A stretch of 64,000 nucleotides of DNA, taken from contig NZ_LJWX01000002.1 in assembly GCF_001431705.1 (NCBI RefSeq), positions 248,001 to 312,000 of the forward strand, written 5' to 3'. This DNA is from Ferrovum sp. JA12. Lineage in GTDB: Bacteria > Pseudomonadota > Gammaproteobacteria > Burkholderiales > Ferrovaceae. The notes under the pieces are model-generated. The model did not search any database, had not been told where the DNA came from, and worked only from the letters and a program-made list of their open reading frames with translations. Numbering within the stretch: position 1 is the stretch's first letter; each line of letters opens with the position of its first letter. A program made the translations under genes and the position numbers. Positions 1-64,000 of the stretch are shown one piece after another.

Positions 1-1245
1 TACCAAGCAGCCGTAAACTCAAATCCTCAGCTCTCTTTAGCTAAACATCAATTAGAAGCCAATCAAGAATTAAAGCCCTTGACCCAATCAGCTTATCTTC
101 CTCATGTTAATGCAGGAGCCGACGCAGGACGTAACCGTTCCTATATCAGTCCTTTAATTCCAGGATCTCTTCCTACACAGGGAGTCTTTCCTACGGACGC
201 CTACAGTGTGACGTTAACGCAAGCGATTTTTAATGGACAAGCGCTAGCTGCCATGGAACAGGCTGATAATATTATTAAGGCCAGTGAACAAAATTATTTA
301 AGTGCTCAGCAAGTATTGGTGCGTCAAATTACCCGTGCCTATTTTGCTATCCTGCAAGCCCAGTCACAAGTGTTAGTGGCCAATGAAGGTGAGCTGTTAT
401 TGCGTAATATTAAAGAACAAGCAGAAGAGAATTTACGCGTAGGGACTGGTGATATTATCTCTGTCAATGAAGCAAAAGCACGTTGGCAAAGCGCTATATC
501 AGATCAAATTAATGCCCGTAATGCGTTGTCTATTGCGTACAGTCAATTACAAAAATTAACCCATCAGGATAACATTCAGGAAGTCTCTGATTTAAATCAT
601 TTTACGGCCTTAGATCCTAGTCCTGATGATATGCAGGCATGGGTAAACCAAGCCCTAACCAATCAACCTCTCATTCACCAAGCTGAGCAGCAGGTCAAGG
701 TGGCGCAAGCGCAGGTAGAAATTAACCGCCGTGCACGTTGGCCGGTAGTGAGTTTAAATGGTATTGGAACGCACATACGTGGTCAGACCTTTCCTGAATT
801 AACCACCAACCAAGCCAGTGCAATTCTGACATTGACGATTCCCCTCATCGATGGCGGACAAATATCAGCTCAGGTGGGACAGGCCCATAGCTTAGAGCGA
901 GTACAGCAAGATCAACTGAATGATGTGAAAGATCAAGTAATATTCAATACCCGTCAGGCGTTTCTAGATTTAAAAAATAGTGTGGCCAGTTATGAGGCGG
1001 CCAAAGCCACTTTAACTTCAGCCAAACTCTCCTTAGAGGGAACCCGGGCGGGTTTTGGAATAGGAACACGTTCCATGATTGATTTGCTGACCACGGCCAC
1101 CGACTATATTCAAGCTGAGAGTCATTATTATGATACTCGTTATCAGCATATAATCTCTCGAGTTGAACTTAAGTTTGCGGTAGGTATTCTAAACGAGCAG
1201 GATATCAATGCAATTAATCAGTTACTTACTGACAAACATTCATAA
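1..1245 (+). CDS. TolC-family outer membrane efflux protein, 5' partial
   Basis: The reading frame is open from base 1, so the start lies upstream; 414 residues are visible. The protein is rich in Gln, Ala and long amphipathic helices and shows the two repeated halves of TolC-like outer membrane factors (for example LTQAIFNGQALAAMEQADN and later LTLTIPLIDGGQISAQVGQA). In this family such proteins form trimeric channel-tunnels that couple inner membrane exporters to the outside. The signal peptide is outside the window. A cytochrome c gene follows after about 40 bp. The partner pump is not visible, so the substrate cannot be named. The family assignment is solid. Confidence 0.88.
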   Translation, partial: YQAAVNSNPQLSLAKHQLEANQELKPLTQSAYLPHVNAGADAGRNRSYISPLIPGSLPTQGVFPTDAYSVTLTQAIFNGQALAAMEQADNIIKASEQNYLSAQQVLVRQITRAYFAILQAQSQVLVANEGELLLRNIKEQAEENLRVGTGDIISVNEAKARWQSAISDQINARNALSIAYSQLQKLTHQDNIQEVSDLNHFTALDPSPDDMQAWVNQALTNQPLIHQAEQQVKVAQAQVEINRRARWPVVSLNGIGTHIRGQTFPELTTNQASAILTLTIPLIDGGQISAQVGQAHSLERVQQDQLNDVKDQVIFNTRQAFLDLKNSVASYEAAKATLTSAKLSLEGTRAGFGIGTRSMIDLLTTATDYIQAESHYYDTRYQHIISRVELKFAVGILNEQDINAINQLLTDKHS

Positions 1246-1287
1246 ATCACTATATCCTATATTGAATATTTCATGAGGAGAACAATA

Positions 1288-1710
1288 ATGAAACGATTAT
1301 TTAGTCAGGGACTGTTCGCCGCATTAGCCCTTTGCGCATTTTCTACATCCTACGCGGCTTCGTCCCCTGAAGTGGAAGCCTTGGTTAAGGAAGGCCATCG
1401 ATTATTTACTACAGAAAAGTTTAATGGCAATGGACGGGTATGTGAAACCTGTCACGTAGCTGGAGGAAAAACCGCAGGGCATTTACCCAACGGTAAACCA
1501 ATGCCAAGCTTGATGAATGCTGCGGCAGTGTTTCCTCGCGTCAGACACGGGCAAGTCACCAGTCTTGAGGATCAAGTTCGTAAATGTGTGGGAGGCGCCA
1601 TTGAGGGAACCCCTCCTGAATACGGCAGTAAAGAGTTGGGTGCACTCAGTGTGTATATTACCTCTTTGTCAGAGGGTAAAGCCATTGAGTTGGGCGGTAC
1701 CCCTCAGTGA
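1288..1710 (+). CDS. Periplasmic class I cytochrome c
   Basis: This is a 140-residue protein with an N-terminal signal peptide (basic MKR, hydrophobic stretch, cleavage near SYAA-S). It has one CETCH haem-binding motif at residues 52-56. A Met in the GKPMPSLM segment near residue 73 could be the distal axial ligand. The start at 1288 is preferred over an in-frame codon at 1273 because an AGGAG Shine-Dalgarno sits just upstream and it leads directly into the signal peptide. It is probably a small periplasmic electron carrier; the redox partner is unknown. Its 3' end overlaps the convergent lyase gene by 7 bp. Confidence 0.85.
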   Translation: MKRLFSQGLFAALALCAFSTSYAASSPEVEALVKEGHRLFTTEKFNGNGRVCETCHVAGGKTAGHLPNGKPMPSLMNAAAVFPRVRHGQVTSLEDQVRKCVGGAIEGTPPEYGSKELGALSVYITSLSEGKAIELGGTPQ

Positions 1711-2624
1711 TTTTGAAGTGGGGCCTTGTGTAGTCGTGTAATGGGTCCCGCCTTGAGCAATTGACTGGGCAGCGTTCTGCCCATCAATTGACTCAAATGC
1801 TGAGCGCTATTCAGTAACATGTTTAAATTCATTCCCGTATCAAAGCCCATTAAATCTAACATATGAACTAACTCTTCGGTGGTGATATTGCCGGTAGCCC
1901 CTGGTGCATAGGGACAGCCTCCGAGGCCTCCTAGGGAGGCGTCAAAGGAGCGAACTCCTGCTTGAATGCCTGAGAGCACATTGGCGAGCCCCATGCCTCG
2001 TGTATTATGAAAATGGAGAGTTAACACACCGGTAAAAATATCCTGTACCCGGTGGCTGAGGGAACTCACCAAACTAGGATAGGCCATTCCCGTGGTATCA
2101 CATAGGCTGATCCCCCACACCTCGCGTTGGGTAAAATATTTGACCCAATTTACCACCAGCTCTTCGGCAATGCTCCCTTCCATGGGACAACCAAAACTTG
2201 TGGATAAAGAGACATTCACACGCTTTCCCTGTTGGTGAGCCAGTTCGATGACTTCACTTAATACCTCAGCGGATTCAGTGCAACTCATGCGTAAGTTAGC
2301 ACGGTTATGACTCTCACTCACGCTCATGACCAGATTGAACAGATCAACCTGGCAGTCTAAAGCCCGCTGCGCCCCTTTTAGATTGGGGATCAGGGCGCTG
2401 TAGATCACCTCTGGGTGACGGGTTATTGCGCTCATTACTTGCTGGGCGTCACTTAACATAGGTATGGCTTTGGGACTGGTGAAGGAGGTTACTTCAATAA
2501 CACGATATCCGCACTCTGAGAGTTCATTAATCAAGGAAACTTTATCCGCTGTGGCAATAAAGCTTTTTTCAGATTGAAAGCCGTCGCGGGTGACTACTTC
2601 GTTAATAGCAATGGTTTCCTTCAT
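1704..2624 (-). CDS. Hydroxymethylglutaryl-CoA lyase family protein
   Basis: A 306-residue HMGL-like TIM-barrel protein. The N-terminal segment EVVTRDGFQSEK corresponds to the family's catalytic Arg-Asp and Gln. LHFHNTRGMGLAN carries the metal-binding His pair, and GLGGCPYAPGATGN is the Cys-containing loop typical of HMG-CoA lyases. Such enzymes cleave 3-hydroxy-3-methylglutaryl-CoA or related hydroxyacyl-CoAs to acetyl-CoA and a keto acid. The gene overlaps the upstream CoA-transferase by 4 bp, so the two are translationally coupled. The transferase probably makes the CoA ester that the lyase cleaves. The exact substrate could be HMG, citramalyl-CoA or another and is not decided by the sequence. 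Confidence 0.85.
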   Translation of the reverse strand: MKETIAINEVVTRDGFQSEKSFIATADKVSLINELSECGYRVIEVTSFTSPKAIPMLSDAQQVMSAITRHPEVIYSALIPNLKGAQRALDCQVDLFNLVMSVSESHNRANLRMSCTESAEVLSEVIELAHQQGKRVNVSLSTSFGCPMEGSIAEELVVNWVKYFTQREVWGISLCDTTGMAYPSLVSSLSHRVQDIFTGVLTLHFHNTRGMGLANVLSGIQAGVRSFDASLGGLGGCPYAPGATGNITTEELVHMLDLMGFDTGMNLNMLLNSAQHLSQLMGRTLPSQLLKAGPITRLHKAPLQNH

Positions 2625-3820
2625 TGAATAATACCCTGGGATCGTAATTGATTGATGTCTTCAATGCTAAGCCCCATCTCCTCCAGTACCTTTTGTGTAT
2701 GTTCACCAAGTGTTGGAGCGCGCTGGCGAATAACTCCTGGAGTTTTTGAGAGTTTAGGGATGACACCTGGAATATCGAGCCGTAAACCTTGGGCGGTGGT
2801 GATGCTTTGAATCATTTCTCTTGCCCGATAGTGTGGGTCTTCGCTGATGTCCTGAATAGTATAAATCTTACCTGCTGGCACAGAGGCCTCCGCCAACAAG
2901 GCTAACACAGTTGCGATGGGGCGCCCTTTTGTCCAGTCACAGATGGCTTGGTCAATGCGCTCAGCTTGGAGACTGCGTCCAGTGTTGTTTTTGAGAGACG
3001 GATCTTGGGCTAAATCATCTCGTCCTATGGCAGCCATGAGACGCTGATAGATACTATCACCATTGCCGGCAATTAAAACATAACCATCTTGACAGGGGTA
3101 AGCGTTACTGGGTGTAATACCAGGCAATGCACTGCCAGCCGGCCCTCGAACAGCGCCAAAAGCACTGTATTCAGGTAGTAAACTCTCGGTACAATTAAAC
3201 ACTGCCTCATATAAGGCCATGTCAATGACCTGTCCCACGCCACCATTTTTGTTACGGGCTAATAAGGCGGCCAATACACCAATGCTGCCATGTAGGGCTG
3301 CTAAGGTGTCGCCAATACTGAGCCCCACCCGAACAGGTACTTCTCCAGGCTGCCCTGTGAGGTGACGCAGCCCTCCCATCGCCTCTCCAATGGCGCCAAA
3401 GCCGGGTAAATCACGATAAGGCCCCGTTTGTCCATAACCTGAAATGCGGAGCATGATGAGGCCAGGGTTACTCGCCGCCAGAATGTCATAGGCCATGCCC
3501 CAGGACTCAAGGGTGCCAGGACGAAAGTTTTCAATGAGGATATCTGCTTCTTTAATTAGGGCACGGGCTAACTCTTGCCCCTGCGGTTGGCGTAAGTCAA
3601 TGGCAACGCTCTGTTTATTGCGCGATTGTACCTCCCACCATACAGAGGTGCCCTCATGAAGCATTCGCCACTGACGAAGTGGGTCACCGCCTTGAGGGGG
3701 TTCGATTTTAATTACTTCAGCGCCAAGATCGCCTAAGGTTTTGGCACTAAAGGGGCCAGCGATGAGTTGTCCCATTTCGACCACTCGAATCCCTGATAAG
3801 GGTCCTGTATTTTCTACCAT
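2621..3820 (-). CDS. CaiB/BaiF-family (class III) CoA-transferase
   Basis: A 399-residue protein with the full class III CoA-transferase layout: N-terminal GIRVVEMGQLIAGPFSAKTLGDLGAEVIKIE, then the Asp-containing DILIENFRPGTLESWGM segment and the Gly-rich SGYGQTGPYRDLPGFG loop. The family moves CoA between carboxylates, often from succinyl-CoA. It is the first gene of a two-gene operon with the HMGL-like lyase. The divergent MFS transporter at 3941 may import the acid that is activated; that link is inference from position. Confidence 0.88.
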   Translation of the reverse strand: MVENTGPLSGIRVVEMGQLIAGPFSAKTLGDLGAEVIKIEPPQGGDPLRQWRMLHEGTSVWWEVQSRNKQSVAIDLRQPQGQELARALIKEADILIENFRPGTLESWGMAYDILAASNPGLIMLRISGYGQTGPYRDLPGFGAIGEAMGGLRHLTGQPGEVPVRVGLSIGDTLAALHGSIGVLAALLARNKNGGVGQVIDMALYEAVFNCTESLLPEYSAFGAVRGPAGSALPGITPSNAYPCQDGYVLIAGNGDSIYQRLMAAIGRDDLAQDPSLKNNTGRSLQAERIDQAICDWTKGRPIATVLALLAEASVPAGKIYTIQDISEDPHYRAREMIQSITTAQGLRLDIPGVIPKLSKTPGVIRQRAPTLGEHTQKVLEEMGLSIEDINQLRSQGIIQ

Positions 3821-3940
3821 AACTGATGACTTAAGGATGGAATGGTTATTTATTTGAGATAATGCTAACCTAAAAAAGGATGTTAGGAAAAACTTTTAAT
3901 ACATTGATTAAGTATATTGGTTTAAGGGAGAGATAAGTAG

Positions 3941-5254
3941 ATGGGGCAGGGGAATTGGCGTGAGGGGTTAACAAGGAAGCATTGGCAAATATTGCTAGGC
4001 AGCTTTTTAGGCTGGGTATTTGATGGTTACGAAGCCTTCGCTTTAATCGTAGTCATTCCATTTTTACTTAAATCATTATTACCTGCAGCACTTCTGCCCG
4101 CGGGACCCTTGTATGCTGGATCGGTGATTGGCATTACTCTACTGGGTTGGGGGATAGGTGGACTCGTGGGGGGTATCCTTGCCGATTACGTGGGACGCCG
4201 GCAAGTCATGCTCTGGTCGGTTTTTTTATATGCCTTATTCTCAGGGTTGACTGCTTTTGTTCATAACTTTTATCAACTGGATGCGCTACGTTTGTTAACG
4301 GGTCTTGCCATGGGCAGTGAATGGGCCACGGGTGTTTCACTGGTAGCAGAAACTTGGCCCAACCGCGCGAGGCCCATTGGTGCGGGATTTTTACAATCAG
4401 GTTTTGGTTGGGGAACACTCTTGGCGGCGGCGGTTTGGTATGTTCTATCCATTACTCAACCCTTGGCAGCGGAGAGCTGGCGGTTAATGTTTGTGTTGGG
4501 GGCTATTCCTGCTGTATTTGTTCTGTATTTAAGACGTAACCTCGATGAGTCGCAAAAATGGAAAGAGGCTATCTTGGCTAAACGTTGGGGGGCCACCGGA
4601 GGCGTTGCTAGTAGCCAAAACAAAAGACCCTTTACGCTTTTTCAGCTGTTTCGTGAAAAGGAAGCTTTACGGAGAACTATCATTACTTTTCTGCTGTCCT
4701 TAGCGACCACCACGGGTTGGTGGGCCGTATCCAGTTTATTACCGCGTTATACCGTGTTTTTAGCGAAGACGGCGGGCATGGGTCAACTTGCCCAATGGGG
4801 GGCCCTGTCGGGTTTGTTGTATACCCTTGGCGCTGTGGTAGCCTATCTCTTAGCAGGCTTTGTTATCGATGGCATAGGTCGCCGCCGTTTTTTATTTGGT
4901 ACTTATCTGGGTTGCTTGGTGATTACCTGGGTGAGCTATGGGGTAGTACGTAACCCCTACTATTTACTTTGGCTGACGCCTATAAATGGCTTTTTCACTT
5001 TAGGGTGCGCGTATGTGTGGATGGCCATTTATCCCCCTGAGTTGTTTGCCACCAGTGTTAGGGCCACCGCTGCCAGTGTAATTTTTAATGGTGCTCGAAT
5101 TATTGCTTGGGTATTCCCGGTGATTGCAGGCAGTCTCATACAAAGCTTTGGTAGCCTCTCTATAGCAGCCTTAACGATTAGTACGATTTATCTACTGGGT
5201 TTATTTTTACCTTGGTTGTTGCCGGAGACTACCCATCAAGAGTTGCCGGAATAA
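3941..5254 (+). CDS. MFS transporter, metabolite/carboxylate:H+ symporter type
   Basis: A 437-residue, 12-helix MFS protein. The loop 2-3 motif is visible as GGILADYVGRRQVM and its repeat in the second half as FVIDGIGRRRFLFG. A conserved Asp lies in the first helix (GWVFDGYEAF), as in the SHS/AAHS groups that import organic acids. The start ATG at 3941 lies downstream of a purine-rich AAGGGAGAG. It is divergent from the CaiB/HMGL operon with 120 bp between them, so shared control and uptake of that pathway's substrate are plausible. No substrate-defining residue was identified. Confidence 0.82.
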   Translation: MGQGNWREGLTRKHWQILLGSFLGWVFDGYEAFALIVVIPFLLKSLLPAALLPAGPLYAGSVIGITLLGWGIGGLVGGILADYVGRRQVMLWSVFLYALFSGLTAFVHNFYQLDALRLLTGLAMGSEWATGVSLVAETWPNRARPIGAGFLQSGFGWGTLLAAAVWYVLSITQPLAAESWRLMFVLGAIPAVFVLYLRRNLDESQKWKEAILAKRWGATGGVASSQNKRPFTLFQLFREKEALRRTIITFLLSLATTTGWWAVSSLLPRYTVFLAKTAGMGQLAQWGALSGLLYTLGAVVAYLLAGFVIDGIGRRRFLFGTYLGCLVITWVSYGVVRNPYYLLWLTPINGFFTLGCAYVWMAIYPPELFATSVRATAASVIFNGARIIAWVFPVIAGSLIQSFGSLSIAALTISTIYLLGLFLPWLLPETTHQELPE

Positions 5255-5325
5255 AAGTGTGTTCACTCAGAGTATAGTGCTCTAAAACAGTAGATCGCGT
5301 TTAACGCAATTTACTCGTGGGGGCT

Positions 5326-6058
5326 TTAGTCGGGGGTAGCACTAACTTTATGGATAGCAAGATCTGCACCCATGTATTCTTGTTCTGGATCAAGTCGAAT
5401 GCCTACGCTCTTCTTAAGCCAACCAATGGCTAAAATCCAAGCCCCTAGAGCAAGAAAGGGAATGTTCGAGGGAGGATGAGTGCTCTTCAGTCCCTCTTTA
5501 GTATAGCGACCATGTCGTGCTCCCAGCAGTAACACAGCGGGGAGGGCAATCCAGCCCCCTAGGGCATGAACCACTACGGAGCCTGCGAAATCATGAAACG
5601 GTTGACTAAAGGGGTGGGTTAACCAATCTTGAAGGCCGAATCATTATTCCAGGTAATTCCTTCGAAAAAAGGATAGATAAACCCCACTATCACAAAGGTG
5701 GCTATTAACTGTGAACCAAATTTAGCGCACTCAGCGATACCCCCCGAGATAATAGCGGGGACTGCGGCGGCGAAAGTGAGCAAGAAAAAAACTTTTCTAA
5801 CTGGTAACCGCTTTTAGCGCTTAGTGCTGGGGCTGAGGAGAAAAAATCTACGCTATAGGCTAAGCTGTAGCCGATAAAAAAGTAGGCAATGGTGGAAATA
5901 CAAAAATCCATGAGAATTTTTACTAAAGCATTATCTTAGTTTTTACGTTTGACGGTACCCAGCTCAAGAAACGCAAAGCCGGCATGCATGACGAAAACTA
6001 ACATTGCTCCTAACAAGATAAATAGTGCCTCATCACTGTTTTGTAACGTTTCCATCAT
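5326..6058 (-). pseudogene. amt: Decayed ammonium transporter (amt) pseudogene
   Basis: The reverse strand from ATG at 6058 reads as an Amt N-terminus (METLQNSDEALFILLGAML, then HAGFAFLELGTVKRKN). An in-frame TAA at 5936-5938 replaces what is probably a Gln codon. After the stop it resumes (DNALVKILMDFCISTIAYFF), shifts frame after about position 5790, and shifts again near 5640 within the GITWNND segment. It ends with VVHALGGWIALPAVLLLGARHG joined directly to the family's C-terminal EYMGADLAIHK. Much of the middle of the protein is deleted. It cannot encode a working transporter. Confidence 0.85.
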
Positions 6059-6218
6059 TTATTCTTTTGAAAATATCATTCCCATAATAATGCATTGGTT
6101 TATCTGTATTAATAAAAAATAAAGTTAAATAATAAACAGATACTTACAATATTAAATTAATGTTTTTTATAGAATGGTTACGTGAGGAGCAACGGGGGAA
6201 TACACTATTTTAGTTCTT

Positions 6219-6761
6219 TCAAGCATTAAAATGAGGCATTTTTTCAAGGAATACTTCACTGACCAATAAGCCTTCATGTCCCACTTGAAACCAAGAGCGT
6301 CTTGCCCAGTATTGAGGTTGTTGTGCGCCAGGGATACGTTGATAAAGGGGGTGACTGACTCGGATGTGTTTAACAGCAATGAGTCCACGTTTCATCTGTT
6401 GCTGCTGAAAAAGCCATTGCCCTAAAGGTTGATTGCCCAGTTTGGCTAAGCTTTTAAAGCGTGATAATTCTTTGGTGAGTGGTATCATACTATGCGCAAA
6501 AACCAAGGGCTTCTGTCCCTGGCAGAGTAATACTTCGCGAATTCGACAGGGCTGCCTTGGATGCGTTAGCCATGTTTTCTCATCGACCAAGGGGGTTGAG
6601 AGTTCATCGCGAATCACCTGAATGACAATAGGGCCAAAACTCAAGCGCAGACGTTGAGTGAGTGAGTCTGGATAGAACAGCCATTGTTTTAACTGTGGCG
6701 AGGCCGCTATGGCACGAGGATTGGATTGCCAATGGCGGTCATTGAAAAGATGTCTGTGCAT
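6219..6761 (-). CDS. ubiC: Chorismate--pyruvate lyase UbiC
   Basis: A 180-residue protein with the UbiC pattern: REVLLC at 75-80, PLVFAHSMIP at about 85-94, LGNQPLGQWLF, and the final RRSWF and LLVSEVFLEKMP. R75 and E169 match the family's active-site Arg and Glu. The enzyme removes pyruvate from chorismate to give 4-hydroxybenzoate, the first committed step of ubiquinone synthesis, in the cytoplasm. No ubiA follows. It stands alone between the dead amt gene and a divergent quinone oxidoreductase. Confidence 0.88.
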   Translation of the reverse strand: MHRHLFNDRHWQSNPRAIAASPQLKQWLFYPDSLTQRLRLSFGPIVIQVIRDELSTPLVDEKTWLTHPRQPCRIREVLLCQGQKPLVFAHSMIPLTKELSRFKSLAKLGNQPLGQWLFQQQQMKRGLIAVKHIRVSHPLYQRIPGAQQPQYWARRSWFQVGHEGLLVSEVFLEKMPHFNA

Positions 6762-6826
6762 ATTCTCATTATCCCACAGACAGTGTTATTCTCTATAAGA
6801 TTAAGGCAAATTATTAAGGATTAATC

Positions 6827-7828
6827 ATGTCAACTCTTCCTGCAACCATGCGCTTTGTCGGTCAACGTGAGACAGGTGGCCCTGAGGTTCTTCAAATAGA
6901 AGAGGGGGCTCTGCCTTCTGCGGGGCCAGGAGAGGTGTTAATTCGGGTGATGGCGGCGGGGGTTAATCGTCCTGATTGTTTTCAGCGCGCAGGGTTTTAT
7001 CCTCCACCGCCGGGCGCTTCACCGATTATTGGCTTGGAGGTGGCTGGAACCATCGCCGCCGTGGGGAAGGAGGTAACAGATTGGCAAGTGGGGCATTCCT
7101 GTTGTGCGCTCGTGACAGGGGGTGGCTATGCTGAGTATTGCGTGGCTCCCCAGGAGACCCTATTGCCTATCCCTGAAGGCATGGGCTTTACTGAGGCGGC
7201 AACCTTACCGGAGACCTTTTTTACTGTATGGAGTAATGTTTTTCAAAGAGGACAATTGAGCAATCAGGAAACTTTTTTAGTGCAAGGGGGCAGTAGTGGT
7301 ATAGGGAGCACGGCTATTCAGCTCGTTAGTGCTCTTGGGCACCGAGTCTTTGCTACGGCTGGCAGTCCGGAAAAATGTGCCTTTTGTGAAACGTTAGGGG
7401 CAGAGAGGGCAGTTAATTATCGGCAAGAGGATTTTGTGGCGGTGATTAAATCCTTAACTGATCAACGGGGCGTGGATGTGATTTTAGATATGGTGGTGGG
7501 GGACTATTTACCGCGAGAATTAAAGCTCCTTAAGGATGGAGGCCGCCTTGTGATCATTGCTTTTTTAGGGGGCTCTAAAGTTCAGGTGGATTTTGCTGAG
7601 GTAATGAGGCGTCGTTTGACGATTACTGGCTCTACTTTAAGGGCAAGGGAATTAGAATTCAAGAAAAGAGTACGCGATGAGTTACTTAATCATGCCTGGC
7701 CTCTGTTGTCTCAAGGGAGAATCAATACTCATATCTATCAACAGTTTACCTTGGATAATGCAGCTAAAGCCCATGCCGTGATGGAATCTGGTAGGCACAT
7801 GGGTAAACTAGTCTTAACCGTGGCGTAG
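6827..7828 (+). CDS. NAD(P)H quinone oxidoreductase, zinc-independent MDR (PIG3-like)
   Basis: A 333-residue medium-chain dehydrogenase/reductase. The N-terminal GroES-like fold contains AAGVNRPDCFQRAGFYPPPPG, the signature of the PIG3/QorA branch, and there are no zinc-ligand Cys clusters. The nucleotide-binding loop VQGGSSGIGSTAIQL is near residues 160-175. Family members reduce quinones or enals with NADPH. TerC follows after 5 bp, so it probably heads the downstream run of redox/light genes. Confidence 0.88.
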   Translation: MSTLPATMRFVGQRETGGPEVLQIEEGALPSAGPGEVLIRVMAAGVNRPDCFQRAGFYPPPPGASPIIGLEVAGTIAAVGKEVTDWQVGHSCCALVTGGGYAEYCVAPQETLLPIPEGMGFTEAATLPETFFTVWSNVFQRGQLSNQETFLVQGGSSGIGSTAIQLVSALGHRVFATAGSPEKCAFCETLGAERAVNYRQEDFVAVIKSLTDQRGVDVILDMVVGDYLPRELKLLKDGGRLVIIAFLGGSKVQVDFAEVMRRRLTITGSTLRARELEFKKRVRDELLNHAWPLLSQGRINTHIYQQFTLDNAAKAHAVMESGRHMGKLVLTVA

Positions 7829-7833
7829 ATATT

Positions 7834-8526
7834 ATGTGGACACAATTGCAACAGATTTCTTTTTGGCTCAGTATTCCGCAAATCATCGGTATTGATTTGG
7901 TGCTAAGTGGTGATAATGCGGTGGTCATCGCTTTGGCTGCGCGGGCTTTAACTGGCCGTGACAGACGAATGGCGCTATTTATTGGCGGAGTAACGGCAAT
8001 TATTTTTAGAATGTTCTTAACCGTTATCGCCTCGGGTCTTCTGTCTTTTCCTTATTTGATGAGCATCGGGGGTGCTTTACTCTTTTGGGTGGCACTACGT
8101 CTTGTTAAGGGGCGCCATGAGGAGCACGCTGATGGGGATATTCCGGCCACGAATCAACTGTTTCAGGCCATCAGAGCCATTATTATTGCCGATGTAGTGA
8201 TGAGTTTAGACAATGTGCTCAGTGTTGCAGCCATTGCCCGTGGCAATCCACTTCTTTTGCTATGTGGTTTAATGATATCTATTCCTCTTATTTTGCTTGG
8301 CAGTACATTTTTAATGCATCTGATGAAACGCTTTAAATCTCTGATAGTCCTAGCTGGGGCATTGTTAGGATATGTGAGTGTGGATATGGTGTTATCTGAT
8401 TTTGCTTGGCGCGGCATTATGGCGCAACTGCCTATGGCCAACCATACTTGGTTGGCCCTTCTTGGGGCGCTGCTTGTTTTTATACTCAGTCGACCTGTGT
8501 TTAAAAAAAATCATAATACTCCATGA
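7834..8526 (+). CDS. TerC-family integral membrane protein
   Basis: A 230-residue polytopic protein with the TerC signature LVLSGDNAVVIALAARAL near residues 22-40 and a second acidic motif, IADVVMSLDNVLSVAAIA, near 115-135. Paired Asp/Asn residues in two helices suit metal-ion binding or export, the role shown for Alx/YkoY-type manganese exporters in the same family. The gene overlaps the next by 4 bp. No yybP-ykoY riboswitch is visible upstream; the gene before it lies only 5 bp away. Confidence 0.85.
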   Translation: MWTQLQQISFWLSIPQIIGIDLVLSGDNAVVIALAARALTGRDRRMALFIGGVTAIIFRMFLTVIASGLLSFPYLMSIGGALLFWVALRLVKGRHEEHADGDIPATNQLFQAIRAIIIADVVMSLDNVLSVAAIARGNPLLLLCGLMISIPLILLGSTFLMHLMKRFKSLIVLAGALLGYVSVDMVLSDFAWRGIMAQLPMANHTWLALLGALLVFILSRPVFKKNHNTP

Positions 8527-9506
8527 GTGAGCAAAAAGTTGGCATTATCGGAGCAGGGTTAGCGGGTCTTTGCGCTGCATATTATTTACAAAAAGCGGGC
8601 GTTTTAGTAACTGTTTTTGAAAAAAATTCTTTTATCGGCGGCAGGTTAGGGTCTATTTCTAATGTAGATGATGAGGAAGATATAGGGGCCCAATACTTTA
8701 CTCTTCGCTCACCCCTCATGCTCGATCTTTTGCCTCAATGGCAAGAGATGGGGTTAGTGAAAGCCTGGTCACCCCGAATACACGTTATTCATGATAGTCA
8801 TTCTATCGAGAAAGATCATCGTTCTGTGGAACGTTGGGTAGGGACCCCATCCATGGTGGCCTTGGCCAACTATTTTGCTCCATCAACGGATATCCGCTGT
8901 GATCATGAGGTTCAGAGTATTGCGCTCACAAAAAGCGGGGAGTGGCAGCTTAAGGTGCGTCACCATGGAAGTCTTACCGGCTTTTCCGCGCTGTTATTTT
9001 CGCTGCCTGCGCCTTTGATAGGCTCCCTCTTGCAAGGGGTTCAGCCCCACTGGCAACAGTCACTTGAAGGGATCAATTTTTTACCCACCCTTGGTGCACG
9101 GGTGAGTTTTTCTCGGGAACCAGACCTTGATGCAGCTTTTATTAATCATGGAATGGCCAGGTGGCTTGCTAACAACAGCTCAAAACCAGGGCGCAGGCAA
9201 GGCTTAAGGTGGACTCTTCATCTTGATCACCAATGGAGCGCTCAGCACGCTCATCTCTCCACCAGTGAGGCCATAGAGCTCATTCAACGCAATTGGCAGT
9301 TAGAGCATTTACCTGGCACCCTTGAATCGGTCAGCCCTTTTTTTTGGCCACAGGCCATTGCGTTAAACCCTCCTCTTGATTTCGCTCCCTGGGATAGTGA
9401 GCTTAAGTTAGGAGCTCTGGGTGATTGGCACCTTGGGGGGCGTGTGGAGGGAGCCCTGTTATCGGGTTATGAGTTAAGTCGAGCTGTTATAAAGAGTTGT
9501 AGGTAA
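8523..9506 (+). CDS. FAD/NAD(P)-dependent oxidoreductase, renalase/amine-oxidase-like
   Basis: A 327-residue protein with an N-terminal Rossmann FAD motif (GIIGAGLAGLCAAYYLQKAG) followed by the FEKNSFIGGRLGS segment typical of amine oxidases and renalase-like proteins. The C-terminal GDWHLGGRVEGALLSGYELS matches the conserved FAD-contacting end of that group. It overlaps terC by an ATGA and ends 4 bp before the photolyase gene. Genes of this type often sit beside photolyases, but the substrate is not known. Confidence 0.82.
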   Translation: MSEQKVGIIGAGLAGLCAAYYLQKAGVLVTVFEKNSFIGGRLGSISNVDDEEDIGAQYFTLRSPLMLDLLPQWQEMGLVKAWSPRIHVIHDSHSIEKDHRSVERWVGTPSMVALANYFAPSTDIRCDHEVQSIALTKSGEWQLKVRHHGSLTGFSALLFSLPAPLIGSLLQGVQPHWQQSLEGINFLPTLGARVSFSREPDLDAAFINHGMARWLANNSSKPGRRQGLRWTLHLDHQWSAQHAHLSTSEAIELIQRNWQLEHLPGTLESVSPFFWPQAIALNPPLDFAPWDSELKLGALGDWHLGGRVEGALLSGYELSRAVIKSCR

Positions 9507-9510
9507 AGCC

Positions 9511-11070
9511 ATGGATAGCGTGTTGTGGTTTAAAAAGGACTTAAGAATTCATGATCACCAAGCGTTAACGGAAGCGCTCCGTCAATCCCGGGTCATGTGT
9601 ATTTATATTATGGATCCTGACCAATGGCAGCAGTTTGATCAGTCAGCCCAACACTATGCCTTTACGTTAGCCTGTTTACGGGATTTATATCGACAACTGC
9701 GAGAGGTGGGTGCTTTATTACATATTTTATCGGGTAGTACTGTGGAGGTTCTTGCGCGAATACAACGTATCCATCCCTTCGCGCAACTCTACTCCCACGA
9801 GGAAACGGGTAACTTCTGGAGTTATCAACGGGATAAGCAAGTAGCTAAATGGTGTCGAGAGCAAGGTGTTCAGTGGTTTCAATATCCTCAATTTGGCGTC
9901 AAACGTCGATTAGACTCAAGGGATCACTGGCAGAGACTCTGGCAACAACACATGAGTCAACCCGTTTACAATCTACCCGCCATAGGGCAACGGCTATGGT
10001 GGAGTGAGTCAGTCTTGCAAAAATTTGTTATTCCTGAGATGGATGAGCTGGGCTTAAAGCCTATGAGTATGGACAAGCGTCCTCAAGGGGGTCGGCAAGC
10101 GGCTTTATTGGTTTGGCAGCGCTTCATGGATAGTGGTGTGAATCGGTATCGTGGTGGTATTTCCTCTCCCCTGTCAGCCCCTACTGCTTGTTCACGGATG
10201 TCCGTGTATTTGACATATGGTTGTGTCAGTATGCGTGAGTTGGTGCAGTGGACCCATGGTGAACTGGATCAATTAATGAGTACAAATAGAGACCCTAAAC
10301 GCCTCGGTTTACAGGCTTTTTTAAGTCGTTTGTATTGGCATTGTCATTTCATACAAAAGCTTGAAAGTGAGCCTGAAATAGAGTGGCGTAATATGCACCG
10401 CGGTTATGATGGCCTGCGCGAAAATGAGTTTAATCAGCATTTCTTTGAGTTGTGGCAGAGTGGTCAAACCGGTTGGCCCCTGGTGGATGCCTCCATGGCG
10501 ATGTTAAAGCATGAAGGTTGGCTAAATTTTAGAATGCGGGCCCTATTGGTGTCCGTAGCCTCCTATCCGCTATGGTTACATTGGCGTCAGACGGGATTGT
10601 ATCTGGCTGGACAATTTTTAGATTACGAGCCTGGTATCCATTGGAGTCAAATGCAAATGCAATCAGGGACCACTGGAATTAATATTCCGCGTGTCTATAA
10701 CCCCATCAAACAAGCTAAAGATCATGACCCCAAAGGCGTGTTTGTCCGTCGTTGGTGCCCTTATTTAAAACGAGTGCCTGATAGCTTTATCTTTGAGCCT
10801 TATCTGATGCCTCGCTCCATGCAAGACAAAATTGGTGTATGGGTAGGAAGAGATATTCCTACCCCCTTAGTCAACTATGAAACCAGTGTCCGTCTCGCTA
10901 AAGACAAGTTATTTGCTCGCCGCAATACTGATACGGCCGTATCACAAGCACGGGAAGTACTTGAGCGTCATGGCTCTCGCTCAGGAAGCAATCAGCGTAA
11001 AAGAGGCTCCTCTGCCGCCCAAGCCAACGCTTCATCTCAATTAGGTTTTGAATTTGATGAAGGGCGTTAA
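9511..11070 (+). CDS. Cryptochrome/photolyase family protein
   Basis: A 519-residue photolyase-superfamily protein. The N-terminal alpha/beta antenna domain begins VLWFKKDLRIHDHQAL. The C-terminal FAD domain holds the GQTGWPLVDASMAMLKHEGW stretch and a diagnostic RVYNPIKQAKDHDPKGVFV segment. Relative to classical CPD photolyases the W-rich region is altered (LDYEPGIHWSQMQMQSG), so it belongs to a divergent branch. The Ser/Gln-rich tail after residue 485 looks disordered. It probably repairs UV lesions with blue light. Its 3' end overlaps the DUF2256 gene. Confidence 0.86.
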   Translation: MDSVLWFKKDLRIHDHQALTEALRQSRVMCIYIMDPDQWQQFDQSAQHYAFTLACLRDLYRQLREVGALLHILSGSTVEVLARIQRIHPFAQLYSHEETGNFWSYQRDKQVAKWCREQGVQWFQYPQFGVKRRLDSRDHWQRLWQQHMSQPVYNLPAIGQRLWWSESVLQKFVIPEMDELGLKPMSMDKRPQGGRQAALLVWQRFMDSGVNRYRGGISSPLSAPTACSRMSVYLTYGCVSMRELVQWTHGELDQLMSTNRDPKRLGLQAFLSRLYWHCHFIQKLESEPEIEWRNMHRGYDGLRENEFNQHFFELWQSGQTGWPLVDASMAMLKHEGWLNFRMRALLVSVASYPLWLHWRQTGLYLAGQFLDYEPGIHWSQMQMQSGTTGINIPRVYNPIKQAKDHDPKGVFVRRWCPYLKRVPDSFIFEPYLMPRSMQDKIGVWVGRDIPTPLVNYETSVRLAKDKLFARRNTDTAVSQAREVLERHGSRSGSNQRKRGSSAAQANASSQLGFEFDEGR

Positions 11071-11197
11071 GAAGGAACACTTACCAGTTAAGGTATGCAT
11101 TGTTTGCCAGAAACCTTTTGCTTGGCGAAAAAAATGGGCCAAGGTGTGGGATGAGGTGAAATACTGCTCTGAGCGTTGTCGCCGCAGTAAAAAATAA
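11057..11197 (+). CDS. DUF2256 small zinc-finger-like protein
   Basis: A 46-codon gene starting with ATG inside the end of the photolyase gene (14 bp overlap). The product has the DUF2256 pattern: LPVKVCIVCQKPFAWRKKW followed by WDEVKYCSERCRRSKK. Four cysteines (CxxC and YCxxxC) could hold a zinc ion. The family is known for sitting next to cryptochrome/photolyase genes, and here it lies between two of them, supporting a role linked to the photolyase branch. No biochemical function is known to me. Confidence 0.85.
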   Translation: MKGVKKEHLPVKVCIVCQKPFAWRKKWAKVWDEVKYCSERCRRSKK

Positions 11198-11217
11198 AAG
11201 TATAGGAGGCTCAATTC

Positions 11218-12516
11218 ATGACGCAAGCGATTTATTGGTTTCGCCGTGATTGTCGCTTAGAGGATAATCTGCTGTTCTTTAAAGCCATTGAGGAGTGCCA
11301 ATCACTCCTGCCAGTTTATATCGATAACACACAATACCACCACAGCACACAATGGGGATTCGTGCGCCAAGGTGATCATGCTAAAGCCTTTAAAAGACAA
11401 CTGTTACTGGAGCTCCGTCAACAATTAGAGAGTAGGGGAAGTCTATTGTGGTTGGCGGAAGGGGAACCTACCACGCTATTGATCAGTTGGTGTCGAGCCC
11501 TCAACATTTATCATATTTATACAGAAAGTATTGCCGCAGAAGAAGAGGAACAGGAAATTAAGCTGCTCGAGAGCGCTGGCATCAGTGTTCATAGTCTCTG
11601 TCAGTCAACCATGTTGGATAGGGAGTTGATTAAGCCTGTGTCAACTTATTTCCCCATGAGTTTTACGCGCTTTAGACAAAAAATTGAGGCTTTAGGGCTG
11701 CGCTTTACTGAAGTGTCTGAGGCTAACCTGAAAGACTTAAGGGTGCCCCTAGCGTGGCACAAGAGCGAGTGGGCATCAAGACAGATGTATCACAACTTAG
11801 AGTACACCTTAGATAAGAGAACCTCGCTGCCACTTATTGATGGTCAATGGATCACCCATAGGCGGGGGATAGAAGAGTATCTGACTCAGGATTATATTAA
11901 TAACCAACACATAGCCCACTACAAAGCTACCCGTAACCAATTACAAGGACCCTACTATTCATCAAAGTGGTCCGTTTGGCTCGCTCACGGCATTATCTCG
12001 GCACGACAATTAATGAGTATTGTGGAGCATTACGAAAAAACTAAGGGTGCTAATGAGAGTACCTATTGGTTATGGTTTGAGTTGCTGTGGCGCGATTATT
12101 TTCGTCATTTGTTTTATCAAAGAACCTGCTGTTTGTTTCGCTACCAAGGTTTGGCTACTCAGGATGAATTGGCGCCGGTATTCAATCCTGAACACTTTGC
12201 TGCCTGGTCACAGGGCAACACGGGCATCGATTTGATCGACGCGGCGATGCGTGAACTCAATACCACAGGTTATCTTTCGAACCGCCTCCGTCAGGTGGTG
12301 GCAAGTTATTGGATATACCACTATGGTGGCGATTGGCGGGCGGGAGCAGCTTGGTTTGAGTCACAACTCATTGACTATGATGTGTACAGTAATTATGGTA
12401 ACTGGCTTTATATTGCAGGTAAAGGAACAGACCCTCGAGGAGGGCGAGAGTTTAATGTGGAGAAACAAATCGCTCACTATGATGCTGAGGGACTTTACCG
12501 CCGAACTTGGCTGTAA
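11218..12516 (+). CDS. Cryptochrome DASH
   Basis: A 432-residue Cry-DASH protein. It has the N-terminal YWFRRDCRLEDN antenna domain and the family-specific YTESIAAEEEEQE segment near residue 105. The FAD domain carries TGYLSNRLRQVVASYWIY and IAGKGTDPRGGREFNVEKQ. DASH proteins bind MTHF and FAD and repair cyclobutane dimers mainly in single-stranded DNA. A GGAGG Shine-Dalgarno (11202-11206) precedes the start. The C-terminus stops soon after the conserved YDAEGLYRRTWL, shorter than long DASH proteins, but all FAD-domain motifs are present. Confidence 0.9.
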   Translation: MTQAIYWFRRDCRLEDNLLFFKAIEECQSLLPVYIDNTQYHHSTQWGFVRQGDHAKAFKRQLLLELRQQLESRGSLLWLAEGEPTTLLISWCRALNIYHIYTESIAAEEEEQEIKLLESAGISVHSLCQSTMLDRELIKPVSTYFPMSFTRFRQKIEALGLRFTEVSEANLKDLRVPLAWHKSEWASRQMYHNLEYTLDKRTSLPLIDGQWITHRRGIEEYLTQDYINNQHIAHYKATRNQLQGPYYSSKWSVWLAHGIISARQLMSIVEHYEKTKGANESTYWLWFELLWRDYFRHLFYQRTCCLFRYQGLATQDELAPVFNPEHFAAWSQGNTGIDLIDAAMRELNTTGYLSNRLRQVVASYWIYHYGGDWRAGAAWFESQLIDYDVYSNYGNWLYIAGKGTDPRGGREFNVEKQIAHYDAEGLYRRTWL

Positions 12517-12602
12517 TGCGGGGTTTAGAAAGAGGTATTTCCATTTGGCACGAAGGGCGAGGATGTGGTAAGTTACTTTTTTAAAAAATGGCTGAGGTGT
12601 CT

Positions 12603-12791
12603 GTGAAAACAGTGATAGCGATGGTGGTACTGCTGTTGGGGATGTTTTTGTTTATTGGCGTTACCGTTTATCGTTCCATGAGTTTTCCTCATGCTAAGTG
12701 TGACGAGGTATTAGCCGGTTCACAAATAGATGTCCCACAGGGGGTGTTAGAAAAGTGTCGCAGTCAATTAATAACGGATCCTCACAAGTGA
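12603..12791 (+). CDS. Small single-helix membrane protein
   Basis: About 62 residues with one N-terminal transmembrane segment (VIAMVVLLLGMFLFIGVTVY) and a short polar tail containing two Cys. GTG at 12603 is chosen because GAGG lies 5 bases upstream; an ATG at 12588 in the same frame lacks such a site. No family recognised. It is followed after 13 bp by another membrane protein gene and may be co-transcribed with it. Confidence 0.55.
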   Translation: MKTVIAMVVLLLGMFLFIGVTVYRSMSFPHAKCDEVLAGSQIDVPQGVLEKCRSQLITDPHK

Positions 12792-12804
12792 TATTAAGGA
12801 CGAT

Positions 12805-13221
12805 ATGACTCTTACTCAAACCAGAGCAATTCAAGGGGTAACGGTTGGTTTTATTGTTAATCTGTTAGGAGATTTACTGCTAGGCGTCAACGTTGAAGTG
12901 TACAAGGGTATTGCTACTTTTAATGTCCTGTGGATGCTCGATGTTTTTTTACTGCCTTTTATAGTGGGTTATGTTACCTCTCTCATCTATAAGAAAAGAG
13001 GAGGGCGATATGTGGCGTGCCTACCCCCTTTGCTGCTCAGGCCCTTGAGTTATTGGTATCTGCATTATGTGGCCCATCCTGTGGGCGACTTTTTTTATCA
13101 GCTTAACCTGTATTATTGGGGTCCCATGCTCATTCTCGTGGTGGAGTCTGCTAATTTTGGCGGCATTATTGGTGAAGTGAAAGCCGGTGTGTTCAGTAAA
13201 AAGCGAGAGAGCGCTTCATAA
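12805..13221 (+). CDS. Hypothetical multi-pass membrane protein
   Basis: 138 residues with about three to four hydrophobic segments (VTVGFIVNLLGDLLLG, LWMLDVFLLPFIVGYVTSLI, a central proline-rich segment, and YYWGPMLILVVES). AAGGA lies 6 bp before the ATG. I do not recognise a family. It sits in an unbroken plus-strand run from the light/redox cluster to the propeller gene, which begins just after it. Confidence 0.65.
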   Translation: MTLTQTRAIQGVTVGFIVNLLGDLLLGVNVEVYKGIATFNVLWMLDVFLLPFIVGYVTSLIYKKRGGRYVACLPPLLLRPLSYWYLHYVAHPVGDFFYQLNLYYWGPMLILVVESANFGGIIGEVKAGVFSKKRESAS

Positions 13222-13291
13222 AACTCTTGCTGTCAGTACAATTCTGCGTTACTTTGGGACGCAAATGAACTCTCTAGTTGAGCCCACCACT

Positions 13292-14269
13292 ATGTTTCTC
13301 TCTCGTTTTCTGACTTTTTTGATCCTGTTGAGCTGTGCAGGGTGTGTGATTGCTGAGGAGATTCCTCTGCATGAATTAATGGATGTTCCTCTGGCTGGTC
13401 ACGCCACCCGTTTGGATTATGCGAGTCTAGATCCTGCTAAGCATCTTCTGTTTATCGCGCACCTTGGGGATAGTAACATCATGGTGTTTGATACAGAAAA
13501 AAATAAGGTCATTCAAGTTATTCCTCACATAGAACATGTTCATGGCGTGTTGGTAGTCCCTGAGTTAAACCGAGTCTACGCTTCAGCCACTACCACGAAC
13601 GAAGTGGTTGTCATTGATGAAACGAGCTTACGGGAGATAGCTCGAATTCCTGGGGGTATTTATCCAGATGGCATGGCCTACGCCTCTCGAGAACATAAAT
13701 TGTATGTCTCCGACGAACATGGAAAAACTGAAACGGTTATTAATACGGTGAATAATCAGAGAGTCGCTACCATTCCCTTAGGGAGTGAGGTGGGAAATTC
13801 GCAATACGATCCTGTCTCCCATCACGTTTTTGTGAATGCACAAACCACTAACGAGCTCCTTGAAATTGATCCCTTACCAGATCGCGTGATCAACAGGTAT
13901 CCCTTAACCCATGAGTGCATAGGTGCCCATGGTTTATTAATTGACGCTACAGATCGCTTGGCCTTTATTGCCTGTGAAGGGACTCATATTTTAGTGGAGT
14001 TTAATCTGTTATCAAGGAGTGTGATGCAGAGCTACATCATTGTGAATCAACCAGATGTGTTGGCCTTTGATGAAGGGCAACGACTACTTTATATCGCCGG
14101 AGAGCAGGGCAGTGTGTCCCTATTCAGGGTGGGTCATGGGGTCAATAAAATATGGCAAGGTTTGATCGGTAACAATGCCCATGTGGTGGTTACAGATCCA
14201 CAGACCGGTCGGGTGTATTTTCCATTAATGAATGTGAACGGATCTCCAGTATTAAGGATTATGCATTAG
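13292..14269 (+). CDS. Secreted beta-propeller protein, YncE-like
   Basis: About 325 residues with an N-terminal signal sequence (MFLSRFLTFLILLSCAGCVIAEE; cleavage either by signal peptidase I after AE or as a lipoprotein at the Cys). Repeated blade-like units follow: LFIAHLGDSNIMVFDTEKNK, VYASATTTNEVVVIDETS, LYVSDEHGKTETVINTVNN, VFVNAQTTNELLEIDP. This pattern is typical of YncE/cytochrome-D1-like seven-bladed propellers in the periplasm. ATG at 13265 is an alternative start with a GGGA upstream. Ligand unknown. Confidence 0.75.
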   Translation: MFLSRFLTFLILLSCAGCVIAEEIPLHELMDVPLAGHATRLDYASLDPAKHLLFIAHLGDSNIMVFDTEKNKVIQVIPHIEHVHGVLVVPELNRVYASATTTNEVVVIDETSLREIARIPGGIYPDGMAYASREHKLYVSDEHGKTETVINTVNNQRVATIPLGSEVGNSQYDPVSHHVFVNAQTTNELLEIDPLPDRVINRYPLTHECIGAHGLLIDATDRLAFIACEGTHILVEFNLLSRSVMQSYIIVNQPDVLAFDEGQRLLYIAGEQGSVSLFRVGHGVNKIWQGLIGNNAHVVVTDPQTGRVYFPLMNVNGSPVLRIMH

Positions 14270-14588
14270 AGGGATGACTCGCTTTAGTAGGGATCATTTT
14301 TTGATAACCACTTTTAGCGGGTTGAATGACTGTTTTAAGCGCACTATTTTTTATTAATTTATCCACGGATCTCTCTAATTCAGGATGTTTTTCCTTCAGA
14401 GCCTGAGGGAGTTGCGCCTGACTCAATTCGGGAGTCAGAAAAAAAACCCCTAACAGTAATTGGAGGAGGTAGTGACTGTTTTTTTGCTTACACCCCGCAG
14501 TTGGCGATAGCGATAACGGGATCTTCCCTCGGGTCTGTGAGGGTAAAGGAGCATAATAAGAAGATAGGTTGGTGTTAGCATTGGCCAT
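14259..14588 (-). CDS. Hypothetical protein with one hydrophobic segment
   Basis: 109 residues, no family recognised. GGAGTG lies 5 bases before ATG 14588, which favours a real gene. A hydrophobic stretch (YLLQLLLGVFFLTPELSQAQ) near residues 40-59 ends in an AQA-like site. The mature part would be a short charged, helical domain (LPQALKEKHPELERSVDKL). The first 38 residues before that helix are unusual, so an internal start is possible. Its 3' end overlaps the convergent propeller gene by 11 bp. Confidence 0.5.
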   Translation of the reverse strand: MANANTNLSSYYAPLPSQTRGKIPLSLSPTAGCKQKNSHYLLQLLLGVFFLTPELSQAQLPQALKEKHPELERSVDKLIKNSALKTVIQPAKSGYQKMIPTKASHPSNA

Positions 14589-14851
14589 TTTTCACTCCCA
14601 AATGAGTTATTGACGTTTTAATATAAGCAAGAGTCGGGCCAAATCTTTAATTACATCATTAACCTAGGTTTTATGGGATTCTTAAGGCGATCTGAGCTTT
14701 TTTTAGGTCGTCAATAACAATATTCTTACGGATGGTTGAGGAACATGCACTGACTGAGCGCATCATTGTTGTGCTTTGATTGATTTTGGTGTAGCTAAAC
14801 AACAGGGCAACGGACTCGTAAATAAAGTATGGACTTGACTCGCTTTAGTAG
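14275..14851. repeat. Pair of perfect 16-bp direct repeats (TGACTCGCTTTAGTAG)
   Basis: The same 16 bases occur at 14275-14290, inside the 3' end of the hypothetical gene, and at 14836-14851. The second copy lies 38 bp before the IS3 remnant and near the left edge of the first accessory region. The 545 bp between them hold most of the hypothetical gene and about 245 bp of non-coding DNA. The copies could mark an old duplication or insertion boundary. Confidence 0.7.
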
Positions 14852-14889
14852 ATAGAAAGTCATAAGTAAAATTGAGATGAGAGAAACCC
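14589..14889. other. Non-coding stretch before the first accessory region
   Basis: About 300 bases between the hypothetical gene and the IS3 remnant. It is AT-rich, with no reading frame I can support, no tRNA and no convincing terminator. Its only notable content is the second copy of the 16-bp repeat at 14836-14851. Confidence 0.6.
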
Positions 14890-14994
14890 ATGAGTAGTAC
14901 AAGATACACAGATGAATTTAAAGCGGAAGATAGTAAACAAGTCATAGAGCGTGGGGTAGGTGTCCTTATGGTGGCCAATGGTTTTGTTCTCTAG
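14890..14994 (+). pseudogene. IS3-family OrfA fragment
   Basis: A 34-codon frame beginning MSSTRYTDEFKAEDSKQVIERG matches the helix-turn-helix start of IS3-type OrfA transposases, in which TDEFKxEAVKQVxERG is typical. It degenerates to a stop after GFVL. The remaining bases up to the IS256 end at 15134 carry no recognisable OrfB. It is a dead remnant at the edge of the accessory region. Confidence 0.7.
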
Positions 14995-15133
14995 GATAAA
15001 AAGCCTGTAGGCCAGGCTTATGTGTAGTCTGCAGCAAATGATGATGTGCTTGCGCTGAACAACAAAATCCATCCCATGAAGGAAAGGCACTTTGCCAGAG
15101 TCTTCGAGTACAGTTCGCATTTATTGACAGCAT

Positions 15134-16469
15134 GAGGGTGTCCTGGATTTTGTGTAAACGGAATTCATTAATGTTGCGGCATCCGGTCGTCAAACTGGAT
15201 AGTAAACCGGTTTAGCGCCGCCTTCCAATCCCGAATGGGCATCGTCCATTTTTTGCTGATGTTTTGGATCGCCAGGTAGAACAGTTTCAGCAGCGCCTCA
15301 TCAGTCGGAAACGAGCCACGATTCTTGGTGATTTTCCTCAGGCTCATGTTCAGCGATTCAATCGCATTAGTGGTGTAAATCACCCGGCGAATCTCCGGCG
15401 GATAGTCAAAGAACGGCGTGATGCGTATCCAGTTGCGCCGCCAGCTTTGGCCAATCGCCGGATAGTCTTTGTCCCACTTTTCCTCAAACGCCGTCAACTG
15501 CCGCTCCGCCTCATCCGCCGTGGCCGCGGTGTAAATGGCGCGCAGATCAGCGGCCACCTCTTTGCGCAGTTTCCAACCGACGTAATTCAGGCTGTAGCGC
15601 ACCATATGTACGATACAAAGCTGAACGGCGGTCTTGGGAAACACGGTTTCAATGGCTTCCGGGAAGCCCTTCAGCCCATCCACGCAGGCGATGAAGATGT
15701 CTTGCACACCACGATTCTTCAATTCCGTGACCACCTGTAGCCAGAACTTGGCGCCTTCCGTTTGGGCGATCCAGATACCCAGTAATTCCTTCTCTCCATC
15801 GAGCTTGATGCCCAGCGCCAGATAGACTGCTTTAACGCGCACTGCGCCGTTATCCCGCACTTTTACATGAATACAATCCATATAAACAATTGGATACAGC
15901 GCATCCAGCGGCCGGGATTGCCACGCTTTGACTTCTTCGATGACGGCATCGGTCACCGCTGAAATCAGACTGGGCGACACCTCTGTGCCATACATTTCTT
16001 CCAGATGACCCTGAATCTCACGCACCGTCATGCCACGACCGTACAAGGACAAAATCTTGTCGTCAAAGTCTGTCCAGCGGGTTTGATGTTTGGGGATCAG
16101 TTGCGGCTCAAAGCTGCTTTGCCGGTCGCGCGGAATTTCGATAGGCAATTCGCCAAACTCACCTTTGAGCGTCTTGCGGCTGGTGCCATTACGGGCGTTG
16201 CCAGCGGTATTGGCGATGGGCTCATGCTTGTCATGCCCAAGGTGGGCTGCCATCTCGGCTTGCAGCGCACGTTCCACGACAGCCTTGGTGAGCTGTTTAA
16301 GCAAGCCATGCTCGCCCAGTATATCTTCGGGTTTCTGGTAGCCGGCCAGCAGTTGGTCAATCAAATCAGGCGAGGGGGATTTCTTTGTTACGGTCATGTT
16401 CACTTCCTTTTCAAAGTTAGGCAGATTTTCCTGCCAAATGACCGTTTACACAAAATTTCTTACACCCTC
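15134..16469 (-). mobile_element. IS256-family insertion sequence
   Basis: A 1336-bp element with matching ends. The left end begins GAGGGTGT and, after five variable bases, has ATTTTGTGTAAACGG. The right end read on the reverse strand shows the same two blocks with a different five-base spacer. One transposase gene fills it. The bases just outside the two ends do not match over 8-9 bp, so no target duplication is seen. This suggests an adjacent deletion or recombination after insertion. On its right it abuts the truncated drmA. Confidence 0.9.
15168..16403 (-). CDS. IS256-family (Mutator-type) transposase
   Basis: A 411-residue intact DDE transposase. Typical IS256 features are ALQAEMAAHLGHDKHE near residue 50, YPIVYMDCIHVKVRDNG (first catalytic Asp), CVDGLKGFPEAIETVFP (second Asp), and RRVIYTTNAIESLNMSLRK (region of the catalytic Glu). 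Full length for the family with no frameshift, so probably active. It is the only gene of the 1336-bp element. Confidence 0.95.
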   Translation of the reverse strand: MNMTVTKKSPSPDLIDQLLAGYQKPEDILGEHGLLKQLTKAVVERALQAEMAAHLGHDKHEPIANTAGNARNGTSRKTLKGEFGELPIEIPRDRQSSFEPQLIPKHQTRWTDFDDKILSLYGRGMTVREIQGHLEEMYGTEVSPSLISAVTDAVIEEVKAWQSRPLDALYPIVYMDCIHVKVRDNGAVRVKAVYLALGIKLDGEKELLGIWIAQTEGAKFWLQVVTELKNRGVQDIFIACVDGLKGFPEAIETVFPKTAVQLCIVHMVRYSLNYVGWKLRKEVAADLRAIYTAATADEAERQLTAFEEKWDKDYPAIGQSWRRNWIRITPFFDYPPEIRRVIYTTNAIESLNMSLRKITKNRGSFPTDEALLKLFYLAIQNISKKWTMPIRDWKAALNRFTIQFDDRMPQH

Positions 16470-17000
16470 CTCTATGGACAGAGCAAACCCAGAGATCGTA
16501 GTCATTTTGAACGATTCAGACCCTACCACCAGCAATTATACGCACAGGTTGAGCCAACCAGTGTCACTCCATTCAGTGCGCCGGCGGTAGAACGCTCCCT
16601 TCATGGCATTATTGTCTCAGCTGTGCGACAGTTTGGAATATTGAATGCTGAGTCAAGCAGTCCGGATCCCTTCCCGCTAGGCGAAAGTTCCGTGTTGCGA
16701 AATTTGGTTGACGAGATGATAGCGCAGCGCGTTGGAGTCGTAGCTCCGGAAGAATATGATTCAGTAATGGAACAACTGCAACTCCGCCTTGACCAGTGGC
16801 AAAAATGGCAACCGAGCGAGTATGGTGGTTTTGGAGCCGCACCTGAAGATCCTCCTTTGCTGCACCCTGCAGGTAGTGCCGTGCCGCCAAGCTGGGATGG
16901 TCATAGCTGGCCGACCATGTCGTCGCTGCGAAATGTTGATGCTTCCTGTGAAGCAGAGATAACCCGATTTTTCAATCAACTTCAGGATGATCAAATATGA
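16470..17000 (+). pseudogene. drmA: 3' fragment of a DISARM drmA helicase gene
   Basis: The frame runs without a start straight out of the IS256 end. It begins LYGQSKPRDRSHFERFRPYH and continues LYAQVEPTSVTPFSAPAVER, the C-terminal helicase region of DrmA-type SF2 proteins from DISARM. About 176 residues remain; the Walker motifs and most of the helicase are lost. The stop overlaps the drmB start (ATGA), showing the original operon order drmA-drmB. It cannot make a helicase. Confidence 0.8.
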
Positions 17001-19138
17001 GCCGCCCAGTAAGAAGGTCGCAAGCAATTTCGCCTTTTGGTATTGGGGCATTGGTGGACTTTCCAGGTCCTGTGTCGCTCATTCACGCTGGCTTAGATGC
17101 TTGGCCATTCAAGGAGGGTGAGCCGGATCACCGGGAGTTTATCATCGATGATGAGAAACGCCTTTCCAGTAGGTTGGACGTAGACTACTTTGTACAGCCA
17201 GCAGACTTTCGGCAGCCCACACGAGGGCAGGATGCAACACAGTCCAACCTTAATTTAAAGTTGCCATTTCTCAGATTTCCTCTTTGGCATGTTTGTCCTC
17301 GATGTGGGCGAATGCATCTCGCACGATATCAAGACAGCACACCTCCGATCTGTAGAGGGCCAATCGGCTCTGGAGGTGGAATTGGGTCTGAACATTCACC
17401 AAGAAAAACTGTTCAAGTTCGCTTTGTAGGCGCATGCAAAAAGGGGCATCTGCAGGATTTTCCATGGTTGGAATGGTTGTTCAAGCAACCAGATCCACTG
17501 TGGGAACCGGAGGGTAATCTGCGCTGGCTCCGTATGAGAAGTACCGGCAGTGCTTCGCTTACTGGGGTGGAAGTGGCAGCAGAGGAAAGGTTGCCGAATG
17601 GAGGAATAAAGGTTATTGAGAAACGTACACTTGCTGGTGCATTTCAGGGGGATGAATCAGGTGAATCACAGCGAGCATTTACAAAAATTGGCGTGCTGTG
17701 TGGGGGACACAATCCTGCATTGGGAATTGGCAAGAACGGCCCGAATCCGTTACTAGGTTGTGGCCAAGAAATATACCCTCTGCTTCGTGGTGCCTCAAAT
17801 CTTTACTTCCCTCAGGTTGTCAGCTCGATTTATATCCCAAACATTGATGACAAAAATCTTGATCAGGAAATTTTGGATATCCTTGATGACCATTTGCTGA
17901 AGTCTATTCTGTTACTCAGCGCACAAGATGCGGACAATGGCATGATTTCAGCGAAGGCGGCTCGGAACGCTCTGAAGAAATATTACCCAGAGTCAAGCGT
18001 GGATGCGGAAGTTTTGGCAGAGGCTGCTAACAGACACATCTTGAAAGATATTCTGCTGGAAAACAGGACGGTGCAACAATACTTATCACAAAAAATAAAG
18101 GTGTCGACTGACAAGCAGCTCACGCTTGATATGGTGAGCTCGGCAATTAAAAACCATTATGGGGATTGGGGAATTGACCCATTGGTGTTGTTGGGTCCGT
18201 TGTCTGATTGGTTTGAAGGGCAGGGTGTGGATGCTGATCAAGGAACGGCGGGGCTTCAACAGGATATTTTAGTTGAGTCTAACTATAGAATGGAAGAATA
18301 CCGAGTCTTTTGTCGAGATATTCAGGAGGGCTACCCAAAGGCCAATCTGTTGATACGAAGCTCCGAGATAGCTAGTTATGGTGATCTAGTCCGATCCTCG
18401 TTTGAGCGCATATCTTTGTTGCACAAGTTAAGAGAGACGCGGGCATTTGTGGGGTTTTCTAGAATTTATCCTGGTGACGACCTCACGCAGGAAGAGCGAT
18501 GGCATCTGATAGCGCTTGAAAAGAAGAAATGGCTCCCAGCTGTTGTTGTAAGAGGAGAGGGCATCTTCCTGAAGTTCAGGGAAGATCGACTTGGCGCTTG
18601 GATTGAAAAATTCGGGGCTCTTCATGAAGGTAGATTTGCATTGATTAACCACCAGATGGGTGAGTTACGGGAGCGAAGACATCAGCAGCCAAAACTGATT
18701 TCGCCGAAACATGTTCTGATCCACACATTCGCGCACCTGCTGATTAACGAATTAGTATATGAATGTGGCTATGGCTCAGCTTCTCTTAGAGAGCGGATAT
18801 ATTCTGTGGATGGAGAGTATCCCATGTCTGGTGTATTGATCTATACGGCTGCGGGGGACTCGGAGGGTTCAATGGGTGGCCTTGTTCAAATGGGGCAACC
18901 AGGCTATCTTGAAGCTGTTGTAGCTAGGGCACTTGAGAAAGCGCGTTGGTGTTCCAGCGATCCGGTCTGTATTGAAAGCAAAGGGCAAGGCCCAGATAAC
19001 TGTAATCTGGCAGCATGTCATTCCTGTGCTCTGCTGCCGGAAACTTCATGCGAAGAGCATAATCGATTACTCGATCGTGGAGTGGTAATTGGCACCATCG
19101 AAAGTCCATCCAGTGGGTTCTTTTTGGGGGATGAGTAA
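16997..19138 (+). CDS. drmB: DrmB-like DUF1998 protein of DISARM
   Basis: A full-length 713-residue protein. It starts with the DrmB hallmark RRSQAISPFGIGALVDFPG, which precedes the zinc-binding CPRCGRMH and the CKKGHLQDFPW segment. The C-terminal DUF1998 region holds HTFAHLLINELVYECGY and a Cys-rich end (CNLAACHSCALLPETSCEEH). In DISARM, DrmB forms a DNA-binding complex with the helicase DrmA. Here drmA survives only as a 3' fragment, and no drmC, drmE or drmD lies next to it. The protein is probably an orphan. Confidence 0.85.
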   Translation: MSRPVRRSQAISPFGIGALVDFPGPVSLIHAGLDAWPFKEGEPDHREFIIDDEKRLSSRLDVDYFVQPADFRQPTRGQDATQSNLNLKLPFLRFPLWHVCPRCGRMHLARYQDSTPPICRGPIGSGGGIGSEHSPRKTVQVRFVGACKKGHLQDFPWLEWLFKQPDPLWEPEGNLRWLRMRSTGSASLTGVEVAAEERLPNGGIKVIEKRTLAGAFQGDESGESQRAFTKIGVLCGGHNPALGIGKNGPNPLLGCGQEIYPLLRGASNLYFPQVVSSIYIPNIDDKNLDQEILDILDDHLLKSILLLSAQDADNGMISAKAARNALKKYYPESSVDAEVLAEAANRHILKDILLENRTVQQYLSQKIKVSTDKQLTLDMVSSAIKNHYGDWGIDPLVLLGPLSDWFEGQGVDADQGTAGLQQDILVESNYRMEEYRVFCRDIQEGYPKANLLIRSSEIASYGDLVRSSFERISLLHKLRETRAFVGFSRIYPGDDLTQEERWHLIALEKKKWLPAVVVRGEGIFLKFREDRLGAWIEKFGALHEGRFALINHQMGELRERRHQQPKLISPKHVLIHTFAHLLINELVYECGYGSASLRERIYSVDGEYPMSGVLIYTAAGDSEGSMGGLVQMGQPGYLEAVVARALEKARWCSSDPVCIESKGQGPDNCNLAACHSCALLPETSCEEHNRLLDRGVVIGTIESPSSGFFLGDE

Positions 19139-19151
19139 ATGAAATCAGGTT

Positions 19152-19310
19152 GTTAAATTGCATTCTGAATTGCCCCATTTTTTGCACTTTAGTCTGACCC
19201 ACCAAATTTGATAATTGGTCATGTGGTACGACGGGTTGCATTTCTTGAGGAGGGTCAATATTTAATGCAAACATTCAGACAAAGTGGCTCAATCCAGAAT
19301 GCAATTTAAC
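19152..19310. repeat. MITE-like repeat, copy 1 (159 bp)
   Basis: A 159-bp unit with terminal inverted repeats: GTTAAATTGCATTCTG at the left and its near-perfect complement at the right (20 of 21 bases match). Inside are TGACCCACC-type motifs like those of IS21-family ends. No coding capacity. A copy of identical length lies at 21611. This copy sits 13 bp after drmB and directly cuts a GHKL-ATPase gene. Confidence 0.8.
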
Positions 19311-19440
19311 ACAAAGTCATTCTGGATCTCGAGAGTGGTTCAAAATCCAAGATTATTGTTAGCGACAACGGGTGTGGCATGTCAATTGCAGACCTAGAGG
19401 AGAAATGGCTAGTTCTTGTTACGCACTCTACTTGCCCCGG
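19311..19440 (+). pseudogene. Fragment of a GHKL (MutL/MORC-like) ATPase gene
   Basis: Immediately after the MITE the plus strand reads VILDLESGSKSKIIVSDNGC, then GMSIADLEEKWLVL in one frame. DNGCGM is the second ATP-binding motif of GHKL ATPases, and the following DLEEKW is typical of the MutL/MORC/Hsp90-like branch found in restriction clusters. Both ends are missing: the MITE removes the N-terminus and the methylase gene occupies the rest. GHKL ATPases accompany Dcm and Vsr genes in several defence cassettes, which fits the neighbours here. Confidence 0.65.
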
Positions 19441-19447
19441 AATCATT

Positions 19448-21001
19448 TCAATTTCCGAGTAACTGGAAGACTATTTTTGCAATTTTATTTGCAAGCAAAG
19501 GTGGTACGGCATTGCCAACTTGGTGAAATTGTTGTGTTCGGTTTCCCTGGAAAAAATAGTTGTCCGGGAAGGTCTGTAGACGTGCAGCTTCACGCACTGT
19601 CAGGCTACGACACTGTGCAGGGTCTGGATGGATAAAGTAATGCCCATCTTTCGAAATGTGACTGGTTACGGTTGTGGATGGTCGTCCTTTGAGTTGCACC
19701 CTGAAACGGTCAGAAAATTTCCCGCTTTCCCAGTTGTTATGGTTTGGTCGTAGTCCTTCCAGATCAAATTGTTGATGCCCCTTCGGGGAAAGTCCATAGG
19801 CTTCGGCATATGCAGCTGCATAAATATAACGTCTTAAGTCACTCGACATATGTCCTCTGGACTCATGATTCAGTAAAACTTTCAGATTGTTATCACGGTA
19901 CCACTCATCTAGTTTTGAGTTGAGTATTGCCGGTATATTTTCACTATTCAACCTTAATGCTCCAAAATCAAGATCAGAGTCTATTGAATGTTTCAGTCTA
20001 TCCAGAACTGCTGTTAATTCATGCAATTCGCTTCTCTTTGAGGCTTCTGCATGAAGTTCTTGCAAATGCTGTTTAACTGTTGACGTCCATTTTTCGGCAT
20101 TGTCACCCCCTTTGCTCAAACGGCTGCGTAAGCGGGGGAGTGTTCCTATCACATCCTGAACAGTAAATTCTGAAACTTTATCTAAAAGCTTGGGATTGAC
20201 ATTTATATCTTCCCGGATGCCAATAAGGATGACTCTATGTCGGGCCTGCGGAATGCCAAATTCTTCAGTGCGAATGATGAAATCATGTGCGTTGATATCT
20301 TGTGGATCCATACCTTTTTCAAAGTAAGTAGGAACAGCCAGAGAGTGAATTTTGTAGCTTCGGCCTGGTGACTTTCCGAGCGCTAAGTTAGGGTCAGAAA
20401 GGTCTCGCAATATGGTATTAAAGATTTTCTGGCCATCAATTGTAGATGACAGAATACCTTTGACATTCTCCATCACAAAAACGGCAGGCTGATATTCCTG
20501 AATAATTCGAAGATACTCGCGGTAAAGATAATGTCGATGATCCTGTTCTGGACAATAATCGGTCTTTCCTCTGTTCCTTGAACGTCCTACCAGTGAATAA
20601 GCCTGACAGGGTGGTCCGCCAATCAATATCCATGGCTTTGAAGTGTTAATTTTTTCCTTATCTAGTATCGTGTCGAGTTCAAGATTACCTGTGGTTGTCC
20701 CCAAAGTGATACGACGTGCCTCTTTATTTGCTTCTTCCCATGCAGGCAAGGATTTGTCATCATATGGCGTATCCGATTCACCATTACAGAACCGGTAGTA
20801 ACTTTCCAGTGACGAACTGTCTTGCGTTTTCAAAATTCGGAAGAAAGATCGCAGTTTCAGAGTTTGATGCGCTGACGTCTCCATTTCCGCTGAAACTAAT
20901 ATTTTGAATGCGTTGCCATTATCAAGTGCTGAAAAGCCCTCTCCCAGACCGCCGGGGCCAGCGAAAAGATCAACTATGGGGATAGGTTCGTCTTGGGGCA
21001 T
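19448..21001 (-). CDS. DNA (cytosine-5) methyltransferase
   Basis: A 517-residue enzyme with the m5C-methylase motifs in order: motif I VDLFAGPGGLGEGF at residue 9, motif IV WILIGGPPCQAYSLVGRSR with the catalytic Cys, motif VI FVMENVKGILS, motif VIII QARHRVILIG, and motif X region RTQQFHQVGNAVPPLLA. The target-recognition region between VIII and IX is long. It is divergent from vsr with 46 bp between. Its recognition site cannot be read from sequence. It may be a methylase of a Dcm/Vsr/GHKL cassette or a DrmMII-like DISARM methylase; orientation and Vsr favour the former. Confidence 0.92.
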   Translation of the reverse strand: MPQDEPIPIVDLFAGPGGLGEGFSALDNGNAFKILVSAEMETSAHQTLKLRSFFRILKTQDSSSLESYYRFCNGESDTPYDDKSLPAWEEANKEARRITLGTTTGNLELDTILDKEKINTSKPWILIGGPPCQAYSLVGRSRNRGKTDYCPEQDHRHYLYREYLRIIQEYQPAVFVMENVKGILSSTIDGQKIFNTILRDLSDPNLALGKSPGRSYKIHSLAVPTYFEKGMDPQDINAHDFIIRTEEFGIPQARHRVILIGIREDINVNPKLLDKVSEFTVQDVIGTLPRLRSRLSKGGDNAEKWTSTVKQHLQELHAEASKRSELHELTAVLDRLKHSIDSDLDFGALRLNSENIPAILNSKLDEWYRDNNLKVLLNHESRGHMSSDLRRYIYAAAYAEAYGLSPKGHQQFDLEGLRPNHNNWESGKFSDRFRVQLKGRPSTTVTSHISKDGHYFIHPDPAQCRSLTVREAARLQTFPDNYFFQGNRTQQFHQVGNAVPPLLANKIAKIVFQLLGN

Positions 21002-21047
21002 ATGCTGCTATATTAACTTTAATTAGAGTGTGGCCAGGATACCAGGA

Positions 21048-21497
21048 ATGACCGATATAGTCGATAGTAAAACACGATCTCGCATGATGTCTGGAATTAA
21101 AAGTAAAGATACCGCGCCGGAAATGGTAGTGCGACGATTCCTTCATAGGGCAGGTTTACGTTATCGGCTGCATGATTATACCCTGCCTGGGTGTCCTGAT
21201 CTTGTTTTACCGCGCTATCGCACAGTGATATTCGTTAATGGCTGTTTCTGGCACCGACATCCGGGTTGTAAACTTGCCTATTCACCAAAGAATAATTTTG
21301 AAATATGGCAGAAAAAATTTGATCGGAATGTTTTACGTGATCAACGTAATATTGAAACGCTTATAAAGTCAGGGTGGCGGGTTATAGTCGTATGGGAATG
21401 CGGATTACGTAAAAATCCTTATAACGTTCTGATAGCACTGGTTGATGAAGTCAGGTGTAAGCACACGCAGTCTATGGTTCAAATATCCTCTTCATGA
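21048..21497 (+). CDS. vsr: Very-short-patch repair endonuclease Vsr
   Basis: About 149 residues. It starts MTDIVDSKTRSRMMSGIKSK, the usual Vsr N-terminus, which is why ATG 21048 is preferred over the in-frame GTG at 21030. The catalytic core LPGCPDLVLPRYRTVIFVNG and the zinc/active-site CFWHRHPGCK are present, and RNIETLIKSGWRVIVVWECG ends the fold. Vsr nicks next to T:G mismatches made by deamination of 5-methylcytosine, so it is a natural partner of the adjacent methylase. The gene looks intact. Confidence 0.92.
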   Translation: MTDIVDSKTRSRMMSGIKSKDTAPEMVVRRFLHRAGLRYRLHDYTLPGCPDLVLPRYRTVIFVNGCFWHRHPGCKLAYSPKNNFEIWQKKFDRNVLRDQRNIETLIKSGWRVIVVWECGLRKNPYNVLIALVDEVRCKHTQSMVQISSS

Positions 21498-21580
21498 ACT
21501 TGAATGTGTTGATACGTACCAAAAATTTACCACCTGCGTTTGTTGAATTTTATTCAGACGTATATTTGCAATCTCAATAG
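21494..21580 (+). pseudogene. Short 5' remnant of a gene coupled to vsr
   Basis: An ATG overlaps the vsr stop (ATGA) and opens a 28-codon frame beginning MNLNVLIRTKNLPPAFVEFY that ends 30 bp before the second MITE. The overlap is typical of translational coupling, and the length suggests only the start of a once larger gene. I recognise no family. It may be the front of the next gene of the Dcm/Vsr cassette, lost when the MITE region rearranged. Confidence 0.35.
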
Positions 21581-21610
21581 TGGAATGTTTCCGAGAAAAT
21601 ATACGATGAT

Positions 21611-21769
21611 GTTAACTTGCACCACAGATTGACCCATCTTTTGTACTATAGCTTGACCCACCAAATTTGATAGCTGCTCATGTGGCACGACGGGTTGAAT
21701 TTTTTGAGGCGGGTCAATATTTGATGAAAATGTTCAGACAAAGTGGCTCAATTCGGAATGCAATTTAAC
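21611..21769. repeat. MITE-like repeat, copy 2 (159 bp)
   Basis: Same length and orientation as the copy at 19152. Similarity is clear across the unit, strongest at the right end (TTCAGACAAAGTGGCTCAAT shared exactly). The left inverted repeat has drifted (GTTAACTTGCACC), the right one is intact. The two copies enclose the GHKL fragment, methylase and vsr, so this 2.3-kb block could have moved as a unit or been trimmed by recombination between copies. Confidence 0.78.
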
Positions 21770-21824
21770 GTTTTGACTATCTAGATTGGCTCTAATTTTA
21801 AAAAATGGTAGTATAGAAGGCTGT

Positions 21825-21899
21825 GCCGCCATAGTTTAATGGATAAAACAAGGGTTTCCTAAACCTTAGCTCCAGGTTCGACTCCTGGTGGCGGCACCA
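21825..21899 (+). tRNA. tRNA-Arg (anticodon CCU), CCA encoded
   Basis: A complete cloverleaf: acceptor GCCGCCA pairs with TGGCGGC, D-stem GTTT/AAAC, anticodon stem AGGGT/ACCTT with loop TTCCTAA (anticodon CCT, reading AGG), T-stem CCAGG/CCTGG with TTCGACT loop, discriminator A and encoded CCA. It follows the second MITE by 55 bp and lies within the accessory region, next to a broken tRNA-Arg with the same anticodon. Confidence 0.9.
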
Positions 21900-22091
21900 A
21901 ACCGCACCTCATTCTTCTTTTCAAAAATACCATACAATCACCCACTAATATCTTGCTATATAAGTTTTTAAAAAAATGGGACAAATTTGGGACAATCCTG
22001 TACTAGATTAGGGTGGATTTGAAGGGATGTGAGTGGACTTAACTGATTGATTTTTATTGAAAAACGTATATTTCTGTATGCCCCTTATCCA
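21900..22091. other. Stretch between the two tRNA-Arg sequences
   Basis: About 190 AT-rich bases without a supported gene. It contains a doubled GGGACAA motif (TGGGACAAATTTGGGACAA), of a kind often seen beside tRNA-integrated elements, but no integrase gene remains. Confidence 0.45.
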
Positions 22092-22131
22092 CTTAGGAGG
22101 GGGTCGCTCTATCCACTGAGCTACCGGGGCC
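22092..22131 (-). pseudogene. 5' half of a disrupted tRNA-Arg (CCU) gene
   Basis: On the reverse strand from 22131 the sequence reads as positions 1-39 of a tRNA: acceptor GGCCCCG, D-arm GCTCAGTGGATAGAGC, then GACCCCCTCCTAAG with a CCT anticodon. After the anticodon loop the homology stops; the 3' anticodon stem, T-arm and acceptor 3' strand are absent. This is the usual scar of integration into an anticodon loop. The intact tRNA-Arg(CCU) 190 bp away probably replaces its function. Confidence 0.75.
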
Positions 22132-22167
22132 TTGAACTTTTTCTATTCTAACAGAATCTTTATTTGT

Positions 22168-22220
22168 AAATGAAAATGATTCTTATTTACTTGACAATGA
22201 TAATGATTCTCATTTATATT
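22168..22220 (+). promoter_or_regulatory. Promoter with two Fur boxes
   Basis: Two Fur-box-like sequences lie in tandem: AAATGAAAATGATTCTTATT at 22168 and AATGATAATGATTCTCATT at 22196-22214, both close to the GATAATGATAATCATTATC consensus. A -35 TTGACA (22191-22196) and -10 TATATT (22215-22220) are separated by 18 bp, with the second box in the spacer. Iron-loaded Fur would block transcription of the cupredoxin operon that starts at 22249. Confidence 0.82.
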
Positions 22221-22248
22221 TAACTTATCTTGTTAAGGAATCTCTATC

Positions 22249-22572
22249 ATGAAAAAAAATACTCTGTTCTTAGCACTTCTTTTAGGTTTACAAATAAGTC
22301 TTGCGCACGCCCAGGATACTTACAAAATAACCATTACTGATAAGGGTATTGAGCCCCAAACTCTCACGGTTCCGGTGGGGAAGAAAGTCGCTTTAGAAGT
22401 CATTAATCAGACCGATCAACCCGTAGAGTTGGAGGGTAAAGCTTTTGCCTCTGAAATTGTCGCGCCACCCAATGGCCATGCGAAAGAGTTCATCGGCCCC
22501 TATGTGGCAGGGGATTATGGTTTTTATAATGATTACAACCGACAAATGATGGGGACGATACATAGTCACTAA
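22249..22572 (+). CDS. Periplasmic cupredoxin-domain protein
   Basis: A 107-residue protein with a signal peptide (MKKNTLFLALLLGLQISLAHA). The mature part is an EfeO-type cupredoxin domain: LTVPVGKKVALEVINQTDQP, then VELEGKAF and the metal-site region GPYVAGDYGFYNDYN. The usual H-Cys-H-Met copper set is not complete, so it may bind iron or copper differently. Fur boxes upstream and an outer membrane protein gene 18 bp downstream point to iron acquisition. No FTR1-type permease is present. Confidence 0.78.
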   Translation: MKKNTLFLALLLGLQISLAHAQDTYKITITDKGIEPQTLTVPVGKKVALEVINQTDQPVELEGKAFASEIVAPPNGHAKEFIGPYVAGDYGFYNDYNRQMMGTIHSH

Positions 22573-22590
22573 TACTTGTCCAGACATTAA

Positions 22591-23325
22591 ATGATGAATA
22601 GTCCATATCGCTGGCTCAAATGCTTCTTAATCGTTCAGCTTGTTGTGTTTTCTTCAGTGTTATTAGCTGATGATGATTATGTGGTTTACTCTCCCCATGT
22701 GGTCAAGGGACAGACAGAACTAGAAAGTCGTGCTTATGCTGTGAGTGATTCCCGACCAGGTTTTGCTCCCAGTAATGGTTATCTAGTGTCTCTTGGCCAC
22801 ACTTTTACAGATTATTGGAAAAGTGAAGTCTATTTTGCCGAATACCAACATTTACCAGGATCAGGAAACGCTCTCTATGGTCATGAATGGGAGAATACCT
22901 TCCAGTTGTCCGAGCGCGGGGAATACGCGGTGGACTGGGGTTTTTTAGCGGCCTACTCACAACATATCCTGCCAGGAGTAGCGGATAGCTTAGAACTCGG
23001 TCCTCTTATAGAAAAAGACCTGGGTCGTTTACAGCAGCGTTTGAATCTCCTGGTGGAGAAGGATGTGTTTGCAAACGCCACTTTGCGCTATGCCCCGCGT
23101 GCTGGTTATGCTCTTTCTTATAGAGTCACCAATCAATTTCAACCAGGTTTTGAAGCCTACTATAGGCCCATTGATCATGCCCACCAAATAGGTCCTATGC
23201 TGCAAGGGGAGTTGTTCTTACCCCACGGCAAAGAGATTGAATACGCTTTTGGGGTGTTGCGAGGATTAAATAATGGTGCCCCACAGAATGTAATTATTGC
23301 TAGAATGTCATACGAATTTTTTTAG
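22591..23325 (+). CDS. Secreted/outer membrane beta-barrel-like protein in the Fur operon
   Basis: 244 residues with a signal peptide ending near VLLADDD. The mature sequence alternates polar and aromatic residues and ends in YEFF, with a C-terminal Phe as in outer membrane beta-barrels. Strand-like segments such as TLRYAPRAGYALSYRV and QPGFEAYYRPI recur. No named family recognised. As the second gene of the Fur-controlled unit it probably works with the cupredoxin in metal uptake or sensing; that is inference from position. Confidence 0.65.
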   Translation: MMNSPYRWLKCFLIVQLVVFSSVLLADDDYVVYSPHVVKGQTELESRAYAVSDSRPGFAPSNGYLVSLGHTFTDYWKSEVYFAEYQHLPGSGNALYGHEWENTFQLSERGEYAVDWGFLAAYSQHILPGVADSLELGPLIEKDLGRLQQRLNLLVEKDVFANATLRYAPRAGYALSYRVTNQFQPGFEAYYRPIDHAHQIGPMLQGELFLPHGKEIEYAFGVLRGLNNGAPQNVIIARMSYEFF

Positions 23326-23335
23326 TTGATCTGTC

Positions 23336-25156
23336 ATGCCCTTTGTTACTTTGCGTCATCTTAGTCTCGCTTATGGTCACCATGCCCTTTTAGATGGAGC
23401 CAACCTCGTTATAGAAGAAAGACAACGTGTGGGCCTGATTGGCCGCAATGGAGGAGGGAAAAGCTCGCTATTAAAAGTCATTTTGGGCCAAGTTAACGCA
23501 GATAGTGGGGAGCGCTGGATACAGCCTGGTCTTAAAATGGGTTATGTGGCCCAGGAAGAGCATTTTGATGAGACACAAACTGTTGAAGAAAAATTAGTAG
23601 AAGTTAGTCTACTGCAGCATGAATGGACGCCAAGCCATCTCATAGCGAGCATGATGTCAACCATTGGTTTTAAGGGTCCAGAACTCATCAGTTCACTGTC
23701 AGGGGGTTGGCGTAAAAAACTAGGACTTGCCTGCGCCCTAATTAACGAGCCACAACTACTTATCTTGGATGAGCCCACTAATCATTTAGATATTGATGCT
23801 ATTGCTTGGCTTGAAAACTTACTGAAAACATTTAAAGGCAGCGTTCTTTTTGTCACCCATGATCGCGCCTTTTTAGATAATGTGGCCACCGATATCATCG
23901 AGCTTGATCGAGGAGTGCTCTCTCATTACGGTCACTCTTTTACCACCTATCAACTCAGAAAACAGGAAATGTTGGCGGTGGAACAAACCCATCAAGCTAA
24001 ATTTGATAAGATTTTGGCTCAAGAAGAAGTGTGGATTCGTAAGGGAGTGGAAGCAAGGCGTACAAGAAATGAGGGGCGAGTGAGGCGTCTTGAAGCGCTA
24101 AGAATTGAGCGCTCCAGGCGACGTGACAAATTAGGTTCTGTGAGATTAAACCTGCAGACAGGTGATCGCTCAGGAGAGTTAGTGGTTGAGCTTGATCAGG
24201 TGTCCATCGCCTATCAAGATCGAGTCTTGGTGCGTGACTTTTCTACACGCATTCAACGTGGCGATAAGATTGGCATTATCGGGCCCAATGGTTCAGGCAA
24301 AACAACTCTTCTTAAAACATTGTTAGGAGAATTAAAACCTGATCAAGGGCAGGTTAAGTTGGGCACAAAAATTCAAGTGGCCTATTTTGATCAATTACGT
24401 GAGCAGCTAGATCCTGAGGCCACTTTAATTGATACCATTAGCCCTGGTTCTGACTTTATTGAAATGAACGGTCAGCGTAAACATCGGATCAGTTATTTGG
24501 AGGATTTTTTATTTCCACCGGAACGCACGCGAGCTAAGGTGAAATCTCTCTCTGGAGGGGAACGCAATCGCTTGTTATTAGCAAGATTATTTGCGAAACC
24601 TGCTAATGTATTGGTTTTAGATGAGCCTACTAATGACCTTGATATGGATACTCTCGAGGTGCTCGAGGAATTATTAAGTGACTATACCGGGACCTTGTTC
24701 TTAGTGTCTCACGATCGCGCCTTTTTAGATAATGTGGTGACGCAAGTGATGGTCTTAGACGGTTTTGGTCAAGTCACTGAAAACGCTGGCGGCTATTCTG
24801 ATTGGGCGGATTATGTAAAACACCAGTGGAGTACAAAAGGTGACACGATTCCCTCATCTCGTAATGAGGACAAAAAAGAGTTGGTGACAGAGGGTAAGGA
24901 GAGAGCTAAAACCCGCCCTGAAAAAATGACCCATCGAGAACAACAAGAGTTAGAATCATTACCTGCAAAAATAGATCTGCTTGAACAAGAGCTACTGGCC
25001 ATCAATGAGGAGCTTTCCGATCCCTCTCTTTATACCACCCAAGCGGAAAAAGTAATAAAACTCCAAAGTCGGTTAGCGCAGTTGGAAGGGGAGATGGAAA
25101 ACCTACTAAAACGTTGGGAGTTTTTAGAACAAAAACTGCTTCGTCTAAAGAGTTAA
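23336..25156 (+). CDS. uup: ABC-F ATPase, Uup type
   Basis: A 606-residue protein with two ABC domains and no membrane segments. First domain: Walker A GLIGRNGGGKSS, signature LSGGWRKKLGLA, Walker B LLILDEPTNHLD. Second domain: GPNGSGKTT, LSGGERNRLLLA, LVLDEPTNDLD. A C-terminal coiled coil follows after about residue 535 (EQQELESLPAKIDLLEQEL), typical of Uup. ABC-F proteins act on the ribosome; Uup also affects DNA stability and precise transposon excision. The gene is complete and closes the conserved block before the second accessory region. Confidence 0.9.
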   Translation: MPFVTLRHLSLAYGHHALLDGANLVIEERQRVGLIGRNGGGKSSLLKVILGQVNADSGERWIQPGLKMGYVAQEEHFDETQTVEEKLVEVSLLQHEWTPSHLIASMMSTIGFKGPELISSLSGGWRKKLGLACALINEPQLLILDEPTNHLDIDAIAWLENLLKTFKGSVLFVTHDRAFLDNVATDIIELDRGVLSHYGHSFTTYQLRKQEMLAVEQTHQAKFDKILAQEEVWIRKGVEARRTRNEGRVRRLEALRIERSRRRDKLGSVRLNLQTGDRSGELVVELDQVSIAYQDRVLVRDFSTRIQRGDKIGIIGPNGSGKTTLLKTLLGELKPDQGQVKLGTKIQVAYFDQLREQLDPEATLIDTISPGSDFIEMNGQRKHRISYLEDFLFPPERTRAKVKSLSGGERNRLLLARLFAKPANVLVLDEPTNDLDMDTLEVLEELLSDYTGTLFLVSHDRAFLDNVVTQVMVLDGFGQVTENAGGYSDWADYVKHQWSTKGDTIPSSRNEDKKELVTEGKERAKTRPEKMTHREQQELESLPAKIDLLEQELLAINEELSDPSLYTTQAEKVIKLQSRLAQLEGEMENLLKRWEFLEQKLLRLKS

Positions 25157-25176
25157 GTGCTCTAGTTCAGACTTGA

Positions 25177-26273
25177 TCTGACATAACTACTTACAAATGG
25201 TGGGGTTACCCGGTTTGATAGAGGTTCGAATCTTTATCAAACAACGCGCATAAGCGCAAAGGAGTAATCCCATGAATAGTGTTCAACAAAACCTTATAAA
25301 ACACAATCTTGGTTTGCTGAATTCAGCTGCTGAAGTGGGTAATGTGTCTCGTGCTTGTCAAGTAATAGGCTTTTCAAGAGATACCTTTTATCACTATTAG
25401 GCAGCTAGAGATGATGGTGGTATTGAGGTCTTGATCGATGCTAAGCATAAAAAGCTTGATTTAAAAAAACATGTTGAAGAAAAAACCGAGCGTGCTGTAT
25501 CGGCGTTTGCTATAGAATTTCCAGCTTTGGCCAATTACGCGCCTCCAATGAACTGCGTCAACGAGGAATATTTATCTCTCCATCAGGAGTTAGATCAGTG
25601 TGGCTACGGCATAATTTGGCTTCGTTCAAAAAACGGCTTGGCGCATTAGAAAAACATGTAGCGCAAACTGGAGAGGTATTAACAGAAGCCCAAGTTCAAG
25701 TCCTGAAAAGAAAGTAAGATGATGATATAACTATCGGTGAGATTGAGACTGCCCACCCTAGTTATCTCGGTAGCCAAGATACGTTTTACGTAGGTAATAT
25801 CACAGGAGCGGGAAGGATATACCAACAGACCTTTGTTGACACTTACTCCAAATGGGACAGCACTAAACTTTACACAACAAAAACTCCCATCACGGCAGCA
25901 GATCTACTCAATGACAGAGTATTGTCCTTCTTTGCTGAACAGGGTATGGGAATTATTCGTTTGTTAACAGATCGAAGTACAGAGTATTGCAGTAAAGCTG
26001 AAACCCAAGATTATGAGTTGTGTCTAGCCTTAAACGACATCGAGCATACAAAAACCAAAGTGTATCATCCACAAACGAATGACATTTGTAGGCGGTTTCA
26101 TAAAGCCATCTTATAAGAGTTTTATCAAGTCACCTTCAGAGGTAAGATTTACAGAGGTATTGAAGAGCTTCCATCTGATTTAGATAATTGGCTGGATTAT
26201 TACAATAACAATAGAATACATTAAGGAAAAATGTGTTCCTGACAGTTACTACATAAATCGGGTAACTGTCAGA
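25177..26273 (+). mobile_element. Decayed IS481-family insertion sequence
   Basis: The left end begins TCTGACATAACTAC and the right end on the reverse strand begins TCTGACAGTTACCC, giving a shared TCTGACA start. A dead transposase gene lies between. The right end falls exactly where the macro-domain gene is cut. An extra inverted repeat (TGACAGTTAC/GTAACTGTCA, 26240-26269) lies inside the right end. The element appears old. Confidence 0.65.
25272..26223 (+). pseudogene. IS481-type transposase pseudogene
   Basis: ATG 25272 starts MNSVQQNLIKHNLGLLNSAA, followed by GNVSRACQVIGFSRDTFYHY, the helix-turn-helix of IS481 transposases, and then an in-frame stop. Later fragments in several frames recover IETAHPSYLGSQDTFYV, RIYQQTFVDTYSKW, LLTDRSTEYC and a KVYHPQTNDIC block, the integrase core. 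At least three stops or frameshifts make it inactive. Confidence 0.85.
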
Positions 26274-26705
26274 TTAAATCGCGATTAGTACAAGGACGTT
26301 AATGATGATTTCAGCAGACCACTCTGGTGGGAACTTGAAAACGTCAGTTCCGACCGCGGGCATGGTCATTGATTTGATTCCTGCTTCTTTGGCCACACGA
26401 AGAGTCTGCGCAACGGCAAGGTCGAGGTATTTCTCTGGGTGATCGTCATTGATGAAGCTAGCTGCCCTCGTGTGAATCACAAATGGGTTTGGCAGTTCAA
26501 AGCCGGGGGTCACAATCGCTTCACCCAGCGCAATAGGCGAATGGCGACGGCAGTATTGCTCTAGCTCTGGCCCGGCTGCAGTATGAATTGCACCGGCAAC
26601 GCCCGATCCAAAACGAAGGTTGGCATTGGCTGAGTTAACCAAGGCATCCACGTCGGGTTGATGGACGATGTTGCCTATGACGATTTCAATCTGCATGAAG
26701 TTCAA
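26274..26705 (-). pseudogene. Macro-domain protein, C-terminally truncated
   Basis: 143 codons. MQIEIVIGNIVHQPDVDALV, then NSANANLRFGSGVAGAIHTA is the ADP-ribose-binding part of a macro domain, and the fold continues to VGTDVFKFPPEWSAE. The protein then runs to a stop formed at the IS481 end and lacks the last helices expected of a 170-180-residue domain. Macro domains bind or remove ADP-ribose. The gene sits 5 bp after the small repeat protein, in an operon divergent from the WYL-led defence genes. It may retain partial function, but truncation is likely. Confidence 0.75.
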
Positions 26706-26710
26706 ATATC

Positions 26711-27001
26711 TTAAAAATCGTCGAAGTCATTTCTGGATTTTCTGGAGCCGACCCCAAAGTCGTCGCTTGGATTGTTAAAAACAGCGCCAATTCCGGTGGC
26801 CGTGCTACCCATGCGAGTGCTGCCGTCAGTGCTGAAGCTTCCCATCTGAGTGAAAACAGACCCATCTGACCCAAAGGTGGTTGAGCCCATCTTTGTGTAG
26901 GTAGTGCCGTCGGACGATACGCTGGTGGTATCCGAGACTTTTTGCAAAGTCTCCCCTGAATCGGAGACAGCGAATCGCCCCAAGATTTGCCAAAAAGACA
27001 T
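26711..27001 (-). CDS. Small Gly/Ser/Asp-repeat protein
   Basis: About 96 residues starting MSFWQILGRF. The middle is made of short repeats with the pattern SDGTTYTKMGSTTFGSDGS, then VFTQMGSFSTDGSTRMGS, which suggests a regular beta structure. ATG 27001 is preferred because AGGAG lies 6 bases upstream; the ATG at 27007 leaves no spacing. I recognise similar GSTTFGSDG proteins only as uncharacterised. It heads a two-gene operon with the macro-domain gene and is divergent from the WYL regulator. Confidence 0.65.
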   Translation of the reverse strand: MSFWQILGRFAVSDSGETLQKVSDTTSVSSDGTTYTKMGSTTFGSDGSVFTQMGSFSTDGSTRMGSTATGIGAVFNNPSDDFGVGSRKSRNDFDDF

Positions 27002-27074
27002 GTTCATCTCCTAAAAGTGATGATTTCGGTCCAAGCGACCGGGTACGACCTTCTCGTTCAAAAAATTCTAGCAC

Positions 27075-27115
27075 CAATGACGCATATCTGCATCAAAATG
27101 ATTAAGTGCAGTCAT
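27075..27115. promoter_or_regulatory. Candidate operator: interrupted palindrome in the divergent promoter region
   Basis: Between the repeat-protein operon and the WYL gene, AATGAC (27075) with CTGCA (27087) is mirrored by TGCAG (27106) and GTCATT (27110-27115). A dimeric winged-helix regulator such as the WYL protein could bind this site and control both directions. No experimentally known operator was matched. Confidence 0.4.
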
Positions 27116-27162
27116 TGAATATGCTAGAGTGGAACATTCGCAAATAAGGTGGAGACAAATCC

Positions 27163-28068
27163 GTGGTCAACAAACGTGTCGCTGCTGCACTTGACGACCT
27201 GACGCAGACGCAAAGAGAGCGACTTTTCTACATTGAAGTCAAAGCTTTCTTCTGTGGCGATCTGACCCGCGCGGATATTGAGAGACGCTTTGGGGTCAAA
27301 CCTGCAGCTTCAGCACGCGACCTAAGCACATACCGTCGCCTGGCACCACTCAACCTCTTCTACGACGCAGGTCACCGCAAGTACGCGACGACCGACCGCT
27401 TCACACCCTTGTTTGAACACTCAGCAGAGCGCGTTCTCACCTGGTTCCGAGCAGGCTTTGGCGACAACATGGACCAGAAGCTCAAGCGCTCTGTCCCCTG
27501 TGAAAGCGCCAGCGACCTGGTCAAACCCGAAATCGAAACACTGGCGACGCTCACACGTGCCATTGCGGGAAGACGCCAGGTCAAGGTCAACTACCTGTCT
27601 TTGACCTCTGGAGCCTCAACAAAGACGCTGTGCCCTCTAGCCTTGGCCGACACAGGCCTGCGTTGGCATTTGCGCGCATATGACCGTGAGCGAGGCCGCT
27701 TTGCCGACTTTGCATTGACTCGGATCGTCAAGGCCAAGGCCATTGATCAGCCCATCCCGGTCGAAGAACAAATTGAATCAGATGTGCAGTGGGCACGGCT
27801 GGTCCATATCGAGCTGGTGCCCCACCCAGGCATTGCCCACCCCAAGGCGATCGAGGCCGACTTCATGATGCACAACGGCATGCTGGCGCTTGACATGCGA
27901 GCTCCACTCGTCGGTTATGCCTTAAGACGCTGGTCGGTAGATTGCTCGGCCAAGCACAGCCTTGACCCCAAAGAGCACCATCTTTGGCTGAAGAATTCAC
28001 AAACACTTTACGGCGTTGAAAGCGCTGCTTTGGCTCCCGGATACAACAACACGGTTGATTCAAAGTGA
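27163..28068 (+). CDS. WYL-domain transcriptional regulator, BrxR/CapW-like
   Basis: 301 residues. The N-terminal winged helix (RLFYIEVKAFFCGDLTRADI, then ERRFGVKPAASARDLSTYRR) is followed by the WYL domain from about residue 125 (GRRQVKVNYLSLTSG, ALADTGLRWHLRAYD) and a C-terminal extension (RRWSVDCSAKH). This three-part plan is that of BrxR/CapW repressors that control BREX, CBASS and other defence operons. The GTG start has GGTGGAG upstream. The long helicase gene follows after 60 bp. It is likely the local repressor, responding to a nucleic-acid-type ligand. Confidence 0.85.
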   Translation: MVNKRVAAALDDLTQTQRERLFYIEVKAFFCGDLTRADIERRFGVKPAASARDLSTYRRLAPLNLFYDAGHRKYATTDRFTPLFEHSAERVLTWFRAGFGDNMDQKLKRSVPCESASDLVKPEIETLATLTRAIAGRRQVKVNYLSLTSGASTKTLCPLALADTGLRWHLRAYDRERGRFADFALTRIVKAKAIDQPIPVEEQIESDVQWARLVHIELVPHPGIAHPKAIEADFMMHNGMLALDMRAPLVGYALRRWSVDCSAKHSLDPKEHHLWLKNSQTLYGVESAALAPGYNNTVDSK

Positions 28069-28128
28069 TGAATGCCATGAACTGCTGCAAAAAACATAAA
28101 ACAAAATTCAATCAAAAGGGGCCACGTC

Positions 28129-31100
28129 ATGGACGTTTTTGACCTTCGACAACAGATCGTTCAAGACTATGCCAATTTCGCACGATCTTTTACGAGAGTT
28201 CGAGCCGATGATTTGAAGCGTCAGATTGACGAGATCTACGCGAAAGATCAATTTTGGCCTGAGCCCTTACTGCAGATCACCCCCTACTACGAGCGAGGTG
28301 CATCCTTAGATGAACTTGCTGCATCAGGCGAAGTAACCTCAACTACAGCCTCTATTTTTAGAGTACCCGATGAACCAGAATTACCACTGCAATTGCACAC
28401 TCACCAGGTGCAAGCCCTAGCAGCGGCAAAGCAGGGTCGAAGTTATGTAGTCACCACTGGCACGGGTTCGGGTAAATCGCTTTGTTTTTTTGTGCCCATC
28501 ATCGACGCAATCTTGCGGGCCAAAGCGACTGATAAAACAAAGAAGACAAGAGCGATCATCGTTTATCCAATGAACGCTTTGGCAAACAGCCAAATGGAAG
28601 AACTTGAGAAATTTCTCAAGCATGTCCAGCCAGCGCAGCCAATCACGTTCGCTAGATACACAGGCCAGGAAGGCGATGAGGAGCGCAAAAGCGTCGCAGC
28701 TAATCCGCCAGATATCTTATTGACCAACTTCATGATGTTGGAATATCTGATGACTCGCCAAGATGCAACAGACCAACAAGTTATCGGGCATTGTCAGAAC
28801 CTGCGCTATCTTGTTCTTGATGAACTACATACATATCGCGGACGTCAAGGTGCAGATGTTGCATTGCTTGTTCGCCGCATTCGAGCGCTACTCGCTCCCG
28901 AAGGATTGCAGTGCATCGGTACATCTGCAACGATGGCTAGTGGTTCAGCAGAAGACCGCAGTACCGCTGTAGCTGCTGTCGCATCAAAACTATTTGGCGT
29001 ACCCGTTCTACCATCAGACATCATCGGCGAGACCCTTGTTCGCGCAACAAATCCCAGTCTGCATAACGATTCCGTAAAAAACCAACTTGCACCGGCAATT
29101 GAGGCGGGCTTGTCACCCTCAATTACTGATGCCGAACTTGTTTTGCACCCGCTTTCAATCTGGATTGAAACTCGCCTTGGACTCACTTGGGAGGATGCCA
29201 AATGGGTTCGGGCAAGACCCCAAACGCTACAAAATGCCGCGCAGTGGTTGTCTGAAGATTCAGGACTAGCGCATGAAAAGTGTTCTCATTTCCTCCGCCA
29301 ATTTTTACTAGTGACTTCTCTGGCCGAGGCGGATCGCTCAGGTGGACATAACACCGGTAAGCGCGGTTTTTTTGCATTCAAGTTACATCAATTTATCTCG
29401 GGTGCAGGTACAGCCTACGCAACGGTTGAGGCACCTGGAAAGCGTACGCTCACAGTTAATGCTCAACAGTTCCTGCCGGATCAACCTGAAAAGCGACTCT
29501 ATCCCGTTCACTTTTGCAGGGATTGTGGTCAGGAATACCACCCCATTTTTCTTGAACTGGGTGCGCAAGCACAGGTTCTTCCGCGTGAAATTGATGATGT
29601 GCCGCCAACGATCAAGCGCAGCGAAGAATCGGAGGGATTAGATCGTCCCCAATATGGCTTTTTGATGCCTGAACCTCAGGACAGCCAGTTCGAGTTTTCA
29701 GGAAAAGATGAAGACTACCCAGACGCTTGGCTTGAAGAAGATCGCCACGGCGATATCCGACTTAAAAAAGATGCTCGAAAAAACAAAGCTGAACGAATCG
29801 CTGTGGAGCCCACAGGCCAGATTGGTTCTGGAACTTACGCCTGGTTTATTCCGGGGAAATTCCGTTTTTGCTTGAACTGCAAGGTAGTCCATTCGGCACA
29901 AGGTAAGGACAAAAACCGACTTGCAGCACTGTCTGCCGAGGGGAGATCGTCAGCGACCACTCTCCTTACGCACTCAGTACTACGTTGGATGCATTCTCAA
30001 GAATCAATACCGGTCGATCGCCGCAAGATGCTGGGGTTTACCGACAACAGACAAGACGCGGCTCTTCAGGCAGGACACTTTAACGACTTCTTATTTGTCA
30101 GTCTTTTCAGGGCAGCATTTTTGGGGGCTGTGAAAGCTGCTGGCGCTGAGGGACTCTCTGCAGATCGACTGGGCCTTGCGGTATTCAAGTCATTAGGTTT
30201 TGAGCGCTTAGGAGAAGCGGGTCTTCGCTCAGAGTGGCTGCTGGACGCAGAACTGCAAGGCGCAAATTTTGTGAATGCACAGAAAGCAATGCGTCAAGTG
30301 CTTGCCTACCGCGCATGGTTTGATCAGCGTCGTGGGTGGCGGTTTACCAATCCCAACCTTGAACAACTAGGTCTTGTTCGCGTTGAATATATTGGACTCG
30401 ACGACCTTTGCAGTAATGACCTCAATTTCGCAGATGCCCCTCCTTTATTGGCCGGGTCCAGTCCAGAAGTTCGAAAGCGTGCCTACCGAGTGTTGTTGGA
30501 TGTCATGCGTCAAGGTTTAGCGCTTGACCCAGAAGTTTTAGAGCCTGCTGAGCAGGAAACCTTGCGCAGTCGATCTCTCAATACGCTTAGATCACCCTGG
30601 GGGCTCGGTAGAGAAGAACAAATGCGTACTGCACGTTACCTGCTGGAGTTCCCTCCCGCACGTCGTGAAAATTCGCTAGCGGATGAAGATAAATTATTAA
30701 GGGCTGGCTTCCTCTCAGGCCTTGGGCGTGATTTGCGTAAGCCCGATTTGTGGGAGAGGTCAGACGCACGAACACTTAAGCGTCCCGACTATCAAAAGCT
30801 ATTGAGTTGCATGTTGCAAGTTGCAGGCAAAGCTGGCCTGGTTGCACAGGTTTCAACTCCGTTCGGTACGACACCAGGTTGGCAACTTAAGAATGCCTGT
30901 ATTGAATTTCACCTTGGCGAAGGCAGGTCTGAGCGAGGCGGTATGGACAACGCCTTTTTCAGGTCGTTGTACCTCAACTTGTCTCAGGCGATTTCATCCG
31001 ACTTTCACTATTTTGGTTTTGAAGCGAGAGAGCACACTGCGCAGGTCGATAAAAACCGGCGCGAGGCCCGCGAAATGCGCTTTCGTTATGGCTCAGAAGA

Positions 31101-33423
31101 CAAAAAGAGACTTGCTGAAAACGCCAAAAAATTGAACGAGCTAGGAGAGCATCAACGGTTCTTACCGGTTCTCTTTTGCTCTCCCACTATGGAGCTTGGC
31201 GTCGATATTTCAGCATTGAACACGGTGTACTTGCGAAACATGCCGCCAACGCCAGCCAACTATGCGCAGCGCAGTGGTCGCGCAGGGCGAAGTGGTATGC
31301 CTGCTTTGGTGCTGACCTACTGCGCAGCGCGCAGTCCACATGATCAATACTTTTTTGCCGATCCTCCTGGCATGGTTCACGGTGAGGTTCGAGCCCCCAC
31401 CCTAGACCTGGGCAATGAAGAGTTAGTGCGAAGTCATTTGCAGGCTGTTTGGCTGGCATGTACCAACACGCCAATCAGCGCAGCAATCTCGGAGGTCGTT
31501 GAACCTAATGAAGAAAAAGACTTACCCCTTTATTCAACGGTAAGTGAGTCACTCGCCAAGCCAGAAATCGCTCCACTTGCTGCTGAGCGCATCAAGAAGG
31601 TTCTGGCCCTTTTACAAGTTGAACTCAACCCCGAAGATGCTCCATGGTTCCGTGGTACAGATGTTTTAACAAAAGACATTACTGATTTGGCGCTTAAACG
31701 CTTCAACGATGCCTTCGACCGTTGGCGTGAACTTTTCCGAAGTGCCGCTAGACAACGCGACCAGTCACGCCGAACAATGGATACACACAACTTGCCACAG
31801 CGTGAGCGGGATGCGGCTCGTTCCTTACACGCGCAAGCCATTGATCAACTCAACCTGTTACAACGGGGCTCAGACAGCTCAGCAAGCGATTTTTATACTT
31901 ATCGGTACCTTGCAACAGAGGCATTCCTACCTGGCTATAACTTCCCTCGCTTGCCATTAACTGCCTTTATTCCTGGTAGCGGCGACCGCAACACCAAAGG
32001 CGCATATCTTCAGCGTCCTCGATTTTTGGCCCTCTCCGAATTCGGACCAAGAAGTCTCGTGTATCACGAAGGTAGGGCATACAGGGTTACTGCCGCTCAG
32101 CTATCGACACGTGGTGAATCGGCAGCTGGCAGCATGCTCAATACGGATACAGCAACTATCTGCCGCAGTTGCGGTGGTGCACATTTCCATTCCGATCCTG
32201 CTGACCGTGGGCGCAGCCATTGCTGGGCGTGCGAGGCTCCACTAACAGACAACGCCGATATCGTTTTGAATCTGTACCGCATTGAAAACGTTCGCACTTC
32301 ACCGGCAGAGCGTATTACGGTAAATGATGAAGAACGTCAGCACCAAGGATTTGATCTACAAACGATTTTCAGGTGGGCTCGACGCGAAAGTGGCCATCCA
32401 GACGTACGGACAGTCAGGGCAGAAGATGCTGAGGGCGCAATCGCCACGCTTCGTTATGGACCAGGTGCTGAGATAAGCAGACTGAACAAAGGATTGCGTC
32501 GCCGTGCTAACCAGACTCAACACGGCTTTGCTGTGAACCCCTTGAATGGCAATTGGGCCAAGATGGATGAGGATGATGGCGCGGAACCGGATCCAACGCG
32601 AACTTCCAACCAGTTGATTGTTCCTTGGGTTATGGACCGAAAGAACGCGTTGCTGCTTCAGCTTTCAGAAGAAGGCGCACCTGAAATAACCGTTGCAACA
32701 GTTCAATACGCATTGAAGCGCGGCATTGAGTCTGTCTATCAACTGGAAGAATCCGAGCTACTGGCCGAGCCATTGCCAGACAGGAAGAATCGAAGTGGTG
32801 TGCTTTTTTACGAAGCCACTGAAGGCGGTGCTGGCGTATTAACTCGACTAGTGCATGACGAAGAGGCTGTGGCAAGGGTTGCATATGCAGCTCTTAAAGT
32901 ACTGCACTTTGATCTTCCAGCATACGGCGAGCCTCTTCCTGCCGCAGATCATTTGCATGACGTGAACGGAACAAAATGTGTAGCTGGCTGCTATCGCTGT
33001 GTTTTGTCTTATTACAACCAACCCGATCACTTGGTTATAGATAGGCGCGACAAGGCAGCACGTGCTTTGCTACTGCGTCTGGCAGGTGTCAAAACGCAAC
33101 TGCTTGCTGCAACTGATATCGGGCCGCCACCCAGTGCACAAGGAGCATCCAGTGATTCGTCAGAATCACCAACGGCAGCTTCTGCGGAATCTTTAATGGG
33201 ATTCAATGCGGCGAAGTTAGGACTTCCCGAGCCCAGTGAAACTGGCGCGACTTTGGCGGAGGTAGCCACTATTGCGCTTTGGCGAAGCAAACGAATTGCA
33301 TTGGTCTTGGAGGGCACATCGCCCAACCCATTGATCGATCGTGGCCTGGAGGTCGTTCTATGGCCGCTATCGCCTTCGGGCCAAGAGGAAGCTGTAAAAA
33401 AGCTCACCAGTCTACTTAATTGA
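28129..33423 (+). CDS. Giant SF2 helicase with C-terminal DUF1998 (DrmA/DrmB-like)
   Basis: 1764 residues. Walker A GTGSGKS is at 111-117 and a DEAH-type box DELH near 231. The C-terminal helicase motifs (ELGVDISALNTVYLRNMPPT and QRSGRAGRSG) lie near 1020-1050. Between them is a large insert with a zinc-type FCRDCGQEY near 461. Further Cys clusters are at about 1344 (CRSCGG ... CWACEA), and DUF1998 near 1600-1650 holds GTKCVAGCYRCVLSYY. This arrangement puts DrmA-like helicase and DrmB-like DUF1998 features in one chain. It is related to MrfA/YprA-type helicases but more than twice as long. First enzyme of the defence operon; 11 bp to the next gene. Confidence 0.85.
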   Translation: MDVFDLRQQIVQDYANFARSFTRVRADDLKRQIDEIYAKDQFWPEPLLQITPYYERGASLDELAASGEVTSTTASIFRVPDEPELPLQLHTHQVQALAAAKQGRSYVVTTGTGSGKSLCFFVPIIDAILRAKATDKTKKTRAIIVYPMNALANSQMEELEKFLKHVQPAQPITFARYTGQEGDEERKSVAANPPDILLTNFMMLEYLMTRQDATDQQVIGHCQNLRYLVLDELHTYRGRQGADVALLVRRIRALLAPEGLQCIGTSATMASGSAEDRSTAVAAVASKLFGVPVLPSDIIGETLVRATNPSLHNDSVKNQLAPAIEAGLSPSITDAELVLHPLSIWIETRLGLTWEDAKWVRARPQTLQNAAQWLSEDSGLAHEKCSHFLRQFLLVTSLAEADRSGGHNTGKRGFFAFKLHQFISGAGTAYATVEAPGKRTLTVNAQQFLPDQPEKRLYPVHFCRDCGQEYHPIFLELGAQAQVLPREIDDVPPTIKRSEESEGLDRPQYGFLMPEPQDSQFEFSGKDEDYPDAWLEEDRHGDIRLKKDARKNKAERIAVEPTGQIGSGTYAWFIPGKFRFCLNCKVVHSAQGKDKNRLAALSAEGRSSATTLLTHSVLRWMHSQESIPVDRRKMLGFTDNRQDAALQAGHFNDFLFVSLFRAAFLGAVKAAGAEGLSADRLGLAVFKSLGFERLGEAGLRSEWLLDAELQGANFVNAQKAMRQVLAYRAWFDQRRGWRFTNPNLEQLGLVRVEYIGLDDLCSNDLNFADAPPLLAGSSPEVRKRAYRVLLDVMRQGLALDPEVLEPAEQETLRSRSLNTLRSPWGLGREEQMRTARYLLEFPPARRENSLADEDKLLRAGFLSGLGRDLRKPDLWERSDARTLKRPDYQKLLSCMLQVAGKAGLVAQVSTPFGTTPGWQLKNACIEFHLGEGRSERGGMDNAFFRSLYLNLSQAISSDFHYFGFEAREHTAQVDKNRREAREMRFRYGSEDKKRLAENAKKLNELGEHQRFLPVLFCSPTMELGVDISALNTVYLRNMPPTPANYAQRSGRAGRSGMPALVLTYCAARSPHDQYFFADPPGMVHGEVRAPTLDLGNEELVRSHLQAVWLACTNTPISAAISEVVEPNEEKDLPLYSTVSESLAKPEIAPLAAERIKKVLALLQVELNPEDAPWFRGTDVLTKDITDLALKRFNDAFDRWRELFRSAARQRDQSRRTMDTHNLPQRERDAARSLHAQAIDQLNLLQRGSDSSASDFYTYRYLATEAFLPGYNFPRLPLTAFIPGSGDRNTKGAYLQRPRFLALSEFGPRSLVYHEGRAYRVTAAQLSTRGESAAGSMLNTDTATICRSCGGAHFHSDPADRGRSHCWACEAPLTDNADIVLNLYRIENVRTSPAERITVNDEERQHQGFDLQTIFRWARRESGHPDVRTVRAEDAEGAIATLRYGPGAEISRLNKGLRRRANQTQHGFAVNPLNGNWAKMDEDDGAEPDPTRTSNQLIVPWVMDRKNALLLQLSEEGAPEITVATVQYALKRGIESVYQLEESELLAEPLPDRKNRSGVLFYEATEGGAGVLTRLVHDEEAVARVAYAALKVLHFDLPAYGEPLPAADHLHDVNGTKCVAGCYRCVLSYYNQPDHLVIDRRDKAARALLLRLAGVKTQLLAATDIGPPPSAQGASSDSSESPTAASAESLMGFNAAKLGLPEPSETGATLAEVATIALWRSKRIALVLEGTSPNPLIDRGLEVVLWPLSPSGQEEAVKKLTSLLN

Positions 33424-33434
33424 GAAAATAATTC

Positions 33435-36293
33435 ATGAGTGCAGTTTTATCTGATATTGGAAACGCCATCTTCCCGCCTGGCGCGTTGGTACGCGCACGC
33501 GGTCGGGAGTGGATCGTCATGCCTGGCAGCAGTCCTGAGCGTCTACGCCTTCGCCCATTGTCCGGAAGCGAGGCGGACGTCGCCGTAGTGTCTCCTGCGT
33601 TAGAAGCCACATTTGACCCGGTAGTGCCTGCGACCTTTCCATCTCCAACAGTCAAGCAGGCCGCAAATCACGAAGAATCGCTTCTCTTACGTGATGCCCT
33701 GCTGATGTCACTGCGAAGGGGTGCTGGTCCATTTCGAAGTTTTGGGAACTTGGCTTTTCAACCCCGCGCTTACCAATTAGTTCCGCTCCTGATGGCACTC
33801 AAACAGGATGTGATACGACTCTTAATTGCAGATGACGTTGGTATCGGAAAAACCATTGAGGCTGGGATGATCGCGCGCGAGCTTCTTGATAGAGGCGAAA
33901 TTCGACGATTTGCTGTTCTTTGCCCACCACACCTGGTCGAACAATGGATTCAGGAGCTCGACGACCGATTTCATATTAAAGCCGTTGCTGTCACTGCGGC
34001 AAGTGCAGCTCGGCTTGAGCGAGGTCTGCCAGTTACCGACAACATTTTTACAGTTCACCCACACACCGTTGTGAGCTTGGACTACATCAAGAGTGACCGT
34101 CGGCGAGGTGACTTTGCCAGTCGTTGCCCTGAGTTGGTAATTGTGGATGAGGCTCATACCTGCGCAGGTAGCGGTGGAGGCCGTCATCAACGTCATGATC
34201 TATTACGACTGCTTGCAACAGACGAGCAGCGACACATGCTTTTTCTAACAGCGACCCCTCACTCCGGGGACGAAGACAGTTTTCACAGTCTGCTTGGACT
34301 ACTGCACACCGATTTCCAACAACTGGGTAGCGTGACAGGCACCGCCCGCGATGAGTTGCGCAGACGCTTATCGGTTCACTTTGTGCAGCGCCGTCGCCAA
34401 GATATCAACGAATGGAACGATGAGGGTGTTTTTCCCCGTCGAGAAACAACCGACCTCCCATACAAATTGAGCGGTGGATGGGGCGTCTTCTTTGATGCTG
34501 TCTTGGACTATTGTTCAGAAGTTGTCGAGCGTGCAGGCACAGACCAACGCCGCCAAAGATTGAATTTCTGGGGCACTTTAGCCTTGATGCGTAGCGCGGC
34601 AAGTAGTCCGGCTGCCGCATTGCAATCTCTTCGAACGCGAATGGCCACGCAGGTAACTGATGCCGATGAGGACGTATTGCGAGAGCGGGTATTTGATGGT
34701 GCAGAGGACGCAATGGTGGACGATGACGCTGAGCTACCAGCTGACAGTGCAGATCCAGGACTGAAGGATCTGATAACCCAAGCGCAAACACTTGCGGGTG
34801 AAGGTGGTGACCCAAAACTTGCCGCTTTGCGCAACCATTTAGAAAAAGAACTCCTTAACAAGGGCTTTGCCCCTGTTGTTTTTTGCCGCTACATCGCAAC
34901 AGCGCACTACCTCCATCAACACCTGAAAAGTAGATTTCCAGGTGTAACAGTAGGAGTGGTGACCGGCGAATTAGCTCCTGAGGAGCGAAAAGCCGTAGTC
35001 GCCGAACTTGGCGAGGCCGATCGCCCCATGCTGATTGCGACAGATTGCATGTCAGAAGGTATCAATCTGCAAGAGCATTTCAATGCCGTCGTTCATTACG
35101 ACTTGAGCTGGAATCCTACCCGTCACGAGCAGCGTGAAGGACGCGTCGATCGTTTTGGTCAAGAAAGTCGCGTCGTGCGTGCCACGCTGATGTACGGACA
35201 GAACAATCCTGTTGATGCAGTTGTTTTGAAGGTCATATTGCGCAAGGCCAAAAAGATTCGCGAAGACCTAGGGGTCCCCGTCCCATTGCCAGACAACGAT
35301 CACTCACTAACCCAAGCGCTCATGCAAGCAGTACTCAGTGGCCAGCGCGGTCGTCAAAAGCAGGAAACGTTTGACTTTGATGATCTCCCGGCTTTTCAGC
35401 AGCTTGATGTCGCTTGGACGGATATGGCTGAGCGCGCGAAGAAAAATCGCACCGTCTTTGCTCAAAATCGAATCAAGCCCGAAGACGTTCTGCCTGAATG
35501 GAAAAAAATGCAAGCAGCTTTGGGCAACTCCGACGATGTGCAGCGATTTACACAGCGAGCGCTGCGCCGTCTGGGCGGCGCTTTGGAGGCCAGAAGTCCA
35601 ACTGGAAACAAAGGATACCGGGCACCGCTCGCAAATTTACCTGAAGACTTACGCGAGCGAATGTTAGCTGACGGGATCAGCGGCACTGTCGGGTTGAGCT
35701 TCACTGTACCGGCCCCAGTGGGCACGAGATTCGTCCATCGCAGCCACCCGTTGGTAAGCACGCTAGCCGAAGGCTTACTTGAACGCACTCTGGCAGATGC
35801 TGGTCTCGAGCAAGAACGCAATATGACCGACCCTGCCATGCTCGGGCGAACTGGTTGCTGGGTAAGCACCACTGTGCAATCCCTAACCACTGTCCTGATG
35901 CTTCGACTTCGCCATCAGTTGAGCAGCGCAGATGCCCGTGGCGGCGACACACTTTTAGTCGAAGAAGCCATTGCTGTTGCATTGCGATCGGTCGATGGCG
36001 GCAAGCGCTTTGAAATACTGTCTGGAGATGAGCCGCTTCAATGGCTCACCGCGCCACCAACTGAGACCATAGATGACCGTACAAGAGAGGCACGCGTATC
36101 TGGCGCTTTGGCTCAGCAAGACCAATGGATGCCAGTTGTTGAAAATTTTGCCCGCGAGCGCTCTGAATTGTTGCTTGCAGACCATCGAAGGGTACGAGAA
36201 GCGTCCAGATCAAAAGGTCGCTACGAAGTGACGCCTTTGTTGCCAGTAGATGTAATTGGCGTGTTTGTCTTGCTTCCGGCTTTGGGGCTTTGA
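33435..36293 (+). CDS. SNF2-family helicase, DrmD-like
   Basis: 952 residues. SNF2 motifs: LLIADDVGIGKTIEAGM (about 129-145), LVIVDEAHTCAG near 235, LFLTATPHSGDEDSF, and in the second lobe IATDCMSEGINLQEHFNAVV, then HYDLSWNPTRHEQREGRVDR. This is the arrangement of DrmD of class 1 DISARM and of related phage-defence SNF2 proteins (HepA/RapA-like). It would translocate on duplex DNA using ATP. The gene is complete and 6 bp before the methylase gene, so one operon. Confidence 0.87.
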   Translation: MSAVLSDIGNAIFPPGALVRARGREWIVMPGSSPERLRLRPLSGSEADVAVVSPALEATFDPVVPATFPSPTVKQAANHEESLLLRDALLMSLRRGAGPFRSFGNLAFQPRAYQLVPLLMALKQDVIRLLIADDVGIGKTIEAGMIARELLDRGEIRRFAVLCPPHLVEQWIQELDDRFHIKAVAVTAASAARLERGLPVTDNIFTVHPHTVVSLDYIKSDRRRGDFASRCPELVIVDEAHTCAGSGGGRHQRHDLLRLLATDEQRHMLFLTATPHSGDEDSFHSLLGLLHTDFQQLGSVTGTARDELRRRLSVHFVQRRRQDINEWNDEGVFPRRETTDLPYKLSGGWGVFFDAVLDYCSEVVERAGTDQRRQRLNFWGTLALMRSAASSPAAALQSLRTRMATQVTDADEDVLRERVFDGAEDAMVDDDAELPADSADPGLKDLITQAQTLAGEGGDPKLAALRNHLEKELLNKGFAPVVFCRYIATAHYLHQHLKSRFPGVTVGVVTGELAPEERKAVVAELGEADRPMLIATDCMSEGINLQEHFNAVVHYDLSWNPTRHEQREGRVDRFGQESRVVRATLMYGQNNPVDAVVLKVILRKAKKIREDLGVPVPLPDNDHSLTQALMQAVLSGQRGRQKQETFDFDDLPAFQQLDVAWTDMAERAKKNRTVFAQNRIKPEDVLPEWKKMQAALGNSDDVQRFTQRALRRLGGALEARSPTGNKGYRAPLANLPEDLRERMLADGISGTVGLSFTVPAPVGTRFVHRSHPLVSTLAEGLLERTLADAGLEQERNMTDPAMLGRTGCWVSTTVQSLTTVLMLRLRHQLSSADARGGDTLLVEEAIAVALRSVDGGKRFEILSGDEPLQWLTAPPTETIDDRTREARVSGALAQQDQWMPVVENFARERSELLLADHRRVREASRSKGRYEVTPLLPVDVIGVFVLLPALGL

Positions 36294-36299
36294 ATCGCC

Positions 36300-39200
36300 A
36301 TGTCTAGAACTTCTACCGTATTACACGTCGATACCCTCAGCATTGAGGGTGGATTATTCACTTCTGAATGGCTTGCAAAAGTATCCGCTCAGCAAGCGGC
36401 CATGCAAGCAGATGCAGACTATGGTGTTCGCGCAGGTTTCAACTTGCGCGAAGAGATCGGCTTCGCCTGGCGATCTGCCCAAACGCTATGGCGACAATTT
36501 GACCAAGCACGCCAGCAACACAATTCGGATGCTTGGGGCATCAGCCAACACTTTGCGGCCGAACTTTTACGGCAATGCTTTGCATTCAGTTTAGCCAAGC
36601 AGACTAAACCAATCGTCATTGCCGAACGCAACTATCCTGTGCAATTCAGCGCACTCAACGGTCATGTCCCAATTGTCATATCCCCACACGATGAAGTAAA
36701 AGCGTTAGATGTAGCCCACGACCGCTTGGGCGACAACTCAGGTGAGCGGATCAGGAAGCGCAGCGCATTTGGCTTACTGCAAGAAAGTCTGAATGCCATG
36801 CCCGACGCCCTTTGGGGTATCGCGACCAATGGCTTACAACTGCGAATTGCACGAGACAACGCCAGCCTAACGCGACCAGCATGGGTCGAAGTCGACCTGG
36901 AACGTTTATTTGCTGAAGAGCGATATGCTGATTTCTCAGTCATGTGGCTCCTCTTGCACTCTTCACGTTTTGGTTCATCAGGAAGTAATTCCACTGATTG
37001 TGCCTTGGAGCAATGGCGTAACGCGTGTCGTGAGCAAGGCACGCGCGCACGTGAAACCTTGCGCGGCGGAGTGGAAGAAGCCTTACTCGAACTTGGGCAA
37101 GGCTTTGTTAGCCATCCGGCCAATACGGCACTTAGAGATGCCTTGGCCACTGGAACTTTGAGCTCGCATGAATATTTGCGCGAACTACTGCGCTTGGTCT
37201 ATCGGCAGATTTTTCTGCTCACGGTGGAAGAACGTGAAATTCTTCACCGAAGTGATGCCGACCCAAGTGCCGTTGCGCTGTATGCAGACGGATACAGCTT
37301 ACAGCGACTGCGTGAGCGAGCTATCCGTCGCAGTGCACATGACCGCCATGGTGACCTGTGGCAAGCTTTAAGGCAGGTCTGGATTGGTTTAGGAGTAGGC
37401 GAACCCCTTCTGGCACTGCCACCTCTAGGCGGCTTATTTGATTCAAATCAGTGCCCATCGCTCGATGCATGCAAGCTCGAAAATCGCTTCTTGCTTTCTG
37501 CTTTGTTTCACTTAGCCTGGTTGCGCCCTGAGGCCAATGCGCCATTGACTCGGGTTAACTGGCGGGACATGGGGCCCGAGGAGTTAGGCAGCATATACGA
37601 AAGTCTGCTTGAGCTGGTGCCCATGCTTAGTAATGACCATAGGCAGTTTAGTTTTCACACGGGAGCGGCTACAAGGGGAAATGCACGCAAAACTTCAGGT
37701 AGTTACTACACACACGACTCCTTGGTGCAGGTCCAACTTGAGTCTGCTCTTGAACCAGTCATTGCCAGCACGCTTGAATCGCACCCAGTGGGACAAGACG
37801 CTGTAGATGCGCTTTTGGCGCTTAGCGTTATTGACCCCGCATGCGGAAGTGGCCATTTCTTACTTGCTGCTGCGCGCCGCATCGCAGGTCATTTGGCTAG
37901 AGTGCGTGCACAAATGCGAGACGCGCATTTAGGCAATAGCGGCCAGCCAACACCAGAAGATTATCGGCATGCACTTAGGGATGTTGTGACCCACTGCGTC
38001 TACGGCGTTGACATGAACCCAATGGCATTGGAGCTAGCTCGGATGGCATTGTGGCTAGAGGGCTACACGCCTGATGCTCCGCTTGGATTCATTGATCATC
38101 ACTTTCTGCTTGGTAACGGGCTCTTGGGCGTGATGGATCCCAAAATGATCTTAGATGGTGTTCCCGACACGGCCTTCACGGCCTTGACAGGTGATGACGC
38201 TGCTCTTTGTCGCGACTTGAAACGACGCAATAGAACTGAACGGACTGGATTGCTGCGCATGCGAGAAGCTGCAAGTTTCAGTCAAAGCCTGCAATCTATG
38301 GACTTGTCTGCGACAGCCCTTCCATTACAACAGTTGGATGTCTTGCCGGACGAAACCTTGGCAGAGATTGCTGCCAAGCGACAAGCTTATGAACGATTGC
38401 AGCTTGACGCAGGCACAGATGGTCTTAGCCTTGCACTGAATTTGTACTGCGCTTCCTATTTGTTGCCGAAACATGGCACAGAGACAGATACCGACGTACC
38501 GACGACACAAGATGTAATGAACGCATTGTTGGGACAAACAGTTTCAGAGAGGAAGAAGCAAGCGGCTTTTAACCTTGCCAAGCGAGTCCCACTTTTGCAT
38601 TGGAGGCTTGGGTTCGCACAAGTCTTTGCGAGAGGTGGTTTCTCAGTCATCTTGGCTAACCCACCTTGGGAACGCATGAAACTCCAAGAGGAGGAGTATT
38701 TTGCAGAGCGTGCACCCGCAGTTGCGGAAGCAAGGAACAAAGCCGAGCGCGAGCGTGCCATTCGTGCTTTGGGACTTTCAGCCCCGGGTAGCCCCGAGCG
38801 CCGCATCTACGACGACTTTAATGCTGCAAAGCAAATAGCTGAAGCGGGCAGTGTGTTCTGTCATGGCCCCAGGTATCCCTTAACGGGTACAGGCGACGTC
38901 AACACCTATGCGCTCTTTGCGGAAACAGCCTTGCAGATATTGCACCCACAAGGGCGCGCTGGTCTAGTGTTGCCAAGTGGGATTGCGACTGACGACTCGA
39001 CCAGTGCATTCTTTGGTGAGATCAGCAAAGGTCGTATCGTGCAGTTGGTAGATTTCGAAAATAGGGAAGGCCTCTTTGCTGGAGTACATCGCAGTTTCAA
39101 GTTTTGTCTTTTGACTATAGGTTCTGCTGAGGCAGCTAGGTTTGCGTTCTTTTTGGGCAATACGGAGCAACTTAAAGACCCGCGTCGCAGCTTTACATTG

Positions 39201-40268
39201 ACAGCAGATGACATTGCACGCCTAAATCCCAACACTAGAACTTGTCCAGTATTTAGAAGTCAAAAAGACGCGGAAATAACGAGTGGCATTTACAAGCGTG
39301 TACCAGTTCTTTGGGATGAGAGCAAGCCTGACGGAAATCCGTGGGGTATTAAATTCATGACCATGTTCCACATGTCGGGAGATAGCGGGCTATTTCATGA
39401 CGCACGTCGGAAAAGTGAATTGACTGCCCCAGTACCTTTGTATGAAGCAAAGATGGTGCACCAGTTTGACCACAGATGGGCAACCTATGTTGGAGATACA
39501 GACGATTCTCGGGATATGACAGACGAGGAGAAAGCTGATGTTAATCGTGCAGTACAGCCTAGGTATTGGATCGAAAATTCAGTTGTTGATGACAAGTTAA
39601 AGGAAAAAAATTGGGATCATCCATGGATATACGGATGGCGAGGCATTACCAACGCGACAAATGAACGATCTGTTATCGGGAGTATCGTTCCAAGATATGG
39701 CGCTGGAAATTCTCTTCATTTGCTTCTTTCGCATGAGATAAAGCATGCTTCTTTGTGGTCTTGTTTTTCTGCGTGTATTTCATCTCTGGTATTTGACTAT
39801 TGTGCTAGAACAAAAATTGGCGGAACTAATTTCAATTTTTTTATACCAAAACAGTTACCCTTATTAGCACCAAAAATGTTTACGACAGCTTATGTCGAAC
39901 TAATTGTTCCTAGAGTTCTTGAGCTTTTGGTAACTTCGAAAGATATGCTTGGGTACTATCTTGAAGTTGTGAACGAAAACCCGCTCTACGATCCGCGCTC
40001 AGCTACGGAGCGAGGTAAGCCTTGGATTTGGAACCCGGATCATCGCGCGATTTTGCGTTCTGAATTGGATGCCATTTATGCACGACTTTATGGACTGACA
40101 AGAGATGATTTGCGTTACATCTTGGATCCGTCAGACATCATGGGAGATGACTATCCAAGCGAAACATTCCGAGGGCTTAAAGCCAAAGAAATACGGCACC
40201 TTGGCGAATACCGTACGCGTCGCCTTGTACTAGAAGCATGGGATAAATTGGAGCAAGGCGAGCTATGA
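36300..40268 (+). CDS. N6-adenine-type DNA methyltransferase, DrmMI/PglX-like
   Basis: 1322 residues. The methylase core has YYTHDSLVQ, motif I DPACGSGHFLLAAAR near 512, VYGVDMNPMALELARMALW, and motif IV ANPPWERMKL near 788. These are gamma-class amino-methylase motifs seen in type IIG, PglX and DrmMI enzymes. A long N-terminal region of about 450 residues and a C-terminal target-recognition-like part (about 1000-1320) flank it. I see no PD-(D/E)XK nuclease motif. In DISARM this enzyme marks host DNA. The stop overlaps the HNH start by 4 bp. Confidence 0.87.
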   Translation: MSRTSTVLHVDTLSIEGGLFTSEWLAKVSAQQAAMQADADYGVRAGFNLREEIGFAWRSAQTLWRQFDQARQQHNSDAWGISQHFAAELLRQCFAFSLAKQTKPIVIAERNYPVQFSALNGHVPIVISPHDEVKALDVAHDRLGDNSGERIRKRSAFGLLQESLNAMPDALWGIATNGLQLRIARDNASLTRPAWVEVDLERLFAEERYADFSVMWLLLHSSRFGSSGSNSTDCALEQWRNACREQGTRARETLRGGVEEALLELGQGFVSHPANTALRDALATGTLSSHEYLRELLRLVYRQIFLLTVEEREILHRSDADPSAVALYADGYSLQRLRERAIRRSAHDRHGDLWQALRQVWIGLGVGEPLLALPPLGGLFDSNQCPSLDACKLENRFLLSALFHLAWLRPEANAPLTRVNWRDMGPEELGSIYESLLELVPMLSNDHRQFSFHTGAATRGNARKTSGSYYTHDSLVQVQLESALEPVIASTLESHPVGQDAVDALLALSVIDPACGSGHFLLAAARRIAGHLARVRAQMRDAHLGNSGQPTPEDYRHALRDVVTHCVYGVDMNPMALELARMALWLEGYTPDAPLGFIDHHFLLGNGLLGVMDPKMILDGVPDTAFTALTGDDAALCRDLKRRNRTERTGLLRMREAASFSQSLQSMDLSATALPLQQLDVLPDETLAEIAAKRQAYERLQLDAGTDGLSLALNLYCASYLLPKHGTETDTDVPTTQDVMNALLGQTVSERKKQAAFNLAKRVPLLHWRLGFAQVFARGGFSVILANPPWERMKLQEEEYFAERAPAVAEARNKAERERAIRALGLSAPGSPERRIYDDFNAAKQIAEAGSVFCHGPRYPLTGTGDVNTYALFAETALQILHPQGRAGLVLPSGIATDDSTSAFFGEISKGRIVQLVDFENREGLFAGVHRSFKFCLLTIGSAEAARFAFFLGNTEQLKDPRRSFTLTADDIARLNPNTRTCPVFRSQKDAEITSGIYKRVPVLWDESKPDGNPWGIKFMTMFHMSGDSGLFHDARRKSELTAPVPLYEAKMVHQFDHRWATYVGDTDDSRDMTDEEKADVNRAVQPRYWIENSVVDDKLKEKNWDHPWIYGWRGITNATNERSVIGSIVPRYGAGNSLHLLLSHEIKHASLWSCFSACISSLVFDYCARTKIGGTNFNFFIPKQLPLLAPKMFTTAYVELIVPRVLELLVTSKDMLGYYLEVVNENPLYDPRSATERGKPWIWNPDHRAILRSELDAIYARLYGLTRDDLRYILDPSDIMGDDYPSETFRGLKAKEIRHLGEYRTRRLVLEAWDKLEQGEL

Positions 40269-41059
40269 ATGCCACCACTGGCGTTATTGGATCTGCATTG
40301 ACTGTGCTTGAGAGCCATGCGGTTCGTAAAGCCGCTCGCGATGCAGGTTTTGATATTTTGTTGGATCTTCAGGGCTCAGTAGTCGGTGAAAGCAGTCACG
40401 CACCACTCAAGTGCGCCATTTGGACTTCGACAAGCAACGGCTTCATTGTCGCCTTGTCAATGGCCAATGTAGTTCATGCGCTTGAGGCTGATATTGGTCA
40501 AGCCATCAATTCAGCAAGGCTACCCAGCACGTCATTCGACATAGCCGGTACCTTCGAAGCCTCTGATATTTTCGAACTCGAAGTCCTGCTCAAAAGGGCC
40601 TGGCTACTCTCTCGCAGTCTGCCCAACGCACTGATTGGCCGCTTTGAAAAGGCGTTGTCTGAGATCAGCACCACGGAGCGTGAGGCGACTGTTAGGCAAA
40701 GAGTCGGCCAAAACCTGTTCCGAGAAGGTTTGCTGGCTCTGTGGGGCGGTCGCTGTGCCATCACAGGGCTTGATGCTCCTGAGCTATTGCGTGCCAGCCA
40801 TGCAAAGCCGTGGGCCGATAGTTCCGACACTGAACGGTTGGATGTTTTCAACGGATTACTGTTAGCTGCCCATTGGGACGCCGCCTTTGACTCCGGCCTC
40901 ATCACGATATCAGGCAGCGGGCATGTTGTCCCGAGTGCTGCACTTTCGGATTCGACTATTGAGGTTCTGAGGCTGACTGAGGATTTTTGCATCCGGCTTC
41001 AACCACAGCATGAACCCTACCTGTCCTGGCATCGTGAGCGAGTGTTCAAACAACTGTAG
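40265..41059 (+). CDS. HNH endonuclease (HNH_2-like)
   Basis: 264 residues. The C-terminal half shows the HNH_2 pattern CAITGLDAPELLRASHAKPW, then RLDVFNGLLLAAHWDAAFDS, with the conserved Cys, ASH and N residues of a metal-dependent nuclease. The N-terminal 120 residues look like a separate alpha/beta domain, possibly DNA or target recognition. Last gene of the operon, coupled to the methylase by ATGA overlap. It may supply the cutting activity that DrmC (PLD) is thought to supply in DISARM; that is inference. Confidence 0.83.
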   Translation: MNATTGVIGSALTVLESHAVRKAARDAGFDILLDLQGSVVGESSHAPLKCAIWTSTSNGFIVALSMANVVHALEADIGQAINSARLPSTSFDIAGTFEASDIFELEVLLKRAWLLSRSLPNALIGRFEKALSEISTTEREATVRQRVGQNLFREGLLALWGGRCAITGLDAPELLRASHAKPWADSSDTERLDVFNGLLLAAHWDAAFDSGLITISGSGHVVPSAALSDSTIEVLRLTEDFCIRLQPQHEPYLSWHRERVFKQL

Positions 41060-41251
41060 GCTACGGACAATCAAAAACAGCTGAACAACGAAATTTCGTT
41101 CGGCTTGGTTCAAAGCCTGATTTGCCTCAATCCGCAAATTCACGGCTCGGAACCAAATCCGAAAAAGTCATGAGGTTTTGAGACAAACGGGGTTTGAGAC
41201 GCCTTTCACGGGCTGCTGCCAGAGGTCGCAGTCAGGAGCCTAAAGCAAAAA

Positions 41252-41270
41252 GCCCCGCGTGGTGCGGGGC
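41252..41270 (-). terminator. Intrinsic terminator of tRNA-Ser
   Basis: On the reverse strand GCCCCGC-ACCAC-GCGGGGC forms a strong hairpin followed by TTTTTGC. It lies about 47 bp after the 3' end of tRNA-Ser(CGA). The DNA between the HNH gene and the tRNA (41060-41316) holds no gene and looks richer in G+C than the host flank on the other side of the tRNA. Confidence 0.75.
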
Positions 41271-41316
41271 CTGAGGCTGCCTCAAGGCCTGCTGAGCAGG
41301 TTTGAGGTCTTTGTAC

Positions 41317-41404
41317 TGGCGGAGAAGGGGGGATTCGAACCCTCGATACCTTTCAGTATGCAGCATTTCGAGTGCTGTGCATTCAACCGCTCTGCCACTT
41401 CTCC
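41317..41404 (-). tRNA. tRNA-Ser (anticodon CGA), CCA encoded
   Basis: Reverse-strand cloverleaf with acceptor GGAGAAG/CTTCTCC, discriminator G and encoded CCA, anticodon stem CAGCA/TGCTG with loop CTCGAAA (anticodon CGA, reading UCG), T-loop GGTTCGAATCCC and the long variable arm typical of serine tRNAs. Its 3' end faces the second defence region, the usual arrangement when a tRNA gene serves as an integration site. Confidence 0.92.
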
Positions 41405-41679
41405 TTTATTTTATTTTAACAAAATATTGTTTTCCATAAAGTAATAACTGCGTTTTATTTTCCATTCGTCTTTTTAATAGTATTTGGAACCATTCCGGTA
41501 CTCAAAGAATAAGGTTTATCCAACTGGCAGGAGAAAACTCTTGGTCTGACGCACACAGGGTAGACAAGAAAAAAAAGTATTTGAATGGGGGTATGATGAA
41601 AAACATTATAAGTTATAACTAAAAAAAACTACCACCATTTCTGTACTCCGCGGGATAAATAACTGCTTAAACCGTTCTC
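41405..41679. other. Non-coding stretch between tRNA-Ser and the tnpB remnant
   Basis: About 275 AT-rich bases with no supported gene. It includes the downstream side of the tnpB pseudogene, where a guide (omega/re) RNA would lie in a live element, and a 36-bp segment (41471-41506) that resembles 50949-50984. Confidence 0.5.
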
Positions 41680-42937
41680 TCAGACTTGCGCAAAGCCGCT
41701 CATTACTGAGCAAACCTCACGGCTGAGTTTCTGCTTCACAGAGGCCGGTTTCGTTTGATTCGCAAGAATCAAACCAGCGCCTTTCTCTCCACAGACTGAC
41801 ACCGTGCAATCAACTGTATGTTGATAGGGCTGGCAACCGCCAGCCGAACTCACGGCCATACTTTTCAAGTTAATCGCTGCGTTCACATCACGATCATGCT
41901 CTACGCCGCAAGTAAGGCACGTCCACGAACGTACCGAAAGCGGCAATTTCTCAACTTTGTGTCCGCAGCAAGAACAGGTCTTGCTGGACGGATACCATCG
42001 ATCCGCCACAAACAAATAACCGCCATTGATTCCGGTTTTATACGTCAACTGCCGCCGAAACTCAAAAAAGCCCATATCACTCACAACACGGGCTAAATGT
42101 CGGTTTTTTGTCATCCCATTGACGTTCAAATCCTCAATCCCGATTGTGTCAAATTGCGACGATATTTTTGTCGTGAGCTTATGCAAAGAATCCCTTCGGA
42201 TATTGGTAATATTGGCATGTAACGTTGCCAGTTTCGCTTTTGCCTTTTTGCGATTTTCCGAACCTTTTTTCTTCCGACTCAAACTTCTCGACAAACGAAT
42301 TAACCGAGGTGTTAATGCCTTATGCGCCTTCGGCCCGGATACTTTTTCTCCCGTCGAGAACGTTGCTAATGCAGAAACATCCAAATCTACACCTATCGCA
42401 CCTTGGCTTTCGGTTTTAGATTTCGTCTCATCAAGTGTTTCTACGTTGATACTGGCATACCAATGTTTTGCGACCCGAGAAACAGTCGCCGACATGATCT
42501 TGCCTTTGAAGCGCAATGGCTCCTGATACGCACCCAATCTAAGCCGGGAATACATTTGCGGGAATCATCAACGCTAAATTGGTCGTTGGTGATCGTGAAC
42601 CGATCATGCACCCCTTTACGCCGGAACGTGGGGTATTTGACACGTTTGGCAAAGAAGTTTTTGAACGCGACACCCAGCTGCATAATCGCCATCTGAGGCG
42701 CGTTCTTGGTTACTTCCAGCATCCAAGGGAGTTGCTCGCGTTTCACCCCATTCAATTGCCGACGCAATGCAGCTTCAGACGGTTTGGGAAGTGAGGCATC
42801 CAGCTTGCAAGCTTCGTATTGTTTAGACCACTCCGCCAGCGCCCAGTTATAGGAAAAGCCGCGATACCCGACGCTCGAGCAAAATACGTTGCCTGCACAT
42901 AGTTTGGGTCAAGCCTGATTTTGTGTGCTTGCATCAT
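41680..42937 (-). pseudogene. TnpB (RNA-guided nuclease) pseudogene, frameshifted
   Basis: Begins MMQAHKIRLDPNYVQATYFA, shifts frame soon after, resumes as LNGVKREQLPWMLEVTKNA, and shifts again near 42550 before the long C-terminal part. That part keeps the RuvC-like residues: GVDLDVSALATFS (first Asp), IGIEDLNVNGM (Glu) and VEHDRDVNAAINL (last Asp). It also keeps the zinc finger CSCCGH ... CLTCG. The nuclease half is therefore intact in sequence but cannot be made as one chain. About 400 residues originally. Confidence 0.85.
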
Positions 42938-43560
42938 TTCGATGAGTCCTTAACGGCTGCCCCAATACCTTCCAGTAATTTCTTGTTTTTGCGTGAGCGA
43001 TTTCCATACAATCTCGCGCTAAACACGATGATTATTTCCAATACATCTTTTGCCAAATCTTCCTCAAAACTTGAGTTTTGGCCTTTATTGAGAATGACCA
43101 CTTCAACTTCTTTGGCTTCGCAGATAGCAAAAACAAGTTCCGCGCCAAACCCCAACAACCGGTCTTTATGCTTAATAACCAGCCTTCCAACCCAGCCTTC
43201 CAGAATATCCTCAAGCAAGTGCTTTAAGCCTTTTTTGTGGTAATTCATGCCAGAACCCAAGTCCGCAACCACTTCAAACGTCCAGCCTTGCAAAGCACAA
43301 TACATTTCTAATACTTGTTTCTGACGCTCCAAATCCGCCTTCTGGTCATGAGACGAAACACGCGCATAGGCAATCGTCTTTCTGAGCGCCTTGCTATCGG
43401 TTCTAAACCTTTACGGCCTGATTTTGGACAAATCATATCGGCGCTGGTTACCGGACGTTCTTTCCGGTACAAGCTTTCCGCTAGATTCCCATCGGCGCAA
43501 TGTCGAGGTGGAAATCCCTAACACTTCTGCCGCCTTTCCGATTGTTATATATCTGCTCAT
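42934..43560 (-). pseudogene. IS607 TnpA serine recombinase with in-frame stop
   Basis: From ATG 43560 the frame gives a MerR-like DNA-binding start (ITIGKAAEVLGISTSTLRRW). Codon 50 is TAA (43411-43413), directly before the catalytic domain TIAYARVSSHDQKADLERQK, which carries the nucleophilic Ser. The rest continues in the same frame to 42934. A single nonsense change separates the DNA-binding and catalytic parts, so the recombinase is probably dead. Confidence 0.82.
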
Positions 43561-43755
43561 ATTGACTATGGGAGCATAACTTTGGACAAGTTCAATTTGT
43601 TCTGCAATTAACCCTTAACCTAGAGAAATGAAGATTCAATATCAACAAATTATTCTTCAATTTTAAGGACTATTCTTTAAGCGCTTATTTAAATAGTACA
43701 ACAAGTGTTTTACTATTTTAAAATAGAATATGTTAAATAAATTCGGGATGTGTGG

Positions 43756-44427
43756 ATGAGTAATACTACACAAAATAATAGCCAATTTCGTAGACCTGAT
43801 GCGGTGATTGGTGGCAGTGAAGGATCAGGCTTTTGGGGATATCAATGGCGCGAGAAATCAGGTCTTGGGGCAGTACTCCTCTGTGATAGCTATGTGATGA
43901 CTGCGCCCACTTTTCCATTGCATCCCCATCGGCATATTAGTGCTGTGGCTATTCTTTTTGAAGATACAATAGGGCACATGGACTCCTCCGACAGCGTTGG
44001 AACCAATCACCAATTTGGTGCTGGGGACGTTCATTGGACGCTGGCAGGCCGTGGCGTTGAGCACACCCAAATACCAAGAGCAGGCTCCAGAATTCATGGA
44101 GCACAAATGTTTATTGACCTGCCTCAAGATTTACGCCATTCTCCAGCGCAGACATTTCATCTTGAGGCAAAGGATGTCCCTATCTATAAAACGGCTCATA
44201 GTCGATGCCGTATCTTGGTAGGTACGGCATGGGGCTTAACGAGCCCCATGGGCATTCCACAAGAACTACTTATGATTGATGGGTGGAGTACATCTGAAAT
44301 AACTATGCCTGTCCCAGCACATTGGAAAGTTTGGTTATATGATCGTGACAATGAAAAAGCTGGTTATACGAATGATTCAACTGTTAAGGGGAGCTTTTTA
44401 TTAGTGGCTTCTCCATCTTTATATTAA
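43756..44427 (+). CDS. Pirin-family cupin protein
   Basis: About 224 residues. The pirin N-domain motif HPHRHISAVAILFEDTIGHM, with GDVHWTLAGRGVEHTQ, gives the metal-binding His/Glu set of a cupin. Pirins are iron-binding proteins; bacterial members act as quercetinases or regulators. ATG 43756 is preferred to a GTG two codons upstream. The GNAT gene follows after 4 bp. Confidence 0.85.
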   Translation: MSNTTQNNSQFRRPDAVIGGSEGSGFWGYQWREKSGLGAVLLCDSYVMTAPTFPLHPHRHISAVAILFEDTIGHMDSSDSVGTNHQFGAGDVHWTLAGRGVEHTQIPRAGSRIHGAQMFIDLPQDLRHSPAQTFHLEAKDVPIYKTAHSRCRILVGTAWGLTSPMGIPQELLMIDGWSTSEITMPVPAHWKVWLYDRDNEKAGYTNDSTVKGSFLLVASPSLY

Positions 44428-44431
44428 CATC

Positions 44432-44932
44432 ATGATGTCTAGCGAGTTAATAATTGATCGGGCAACTTTGGCAGACTTAGATGGCATTATGACGCTGCAA
44501 GCTGATAATCAGCCCGAGCGTGGCGGCAATCTAGCGGCAAGCTTCAACTTGTCACAGATTACTTATATGATAGTCCATCGACCCGTTGTGGTGGCGCGCC
44601 GTGATCATCAAGTGGTTGCTTTTTTAATGAATAGTAAGCCAGAGATGAATCAAGACATACCGATTATTGCTGCCATGTTTGATGCCTACCAAGCCAGCTC
44701 AAATAGTTACATATATGGTCCAGTGTGCGTCAGGGAAGATATGCGTGGTCAGGGACTAGCTCAGGCGATGTTTAATTTACTGCGTTCTATGGAAGAGGGG
44801 CGAGAGGCAGTGCTCTTTATTAGAAAAAGTAATGTTGCTTCGATTCGTGCCCACGAAAAAATGGGTATGAAGCCAGTAGCCTCCTTTCAGTTTGCAGAGG
44901 AAGACTATCTTGTCTTATCGTACTTGGGATAA
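44432..44932 (+). CDS. GNAT-family N-acetyltransferase
   Basis: 166 residues with the acetyl-CoA loop GPVCVREDMRGQGLAQAMFN (V-R-x-x-x-R-G-x-G-x-A) near residues 92-111 and the C-terminal RKSNVASIRAHEKMGMKPVA of GNAT enzymes. The acceptor substrate is unknown. It is probably co-transcribed with the pirin gene 4 bp upstream. Confidence 0.85.
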   Translation: MMSSELIIDRATLADLDGIMTLQADNQPERGGNLAASFNLSQITYMIVHRPVVVARRDHQVVAFLMNSKPEMNQDIPIIAAMFDAYQASSNSYIYGPVCVREDMRGQGLAQAMFNLLRSMEEGREAVLFIRKSNVASIRAHEKMGMKPVASFQFAEEDYLVLSYLG

Positions 44933-45340
44933 TTTTCCTCTCTACTCATTATTAAAAGGTCGTTGTCGTATCATAAACATACAAAGTTATCCAATCAGTC
45001 AATTGAATTTATGTTTTTTTCTTCATGGACGCTAATAGTCAATGATGGGTGATCTATCATCTGTTCTGTTGCCGGATGAGTGTGTACTCAACAAGACTAC
45101 ATTTGGCTCCAAGTTAGCCCAATGACTTGTTAGCTAGTTCACTAATGAGCTGCTCATGGAATTTCTCTGTACTTAGTTCTACCTCAAGTGGTGAGGTGTT
45201 ACCTTGGATCGCCGGCAATGATAATGTCGCTCAACACAGCAAGAGCTCATAGAAGCCATCGTCGAATTGACCCCGCAGAGCTCTGTATGAACCCCCCTTA
45301 TTTAGGAAGGAGGATGTCAACAAAAAATCCAATGAAAAAT
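44933..45340. other. Intergenic stretch without supported gene
   Basis: About 400 bases between GNAT and the convergent esterase. Both strands were read. There are only short frames with weak protein-like stretches (for example LSLPAIQGNTSPLEVELSTE on the reverse strand, about 45169-45228). These lack a start context and homology I can name, and may be debris of an old gene. Confidence 0.4.
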
Positions 45341-46258
45341 TTATTGATTAAGAGTTAAAGACTTGCCCTGGAGCACTTGGATTAACGTACGATAAATTTC
45401 TCCTTCAGGATTGATCATGTCAGCCAAGATGGTGTAATGGTTTTTTTGAGGTAATTCTTTAAATCCACCTGGCTGATGAAGGGCGGCTAATTTTGCGGCA
45501 TAGTCGTAGGATTGTCTTCTCATCTCTGATAATTCGGCACCACCGACAAAAATATAAATAGGTAGAGCCTTTGGCGGGATGTCGTTCATAGGGGAAAATT
45601 GTTTTACCTCCTGTTGAGAGAGATGAAGTTTTTTATCAATATAACTCCCCACCAAAGGCTCTAAATCGTAGATGCCACTCAGTGGGACGGCTGCAGAAAC
45701 GATGGAGTTGTTCATTACTTCCGCGGTGAGATGACCGCCCGATGACCAACCACTGACTACCACTCGATGGGGATCACCTTGCCAGTCTTGTATGTGATGT
45801 TGCACGTAAGTGATAGCTCTTTGAGAAGCCGCAACAATTTCTGACATGCTAGCCTCCGGTGCTAGGGGATAGCCCACCATAACCACATTAATGCCTGCCT
45901 TTACATAGGGTTTAGCAATAAAAGCAAAATCATCCTTTGATCGCATTTGCCAAAACCCACCATGAATAAAGACTAAAGTCGGGGCATTTGGAGCGGCTAC
46001 AAATATATCTAGTTTTTCTCGTTTTGAAGGGCCGTAAGGAATATCTAAATACTGAGCATGGCTTGCACGAAACTCTTTGGCCTCGATCACCCAATGATTG
46101 AACATTTCTTTACTTTCAGGAACCGCTAGGGAGTTATTGTATGAGCGGTTTAAAGTATCCTGATCCATATGATGCCAATCGGGAAACGAGGCTCCATAGG
46201 ATCCATGCATCAGGATGAAGAGGAGGGGCATTAATAAGAGGCGGAATGCTTTTTTCAT
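45341..46258 (-). CDS. Exported alpha/beta-hydrolase (esterase/BD-FAE type)
   Basis: About 305 residues with a signal peptide (MKKAFRLLLMPLLFILMHGS). The hydrolase fold shows the oxyanion HGG motif (LVFIHGGFWQMRS), the nucleophile elbow VVSGWSSGGHLTAEV, and a final catalytic His in PQKNHYTILADM. The pattern is that of esterases and kynurenine-formamidase-like enzymes. ATG 46258 is chosen because it begins the signal peptide; an upstream in-frame ATG at 46291 would add 11 polar residues. Confidence 0.83.
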   Translation of the reverse strand: MKKAFRLLLMPLLFILMHGSYGASFPDWHHMDQDTLNRSYNNSLAVPESKEMFNHWVIEAKEFRASHAQYLDIPYGPSKREKLDIFVAAPNAPTLVFIHGGFWQMRSKDDFAFIAKPYVKAGINVVMVGYPLAPEASMSEIVAASQRAITYVQHHIQDWQGDPHRVVVSGWSSGGHLTAEVMNNSIVSAAVPLSGIYDLEPLVGSYIDKKLHLSQQEVKQFSPMNDIPPKALPIYIFVGGAELSEMRRQSYDYAAKLAALHQPGGFKELPQKNHYTILADMINPEGEIYRTLIQVLQGKSLTLNQ

Positions 46259-46516
46259 GCAAATAGTCCATTTATGTAAAAAATTATCCATTTTAATATA
46301 CAGGATTTTTGAGAGTGGTTGCCCCCATCTGTGAAACTCATCTAAGGTATTTGGCTTCGTGATGAGAATAACTTTTTATTATTTTCATCAACCCTACTTT
46401 AGACATCAAGATGTCATAAATTTCATGTCTAGTAATATGTAAACATAAAAAATAACAGTTTGTTATTTTTAAATGGGTTAAAACTAAATATTAGTAACCT
46501 TATTATTGAGGTAAAA

Positions 46517-47743
46517 ATGCTTTATTTTATTGAAGAGTCGTTCAATTTGATGCTAAGTCCCGCCAGGCAATCAAGTCGCATTATTAAAAGTTTGATTAAA
46601 GAGATGCCTCATTCTGGAGTTGCAGCGCCATGGCTTAATACGGTGAATGCCTGGATGACAGTCTTCGAGGAGTTTTCTGGGATTCATGAAAAACCCAAAT
46701 GGCAATTACACGAGATCATGGTTGATGGTGTTGCTTACCGGGTAGAAGATGAAGTGGTTCTTAAAAGAGCGTACTGTCAGTTGGTCCATTTTAAAAAAGT
46801 CAATTATCATCGCAAACAACCACGATTATTTATCATTGCTCCCTATTCGGGTCATTACTCCACATTGCTGAGACAAACGGTCGAAACCTTCTTACCAGAT
46901 CACGATGTTTACATTACGGATTGGTTAAATTGTAAAAACATCTCTATCGCCTCCGACTTGTTTAATCTTAATGATTTCATTGATTATTTAGTGGATTTTA
47001 TGCACTTTCTTGGCTCAGGCACTCATGTGCTGGCAGTGTGTCAACCTACAGTCCCAGCTTTAGCTGCCACAGCAATCATGGCCGACTGGGGGGATCGTTG
47101 CCAACCCCGATCACTGACTCTGATTGCAGGGCCCATTGATGCGAGAGAAAATCCCACTGTAGTGAATCAATTCGCCCTTGAACATGATTTGAACTGGTTT
47201 GAGGAAAATTTAATTCAAATTGTCCCGCCGCCTAATTTAGGTGCTGGCCGAAAAGTCTATCCAGGTTTTATACAGTTAAATAGTTTTATGGCCATGAACC
47301 CCCAGCGCCATATGCAATCTATTGAGTCCATGTTTGAATCTCTGGTGGAAGGTAATGGCGAGGATGCTGAGAGAAAAAAACAATTCTATGATGAGTATTT
47401 GTCTGTCATGGATTTAACGGCAGAGTTCTATTTACAAACTATTGATCAAGTGTTTTTAAAATTTAGTTTAGCTAAGGGCGAGATGATGAGTCGCTGGCAT
47501 CTTGTGGATACTGCCCATATCAGACATACGCACCTATTAGTCATTGAGGGTGAAAAGGATGATATTTGTGGAATTGGGCAAACCCAGGCGGCTTTACACA
47601 TTACCAATAATCTGCCGGACTCCCATAAAGAGTACGTTTTGGTTCCTGAGGTTGGCCATTATGGAACGTTTAATGGACGCGTATTTCGAGAAGAAATTGC
47701 ACCTAAGATTACCCGATTTATCAATGAAATAGAAAATAGTTAA
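46517..47743 (+). CDS. phaZ: Intracellular polyhydroxyalkanoate depolymerase
   Basis: About 408 residues matching the intracellular PhaZ family. IAPYSGHYSTLLRQTVETFL is near the substrate pocket. The nucleophile motif VLAVCQPTVPALAA uses Cys, as in Ralstonia-type PhaZ. The Asp region LLVIEGEKDDICG and catalytic His PEVGHYGTFNGR close the triad. It breaks down stored PHB granules. ATG 46517 has GAGG 6 bases upstream, so the longer frame from 46460 is rejected. A phasin-like gene follows after 13 bp. Confidence 0.88.
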   Translation: MLYFIEESFNLMLSPARQSSRIIKSLIKEMPHSGVAAPWLNTVNAWMTVFEEFSGIHEKPKWQLHEIMVDGVAYRVEDEVVLKRAYCQLVHFKKVNYHRKQPRLFIIAPYSGHYSTLLRQTVETFLPDHDVYITDWLNCKNISIASDLFNLNDFIDYLVDFMHFLGSGTHVLAVCQPTVPALAATAIMADWGDRCQPRSLTLIAGPIDARENPTVVNQFALEHDLNWFEENLIQIVPPPNLGAGRKVYPGFIQLNSFMAMNPQRHMQSIESMFESLVEGNGEDAERKKQFYDEYLSVMDLTAEFYLQTIDQVFLKFSLAKGEMMSRWHLVDTAHIRHTHLLVIEGEKDDICGIGQTQAALHITNNLPDSHKEYVLVPEVGHYGTFNGRVFREEIAPKITRFINEIENS

Positions 47744-47756
47744 GGGAGAACATATT

Positions 47757-48125
47757 ATGACAATCGACCCCCCCTTACAAAACCCCAGTTCAGTGGTTTT
47801 GCAAAAAATGAATGCCACTTGGTTGCCTCTTTGGACCTTGAGTAACCATTTATTTAATATTCAAAAAGAACATACAACTCAACACTTGGAGAGTATTAAA
47901 AAACAATCTGATCAATTCACTATACAAATAGTGAAAGCCATTGAAACTCATCAATTGCCGCAGCCGCAGGAGTTATTTGAACAGACTATTCAAGTTCAAG
48001 CGCATATGATGGCGTTAAATATCGCTACTTGGAAGAAATATGATCAATTGATGAGTAACTTCTTTCATAATATGCAACCTGTCTCAGGGGAGCATTTGGC
48101 AACTATTATTAAAACAACGACATAA
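47757..48125 (+). CDS. Small helical protein, possibly phasin-like
   Basis: 122 residues, nearly all amphipathic helix (LFNIQKEHTTQHLESIKKQS; QELFEQTIQVQAHMMALNIA), with no cysteine or enzyme motif. Size, helical content and position 13 bp after phaZ suggest a phasin that coats PHA granules. This is based on composition and neighbour, not on a clear family motif. Confidence 0.6.
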   Translation: MTIDPPLQNPSSVVLQKMNATWLPLWTLSNHLFNIQKEHTTQHLESIKKQSDQFTIQIVKAIETHQLPQPQELFEQTIQVQAHMMALNIATWKKYDQLMSNFFHNMQPVSGEHLATIIKTTT

Positions 48126-48139
48126 ATAACGATTAATAA

Positions 48140-49759
48140 TCAGAATTGAGTCATCTTGGATTCATTCCAAGCGTCAATGATTTCCTTGGGTACGTCACTT
48201 ATGTAATCAAGCGGTTGACTCAGATTAGTGAAGGATCCCTGTGGTAGCGTGTAAAGTCGCTTTGACATGGGGGCTAATTGGCCGTCACTTTGCCGTTCCA
48301 TGATGAATTTAGGGTTGATTAGGCTAGGCTCTTGTACGCCAATGCTAGCTGTCAACTCTGCGAAGGCAATGAGAGTAGCGTGATGAAAGTGAGCGACTCT
48401 TACTGCCTTATCCTCAGGATTTAAAGCCTTTTGACGTTGCTTGTTTTGTGTTGCAATGCCTGTGGGGCAGGTATCCAGATGGCAGGCTAGCGATTGAATG
48501 CATCCTAGAGCAAACATGAAGCCGCGCGCGGAGTTTCCCCAATCAGCTCCTAATGCAATCACTTTTAGCAAATCAAAACCTGAGATGATTTTACCAGAGG
48601 CGCCGATGTTGATTTTTTCACGTAAACCGCTGGCAATCAGGCTCTGATGAACGAGGTGCAGCCCTTCTTTAAGGGGTAATCCTACATGATCTACAAACTC
48701 TATAGGAGCGGATCCTGTTCCTCCTTCAGCGCCATCCACGACAATGAAATCTGGATGAAAACCGGTGGCGAGCATGGCTTTAACTAAAGCAAACCATTCT
48801 TTGGGTTGGCCGATACACAGTTTAATACCAAGGGGTTTACCTCCTGAATGCTCACGTAACACATTGATAAAATGAAGAAGCTCTATAGGGGTACTAAAGG
48901 CGCTATGGGTGGCCGGAGAAACACAGGTTTCTCCCTCAGGAATTGAGCGTGTCTGGGCGATTTCTCGAGTGACCTTTGCGCCAGGTAGCACACCACCATG
49001 ACCAGGTTTCGCTCCTTGTGAAAGTTTTACTTCTATCATTTTAATTGAGGGTAATTGGCTTACTTCTTTAAATTTTTCTAAACTAAAATGACCGTTGTGA
49101 TCGCGACAGCCAAAGTAGCCGGAGGCGATTTGCCAAATTAAATCACCCTGATGTTTCAGATGATATTGAGACACAGACCCCTCTCCTGTGTCTTGAATAA
49201 ATTGACCTAATTGCGCTCCCCGGTTAAGGGCCATGATAGCGTTAGCTGATAGGGCACCAAAACTCATGGCGGAAATATTAAATAAAGAGATGGAGTAGGG
49301 AAGGCGACATTGATGATTGCCTACAGAAACTCTTAACTGTTGAGGAGTTAATATGGGCGCAGGGCGCAGACTATAGAGAAGGGTTTGGTAGCCCTTTTTT
49401 TCAATTTGAGAGAGTGTACCAAAAGGACGATTAGAGGATTCACCTTTTGCCCGTTGATAAACAAGAGAGCGTTGTGCCCTTGAAAAGGGTACTTCATCCT
49501 CGTCGCTTTCCACAAAATATTGTCTGATTTCAGGGCGAATGGCCTCTAGAAGATAACGTAAATGGCCGATTAGTGGATAGTTACGATTGATGGCATGCTG
49601 TTGCTGCAAGAGATCATACCAGCCAATACAAAAGAGAATAAAAAAGAGCTTTGAATAGAAAAGAGTAAAGTAGCCAATATCCTCGGGATGGTCTAGTTCG
49701 GTATAAACAAACAGGATCCCAGTTAACAGCCACGGTACGTAACGCAACCAAACATTCAT
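48140..49759 (-). CDS. FMN-binding glutamate-synthase-like protein, membrane-anchored
   Basis: 539 residues. Two N-terminal membrane segments (WLLTGILFVYTELDH; YSKLFFILFCIGWYDLL) precede a glutamate synthase central/FMN domain: FNISAMSFGALSANAIMALN, KPGHGGVLPGAKVT, VVDGAEGGTGSAPIEFVDHV, and the Cys-rich CHLDTCPTGIATQN. There is no glutaminase domain and no partner subunit, so it is not GltB itself. This standalone family is common in proteobacteria and its substrate is uncertain. Confidence 0.85.
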   Translation of the reverse strand: MNVWLRYVPWLLTGILFVYTELDHPEDIGYFTLFYSKLFFILFCIGWYDLLQQQHAINRNYPLIGHLRYLLEAIRPEIRQYFVESDEDEVPFSRAQRSLVYQRAKGESSNRPFGTLSQIEKKGYQTLLYSLRPAPILTPQQLRVSVGNHQCRLPYSISLFNISAMSFGALSANAIMALNRGAQLGQFIQDTGEGSVSQYHLKHQGDLIWQIASGYFGCRDHNGHFSLEKFKEVSQLPSIKMIEVKLSQGAKPGHGGVLPGAKVTREIAQTRSIPEGETCVSPATHSAFSTPIELLHFINVLREHSGGKPLGIKLCIGQPKEWFALVKAMLATGFHPDFIVVDGAEGGTGSAPIEFVDHVGLPLKEGLHLVHQSLIASGLREKINIGASGKIISGFDLLKVIALGADWGNSARGFMFALGCIQSLACHLDTCPTGIATQNKQRQKALNPEDKAVRVAHFHHATLIAFAELTASIGVQEPSLINPKFIMERQSDGQLAPMSKRLYTLPQGSFTNLSQPLDYISDVPKEIIDAWNESKMTQF

Positions 49760-49828
49760 ATTAAGTAATCTGAGTGATTGAATAAGTAGCTAAGACTACA
49801 GTAGGCTCCTATATTTGTCTTAAAAAAA

Positions 49829-50278
49829 TTATGACAAATTATGTTTAGCTGTTTTTTTTCTAACCAACCACAGCGTTGTGGGTCCCAATATTTTTGAAAT
49901 GCCATGTCGGTTCTTGGCAAAAAAATAATAGCCGACTTTAAATAGGGGTTGCAAGAGTTGTCTTGAGAAAAGCCAAGCCAGAAGAGGTAACTGTGCACGC
50001 CTATAGGCCTCTGGAAACACCCTTACTCCATGGATCATTTCGCCGTCATCATATTGGGCGTACATGGCGGAGAGAGCGGCTGCGCAAGAGACGCCAGTTT
50101 GAATCGGGTCATAATGAGTGGACTGTACATCAACAAAATCTAATAATCCTTCCTGATTACGACTTGATAAGAAAAGGATTTCTGCTTGACATAAAGCACA
50201 AGCCCCATCGTAGAATAAAGTGAGTCGTCTGAGTTCTGTCGAAGGCATCAGTGTTGTTCCTCTAGAGCATTCATCCAT
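49829..50278 (-). CDS. DUF393 (DCC-family) thiol-disulfide oxidoreductase-like protein
   Basis: 149 residues. LTLFYDGACALCQAEILFLS holds the DxxCxxC signature (DGACALC), and RVFPEAYRRAQLPLLAWLFS with KVGYYFFAKNRHGIS gives the rest of the DCC fold. The family has a thioredoxin-like CxxC site; its physiological role is not settled. Overlaps the upstream DsbA-like gene by 31 bp and is probably translated with it. Confidence 0.82.
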   Translation of the reverse strand: MDECSRGTTLMPSTELRRLTLFYDGACALCQAEILFLSSRNQEGLLDFVDVQSTHYDPIQTGVSCAAALSAMYAQYDDGEMIHGVRVFPEAYRRAQLPLLAWLFSRQLLQPLFKVGYYFFAKNRHGISKILGPTTLWLVRKKTAKHNLS

Positions 50279-50892
50279 GTAGTGATCATTGCTAAAACGC
50301 TCGAAGCTGGTTGAAAACCATGGGTGATGAGAGTATAAGGTTGGTCCTGGTGGAAGCCAGCAGCTAAGGTAGGAAAACCAGTGATCCCAGAATACTGGGA
50401 TAGGGAAAAATCAGACCAAGTTTCTTCTTTGATACTCTCTGAGAGAAATGATTCCTGAAAACTCTCTTTATCCATGCCGAGTGAGCTGGCAATATGCGTT
50501 AAGACTTGTAAATCAGTAACATCTTGATTGTGAGCATAAAAAGCTCTGTGGATAGACTTGAGTGCCTCTAAAGCTAAATCAGCGCGATAGCGACGAAGAG
50601 TCACCACCGACCTTGCTGCAGGTTCGGTATTATAAATAAATCCTTCCCTTGAAAAAAAACTAAAATCAAAGGGTTGCTGTGATGCCTCATGAACATGTTC
50701 CCAGTGGCTACGGATATCATTTTTATCAGCTGAATCCATAGCTTTGTCAGTGCCGGGTCTTAATCCTCCTAAAATCAATTTAATGGGTAGGGTTGCACCA
50801 AACTGGGATTGAATGGCATCAATCACCGGAGAAAACCCCCAGCACCAGGAACACATGGGGTCAGCAAAATAGATTAAATGTCGTTGAGTCAT
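50248..50892 (-). CDS. DsbA-family (FrnE-like) thioredoxin-fold protein
   Basis: 214 residues without a signal peptide, so cytoplasmic. The N-terminal FADPMCSWCWGFSPVIDAIQ contains the CxxC active site (CSWC), and GITGFPTLAAGFHQ carries the cis-Pro loop. Similar proteins are annotated as FrnE/DsbA oxidoreductases. It is co-directional with and overlaps the DCC gene, another CxxC protein, which suggests a joint thiol-redox role. Confidence 0.84.
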   Translation of the reverse strand: MTQRHLIYFADPMCSWCWGFSPVIDAIQSQFGATLPIKLILGGLRPGTDKAMDSADKNDIRSHWEHVHEASQQPFDFSFFSREGFIYNTEPAARSVVTLRRYRADLALEALKSIHRAFYAHNQDVTDLQVLTHIASSLGMDKESFQESFLSESIKEETWSDFSLSQYSGITGFPTLAAGFHQDQPYTLITHGFQPASSVLAMITTWMNALEEQH

Positions 50893-51023
50893 TGATGATT
50901 CCTTAACAATTGTTGATATAGCGAATAGTATTGTGACTCTATTTTTTCTTTTTAGTTGTACTTGGAATCATTCCCTTACTTAAATCTTTTTTTGGTACAA
51001 CAAGTGGATATTTTTATATACTT

Positions 51024-52450
51024 GAGGCTCTTGCAAAACACCCTATCTGAGCGGAATTAATTGCCGGATAAATGGCAAAAACAGGTAGAAGTGGGCGGCC
51101 ATTGCTGGCAAGATTAAGGTTCTGAAGACTTGATCAACGCCCGATATGAATACTACGCAACGCAATGGAATTATGCAACGATGGAATGTCATTCAACACG
51201 AATTGATGCCGGAATTGCGGGACGAGGTAGGCGCGCTGACAGCGAAACTGGCGCAGGTGGTTCATACTCTGGAATGGGTGCGCATCGAGGAATTTGTGAG
51301 TTCGAGCTGGGGCGGCTACGGTCGTCCTGAGCATGATCGGGGCATGTTGGCGAACGCCTTTGTTGCCAAGGCGATATTGGGCATATCAACAACTGCCGGG
51401 CTGATTGAACGTTTGGCAATGGATCGCGCGTTAAAGCGCATCTGTGGTTTCTCGATGTGGCGTAAATTGCCGAGCGAAGCGACTTTCTCGCGTGCCTTTG
51501 CAGAATTTGCCGAAGCGGGGCTAGCGGAGCGCACGCATGCTGCTCTGGTGAAAGAAACCTTGGGCGAACAGTTGATCGGACATATCAGCCGTGATGGCAC
51601 GGCGATTGAGTCCCGCGAGAAACCGGCCAAAAGGGCCAAGGTATCGGAACCTGCAGTGACAAAGAAACGCGGGCGTCCATGCAAGGGCGAAATTCGTGAA
51701 GCAAAGCTGGGAAAGCTTGAACAGCAACGCGGCAAACCGCTGGCTGAACTGCTTGAGGAATTGCCGCGTGAGTGTGATCGGGGCAGCAAGTGCAACGCGC
51801 AGGGTTACAAGAATAGCTGGAACGGCTACAAGCTGCATATTGATACAACGGACTGCGGTATTCCGGTGAGCGCGCTGTTATCGAGCGCCTCGATGCACGA
51901 CAGCCTGGCGGCGATGCCGCTGTCTTTGATGACAGCGGAGCGCGTGACGAATTGTTATGACTTGATGGATGCGGCCTATTGCAGCAGCGTATTGCGGGAC
52001 CACAGTCGCAGTCTGGGACATGTGCCGCTGATTGATCACAATCCGCGCAAGGGCGAGAAGATCGAGTTTACGCCCAGCGAGGCGCAGCGATACAAGGAAC
52101 GCAGTCAGGCTGAGCGGATAAATGCCAGGTTGAAGGATGATTACGGCGGCCGGTATGTTCGGGTCAGAGGGAATGCGAAGGTCATGTCGCACCTGATGTT
52201 CGGGGATGCTGGCGTTGACGGCAGAGCAGTTGATGCGATTACTGACGTAGCCGCATCAAGACTAACAGGTAAAAGACAGTAAAAGGGGCGTTGGCGAAAG
52301 TCGGCGCGGTAGCCTATGGGCATAACGGAGCAGAATCGATGATTTCGGACGGGTAAAGCGAAAAACATCGCTTGAAAAGTGAAAAAACTCACCCAAAGGT
52401 GAGACTTTCCCCGCTGAAACCATTGCGTTCAGCTATTTTGCAAGAAGCTC
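51024..52450 (+). mobile_element. IS5/IS4-type insertion sequence with 4-bp target duplication
   Basis: About 1427 bp. The left end GAGGCTCTTGCAAAA and the reverse complement of the right end GAGCTTCTTGCAAAA match at 13 of 15 bases. ACTT occurs on both sides (51020-51023 and 52451-52454), the expected small target duplication. One intact transposase gene. The insertion lies between the DsbA-like gene and the BON lipoprotein and breaks no recognisable gene. Confidence 0.82.
51146..52282 (+). CDS. DDE transposase, IS4/IS5 superfamily
   Basis: 378 residues. An N-terminal DUF772-like region (AKAILGISTTAGLIERLAMD; LPSEATFSRAFAEFAE) is followed by the DDE core: HISRDGTAIESREKP (Asp), CYDLMDAAYCSSVLRDHS (Asp) and YKERSQAERINARLKDDYG (Glu). 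The gene is complete, so the element is probably active or recently so. The precise IS group needs a database match. Confidence 0.88.
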   Translation: MNTTQRNGIMQRWNVIQHELMPELRDEVGALTAKLAQVVHTLEWVRIEEFVSSSWGGYGRPEHDRGMLANAFVAKAILGISTTAGLIERLAMDRALKRICGFSMWRKLPSEATFSRAFAEFAEAGLAERTHAALVKETLGEQLIGHISRDGTAIESREKPAKRAKVSEPAVTKKRGRPCKGEIREAKLGKLEQQRGKPLAELLEELPRECDRGSKCNAQGYKNSWNGYKLHIDTTDCGIPVSALLSSASMHDSLAAMPLSLMTAERVTNCYDLMDAAYCSSVLRDHSRSLGHVPLIDHNPRKGEKIEFTPSEAQRYKERSQAERINARLKDDYGGRYVRVRGNAKVMSHLMFGDAGVDGRAVDAITDVAASRLTGKRQ

Positions 52451-52498
52451 ACTTTGCTGTCATAATAAAACAAACAATTAAGATATTTGGGAGTCAAC

Positions 52499-52819
52499 AT
52501 GAAAAAAACCACTAACATTACACTGTCTCTGGGTCTTATGACCCTACTATTATTAAGTGCTTGCGCCACTCCCGCTCCCTACACGGCTGCCGAAGAATCA
52601 AATGATCAAAAAATAAAAGATCAAGTACTTGAAAAATTTAAACATGAACAGTACACCTTCTTAGGTCATGTAGATATTACGGTTTATAAAAGCACTGTTA
52701 TTTTAGGTGGGTTAGTGTTTGAGCCGGTAGACAGAGATGTTGCCCTGCGCGATGCTCGCTCAGTTCAAGGGGTGAAGGCGGTGAATGATCAAATTGAAAT
52801 CGAGTCCAACGCTTATTGA
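52499..52819 (+). CDS. BON-domain lipoprotein
   Basis: 106 residues. Lipoprotein signal MKKTTNITLSLGLMTLLLLS followed by the lipobox Cys (LLSAC), which supports ATG 52499 over upstream GTG 52487. The mature part is one BON domain (IKDQVLEKFKHEQYTFLGHV ... VILGGLVFEPVDRDVALRDA), typical of outer membrane or periplasmic stress proteins such as OsmY/DolP, which bind phospholipid. Only one BON copy here. Confidence 0.85.
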   Translation: MKKTTNITLSLGLMTLLLLSACATPAPYTAAEESNDQKIKDQVLEKFKHEQYTFLGHVDITVYKSTVILGGLVFEPVDRDVALRDARSVQGVKAVNDQIEIESNAY

Positions 52820-52831
52820 TGGTTGATGTCA

Positions 52832-52852
52832 GTGGTGGCGCCATGCCACCAC
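52832..52852. terminator. Hairpin between convergent genes
   Basis: GTGGTGGC-GCCAT-GCCACCAC is a perfect 8-bp stem between the BON gene and the convergent flavodoxin gene. Only a weak run (TTAAAAAAA) follows on the plus strand, so termination efficiency is uncertain. Confidence 0.45.
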
Positions 52853-52867
52853 TTAAAAAAAGTTAAT

Positions 52868-53413
52868 TTACCCCTTCACACATTCTAAAATACGTTGGCC
52901 ATAGAGTTCCGCTGTTTTAAGATCTCCTTGATTGACCTCATAACTGGACGCGTCAGAAGGGGTTTGCATCATAGCGCCGGCAAAGGAACCCACAAAATTC
53001 ACATCATCACGATGAGCTGATTTTGCGTTAGAGGCCATCAGTCCCGTCCCAACCCAAATACCAGAATGTTGCATTGCGAGGGTTATGAAGTAGTGAAGAG
53101 TGGAATGCTTGTCACCATTCATGGTGGCTGAATTGGTAAAACCACCGAAGAATTTATTTTTCCATTTTTGGGTAAACCAAATCTTGGAGGTGGCATCTGC
53201 AAATTTTTTGAATTGCCAACTGACATTACCCATATAAGTGGGTGAGCCAAATACAATGGCTTTTGCTTCATCTAATAGCTGCCATTCTTGTTCACTAATA
53301 TTGCCCTCTGCATCAATAGCAATTAAGGTGGCTTGAGCACCTTGGGCAAGTGCTTCCGCTTGTTTTTTAGTGTGGCCATAGCCACTGTGATAAACCACTA
53401 CAACTTTTGACAT
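52868..53413 (-). CDS. Flavodoxin-family NAD(P)H:quinone-oxidoreductase-like protein
   Basis: 181 residues. The FMN phosphate loop VVVYHSGYGHTKKQAEALAQ is at the N-terminus, and the flavin-contact loops are FGSPTYMGNVSWQFKKF and FTNSATMNGDKHSTL. This is a WrbA-like short flavodoxin fold of the NADPH-dependent FMN reductase/flavodoxin_2 type. It is located just before the alcohol dehydrogenase gene on the same strand, with 124 bp between. Confidence 0.83.
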   Translation of the reverse strand: MSKVVVVYHSGYGHTKKQAEALAQGAQATLIAIDAEGNISEQEWQLLDEAKAIVFGSPTYMGNVSWQFKKFADATSKIWFTQKWKNKFFGGFTNSATMNGDKHSTLHYFITLAMQHSGIWVGTGLMASNAKSAHRDDVNFVGSFAGAMMQTPSDASSYEVNQGDLKTAELYGQRILECVKG

Positions 53414-53537
53414 GCTAATAACTCCTGTTGGGTGTTAAGTCTGAACAGTCATTAATATAGTACGTACACGTACAAAATGCAAGTAAAAAAAAACCTTACT
53501 TTGTTACGGTAAGGTCATCCTCATGGAATTGAACAGT

Positions 53538-54599
53538 TTACTGGTCTTTTATTAATGACTTCAAATCAATAACAAAGCGATATTTCACATCGCTTTTAAG
53601 CATTCTCTCGTAAGCCTCATTAATCTCTTGTATGGTAATCACTTCTACATCGGAGGTGATATTGTGTTGTCCACAAAAGTCTAATAACTCCTGAGTTTCT
53701 TTAATACCACCAATTAATGAGCCGGCGATCGATTTGCGCCCCATGATCAACGGGACAGAATTCACCATGGGTTCCAGCTCTCCTAAGTAACCCACTAAAA
53801 CCAAAGTACCATTAATAGTGAGGGTAGGGACGTAGGGGTTTAAGTCATGGGCGTAAGGGACTGTGTCAATAATCACATCAAATTGATTTTTAGCCTGATT
53901 CATGGCTTCTTCGTTGATGGAGTAAATGATATGGTCAACTCCTAATCGCTTCGCATCCTCTTCTTTGTTTGCGGAGCGAGTGAATAAACTCACTTCAGCG
54001 CCAAGGGCTTTGGCCAGTTTAATCGCCATATGTCCCAATCCCCCTAAACCCACTACGGCCACTTTGCTGCCAGGGCCCACCTGCCAATGACGTAGTGGTG
54101 ACCAGGTAGTAATGCCGGCGCACAGCAGTGGCGCCGCACCGGCTAAATCTAAGTTGTCAGGTACTTTCACCACAAATTTGTGGGAGACCACGATCTGATT
54201 GGAATACCCCCCGAAAGTGGGTTGTTGATCATGTCGGTCCACATCATTGTAAGTGAGAGTTGGGAATTCATCACAGTATTGCTCATGACCTTCTTCACAG
54301 GGGTGACAGTGCTGGCACGAATCTACCATACAGCCCACTCCCACTTGATCGCCGATCTTAAAGCCTTTCACTTGGCTGCCCACATAGCTGATACGACCAA
54401 TGATTTCATGGCCAGGCACCATGGGATAACGACTGTTTTGCCAGTCATTGCGGGCTTGATGAAGATCTGAATGACAAACACCACAGAATTCTACGTCGAT
54501 AATGACATCATTGTCCCGAGGATCACGTCGTTCAAAATGATGGGGAGCTAGGGCATCGGTGGAGGAATGAACAGCATAACCAAACGATTTCACTGACAT
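53538..54599 (-). CDS. Zinc-dependent alcohol dehydrogenase (YahK/CAD-like)
   Basis: 353 residues. Catalytic zinc ligands in EFCGVCHSDLHQARNDW and VPGHEIIGRI; structural zinc Cys4 in DSCQHCHPCEEGHEQYC; NAD(P) motif VAVVGLGGLGHMAIKLAKAL near 185. The sequence fits the NADPH-dependent aldehyde reductase YahK/cinnamyl-alcohol-dehydrogenase group, which reduces a broad range of aldehydes. Complete. Confidence 0.9.
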   Translation of the reverse strand: MSVKSFGYAVHSSTDALAPHHFERRDPRDNDVIIDVEFCGVCHSDLHQARNDWQNSRYPMVPGHEIIGRISYVGSQVKGFKIGDQVGVGCMVDSCQHCHPCEEGHEQYCDEFPTLTYNDVDRHDQQPTFGGYSNQIVVSHKFVVKVPDNLDLAGAAPLLCAGITTWSPLRHWQVGPGSKVAVVGLGGLGHMAIKLAKALGAEVSLFTRSANKEEDAKRLGVDHIIYSINEEAMNQAKNQFDVIIDTVPYAHDLNPYVPTLTINGTLVLVGYLGELEPMVNSVPLIMGRKSIAGSLIGGIKETQELLDFCGQHNITSDVEVITIQEINEAYERMLKSDVKYRFVIDLKSLIKDQ

Positions 54600-54713
54600 G
54601 TTGAAAGACTCCTTGTGAGTAATAAAAATAAGTAATAGTAAGATACCATACTAATCGTTTGGATTTTTAACCAACCAAAAAATATATTTTTTAAATGAAT
54701 CACATTCATAAAG

Positions 54714-55241
54714 TTAAGGGGTGTTCTTTTGAAATAATTGTTTGATTAGGTCAAAAATATTTTTGAAAATATGAAGCCAAATAAAATTAATTCGAACCAA
54801 AAGTAGTACCAATAAATTCATGTAACAGCTTTGTTTGAAATCCAACCAAACAGAATCATTAAATTTTAAAAACATATAGGCGTTCAAAATACCCAAAAAC
54901 ACATAAAGTAATATCAATACTTGGTTGAGATAAAACCACTCACTATTGGCCATGGGAAAATAGGGTCCAATAATCCATTTGGCAGGGTATCCCCATCCCA
55001 GTCTTGGAAAAATAAACAGTAATAGTGCCAGGAGCCAATAAAATAAGCTGGGTTTGTAATGGTTAAAGGTTAGCCATTGCTCACTAGAGCTATCCTTGAA
55101 AACGAAAAAAAGAGTAATTAAACCTAATGCAATAAAAGTGGTTAATAATCCCCAGGCAGATTGGTCAATACGATGGCGAGGTCGCCAGTAAAAGGTTAAT
55201 CCTAAGAGAAGTAAGATAGTTACCAAGGCATAGACACTCAT
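54714..55241 (-). CDS. Hypothetical membrane protein next to the TerY triad
   Basis: 175 residues with about five membrane segments (YALVTILLLLGLTFYW; LLTTFIALGLITLFFVF; YWLLALLLFIFPRLGW; LNQVLILLYVFLGILNAYMF; YMNLLVLLLVRINFIWL). I recognise no family. It starts 19 bp after the kinase gene on the same strand and is probably the last gene of that operon, perhaps its membrane partner. Confidence 0.65.
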   Translation of the reverse strand: MSVYALVTILLLLGLTFYWRPRHRIDQSAWGLLTTFIALGLITLFFVFKDSSSEQWLTFNHYKPSLFYWLLALLLFIFPRLGWGYPAKWIIGPYFPMANSEWFYLNQVLILLYVFLGILNAYMFLKFNDSVWLDFKQSCYMNLLVLLLVRINFIWLHIFKNIFDLIKQLFQKNTP

Positions 55242-55260
55242 TAGTATTGAACTCCACTTA

Positions 55261-56562
55261 TCATTTCAGCCACCAATAGGTAATTAACATCCCTATAACC
55301 CACAGAATTTCAGTGGCCAGAGCATTGGCGGTGGCTGTGGCCAGAGAGACATTGGGACGGTTGAGGTTGATGTTCCCGCTGTAATGAATAGTAGGGCCTT
55401 GATACTGAGCTAAAGCCGCCTGAAAAGGGTTGGCGTGGGTTCGGTTTATGGTTTTATGTACATGACGAATGGTGCGTTGTGGAACGGCTTTTAATTTAGC
55501 TCTGATCCGTGATTTATTACGATGATGGTGGCCCAGAATGTTTTCGCGCATACAGGTAGGGCACTGTTTTTCAGCAAACTTAATGTGACCGTTAACACAC
55601 ATATCCATGCCACCTGAACTTTTATTAGCATATTGTGCCGTGATCATGGCCCACTCATAAGCCCCAGGTCTGCCACCTGGTAACCAACCAAAGGCACGGT
55701 CAAATAACGTTCGCAGACTATCTGGAAAAGCATCATGTACGCTAGCTGGGACAGGATGTACGCCAGCATGGGGCTGAGTTCCATAGGCATAGAGCCTATG
55801 TTGAATACGGGCTGCAAGTTCTGTGGGATATTTCAGCTTTACGTCAGAAATCCCGACAAAGGGATGAATGCCATAATTTAATAATCTGAAGATGATCGTG
55901 GCCAGAGCAAAAGCATCCTGGTTATGGGGATGAGTCACTACCTTTTCATGAAACTCAGGGGCTAAATATTCAGGGGTCACCTGCGGTGCATCAGACTGAA
56001 AATCCTCAGCATAAATACAAAAACCATCACAATCAAGAATGGAAATCAGTAATTCATTCTTGTACACCTTGATATTCATAGGTTTCAAATCAACCACCGC
56101 AATTTTTTTGTTATGCAGTGTATTAATAATGGACGAGAGGTTATAAGCCACTGCCATTAACTTACCAAAATCCACATTCAATCCCGCTTGCTGAGCTTGA
56201 CGCCTAGTTAAGAGATAATCCAGTTCAATGGTGCGTTCAAAGTCAATTTTTTCCATGGCAAACCCCACAAAACCAGACCCTTTGTAAACCTCTGCGATCG
56301 GCCAGGCAAGTTGCACAATATGATCAACTGCTTCAGGAAGAGGGGGGAGTTGTGGACGGTTACGTACCATCCAATGAATTTTCTGAGCATAGTGCTTTAG
56401 CTGCTCAGCCTTGGTTTCCTCATGGTAGATTTTAGCCACCAAATGAGGATAGTGATCTATTTCAAAAATTTCTCCAGCACCACCTGATTTCCCCGTGGAA
56501 ATCAGTTTTGTTTTTTCAGTTCTGCCATCAGGCCAAACTAATTTAAATGTAGGAGAAAACAT
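55261..56562 (-). CDS. Protein kinase of a TerY-type triad, with zinc ribbon and membrane helix
   Basis: 433 residues. Kinase domain about 20-290: Gly-rich GKSGGAGEIFEI, VAKIY Lys, catalytic loop VVDLKPMNIKV (Asp158, Asn163), DFG-equivalent LDCDGF, and PEYLAPEFHE. A zinc-ribbon-like CVNGHIKFAEKQCPTC follows at about residue 320-335, and a C-terminal helix ILWVIGMLITYWWL anchors it. This belongs to the kinases encoded with TerY-type VWA and PP2C proteins. PP2C lies 22 bp upstream. Probable target: proteins recruited by the VWA partner. Confidence 0.83.
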   Translation of the reverse strand: MFSPTFKLVWPDGRTEKTKLISTGKSGGAGEIFEIDHYPHLVAKIYHEETKAEQLKHYAQKIHWMVRNRPQLPPLPEAVDHIVQLAWPIAEVYKGSGFVGFAMEKIDFERTIELDYLLTRRQAQQAGLNVDFGKLMAVAYNLSSIINTLHNKKIAVVDLKPMNIKVYKNELLISILDCDGFCIYAEDFQSDAPQVTPEYLAPEFHEKVVTHPHNQDAFALATIIFRLLNYGIHPFVGISDVKLKYPTELAARIQHRLYAYGTQPHAGVHPVPASVHDAFPDSLRTLFDRAFGWLPGGRPGAYEWAMITAQYANKSSGGMDMCVNGHIKFAEKQCPTCMRENILGHHHRNKSRIRAKLKAVPQRTIRHVHKTINRTHANPFQAALAQYQGPTIHYSGNINLNRPNVSLATATANALATEILWVIGMLITYWWLK

Positions 56563-56584
56563 TGACTCATCACACCCTTTGAAG

Positions 56585-57328
56585 TTATTTCAGTGAGGCG
56601 AGCAGTAAAGTTTTATCATCACTTGTAATGGCGACAGTTTTAGGGCTTTCAAGGAGATTTTGTAGGGCCGCATTGCCGGTTTCTATGTCTACATTTTTAA
56701 GGTAATCCAAAACTGGATTGATGAAGGCTGGAAAAAAACCGCTACGTTGTTTATCAATGGCAAAAGTGGCCGCTCCATCACTCATCAGCCCCCAGTAACT
56801 GGTTGAGCTTGGGGCAGGCAGTAGCGTAAGGCGTAAATGTTCACGCCAATCATTGCCTGTTACAAAGTAAGTTTCGGAAGCATACTCACCATTTTCAGGT
56901 AGGGAGAGAACGGCGGGTCGATTGGCCTCTTGAAATACAGCAAAACCATCGCCAATATGAAAAAAGCATCCTCCCTGGGGGCCGATTAAGCAACCCACCA
57001 CCGTGGCAGCGTAATCCCTCAGTTGATGGTTCTCTGGCAAGGTGGCGGAGAGTTCGCAACGGGTTTCTTCGATGGAGTTTTCCAGTAAAGGCTTCAGTAA
57101 ATCAATCTCAAAGGGCCCTGAAAGAGAGAGGCTCAGTAAACGCTTCACTATTCCGTGCGCAAAAAAAATAGCGCCTTGATCACTGTAATCGGCGGAACCT
57201 GCTCCATCACAGACAATGGCGCAAAGGACATCACCACGCTGTTCTTGATAAGCGAAATCTTGGCAGGGAATGGCGTGATCAATATGATGACTGCCTCTTG
57301 CTGAACCTTGAAAAACTCTCCAATTCAT
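56585..57328 (-). CDS. PP2C-family phosphatase of the TerY triad
   Basis: About 247 residues from ATG 57328 (MNWRVFQGSARGSHHIDHAI). The longer frame from 57448 overlaps the VWA gene in another frame and is not needed. PP2C features: IPCQDFAYQ, AIVCDGAGSADYSDQGA (metal Asp and DGxG), and C-terminal TSDDKTLLLA. It would remove phosphates placed by the adjacent kinase. Gap to the VWA gene is 23 bp. Confidence 0.82.
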   Translation of the reverse strand: MNWRVFQGSARGSHHIDHAIPCQDFAYQEQRGDVLCAIVCDGAGSADYSDQGAIFFAHGIVKRLLSLSLSGPFEIDLLKPLLENSIEETRCELSATLPENHQLRDYAATVVGCLIGPQGGCFFHIGDGFAVFQEANRPAVLSLPENGEYASETYFVTGNDWREHLRLTLLPAPSSTSYWGLMSDGAATFAIDKQRSGFFPAFINPVLDYLKNVDIETGNAALQNLLESPKTVAITSDDKTLLLASLK

Positions 57329-57351
57329 AGGGTAAGGATCTTTAATATCAA

Positions 57352-58026
57352 TTAAGTAGAGATTTGTGCCCAACTGTCCACAGGATTTAATTGCACTGTA
57401 GCCCCAGTTTGTGCACGCGATACCGCTTGAATGCTGCGGCTTAACCAAACAAATAGTTCTTTAAATTTCAGGCCATCTAGGCTCAAGGCGCCTTTATTAC
57501 TAAATTGGCCCAATACATCCTTGTTAGCACTCGCACCTATACCAATTGACATAATATTGACCTTGTGTGCGTTCTCTGCATTTTTACAAGAGATAGCGAT
57601 GGATTGCCAATCATCGGTGGGCTCTCCATCAGAGAGCAACATTAAAATCGGACGTTTGTAAGGAACCCCTGCGTTACGCATCTCGGTTTTTTGATTTTCA
57701 ATTTCATCTAAGGCAAGACGCATGGCAGCACCGATGGGAGTGAGACCGCCAGCGTAGAGATTGGGCGGGTTAAAATCCATGGCATCTGTCCATTCACCCA
57801 TAATTTCAACATTATTGTCTCCACCAAAGGCAATCACTAAAATACGGCCACAACGCGCCGTAATTGGATCATCTTTTAATTCCTGTGACAAAACCTTAAG
57901 TCCATCATTTAACAGACCAATTTTGTTATCGTCGTTCATACTGCCCGAGCAGTCTAGCACCAACACCAGGGGAGCTCTTTCTTCACTGTTATCTATGAGC
58001 GCTACGTCAGGAATAATTTGACTCAT
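57352..58026 (-). CDS. terY: TerY-like VWA-domain protein
   Basis: 224 residues, a single von Willebrand A domain. The MIDAS metal site is complete: LVLDCSGSMND near 22-32 (DxSxS), GGLTPIGAAMRLALDEIE (Thr), and LMLLSDGEPTDDW (Asp). VWA proteins of the TerY group occur with a PP2C phosphatase and a kinase in Ter-linked stress systems. Here it is the first gene of that set. No terZABCDE genes are in the window, although a TerC-family gene is at 7834. Confidence 0.85.
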   Translation of the reverse strand: MSQIIPDVALIDNSEERAPLVLVLDCSGSMNDDNKIGLLNDGLKVLSQELKDDPITARCGRILVIAFGGDNNVEIMGEWTDAMDFNPPNLYAGGLTPIGAAMRLALDEIENQKTEMRNAGVPYKRPILMLLSDGEPTDDWQSIAISCKNAENAHKVNIMSIGIGASANKDVLGQFSNKGALSLDGLKFKELFVWLSRSIQAVSRAQTGATVQLNPVDSWAQIST

Positions 58027-58127
58027 GAGAAGTCCTTTGAAAATTAATTATAAAAAAAATAATAGTGTACTCGTAACTGGATCTTTTGTGGAGAGACAGC
58101 CATTTTCATCCTTCGTTCCACACTTTG

Positions 58128-58907
58128 TCACGGGAATTGGTAGATGAGACTAAGGTTAATGTAGCGAGCACTGCCGGCATCCACAATGGGGCTGTCTTTG
58201 ACGAGTGCACTGAATCGTCGATGTTCAAGTGAGCCAAACACGCCCCAATGGCTGTTAAAACTATAACCACCCATTATACCAAGGGTATTAAACACCAAGC
58301 CAGAGCCTGGTTGATAGGGGGTTAATCCTGTTTGATTAGCGCTCAGTGAACTGACTCCATAGAAGCCTCGGTTATAGGTCTGATTTGCCCAGGTGTTTTG
58401 CGTAAAAAGTGCGAGCCCCAGATGATGGTAGTCTAAAATGCCAACGCTAATTCTAGCGTCAAATAAATTACCATTAATCCGGTCAGTTCGTTGCCGATCA
58501 CGCAGCAATATATTAATGGGTGCAGGGCCCAAATGGGTATCCCATTCCAAGTGAGCACCCCAAGACAGGCTAGGAGCAATGCCTGGTATTTGATAGCGTT
58601 GTAAGAGATTGGATTGATAGGTGAGGCGTCCCGGTTCATAGGCTAACTGTCCCCCTAGATAAAGCCCCGGCAGGAGAGCATAGCGAAATCCTCCCTCCAA
58701 GATGTCTTGTGTGTCACGGATGAACCAGCGTTGGCCAAGGTAACGAATTAATGGAACAGGGTAGGCAATGTCATTGCGTGAGCCATCGTAGGCGGGTTGA
58801 ATCTCAACGCCTGCGCCAAGTAGGGGGTTGTTAGTGAGTTCCGCCACGACAGGGGGGGAGACTAGAAGCGGCAGAACAATCACAGCGATCGATATATTGC
58901 GCAACAC
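58128..58907 (-). CDS. MipA/OmpV-family outer membrane protein
   Basis: 259 residues. Signal peptide MLRNISIAVIVLPLLVSPPVVA. Barrel features of the family: LGAGVEIQPAYDGSRNDIAY, PLIRYLGQRWFIRDTQDILE and GFYGVSSLSANQTGLTPYQPG, with a C-terminal LSLIYQFP ending near an aromatic residue. MipA links outer membrane and murein synthesis in E. coli; OmpV relatives respond to salt. Divergent from the spermidine-synthase-like gene. Confidence 0.87.
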   Translation of the reverse strand: MLRNISIAVIVLPLLVSPPVVAELTNNPLLGAGVEIQPAYDGSRNDIAYPVPLIRYLGQRWFIRDTQDILEGGFRYALLPGLYLGGQLAYEPGRLTYQSNLLQRYQIPGIAPSLSWGAHLEWDTHLGPAPINILLRDRQRTDRINGNLFDARISVGILDYHHLGLALFTQNTWANQTYNRGFYGVSSLSANQTGLTPYQPGSGLVFNTLGIMGGYSFNSHWGVFGSLEHRRFSALVKDSPIVDAGSARYINLSLIYQFP

Positions 58908-58988
58908 TGAATCATCCTTTAAAAATAGGGGGCTTAGATAACAGGCTGTATAATAACGGTTTTAATGATTGTTCTGCGAAAGATTTTT

Positions 58989-59723
58989 ATGGTTAATAGT
59001 GTGGATATTAGAGAGAGTATGGGTATTAGAACACTGCATTTTGGTTCTGATTGGATTCAAGGAGCCATGAGAGTTGCAAGACCCTATCAGTTGGTCTTGG
59101 AGTACACCAAAGAAATGATGTTATCGCTGATTCTCTCTGACAATCTTAATCCACAACGTATTCTACTGGTGGGTCTTGGAAGTGCTTCTATAGCGAAATT
59201 CCTATACCGCCATGCTAAGACGAGTTGTATACAAGTGGTAGAAATTGACGAGAGAGTCATTCATTGTGCCCGTCAGTTTTTTAAATGCCCAGAGAATGAC
59301 GATCGTTTCCAAGTGGATTGTGCTGACGCCTTTGATTGGCTGATGCACCAACATGAGCAATTTGATTTAATTCTAGTAGATGGCTTTGACGCCAATGCTC
59401 AAGCGGGTCGCTTGGACAGTAAAGCATTTTATCTGTTGTGTCAGCAACACTTACATCCCCATGGCTTAATGAGTGTCAATTTGTTTAATTATCGCCTGCG
59501 TTTTCAGCGTAGCTTAAGTTATTTAACTCACGTTTTTAATCACCAATTTTGTTATCTTCCTTCAGGTGATCAAGGTAATACCATTGCCTTTGCGGGAGAG
59601 GGCATGGCCTTGTCAGACATCAATTGGCAGGAGATAAAAAATAGAGCCATTCACTTTCACCATGAGACGGGACTCAATTTCACCAAGCTGATTACACGCT
59701 GGCAAAAAATCAGTCAAATGTAA
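58989..59723 (+). CDS. Spermidine-synthase-like methyltransferase-fold protein
   Basis: About 244 residues. ILLVGLGSASIAKFLYRHA is the nucleotide-binding Gly loop, followed by CIQVVEIDERVIHCARQFF and FDLILVDGFDANAQAGRLDS, matching the spermidine synthase fold (PAPT domain). It lacks the usual GGGDG-type loop, so polyamine synthesis is uncertain. ATG 58989 is preferred, with ATG 58965 an alternative. Confidence 0.75.
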   Translation: MVNSVDIRESMGIRTLHFGSDWIQGAMRVARPYQLVLEYTKEMMLSLILSDNLNPQRILLVGLGSASIAKFLYRHAKTSCIQVVEIDERVIHCARQFFKCPENDDRFQVDCADAFDWLMHQHEQFDLILVDGFDANAQAGRLDSKAFYLLCQQHLHPHGLMSVNLFNYRLRFQRSLSYLTHVFNHQFCYLPSGDQGNTIAFAGEGMALSDINWQEIKNRAIHFHHETGLNFTKLITRWQKISQM

Positions 59724-59783
59724 CTGAAAAAAGTGTATAGTCCTTATTTTATTTGGAACCTTACTAAATTCTTTTAACCATCT

Positions 59784-60980
59784 ATGAATACAACTCAACT
59801 CCATTCAAGGGCAGTCCTGTGGCTTTCCGTGGCTGCTTTCTCTAGTGCCGCAGCCAACCGAATTTGTGATCCCATGTTGCCGAGCCTAGTGCAGCATTTT
59901 CAGGTGAGTGCAAAAGAAGCCTCCCTAGTGGTGTCGTTGTTTTCCGTGGCCTATGGTTTTTGTCAGATTATCTATGGTCCTTTAGGTGATCGAGTAGGGA
60001 AGTACCGTTTAATTGGCATCATGACGCTACTTAGCACCTTGGGAAGTCTTGGGGCAGCCATGACGGGTAGTATGGATGGACTGTACTTATTTCGTTTGTT
60101 AGCCGGAGCTACGACCGCTGGCATTATCCCCTTGTCCATGGCCTGGATTGGCGACACCATTGCTTATGAAGATCGGCAGGCAACCCTTGCTCGCTTTCTG
60201 GCAGGGCAGGTGTTAGGGGTCATTGGGGGTCAGTTTATTGGTGGATTATTCACGGATAAATTAGGTTATCAATATGCCTTTTACTTTATGGCCTTATGTT
60301 ACTTGTTAATAGGCCTCGGGGTATATTGGGAATCAACTAGAAATACAACCACCTATCATTTGCGTCATCAAAACGCTATCCATGGGGGAATTGTGAAGCA
60401 AAGTTTGATGGTATTGAGTACTCCTTGGGCTCGTGTAGTGCTATTCATCGTTTTTATGGAAGGGGTGTTGGTGTTCGGTCCCCTAGCCTTTATTCCTTCT
60501 TATTTACATCATACGGCAGGACTCTCTCTGACACAGGGAGGGTTGGTCATGATGAGTTTTGGTGTGGGTGGGTTTTCCTATACTTTCTTCGCACGATTTT
60601 TTGTGGCGTTATTGGGCGAAGTGGGGTTGTCTGTGATGGGCGGAGGGTTACTGGGATTAGGTTGGCTGTTAATCGCCGCCATGGACGGTTGGTTAGTGGT
60701 TATTCCGGCCAGTTATCTGCTTGGTATGGGCTATTATATGATTCATAACACCATGCAAACCAATGCTACGCAAATGACCCCGCAAGTCAGGGGAACAGCA
60801 GTCTCTTTATTTGCTTCGCTGTTTTTCTTGGGGCAGTCCTTGGGGGTGGTGTTGTCTGCGCAATGGTTGTCACAATGGCATGAACAAGGGTTATTTTTGT
60901 TAGTGGCCATCGCATTGCCTGTGCTTGGTGCTTTATTTGCTTATTTAATTAAACAACACCAACGTCGCGAAGCGGGTTGA
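59784..60980 (+). CDS. MFS transporter (drug/metabolite efflux type)
   Basis: 398 residues with 12 predicted helices. The loop 2-3 motif is GPLGDRVGKYRLIG and helix 5 has AGQVLGVIGGQFIGGLFTDK, the antiporter-type motif C region. There is no Asp in helix 1 of the symporter type. Probably a proton-linked exporter. The OsmC gene follows 24 bp after it on the same strand. Confidence 0.82.
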   Translation: MNTTQLHSRAVLWLSVAAFSSAAANRICDPMLPSLVQHFQVSAKEASLVVSLFSVAYGFCQIIYGPLGDRVGKYRLIGIMTLLSTLGSLGAAMTGSMDGLYLFRLLAGATTAGIIPLSMAWIGDTIAYEDRQATLARFLAGQVLGVIGGQFIGGLFTDKLGYQYAFYFMALCYLLIGLGVYWESTRNTTTYHLRHQNAIHGGIVKQSLMVLSTPWARVVLFIVFMEGVLVFGPLAFIPSYLHHTAGLSLTQGGLVMMSFGVGGFSYTFFARFFVALLGEVGLSVMGGGLLGLGWLLIAAMDGWLVVIPASYLLGMGYYMIHNTMQTNATQMTPQVRGTAVSLFASLFFLGQSLGVVLSAQWLSQWHEQGLFLLVAIALPVLGALFAYLIKQHQRREAG

Positions 60981-61004
60981 TGGTTACTATTAAGGAGTGG
61001 AGCC

Positions 61005-61469
61005 ATGAGTGAAAAACTAGCTGTTTCATTGGTACAGCAAAATCGTTTTCAGTTTACTATTGATTTTGGTGAAAACAAACCCTCAGTAGTGGGCGATGAA
61101 GAAGCCCCTTTAGGGGAGGGCGTTGGCCCCACTCCCGGACAACTCTTGCTGGCTGCCGTGGCCAATTGTATGGCGGATTCACTTTTTTTTGCATTGAGTA
61201 AATTCAATCAACAGGCTTCACCCATCAGAGCTCATGCAACAGGGGAGATTGGTCGAAACGGTGAAGGCCGACTGCGCGTATTGGCAATCAACATTGAGTT
61301 AACTCTTGCTAAAGCCGCAGCAGAAATAAATCATGTGGATAGAATCGTTAATCAATTTGAGGACTTTTGTACGGTGGGTAAAAGTGTTGCGCAAGGTATT
61401 CCCTTAGTTTTGACTGTGATAGACAGTACGGGAGCCGTGTTGAAAGTGAGTCCAGATCACTCACTTTAA
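61005..61469 (+). CDS. OsmC-family peroxide-detoxification protein
   Basis: 154 residues. The two conserved cysteines of OsmC/Ohr-like proteins are present in LLLAAVANCMADSLFFAL and NQFEDFCTVGKSVAQGI. The family reduces organic hydroperoxides with thiols. An AAGGAG Shine-Dalgarno precedes the ATG. Likely in one unit with the upstream MFS gene. Confidence 0.83.
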   Translation: MSEKLAVSLVQQNRFQFTIDFGENKPSVVGDEEAPLGEGVGPTPGQLLLAAVANCMADSLFFALSKFNQQASPIRAHATGEIGRNGEGRLRVLAINIELTLAKAAAEINHVDRIVNQFEDFCTVGKSVAQGIPLVLTVIDSTGAVLKVSPDHSL

Positions 61470-61571
61470 GGTAAATCACTGGGCTACATACATTTCCTAA
61501 ACTCAGAAGATTTCCTCATGATCTGTTAAAATAGCGTTCTTTGAATAACAATATCGTCATGGAGGAGTATT

Positions 61572-62759
61572 ATGAAACGCTCTATCGTTGCCTTAGCCGG
61601 TTTACTCATCGTTGGGCAGGCTCTTGCGCAGAATGTTATCACTTTGGGTGCCTCAGTTCAGGAAACTGGTGCTTTAGCTAATACAGGCCGATATTATCGT
61701 GATGGTTATAACTTTGCTGTGGATAAAATTAATGCAAAAGGTGGTCTTAAGGTGGCGGGTAACAGTTACCAGTTGGCCGTCAAAATATTGGATAACCAAT
61801 CTGACAGTAATTTAAGTGTTCGTCAATATGTACAGTTACTCAACCAAGATAAAGTGAGTTTTTTATTAGGCCCTTTTGCCAGTAATTTTGCTCTGGCAGA
61901 CTCTTCGGTGGCCGAAAAATTTCAAGTGCCTATGATTCAAGGTGGAGGAGCTTCCGATCAAATTTTTAACCGTGGCTATCAATATATTTTTGGGACCTTG
62001 CCGGTAGCGAGTCGCTACTTTGAAAGTACCCTCTCCATGATGAAAACCTTAACACCAAAACCACAAACGGTGGCAGTGTTATTTGCTGATGATGCCTTTG
62101 ATGTGTCGGTGGCAAAAGGCACTGAGAAATGGGTGGCGGAGGCTGGGATGAAGTTGGTCGCTAATGAGCGTTACAGCACGAATGCCAGTGATTTTTCAAC
62201 ATTAATTTCTAAATTGCGATCTGTTCACCCTGATGCAGTGCTCGTGGCAGGGCATGAAACCGAAGTGTTGAATTTTATTCGCCAAGCCAAAAGCCTTAAC
62301 TTTAGCCCAAAACTCTATTCTTTCACAGTTGGTGTTCCAACCGAGGATTTTCGTCATGCTCTGGGGAAGGATGCAAATTACGCCTTCGGCATGACTTCAT
62401 GGATTGCCTCACCTAACAATAAAGATGATTACTTTGCTGACGCTAAAGCTTTTGCTGAGGCCTATAAAGCCAAATTTGGTTATGATCCGGATTATCACGC
62501 CGCCTCCGCTGTGGCTGATGTGGAAGCTTTTGCAAAAGCCATTGAGAAAGCGCAAAGCACTGACCCCAAGAAAGTACGTGATGCAATTACTCAACTGAAC
62601 TTTCAGTCACTCTACGGTCCTATCGCTTTCAATGCTACCGGTCAGATTAGCCTACCGCAAACAGTGATTCAAGTGCAGCACAATGCAGTGGTTGACATTT
62701 ATGGACAAAAAACCATCAATAAACCGATCTACCCTATGCCAAGTTGGGATAAACGTTAA
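61572..62759 (+). CDS. Branched-chain amino-acid-type ABC transporter substrate-binding protein
   Basis: 395 residues. Signal peptide ending LAQ-N, then [20 protein letters not shown], the LivJ/LivK family start, and a two-lobe periplasmic-binding fold ([40 protein letters not shown]). It delivers an amino acid or amide to the LivH/LivM permease encoded downstream. GGAGGAG precedes the start. The ligand could be branched-chain amino acids, urea or another; the sequence alone does not decide. Confidence 0.88.
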
Positions 62760-62784
62760 GTTTATCTAGGTAAGATGACGGGGG

Positions 62785-62806
62785 GAGTGCTGACCTTTTT
62801 GCACTC
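62785..62806 (+). terminator. Intergenic attenuator hairpin between binding protein and permease
   Basis: GAGTGC, a 10-base loop and GCACTC are followed by TCTTTAA. The stem with its U-containing tail lies between the binding-protein and livH genes. Such partial terminators keep binding-protein mRNA more abundant than the permease mRNA. Confidence 0.6.
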
Positions 62807-62831
62807 TCTTTAAATTACTAAAGAACAGAAT

Positions 62832-63698
62832 ATGGATTTATTACTTCAAGTTATTATCAATGGATTACTCCTCGGTGGACTCTATGCTTTAATGGCATTG
62901 GGGTTGGCGTTGGTGTGGGGGGTACTAAATATTGTTAACCTCGCACACGGTGCTTTAATTATGTTGGGCGGCTATGCAGGATATTATTTGTTTACACTGA
63001 TGGGGATCGATCCATTTTTAGCCTTGCCTCTTGTTATGCTGTTACTTTTTATTTTAGGCTATGCACTGCAGCGCTATGTCTTAACCTTAATCGCGCGCTC
63101 ACCCATGTTCAACACCTTACTGATCACTTTTGGGCTAGATGTTATTTTTATGGTGCTAGCCCAACTGTTCTTTAGCGCAGATTTTAGAACTATCAATCCC
63201 TCTTACGCAGGCGCCCACGTTACTTGGTTTGGCTTAACCTTTCCCCAAGTTCAGTTGTATTCCTTTGCGGTGGCCCTGTTGCTGACGGTGGGGTTATGGC
63301 TCTTACTACTGCATACCCGTATTGGTCGTGCTATTCGTGCCACGGCACAAAACCTTTCAGCTGCAAGACTCTATGGGGTTAATCCTAAAAAGATTTATGC
63401 CCTGACTTTTGGTATTGGTGCTGCTTTGGCGGGGGCGGCGGGAGACCTCTATGGTGTGGTATCACAAATCACTCCTTATATCGGTGCCACCCTTACTGCA
63501 AAATGCTTTGCTATTGCGATTATTGGGGGTCTTGAAAATCCCTTAGGAGTTATTGTCGGTGGGGTGTTACTGGCCCTTATTGAATCCTTAACAGCCCTTT
63601 ACGTGGGACCCACTTTTATTGATGTAGCCAGCTTTGGAGTATTGGTGTTGGTCTTAATTATTCGCCCGCAGGGGTTACTTGGAAAAACTGCAAAATGA
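62832..63698 (+). CDS. livH: LivH-family ABC permease
   Basis: 288 residues, eight or so membrane helices. The LivH hallmark GLLLGGLYALMALGLALVWG is at the N-terminus, and the EAA-like loop GIGAALAGAAGDLYGVVSQI lies in the cytoplasmic part. Stop overlaps the next start by 4 bp, so LivH and LivM are coupled as a heterodimer. Confidence 0.9.
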   Translation: MDLLLQVIINGLLLGGLYALMALGLALVWGVLNIVNLAHGALIMLGGYAGYYLFTLMGIDPFLALPLVMLLLFILGYALQRYVLTLIARSPMFNTLLITFGLDVIFMVLAQLFFSADFRTINPSYAGAHVTWFGLTFPQVQLYSFAVALLLTVGLWLLLLHTRIGRAIRATAQNLSAARLYGVNPKKIYALTFGIGAALAGAAGDLYGVVSQITPYIGATLTAKCFAIAIIGGLENPLGVIVGGVLLALIESLTALYVGPTFIDVASFGVLVLVLIIRPQGLLGKTAK

Positions 63699-64000
63699 AG
63701 CGTTACTCTCCTTTATTACTGATTGCGGTGGTGGCTCTTTTAACGGCTTTGCCATGGTTCGCAGGCCCCACCTTGGTTCAATTCGCCATTAACGCCCTAA
63801 TGCTAGCTACTCTCGCACAAGGCTGGAATATTATTGGTGGCTTCGCCGGTTATGCCTCCTTTGGTAATTCCATTTTCTTTGGCCTCGGTAGCTATGGGGT
63901 GGCGATCGCCATGGTGCAGTGGAATCTTCCCTTTGGCGTGGGCTTAGTGGTGGGGGTTATTTTTTCTATTATATTTGCTCTAGCCATGGGGGGGCCAGTG
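63695..64000 (+). CDS. livM: LivM-family ABC permease, 3' partial
   Basis: The first 102 codons are visible (MKRYSPLLLIAVVALLTALP), with the LivM pattern INALMLATLAQGWNIIGGFA followed by GYASFGNSIFFGLGSYGVAI. The gene runs off the right edge. The ATPase genes expected next (livG, livF) are outside the window. Confidence 0.88.
   Translation, partial: MKRYSPLLLIAVVALLTALPWFAGPTLVQFAINALMLATLAQGWNIIGGFAGYASFGNSIFFGLGSYGVAIAMVQWNLPFGVGLVVGVIFSIIFALAMGGPV

What the first reader, a model, noticed from the sequence alone, without database searches (positions are those of the whole stretch)
16470..19138. Wreck of a second, more canonical DISARM locus
The drmA 3' end reads straight out of an IS256 terminus and overlaps an intact drmB start. 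No other DISARM gene remains. One genome segment thus holds a dying DISARM and, 8 kb away, a full DISARM-like operon, which suggests replacement of one by the other or serial acquisition.
Basis: partly seen in the sequence, partly recalled or inferred. Interest (0 to 1): 0.6.

Follow-up and report, generated by a model that had tools for sequence, protein, structure and literature searches.

The report
Broken DISARM-like defence locus, two genes
A bacterial genome keeps two genes of a broken phage-defence system of an uncommon DISARM-like kind: one cut short next to a jumping gene, the other whole but without its partner, and the intact neighbouring defence operon is a different system at a different site.

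Summary
Frame 16470-17000 is the last 176 codons of a drmA. It starts exactly where an IS256 copy ends and overlaps an intact drmB (16997-19138). All helicase motifs of drmA are gone, and no other piece of it was found in the genome.

Three corrections. (1) It is not the wreck of a "more canonical" DISARM. Seven complete relatives share one cassette: unknown gene, DrmE-like gene, NERD-UvrD helicase, drmA, drmB. None has a detectable drmC. Their DrmB form a clade of their own. (2) A DrmMII-like methyltransferase and a Vsr nuclease lie just downstream, but they are not its partners. With the tRNA-Arg beside them they match, at 95% DNA identity, the end of a tRNA-Arg island in a drmB-free genome, where they accompany a Z1/AIPR restriction system. 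So this spot holds remnants of two defence systems joined at a 160-bp repeat. (3) The operon 8 kb away matches the published ARMADA Type I gene order. It sits at a second site, beyond a 3-kb block that same-genus genomes keep. Replacement of one by the other is therefore not supported; independent acquisition is.

A modest but clean case of defence-gene decay that also points to a NERD-bearing DISARM-like variant.

The parts
15134..16469 (-). IS256-family element, 28-bp imperfect terminal repeats, no target-site duplication (flanks GACAGCAT / CTCTATGG)
   Evidence: Inverted repeat I3; flanks; Transposase_mut 1.8e-123; two other full copies in the genome at 100% identity by the search table, one of them with an 8-bp duplication
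16470..17000 (+). drmA 3' stub, 176 codons plus stop; lacks Walker A, DELH box and motif VI
   Evidence: motif positions 548, 783 and 1037 of 1228 in the intact relative, stub starts at 1053
16997..19138 (+). drmB, intact, 713 aa, MrfA-type Zn-binding (DUF1998/MZB) domain kept
   Evidence: NF038324 383.9 bits against cut-off 240; MZB PF09369; best solved relative 7s9v chain B, DrmB
19151..19310 (.). 160-bp repeat with 31-bp inverted ends, copy 1, at the drmB / island junction
   Evidence: further copies in the G188 island
19313..19432 (+). Relic that reads like the ATP-binding region of a GHKL/MORC-type ATPase (...SDNGCGMSIADLEEKW...); approximate ends
   Evidence: Read; same relic at L052 8982-9080, 94% over 33 aa. 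The family label is recalled from the motif, not scored by a profile
19448..21001 (-). C5-cytosine methyltransferase, 517 aa; belongs with the Z1/AIPR-type system, not with this drmAB
   Evidence: 97% identical to the G188 protein; 95.2% DNA identity over 19312-22124; tree
21030..21497 (+). Vsr endonuclease, 155 aa, partner of the methyltransferase
   Evidence: PF03852, TIGR00632 135.7 bits against 97.85
21610..21769 (.). 160-bp repeat, copy 2 (84% to copy 1, same orientation)
21825..21899 (+). Island-borne tRNA-Arg (CCT anticodon)
   Evidence: ARAGORN; also in the G188 island
22089..22131 (-). 5' part of the ancestral tRNA-Arg (CCT), cut just after the anticodon
   Evidence: Compared with G001-G003; no 3' part found in the window with up to 7 mismatches
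27163..41059 (+). Separate insert: WYL regulator, then an ARMADA Type I-like operon (YprA/DruE-like helicase 28129, BrxHII/DrmD-like helicase 33435, PglX/DrmMI-like methyltransferase 36300, HNH nuclease 40265); not part of the wreck
   Evidence: gene order as in PMC12458937; insert absent in 3 same-genus genomes

Best explanation
This is a dead remnant of a class-2-like DISARM variant: drmB is intact and only the last 176 of about 1,228 drmA codons remain. Shown: the break coincides with an IS256 end, that IS copy lacks a target-site duplication, the rest of drmA was not found in the genome, and the region right of drmB is the end of a different tRNA-Arg island (Z1/AIPR-type restriction system) joined through a 160-bp repeat. 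Inferred: an IS256-linked deletion (adjacent deletion, or recombination between IS copies) removed the front of drmA and the upstream genes (unknown gene, DrmE-like gene, NERD-UvrD helicase). A repeat-linked rearrangement joined the drmB side to the end of the restriction island and removed most of that system, leaving its methyltransferase and Vsr. In the intact relatives DrmA and DrmB would act as the translocating DNA sensor (as DrmAB in DISARM) and the NERD-UvrD protein would be the nuclease in place of DrmC. Here, without a helicase, DrmB cannot do this. The ARMADA-like operon nearby is a separate acquisition.
For: Profile and pairwise matches of the stub and of DrmB. IS boundary at exactly 16469/16470, no duplication against an 8-bp duplication at the copy in L062. 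Single drmB, no other drmA. Seven complete relatives with one gene order. 95.2% DNA identity of 19312-22124 to G188, which has no drmB. The methyltransferase tree puts the window with G188 and G297, not with the partners of its nearest DrmB relatives L029-L031. Both inserts absent in 3 of 3 same-genus genomes.
Against: No genome with the unbroken version of this very locus was found, so the deletion and its cause are inferred. A second IS256 copy (L063) also lacks a duplication, so missing duplications are not rare here. DrmB is still fully open, which would also fit a recent or continuing use. A C5-methyltransferase is linked to 6 of 7 intact relatives (plus one weak, partial case), so a methyltransferase beside drmB is what one would expect of its own system too.
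Confidence: 0.85

Rival explanations
1. The C5-methyltransferase and Vsr are the DISARM system's own partners (DrmMII plus Vsr), merely inverted, so that four genes of one system survive.
For: Best PADLOC hit is DrmMII. C5-methyltransferase next to the cassette in 6 of 7 complete relatives and Vsr in 5 of 7. In L030 and L031 both directly follow drmB.
Against: 95.2% DNA identity over 2.8 kb with a Z1/AIPR island in G188, which lacks drmB. In the tree the window sits with G188 (100/99) and then G297, while the partners of its nearest DrmB relatives are only 46-47% identical and fall elsewhere. A repeat that also occurs in the G188 island lies between drmB and the pair.
Confidence: 0.12
2. Drm genes and the Z1 system once formed one composite island at this tRNA-Arg, both later eroded, rather than two islands joined by a rearrangement.
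For: AIPR, C5-methyltransferase and Vsr occur with both kinds of system. The 160-bp repeats occur only here in this genome and several times in the G188 island.
Against: The Z1 gene was found in none of the 7 genomes with complete drm loci (1 of 9 genomes searched has it, G188); several of the 7 are incomplete metagenome assemblies.
Confidence: 0.3
3. The second operon replaced the first at the same site.
For: Both are YprA/DUF1998-helicase systems within 8 kb.
Against: The two inserts are separated by conserved core genes (copper protein, 22591 gene, ABC-F) that lie side by side without inserts in G001-G003.
Confidence: 0.03

Closest known systems
DISARM class 2 (DrmMII, DrmE, DrmA, DrmB, DrmC; class make-up partly recalled); Lactiplantibacillus plasmid pMK02 as a related example
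   Same: Separate DrmA helicase and DrmB (DUF1998) genes, overlapping; short-type DrmA (DrmAS best); C5-methyltransferase; a gene with a weak DrmE C-terminal match
   Different: No detectable DrmC; NERD-UvrD helicase upstream of drmA; an extra unknown gene; AIPR and Vsr linked; DrmB clade distinct
Rhodococcus opacus plasmid pROB02 locus (L087, annotated as hypothetical, hypothetical, NERD, helicase, DUF1998, Vsr ... C5-methyltransferase)
   Same: Same order: two unknown genes, NERD protein, DrmA, DrmB, with Vsr and methyltransferase near; its 507-aa protein aligns with the DrmE-like family (hhalign E 1e-5)
   Different: DrmB only 34% identical; NaeI-type and HNH nucleases in between
MORC/paraMORC restriction systems with Z1 helicase (Iyer 2008, PMC2292703; MZA in newer nomenclature)
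   Same: The neighbouring methyltransferase and Vsr, and the GHKL-like relic, come from such a system; G188 has Z1, DUF4420, AIPR, methyltransferase and Vsr
   Different: In the window only methyltransferase and Vsr are intact; no Z1 gene found in the genome
ARMADA Type I (Bell 2025, PMC12458937)
   Same: The operon 8 kb downstream has YprA helicase, then BrxHII-like helicase, then PglX-like methyltransferase
   Different: Extra HNH gene and WYL regulator; the C-terminal Vsr domain was not detected by Pfam; not related to the wreck

Membership tests
DISARM | DrmA helicase | tested here: not met
   In the window only the last 176 codons, no helicase motifs; met in 7 of 7 complete relatives
DISARM | DrmB (DUF1998) encoded separately next to drmA | tested here: met
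   NF038324 383.9 bits above cut-off 240, overlapping the drmA stub
DISARM | DrmC phospholipase-D nuclease | tested here: not met
   No hit with two DrmC queries in the window or in the loci of 7 relatives; controls L022 and L023 hit themselves and each other. A distant DrmC could be missed. DrmC is reported as non-essential (PMC9142583, passages)
DISARM | Associated DNA methyltransferase (DrmMI or DrmMII) | tested here: inconclusive
   A DrmMII-like gene is adjacent but by DNA and tree belongs to another system; linked in 6 of 7 relatives
DISARM | DrmE (class 2) | tested here: inconclusive
   Not in the window; in relatives the 520-560 aa gene matches DrmE_C below the curated cut-off of 27 bits (18.0, 25.9, 18.7, 26.4 bits in 4 of 4 scanned)
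ARMADA Type I (operon 28129-41059) | Gene order YprA helicase, BrxHII-like helicase, PglX-like methyltransferase | tested here: met
   against the description in PMC12458937
ARMADA Type I (operon 28129-41059) | C-terminal Vsr-type nuclease on the YprA protein | tested here: inconclusive
   No Pfam match in the last 140 residues; no structure made
ARMADA Type I (operon 28129-41059) | Place in the YprA tree and BrxA-like insertion | not tested
   No tree or model of this helicase was made
Z1/MORC restriction system (methyltransferase-Vsr segment) | Z1 helicase with DUF4420 nuclease and AIPR beside methyltransferase and Vsr | tested here: not met
   Present in G188, G297 and G128; in the window only methyltransferase, Vsr and a GHKL-like relic; no Z1 found in the genome

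The most novel reading that the evidence does not exclude
The intact relatives of this wreck define a coherent DISARM-like class in which a NERD nuclease-UvrD helicase stands in for DrmC and a two-gene set (unknown gene plus DrmE-like gene) stands in for DrmE. Its modification part (C5-methyltransferase, Vsr, AIPR) is interchangeable with that of Z1/MORC restriction systems, so the same marking module is paired with two different DNA-processing engines. The window then shows two such systems broken at one tRNA-Arg site, with the marking module outliving its engines.
Probability: 0.35. Interest if true: 0.55.

Novelty: new variant of a known kind. Interest (0 to 1): 0.35.

Why it matters
It shows defence-gene turnover with identifiable pieces: an insertion sequence at the break, an orphan DrmB, and a methyltransferase-Vsr pair that survived its restriction system. 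It also warns annotation pipelines: profile hits would call drmB plus DrmMII plus a nearby helicase operon one or two DISARM systems, whereas the parts have three different origins. The intact relatives suggest a NERD-bearing DISARM-like variant that could be tested for phage defence and for whether NERD takes the role of DrmC.

Tried and rejected
Rejected: the methyltransferase-Vsr pair as DISARM's own partner (first taken seriously, dropped). Rejected: replacement at one site. Rejected: a split drmA elsewhere, for example beside another IS256 copy. A promoter in or next to the IS256 end that could drive drmB: none found in 16300-17050 by a simple consensus scan. Split-DrmE idea (unknown gene = N-terminal part, DrmE-like gene = C-terminal part): only positional support. 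hhalign against the 801-aa protein of pMK02 gave E 0.29 and 0.17; the unknown gene matched nothing in Pfam at E 10 in 6 of 6 members. Its predicted model (pLDDT 83) had no PDB match at E 0.001 and a best VIA Z of 9.4 to DinG over 164 residues at 3.8 A, the rows being mostly RecA-like helicase domains; too weak to name a fold. A whole-genome search for drmC, drmD, NERD or the unknown genes in the own genome was not done. Papers: searched for DISARM with DrmA/DrmB, NERD/DrmE, Vsr/DrmMII and AIPR; I saw no description of this NERD cassette in the listings, in three of eight parts of PMC12458937, or in passages of PMC9142583; most subscription papers are not covered, so it may be in print.

Full report
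What is there. The IS256-family element occupies 15134-16469 (28-bp ends; transposase 15168-16403 on the minus strand). Base 16470 opens a frame of 176 codons to a stop at 16998-17000 that matches the C-terminal end of DrmA: PADLOC PDLC02575 positions 665-824 of 837, NCBIfam DrmAS 998-1160 of 1165, residues 1053-1223 of 1228 of the G413 DrmA at 62% identity. In the intact relative the Walker A, DELH and motif VI elements lie at 548, 783 and 1037 (motif names are recalled), so all are lost here. drmB starts at 16997 inside the drmA stop (ATGA) and runs 713 codons without damage; it is above the curated cut-off for DrmB, and its only PDB relative by sequence is DrmB of 7s9v/7s9w. The open frame also runs back into the IS (to 16005), which is only an antisense reading of the transposase.

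How it broke. The IS copy has no target-site duplication (GACAGCAT left, CTCTATGG right). Two other full copies, 100% identical by the search table (one has a one-base length difference, 99.9%), lie elsewhere; one of them (L062) has a clean 8-bp duplication CATCAACT and the other (L063) has none. A fourth, cut copy lies at a contig end. A search of the own genome with an intact DrmA returned the stub and two negligible hits to other helicase-like frames. An IS256-linked deletion is the simplest account, but no parent locus was found. Left of the IS lies a decayed IS3-type reading frame (family name recalled).

Complete relatives. In 399 genomes drawn from the order, 3 have a close DrmB (own genome, G069, G413); in 150 relatives 6 have any match, own genome included. 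A scan of the named genome collection with a three-sequence profile gave 6 loci, one of them the same as G413. The seven distinct complete loci (G069, G413, L029 Methylocaldum sp. 14B, L030, L031, L033, L034) all carry, in order and on one strand, an unknown gene of 319-340 aa, a gene of 520-560 aa, a NERD-UvrD helicase of about 590 aa, drmA and drmB (the unknown gene of L034 is recognised only with the L030 protein). Pfam finds NERD and UvrD_C_2 in the helicase of G413; the 520-560 aa gene matches DrmE_C below its cut-off in four of four members scanned. AIPR lies beside the cassette in 6 of 7 loci. A C5-methyltransferase is linked in 6 of 7 and Vsr in 5 of 7; L034 has only a partial, more distant methyltransferase match. 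DrmC was not detected in any of the seven loci, while the two comparison loci with DrmMI, L022 and L023, have it right after drmB. In a DrmB tree the window and the seven form one group (100/100) apart from G058, G079 and G256. These three are distant, long rows, so the tree shows separation, not the order of descent. Related arrangements with NERD, Vsr and methyltransferase exist on annotated plasmids of Rhodococcus and Rhizobium, so the variant is probably wider than these seven.

The neighbouring methyltransferase and Vsr. PADLOC would call 19448-21001 DrmMII. But of 300 genomes of the order 15 have a close methyltransferase, own genome included. Of the 14 others only 3 have any DrmB match (G058, G069, G256). 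The best, G188, is 97% identical in protein, and window 19312-22124 matches it at 95.2% over 2,816 columns. That stretch covers the GHKL-like relic, methyltransferase, Vsr, second repeat, tRNA-Arg and the cut native tRNA-Arg. In G188 the island continues leftward with AIPR, DUF4420 and Z1; its Z1 protein shows DTLLQMGRWFG, which fits the DThhQXuRhFG motif given by Iyer 2008 (PMC2292703, passages). G297 and G128 have the same set, G068 part of it. The maximum-likelihood tree of 21 methyltransferases puts the window with G188 (100/99) and next with G297 (93/91); the methyltransferases of L029, L030 and L031, whose DrmB are the nearest to the window's, are 46-47% identical and lie in another part. 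So the pair is best read as the remnant of a second defence system. The break between the two remnants is exactly a copy of the 160-bp inverted-end repeat (19151-19310), which in this genome exists only here, twice, and in 40 kb of the G188 island four times.

The tRNA site. Three of three same-genus genomes have an intact tRNA-Arg (CCT) at this place and no DrmB. In the window only its first part remains (22089-22131, minus strand), cut just after the anticodon, and its second part was not found anywhere in the window. The island brings its own different tRNA-Arg (CCT) at 21825-21899. G188 shows the same cut. Whether the genome has yet another CCT tRNA could not be tested.

The other operon. 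27163-41059 holds WYL, a YprA/DruE-like helicase with DEAD and MZB domains in one protein, a BrxHII/DrmD-like helicase, a PglX/DrmMI-like methyltransferase and HNH. Bell and colleagues (PMC12458937; parts 1-3 of 8 read) name this order ARMADA Type I. Its C-terminal Vsr domain was not seen. It lies beyond the conserved block copper protein, 22591 gene, ABC-F (window 22089-25033), while the drm remnant lies before it; in G001-G003 the block is flanked by the 12805 gene and tRNA-Arg on one side and tRNA-Ser on the other. The GC content also differs: 0.487 for drmAB, 0.432 for the methyltransferase segment, 0.516 for the operon, 0.438-0.465 for three core stretches.

How it works, or worked. For DISARM, DrmAB is described as an autoinhibited complex that loads on 5'-overhang DNA and may recruit DrmC or other nucleases, with DrmC non-essential (PMC9142583, abstract and passages). 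By analogy (inference) the intact relatives of this locus would load DrmAB and use the NERD-UvrD protein to degrade DNA. In the window DrmB has no motor and cannot act this way. The surviving methyltransferase may still mark DNA; that is not shown.

Verdict. It was wrong about 'more canonical' and about replacement, and it missed the second wreck. The remnant itself is ordinary decay. The intact relatives and the chimeric make-up give it moderate interest.

Noticed in passing
window 21825-21899 and 22089-22131: An island cut the native tRNA-Arg (CCT) just after the anticodon and supplies its own tRNA-Arg (CCT) nearby in the other orientation; the same in G188. The lost 3' part is not in the window, so the island may no longer be able to leave without harm.
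   Followed up: partly
window 27163-41059: ARMADA Type I-like operon with an additional HNH gene and a WYL regulator, at a second insertion site.
   Followed up: partly
window 19151-19310 and 21610-21769; L052 902-1064, 11297-11431; L058 336-497, 10585-10759: 160-bp repeat with 31-bp inverted ends, MITE-like, in two copies in this genome and four in 40 kb of the G188 island.
   Followed up: partly
window 41317-41404: tRNA-Ser (CGA) is on the minus strand beyond the ARMADA-like operon, whereas in G001 the tRNA-Ser (CGA) follows ABC-F on the plus strand; a second case of a tRNA next to an insert being displaced or inverted.
   Followed up: no
window 25270-26225 and 14860-15130: Decayed reading frames that look like IS3-type transposase remnants (recalled, not scored).
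   Followed up: no
L030 2033-2998 and its homologues: The unknown first gene of the cassette has no family match; its model resembles RecA-like helicase domains weakly (best Z 9.4).
   Followed up: partly
L084 (G256): Another drmA-drmB locus with a NERD-type helicase directly after drmB, plus methyltransferase and Vsr, so NERD proteins accompany DISARM genes in more than one arrangement.
   Followed up: partly

Follow-up and report, generated by a model that had tools for sequence, protein, structure and literature searches.

How does a bacterium come to hold only the first half of one tRNA-Arg(CCU) gene close beside a complete but different gene with the same anticodon? We address this question at a locus of the window, which is herein the whole analysed stretch of 64,000 nucleotides (G000:C2:248001-312000), taken from a 2.0-Mb genome in three contigs (G000). 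A preliminary description, made from the sequence alone, had noted about 39 positions from the 5' part of a minus-strand tRNA-Arg(CCU), cut in the anticodon loop, and a complete, different tRNA-Arg(CCU) 190 bp inward on the plus strand, and had suggested that a mobile element destroyed its tRNA target and came with a substitute of its own. Our best explanation, which we regard as highly probable, is the site-specific integration of an island without rebuilding of the target, combined with a carried tRNA that serves as the substitute. The features on which the argument draws are collected in Table 1.

The broken native gene and the foreign tRNA beside it

The minus-strand fragment is exactly 39 nt long (22130..22092) and reads GCCCCGGTAGCTCAGTGGATAGAGCGACCCCCTCCTAAG. 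Past 22092 the minus strand runs into unrelated sequence, TGGATAAGGGGCATAC (TGGATAAGGGGCATACAG), where relatives have GGGGTAGGTC..., and the cut leaves the whole anticodon loop and one base of the 3' stem strand on the fragment; the break had thus been placed nearly exactly, being in fact one base beyond the loop. The uninterrupted locus was inspected in relatives, as had been suggested, and in all three genus mates examined (G001, G002 and G003) the tRNA-Arg(CCU) is complete at the same position, lies downstream of the Fur-box-like region and cupredoxin gene that also flank the G000 fragment, and continues ...CCCCCTCCTAAGGGGTAGGTC[AG]CACGTTCGATTCGTGTTC.... Because a complete gene sits there, with the same flank, in three genus mates, the fragment is not a chance resemblance. 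The gene that adjoins the 3' side of the tRNA in these relatives corresponds to window 12805-13221, so that ~8.9 kb separate the tRNA 5' half from this gene in the window, compared with <1 kb in the relatives. Between this native ORF and the island (window 13187-14588) lie a beta-propeller-like gene and a small minus-strand ORF, both of which are absent from this position in three genus mates.

The native 3' half, which the first reading of the window had failed to locate, is missing genome-wide as well, with no similar stretch in the whole 2.0 Mb of G000 when up to three mismatches are allowed. A count of the tRNAs that read AGG gave a single CCU anticodon among the 36 tRNAs of G000, namely that of the replacement at 21825-21899, and no second intact copy of the broken gene is found among them; a tRNA-Arg(UCU) is also present. 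Since the Ala-TGC and Ile-GAT tRNAs, which usually lie within rRNA operons, are missing from this list, the assembly probably lacks one rRNA operon, in which a second CCU gene is unlikely to be hidden.

The complete gene, 190 bp inside the island end, is of foreign type, with 69-82% identity to the CCU tRNAs of other lineages versus only 63% to the native type of the genus, and it is absent from the other 31 genomes of the family. Searches with this tRNA and the end sequence against plasmids, phages and viral contigs returned tRNA-level similarity or nothing. Its anticodon arm is AGGGT-TTCCTAA-ACCTT, the stem of which (GGGTTTCCTAAACC) differs from the core of the attachment site (Table 1) except for TCCTAA; because only these six bases of the core are kept, the foreign tRNA would be a poor target for the same integrase and not an integration site itself. 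Judging from the sequence, the gene would be transcribed. A candidate promoter lies upstream of it, although the TTGGCT/TAGTAT pair was not listed by the consensus promoter scan.

Table 1 Features of the window and of the compared G047 element (window positions unless stated otherwise).
Feature	Position	Strand	Evidence or remark
Native ORF, adjoining the 3' side of tRNA-Arg(CCU) in genus mates; last recognizable native gene left of the island	12805..13221	+	Sequence of relatives
IS256-family (mutator) transposase, left part of the island	15168..16403	-	Pfam Transposase_mut 1.8e-123
drmA C-terminal remnant, cut off by the IS256-family element	16460..17000	+	PADLOC DrmA 1.6e-23, profile 664-823 of 837
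drmB (DISARM)	16997..19138	+	PADLOC DrmB 1.2e-67
MITE-like repeat, copy 1	19151..19310	+	Homology to the G188 island begins at 19312, the right edge of this copy
C5 cytosine DNA methyltransferase (DrmMII/dcm-like)	19448..21001	-	97.3% DNA identity to the G188 copy
vsr-like mismatch endonuclease gene	21030..21497	+	97.6% DNA identity to the G188 copy
MITE-like repeat, copy 2	21610..21769	+	Imperfect terminal inverted repeats, IS21-like TTGACCCA motifs
Candidate promoter of the foreign tRNA, TTGGCT - 17 nt - TAGTAT	21786..21814	+	By eye; nearly identical in G188
Foreign complete tRNA-Arg(CCU) with encoded CCA, on the island; sole CCU tRNA of G000	21825..21899	+	ARAGORN; Rfam RF00005 66.4 bits; cloverleaf fold
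Paired repeat TTGTCCCAAATTTGTCCCA, putative arm-type integrase sites	21977..21995	-	Similar at the right end of the G047 element
Attachment core CCCCCTCCTAAG (13 bp TCCCCCTCCTAAG in G188), crossover region	22092..22103	-	Occurs as a direct repeat at either end of the G188 island
5' half of the native tRNA-Arg(CCU), broken attB and right attachment junction	22092..22130	-	Complete gene at the locus in G001, G002 and G003; identical break in G188
ICE-like element of ~120 kb	G047:C2 ~800 to 120,900 (ends in L200, L201)		

A second, independent island and its attachment ends

When the foreign tRNA and the 190 bp following it were searched against 399 genomes of the order, one strong match was obtained outside G000 itself, in a member of another family (G188). 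The two genomes have an end module in common, which comprises dcm, vsr, the foreign tRNA and the same end sequence, and their alignment spans the MITE-like repeat, the tRNA and the following sequence up to the tRNA fragment. In G188 the host's own native tRNA-Arg(CCU) is cut after the identical base (CCCCCTCCTAAG followed directly by TGGACAC). Since the identity ends inside the tRNA 5' half, each fragment having its own host's sequence, and since the genes beyond the fragment differ (cupredoxin in G000, a peroxiredoxin-type gene in G188), the two integrations are independent of each other. The same peroxiredoxin-type gene adjoins an intact tRNA-Arg(CCU) in G310, a genus mate of G188. Both islands carry a complete tRNA-Arg(CCU), directed towards the broken gene, and the proposal of an element that destroys its tRNA target and supplies a substitute thus gains the support of an independent second case. 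These are the only two islands of the exact type that were found, with none in about 30 other members of the G000 family, in 17 of the G188 family or in the sampled order and class, where the whole-genome searches covered sampled species with one genome each. G188 itself may belong with the Methylophilaceae, where a variable defence island is reported to lie between tRNA-Arg(cct) and tRNA-Ser(gga) (PMC10872708).

The G188 island measures 32,298 bp from core to core and has the 13-bp direct repeat TCCCCCTCCTAAG at both ends; in G000 the core is present at the right end only. The native 3' half of G188 lies at the other island end, at ~1011.4 kb (...ATCGTTTCCCCCTCCTAAG joined to GGGAGGGTCACACGTTCGATTCGTGTCGAGGGCACCA), and rejoining the flanks yields a perfect, standard tRNA-Arg(CCU). 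In the predicted circular attP, in which the two island ends are joined and which contains ...GTTTCCCCCTCCTAAGTGGACAC..., no tRNA is found by ARAGORN and no tRNA half extends beyond the core. Paired GTCCCA repeats stand at both ends of the G188 island in the same orientation (TTGTCCCAA(A)TTTGTCCCA), an arrangement that would be expected of arm-type integrase sites, which they putatively are. In G000 the left end of the island and the native 3' half were lost after integration; precise excision therefore cannot rebuild the native gene, and the xenologous tRNA replacement is presumably permanent.

Between G000 and G188 the foreign tRNA is identical at 74/75 positions (98.7%), compared with 82.7% for the following 190 bp, and at the rate of this flank the probability of at most one change in 75 positions is about 1e-5. 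That the carried gene takes over AGG decoding is strongly suggested by its being the sole CCU tRNA in G000 and by its having stayed 98.7% identical while the downstream flank drifted to 83%. The G000 host thus probably reads AGG now with the tRNA of the island, which would be expressed and charged as a substitute. It may not be essential, since wobble could allow tRNA-Arg(UCU) to read AGG.

From 22092 the island runs to the left and takes in a DISARM remnant. Of the genes that make up class 2 DISARM (intact drmA, drmB and drmMII), drmB and drmMII are present in G000, together with no more than a remnant of drmA. In the G188 island, vsr and the same methyltransferase lie beside MzaB-E-like genes, and further left are found AAA ATPases, a tubulin/FtsZ-like protein, a DUF2779 protein, a WYL protein and an IS3-type element. 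Because relatives of the methyltransferase on 80 contigs of public genomes were in no case linked to a tRNA-Arg(CCU), the foreign tRNA goes with the attachment and integration module and not with DISARM or the defence genes.

The MITE-like repeat, ~165 bp long, occurs twice in G000 and solely within the island, and gives 11 matches across G188 and none in the genus mates of G000, a distribution which suggests that the island reached the G000 lineage from a G188-like donor. Copies in the G188 island lie at ~3838-3998 and ~14087-14260 of L176 and at ~4403-4566 and ~14764-14938 of L172. The repeats are located at the borders of defence modules, and they may help these modules to swap by recombination. 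We also considered them as cassette-recombination sites; however, the terminal inverted repeats and the scattered G188 copies fit a MITE better. Left of the IS256-family element, window 14860-15010 holds a decayed IS3-type orfA remnant (MSSTRYTDEFKAE...), which together with that element marks the eroded left part of the island. Elsewhere, a strong Rfam match to psRNA2 (120 bits) lies on the minus strand at window 25099-25270.

The recombinase and the rival explanations

In G047, from yet another family, the same tRNA is cut at the same base (CCCCCTCCTAAG followed directly by CAAGATG), with the same GTCCCAAATTTGTCCCA arm repeats 126 bp inside. About 120 kb further stands a complete tRNA-Arg(CCU), preceded by similar arms and by an integrase gene beside the att site (Pfam Phage_integrase, 4.2e-20), and a VirB11-like gene lies near the integrase. 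This ICE-like element is like the islands in its attB, its break point and its GTCCCAAATTTGTCCCA arms; unlike them, it has an integrase and carries the tRNA 5' half, with which the native tRNA-Arg(CCU) is rebuilt canonically. The sequences point to two solutions at one attachment site, in which either a half is carried and the gene rebuilt, or a whole foreign tRNA is carried. In the 32.3-kb G188 island no integrase or remnant of one was found by Pfam or by tblastn with three integrases, and a search of the whole G000 genome with the G047 integrase found none; homologous integrases occur elsewhere in the G188 genome. Since no integrase was found in either island and the G047 element agrees with both in target, core and arm repeats, the islands would most likely be moved in trans by integrases of the G047 type.

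One alternative competes with the trans part only, namely that an integrase in cis once stood at the left end and was lost from both islands, which would then be degenerate former ICEs or prophages. We give it somewhat less than an even chance: G000 is clearly without its left end and both islands hold IS elements, but the G188 island keeps both att ends intact with neither an integrase nor a remnant in 32.3 kb. By the searches made it also holds no phage structural genes, eight of its ORFs giving only one weak tape-measure match against PHROGs (E 3e-4).

Integration into the tRNA gene itself could be denied if the foreign tRNA were a passenger on an island inserted nearby, the native gene having been truncated later by an unrelated deletion. 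The IS-degraded left end and the missing 3' half of G000 look as they would after a deletion; however, the same end module is joined to the tRNA-Arg(CCU) of another host at the identical base, and G188, with its 3' half intact at the other end and its 13-bp direct repeat, largely refutes this account, which we consider improbable. A shade less credible still is an island of the canonical kind, which restored the native gene from a tRNA fragment in its attP and from which the restored part later disappeared. Islands that target tRNA genes generally rebuild them (PMC4383910), as the G047 element does at the same site, but neither of the two intact ends in G188 restores the gene, the attP is without a tRNA half beyond the core, and no relative of the island whose attP carries a 5' or 3' tRNA half was found. 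Next to no probability attaches to an interruption by a self-splicing intron, or to a split tRNA whose halves are processed in trans. The anticodon loops of tRNA-Arg(CCU) genes do carry group I introns, as in G205, where the loop holds an insert of ~250 nt with a group I match of 23.5 bits, below gathering, that is likely a group I intron at the same tRNA position; no Rfam intron match was found, however, near the break in the window or in the G188 island, in G188 the interrupting DNA is a gene-bearing stretch of 32 kb, and G000 lacks the 3' half. The interrupted tRNA of G205 (L192 1525-1758; G205:C1, near 1433093) was missed by ARAGORN. In another member of the G000 family, G018 (L071, G018:C193), no match to the native tRNA-Arg(CCU) pattern was found and the CCU tRNA is of another type, possibly another replacement.

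Under site-specific integration with a carried substitute, a defence-gene island would enter the anticodon arm of the host tRNA-Arg(CCU) by recombination of the tyrosine-recombinase type, with (T)CCCCCTCCTAAG as its core. As the attP has only this core in common with the target, integration splits the tRNA gene without rebuilding it, and the complete tRNA-Arg(CCU) that the island carries, 190 bp from its end, comes from another lineage. This tRNA would in all likelihood then decode AGG, the altered anticodon stem would spare it from the integrase, and the recombinase would be supplied in trans. With the later loss of the left end and of the native 3' half in G000, the replacement looks permanent.

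Relation to known systems and meaning

In tRNA-dependent lysogeny, described for the actinobacteriophages Fionnbharth, LeBron, Gaia and Mollymur, the phage integrases act on a short core within a host tRNA gene, integration does not restore that gene, and lysogens survive only if a phage tRNA of this isotype is supplied (Guerrero-Bustamante and Hatfull 2024, PMC10865867). The same study asks how common this is outside actinobacteriophages and mentions one Lactobacillus prophage (PMC10865867). The islands are alike in their attP/attB of the tyrosine-recombinase type with a short core (8-11 bp in the phages, 13 bp in the islands), in a target tRNA that is not rebuilt, in a carried cognate tRNA and in putative arm-type sites that flank the core. 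Those phages are temperate, have their integrase in cis, target tRNA-Lys, tRNA-Ile2 or tRNA-Leu and were tested by experiment, whereas the islands, which are not temperate phages with a cis integrase, are phage-free, integrase-less defence islands of Burkholderiales-like proteobacteria with tRNA-Arg(CCU) as the target, the tRNA 190 bp inside the end and, in one host, a permanently lost 3' half. By analogy, the islands would share the defining logic of tRNA-dependent lysogeny but not its carrier.

The canonical rule for islands in tRNA genes is that the attP carries a fragment which restores the gene (Islander, PMC4383910). Since the Islander search rejects islands without an integrase, and also fragments oriented opposite to the tRNA gene (PMC4383910), islands of the G000/G188 type would be missed by it. 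They are like canonical tRNA islands in using a tRNA gene as attB, with a crossover in the anticodon loop, arm-like repeats and a displaced tRNA fragment; unlike these, which carry the restoring fragment, they rebuild nothing, the G188 attP being without a tRNA fragment beyond the core.

CIMEs, or hitcher elements, are att-flanked islands without an integrase. The G188 island likewise has both att ends, with no integrase of its own found by Pfam or tblastn; unlike CIMEs, the islands bring a whole substitute tRNA gene for the target, and their mobilization in trans is presumed. A review deals with such elements (PMC11389934). The tycheposons described in the Methylophilaceae are cargo elements tied to border tRNA genes (PMC10872708). 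The islands resemble them as cargo elements bordering a tRNA gene; the tycheposons have their own tyrosine recombinase, and the part of that study considered here describes no substitution of the target by a foreign tRNA (PMC10872708).

Rather doubtfully, and as a tentative generalization, the two islands could stand for a class of integrase-less defence islands, in which a conserved end module (substitute tRNA plus att end) would be combined with swapped defence systems (DISARM, Mza), integrases of ICEs that target the same tRNA gene would act in trans, the carried tRNA would be integrase-proof by virtue of its altered anticodon stem, and loss of the far end would make the host permanently dependent on the foreign tRNA.

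A strategy of breaking the target tRNA and bringing one's own has already been published for actinobacteriophages; here it is seen in a phage-free defence island of another phylum. This suggests that the strategy is not confined to actinobacterial phages and is also used by mobile proteobacterial defence islands. It offers a reason for some of the lone tRNA genes on islands, and points to a class of islands that would escape Islander and similar fragment-pairing searches because of the filters these apply. In its genomic end state, a foreign gene has taken the place of a core tRNA gene at the latter's own locus, and the dependence of a host on its own defence island becomes testable.
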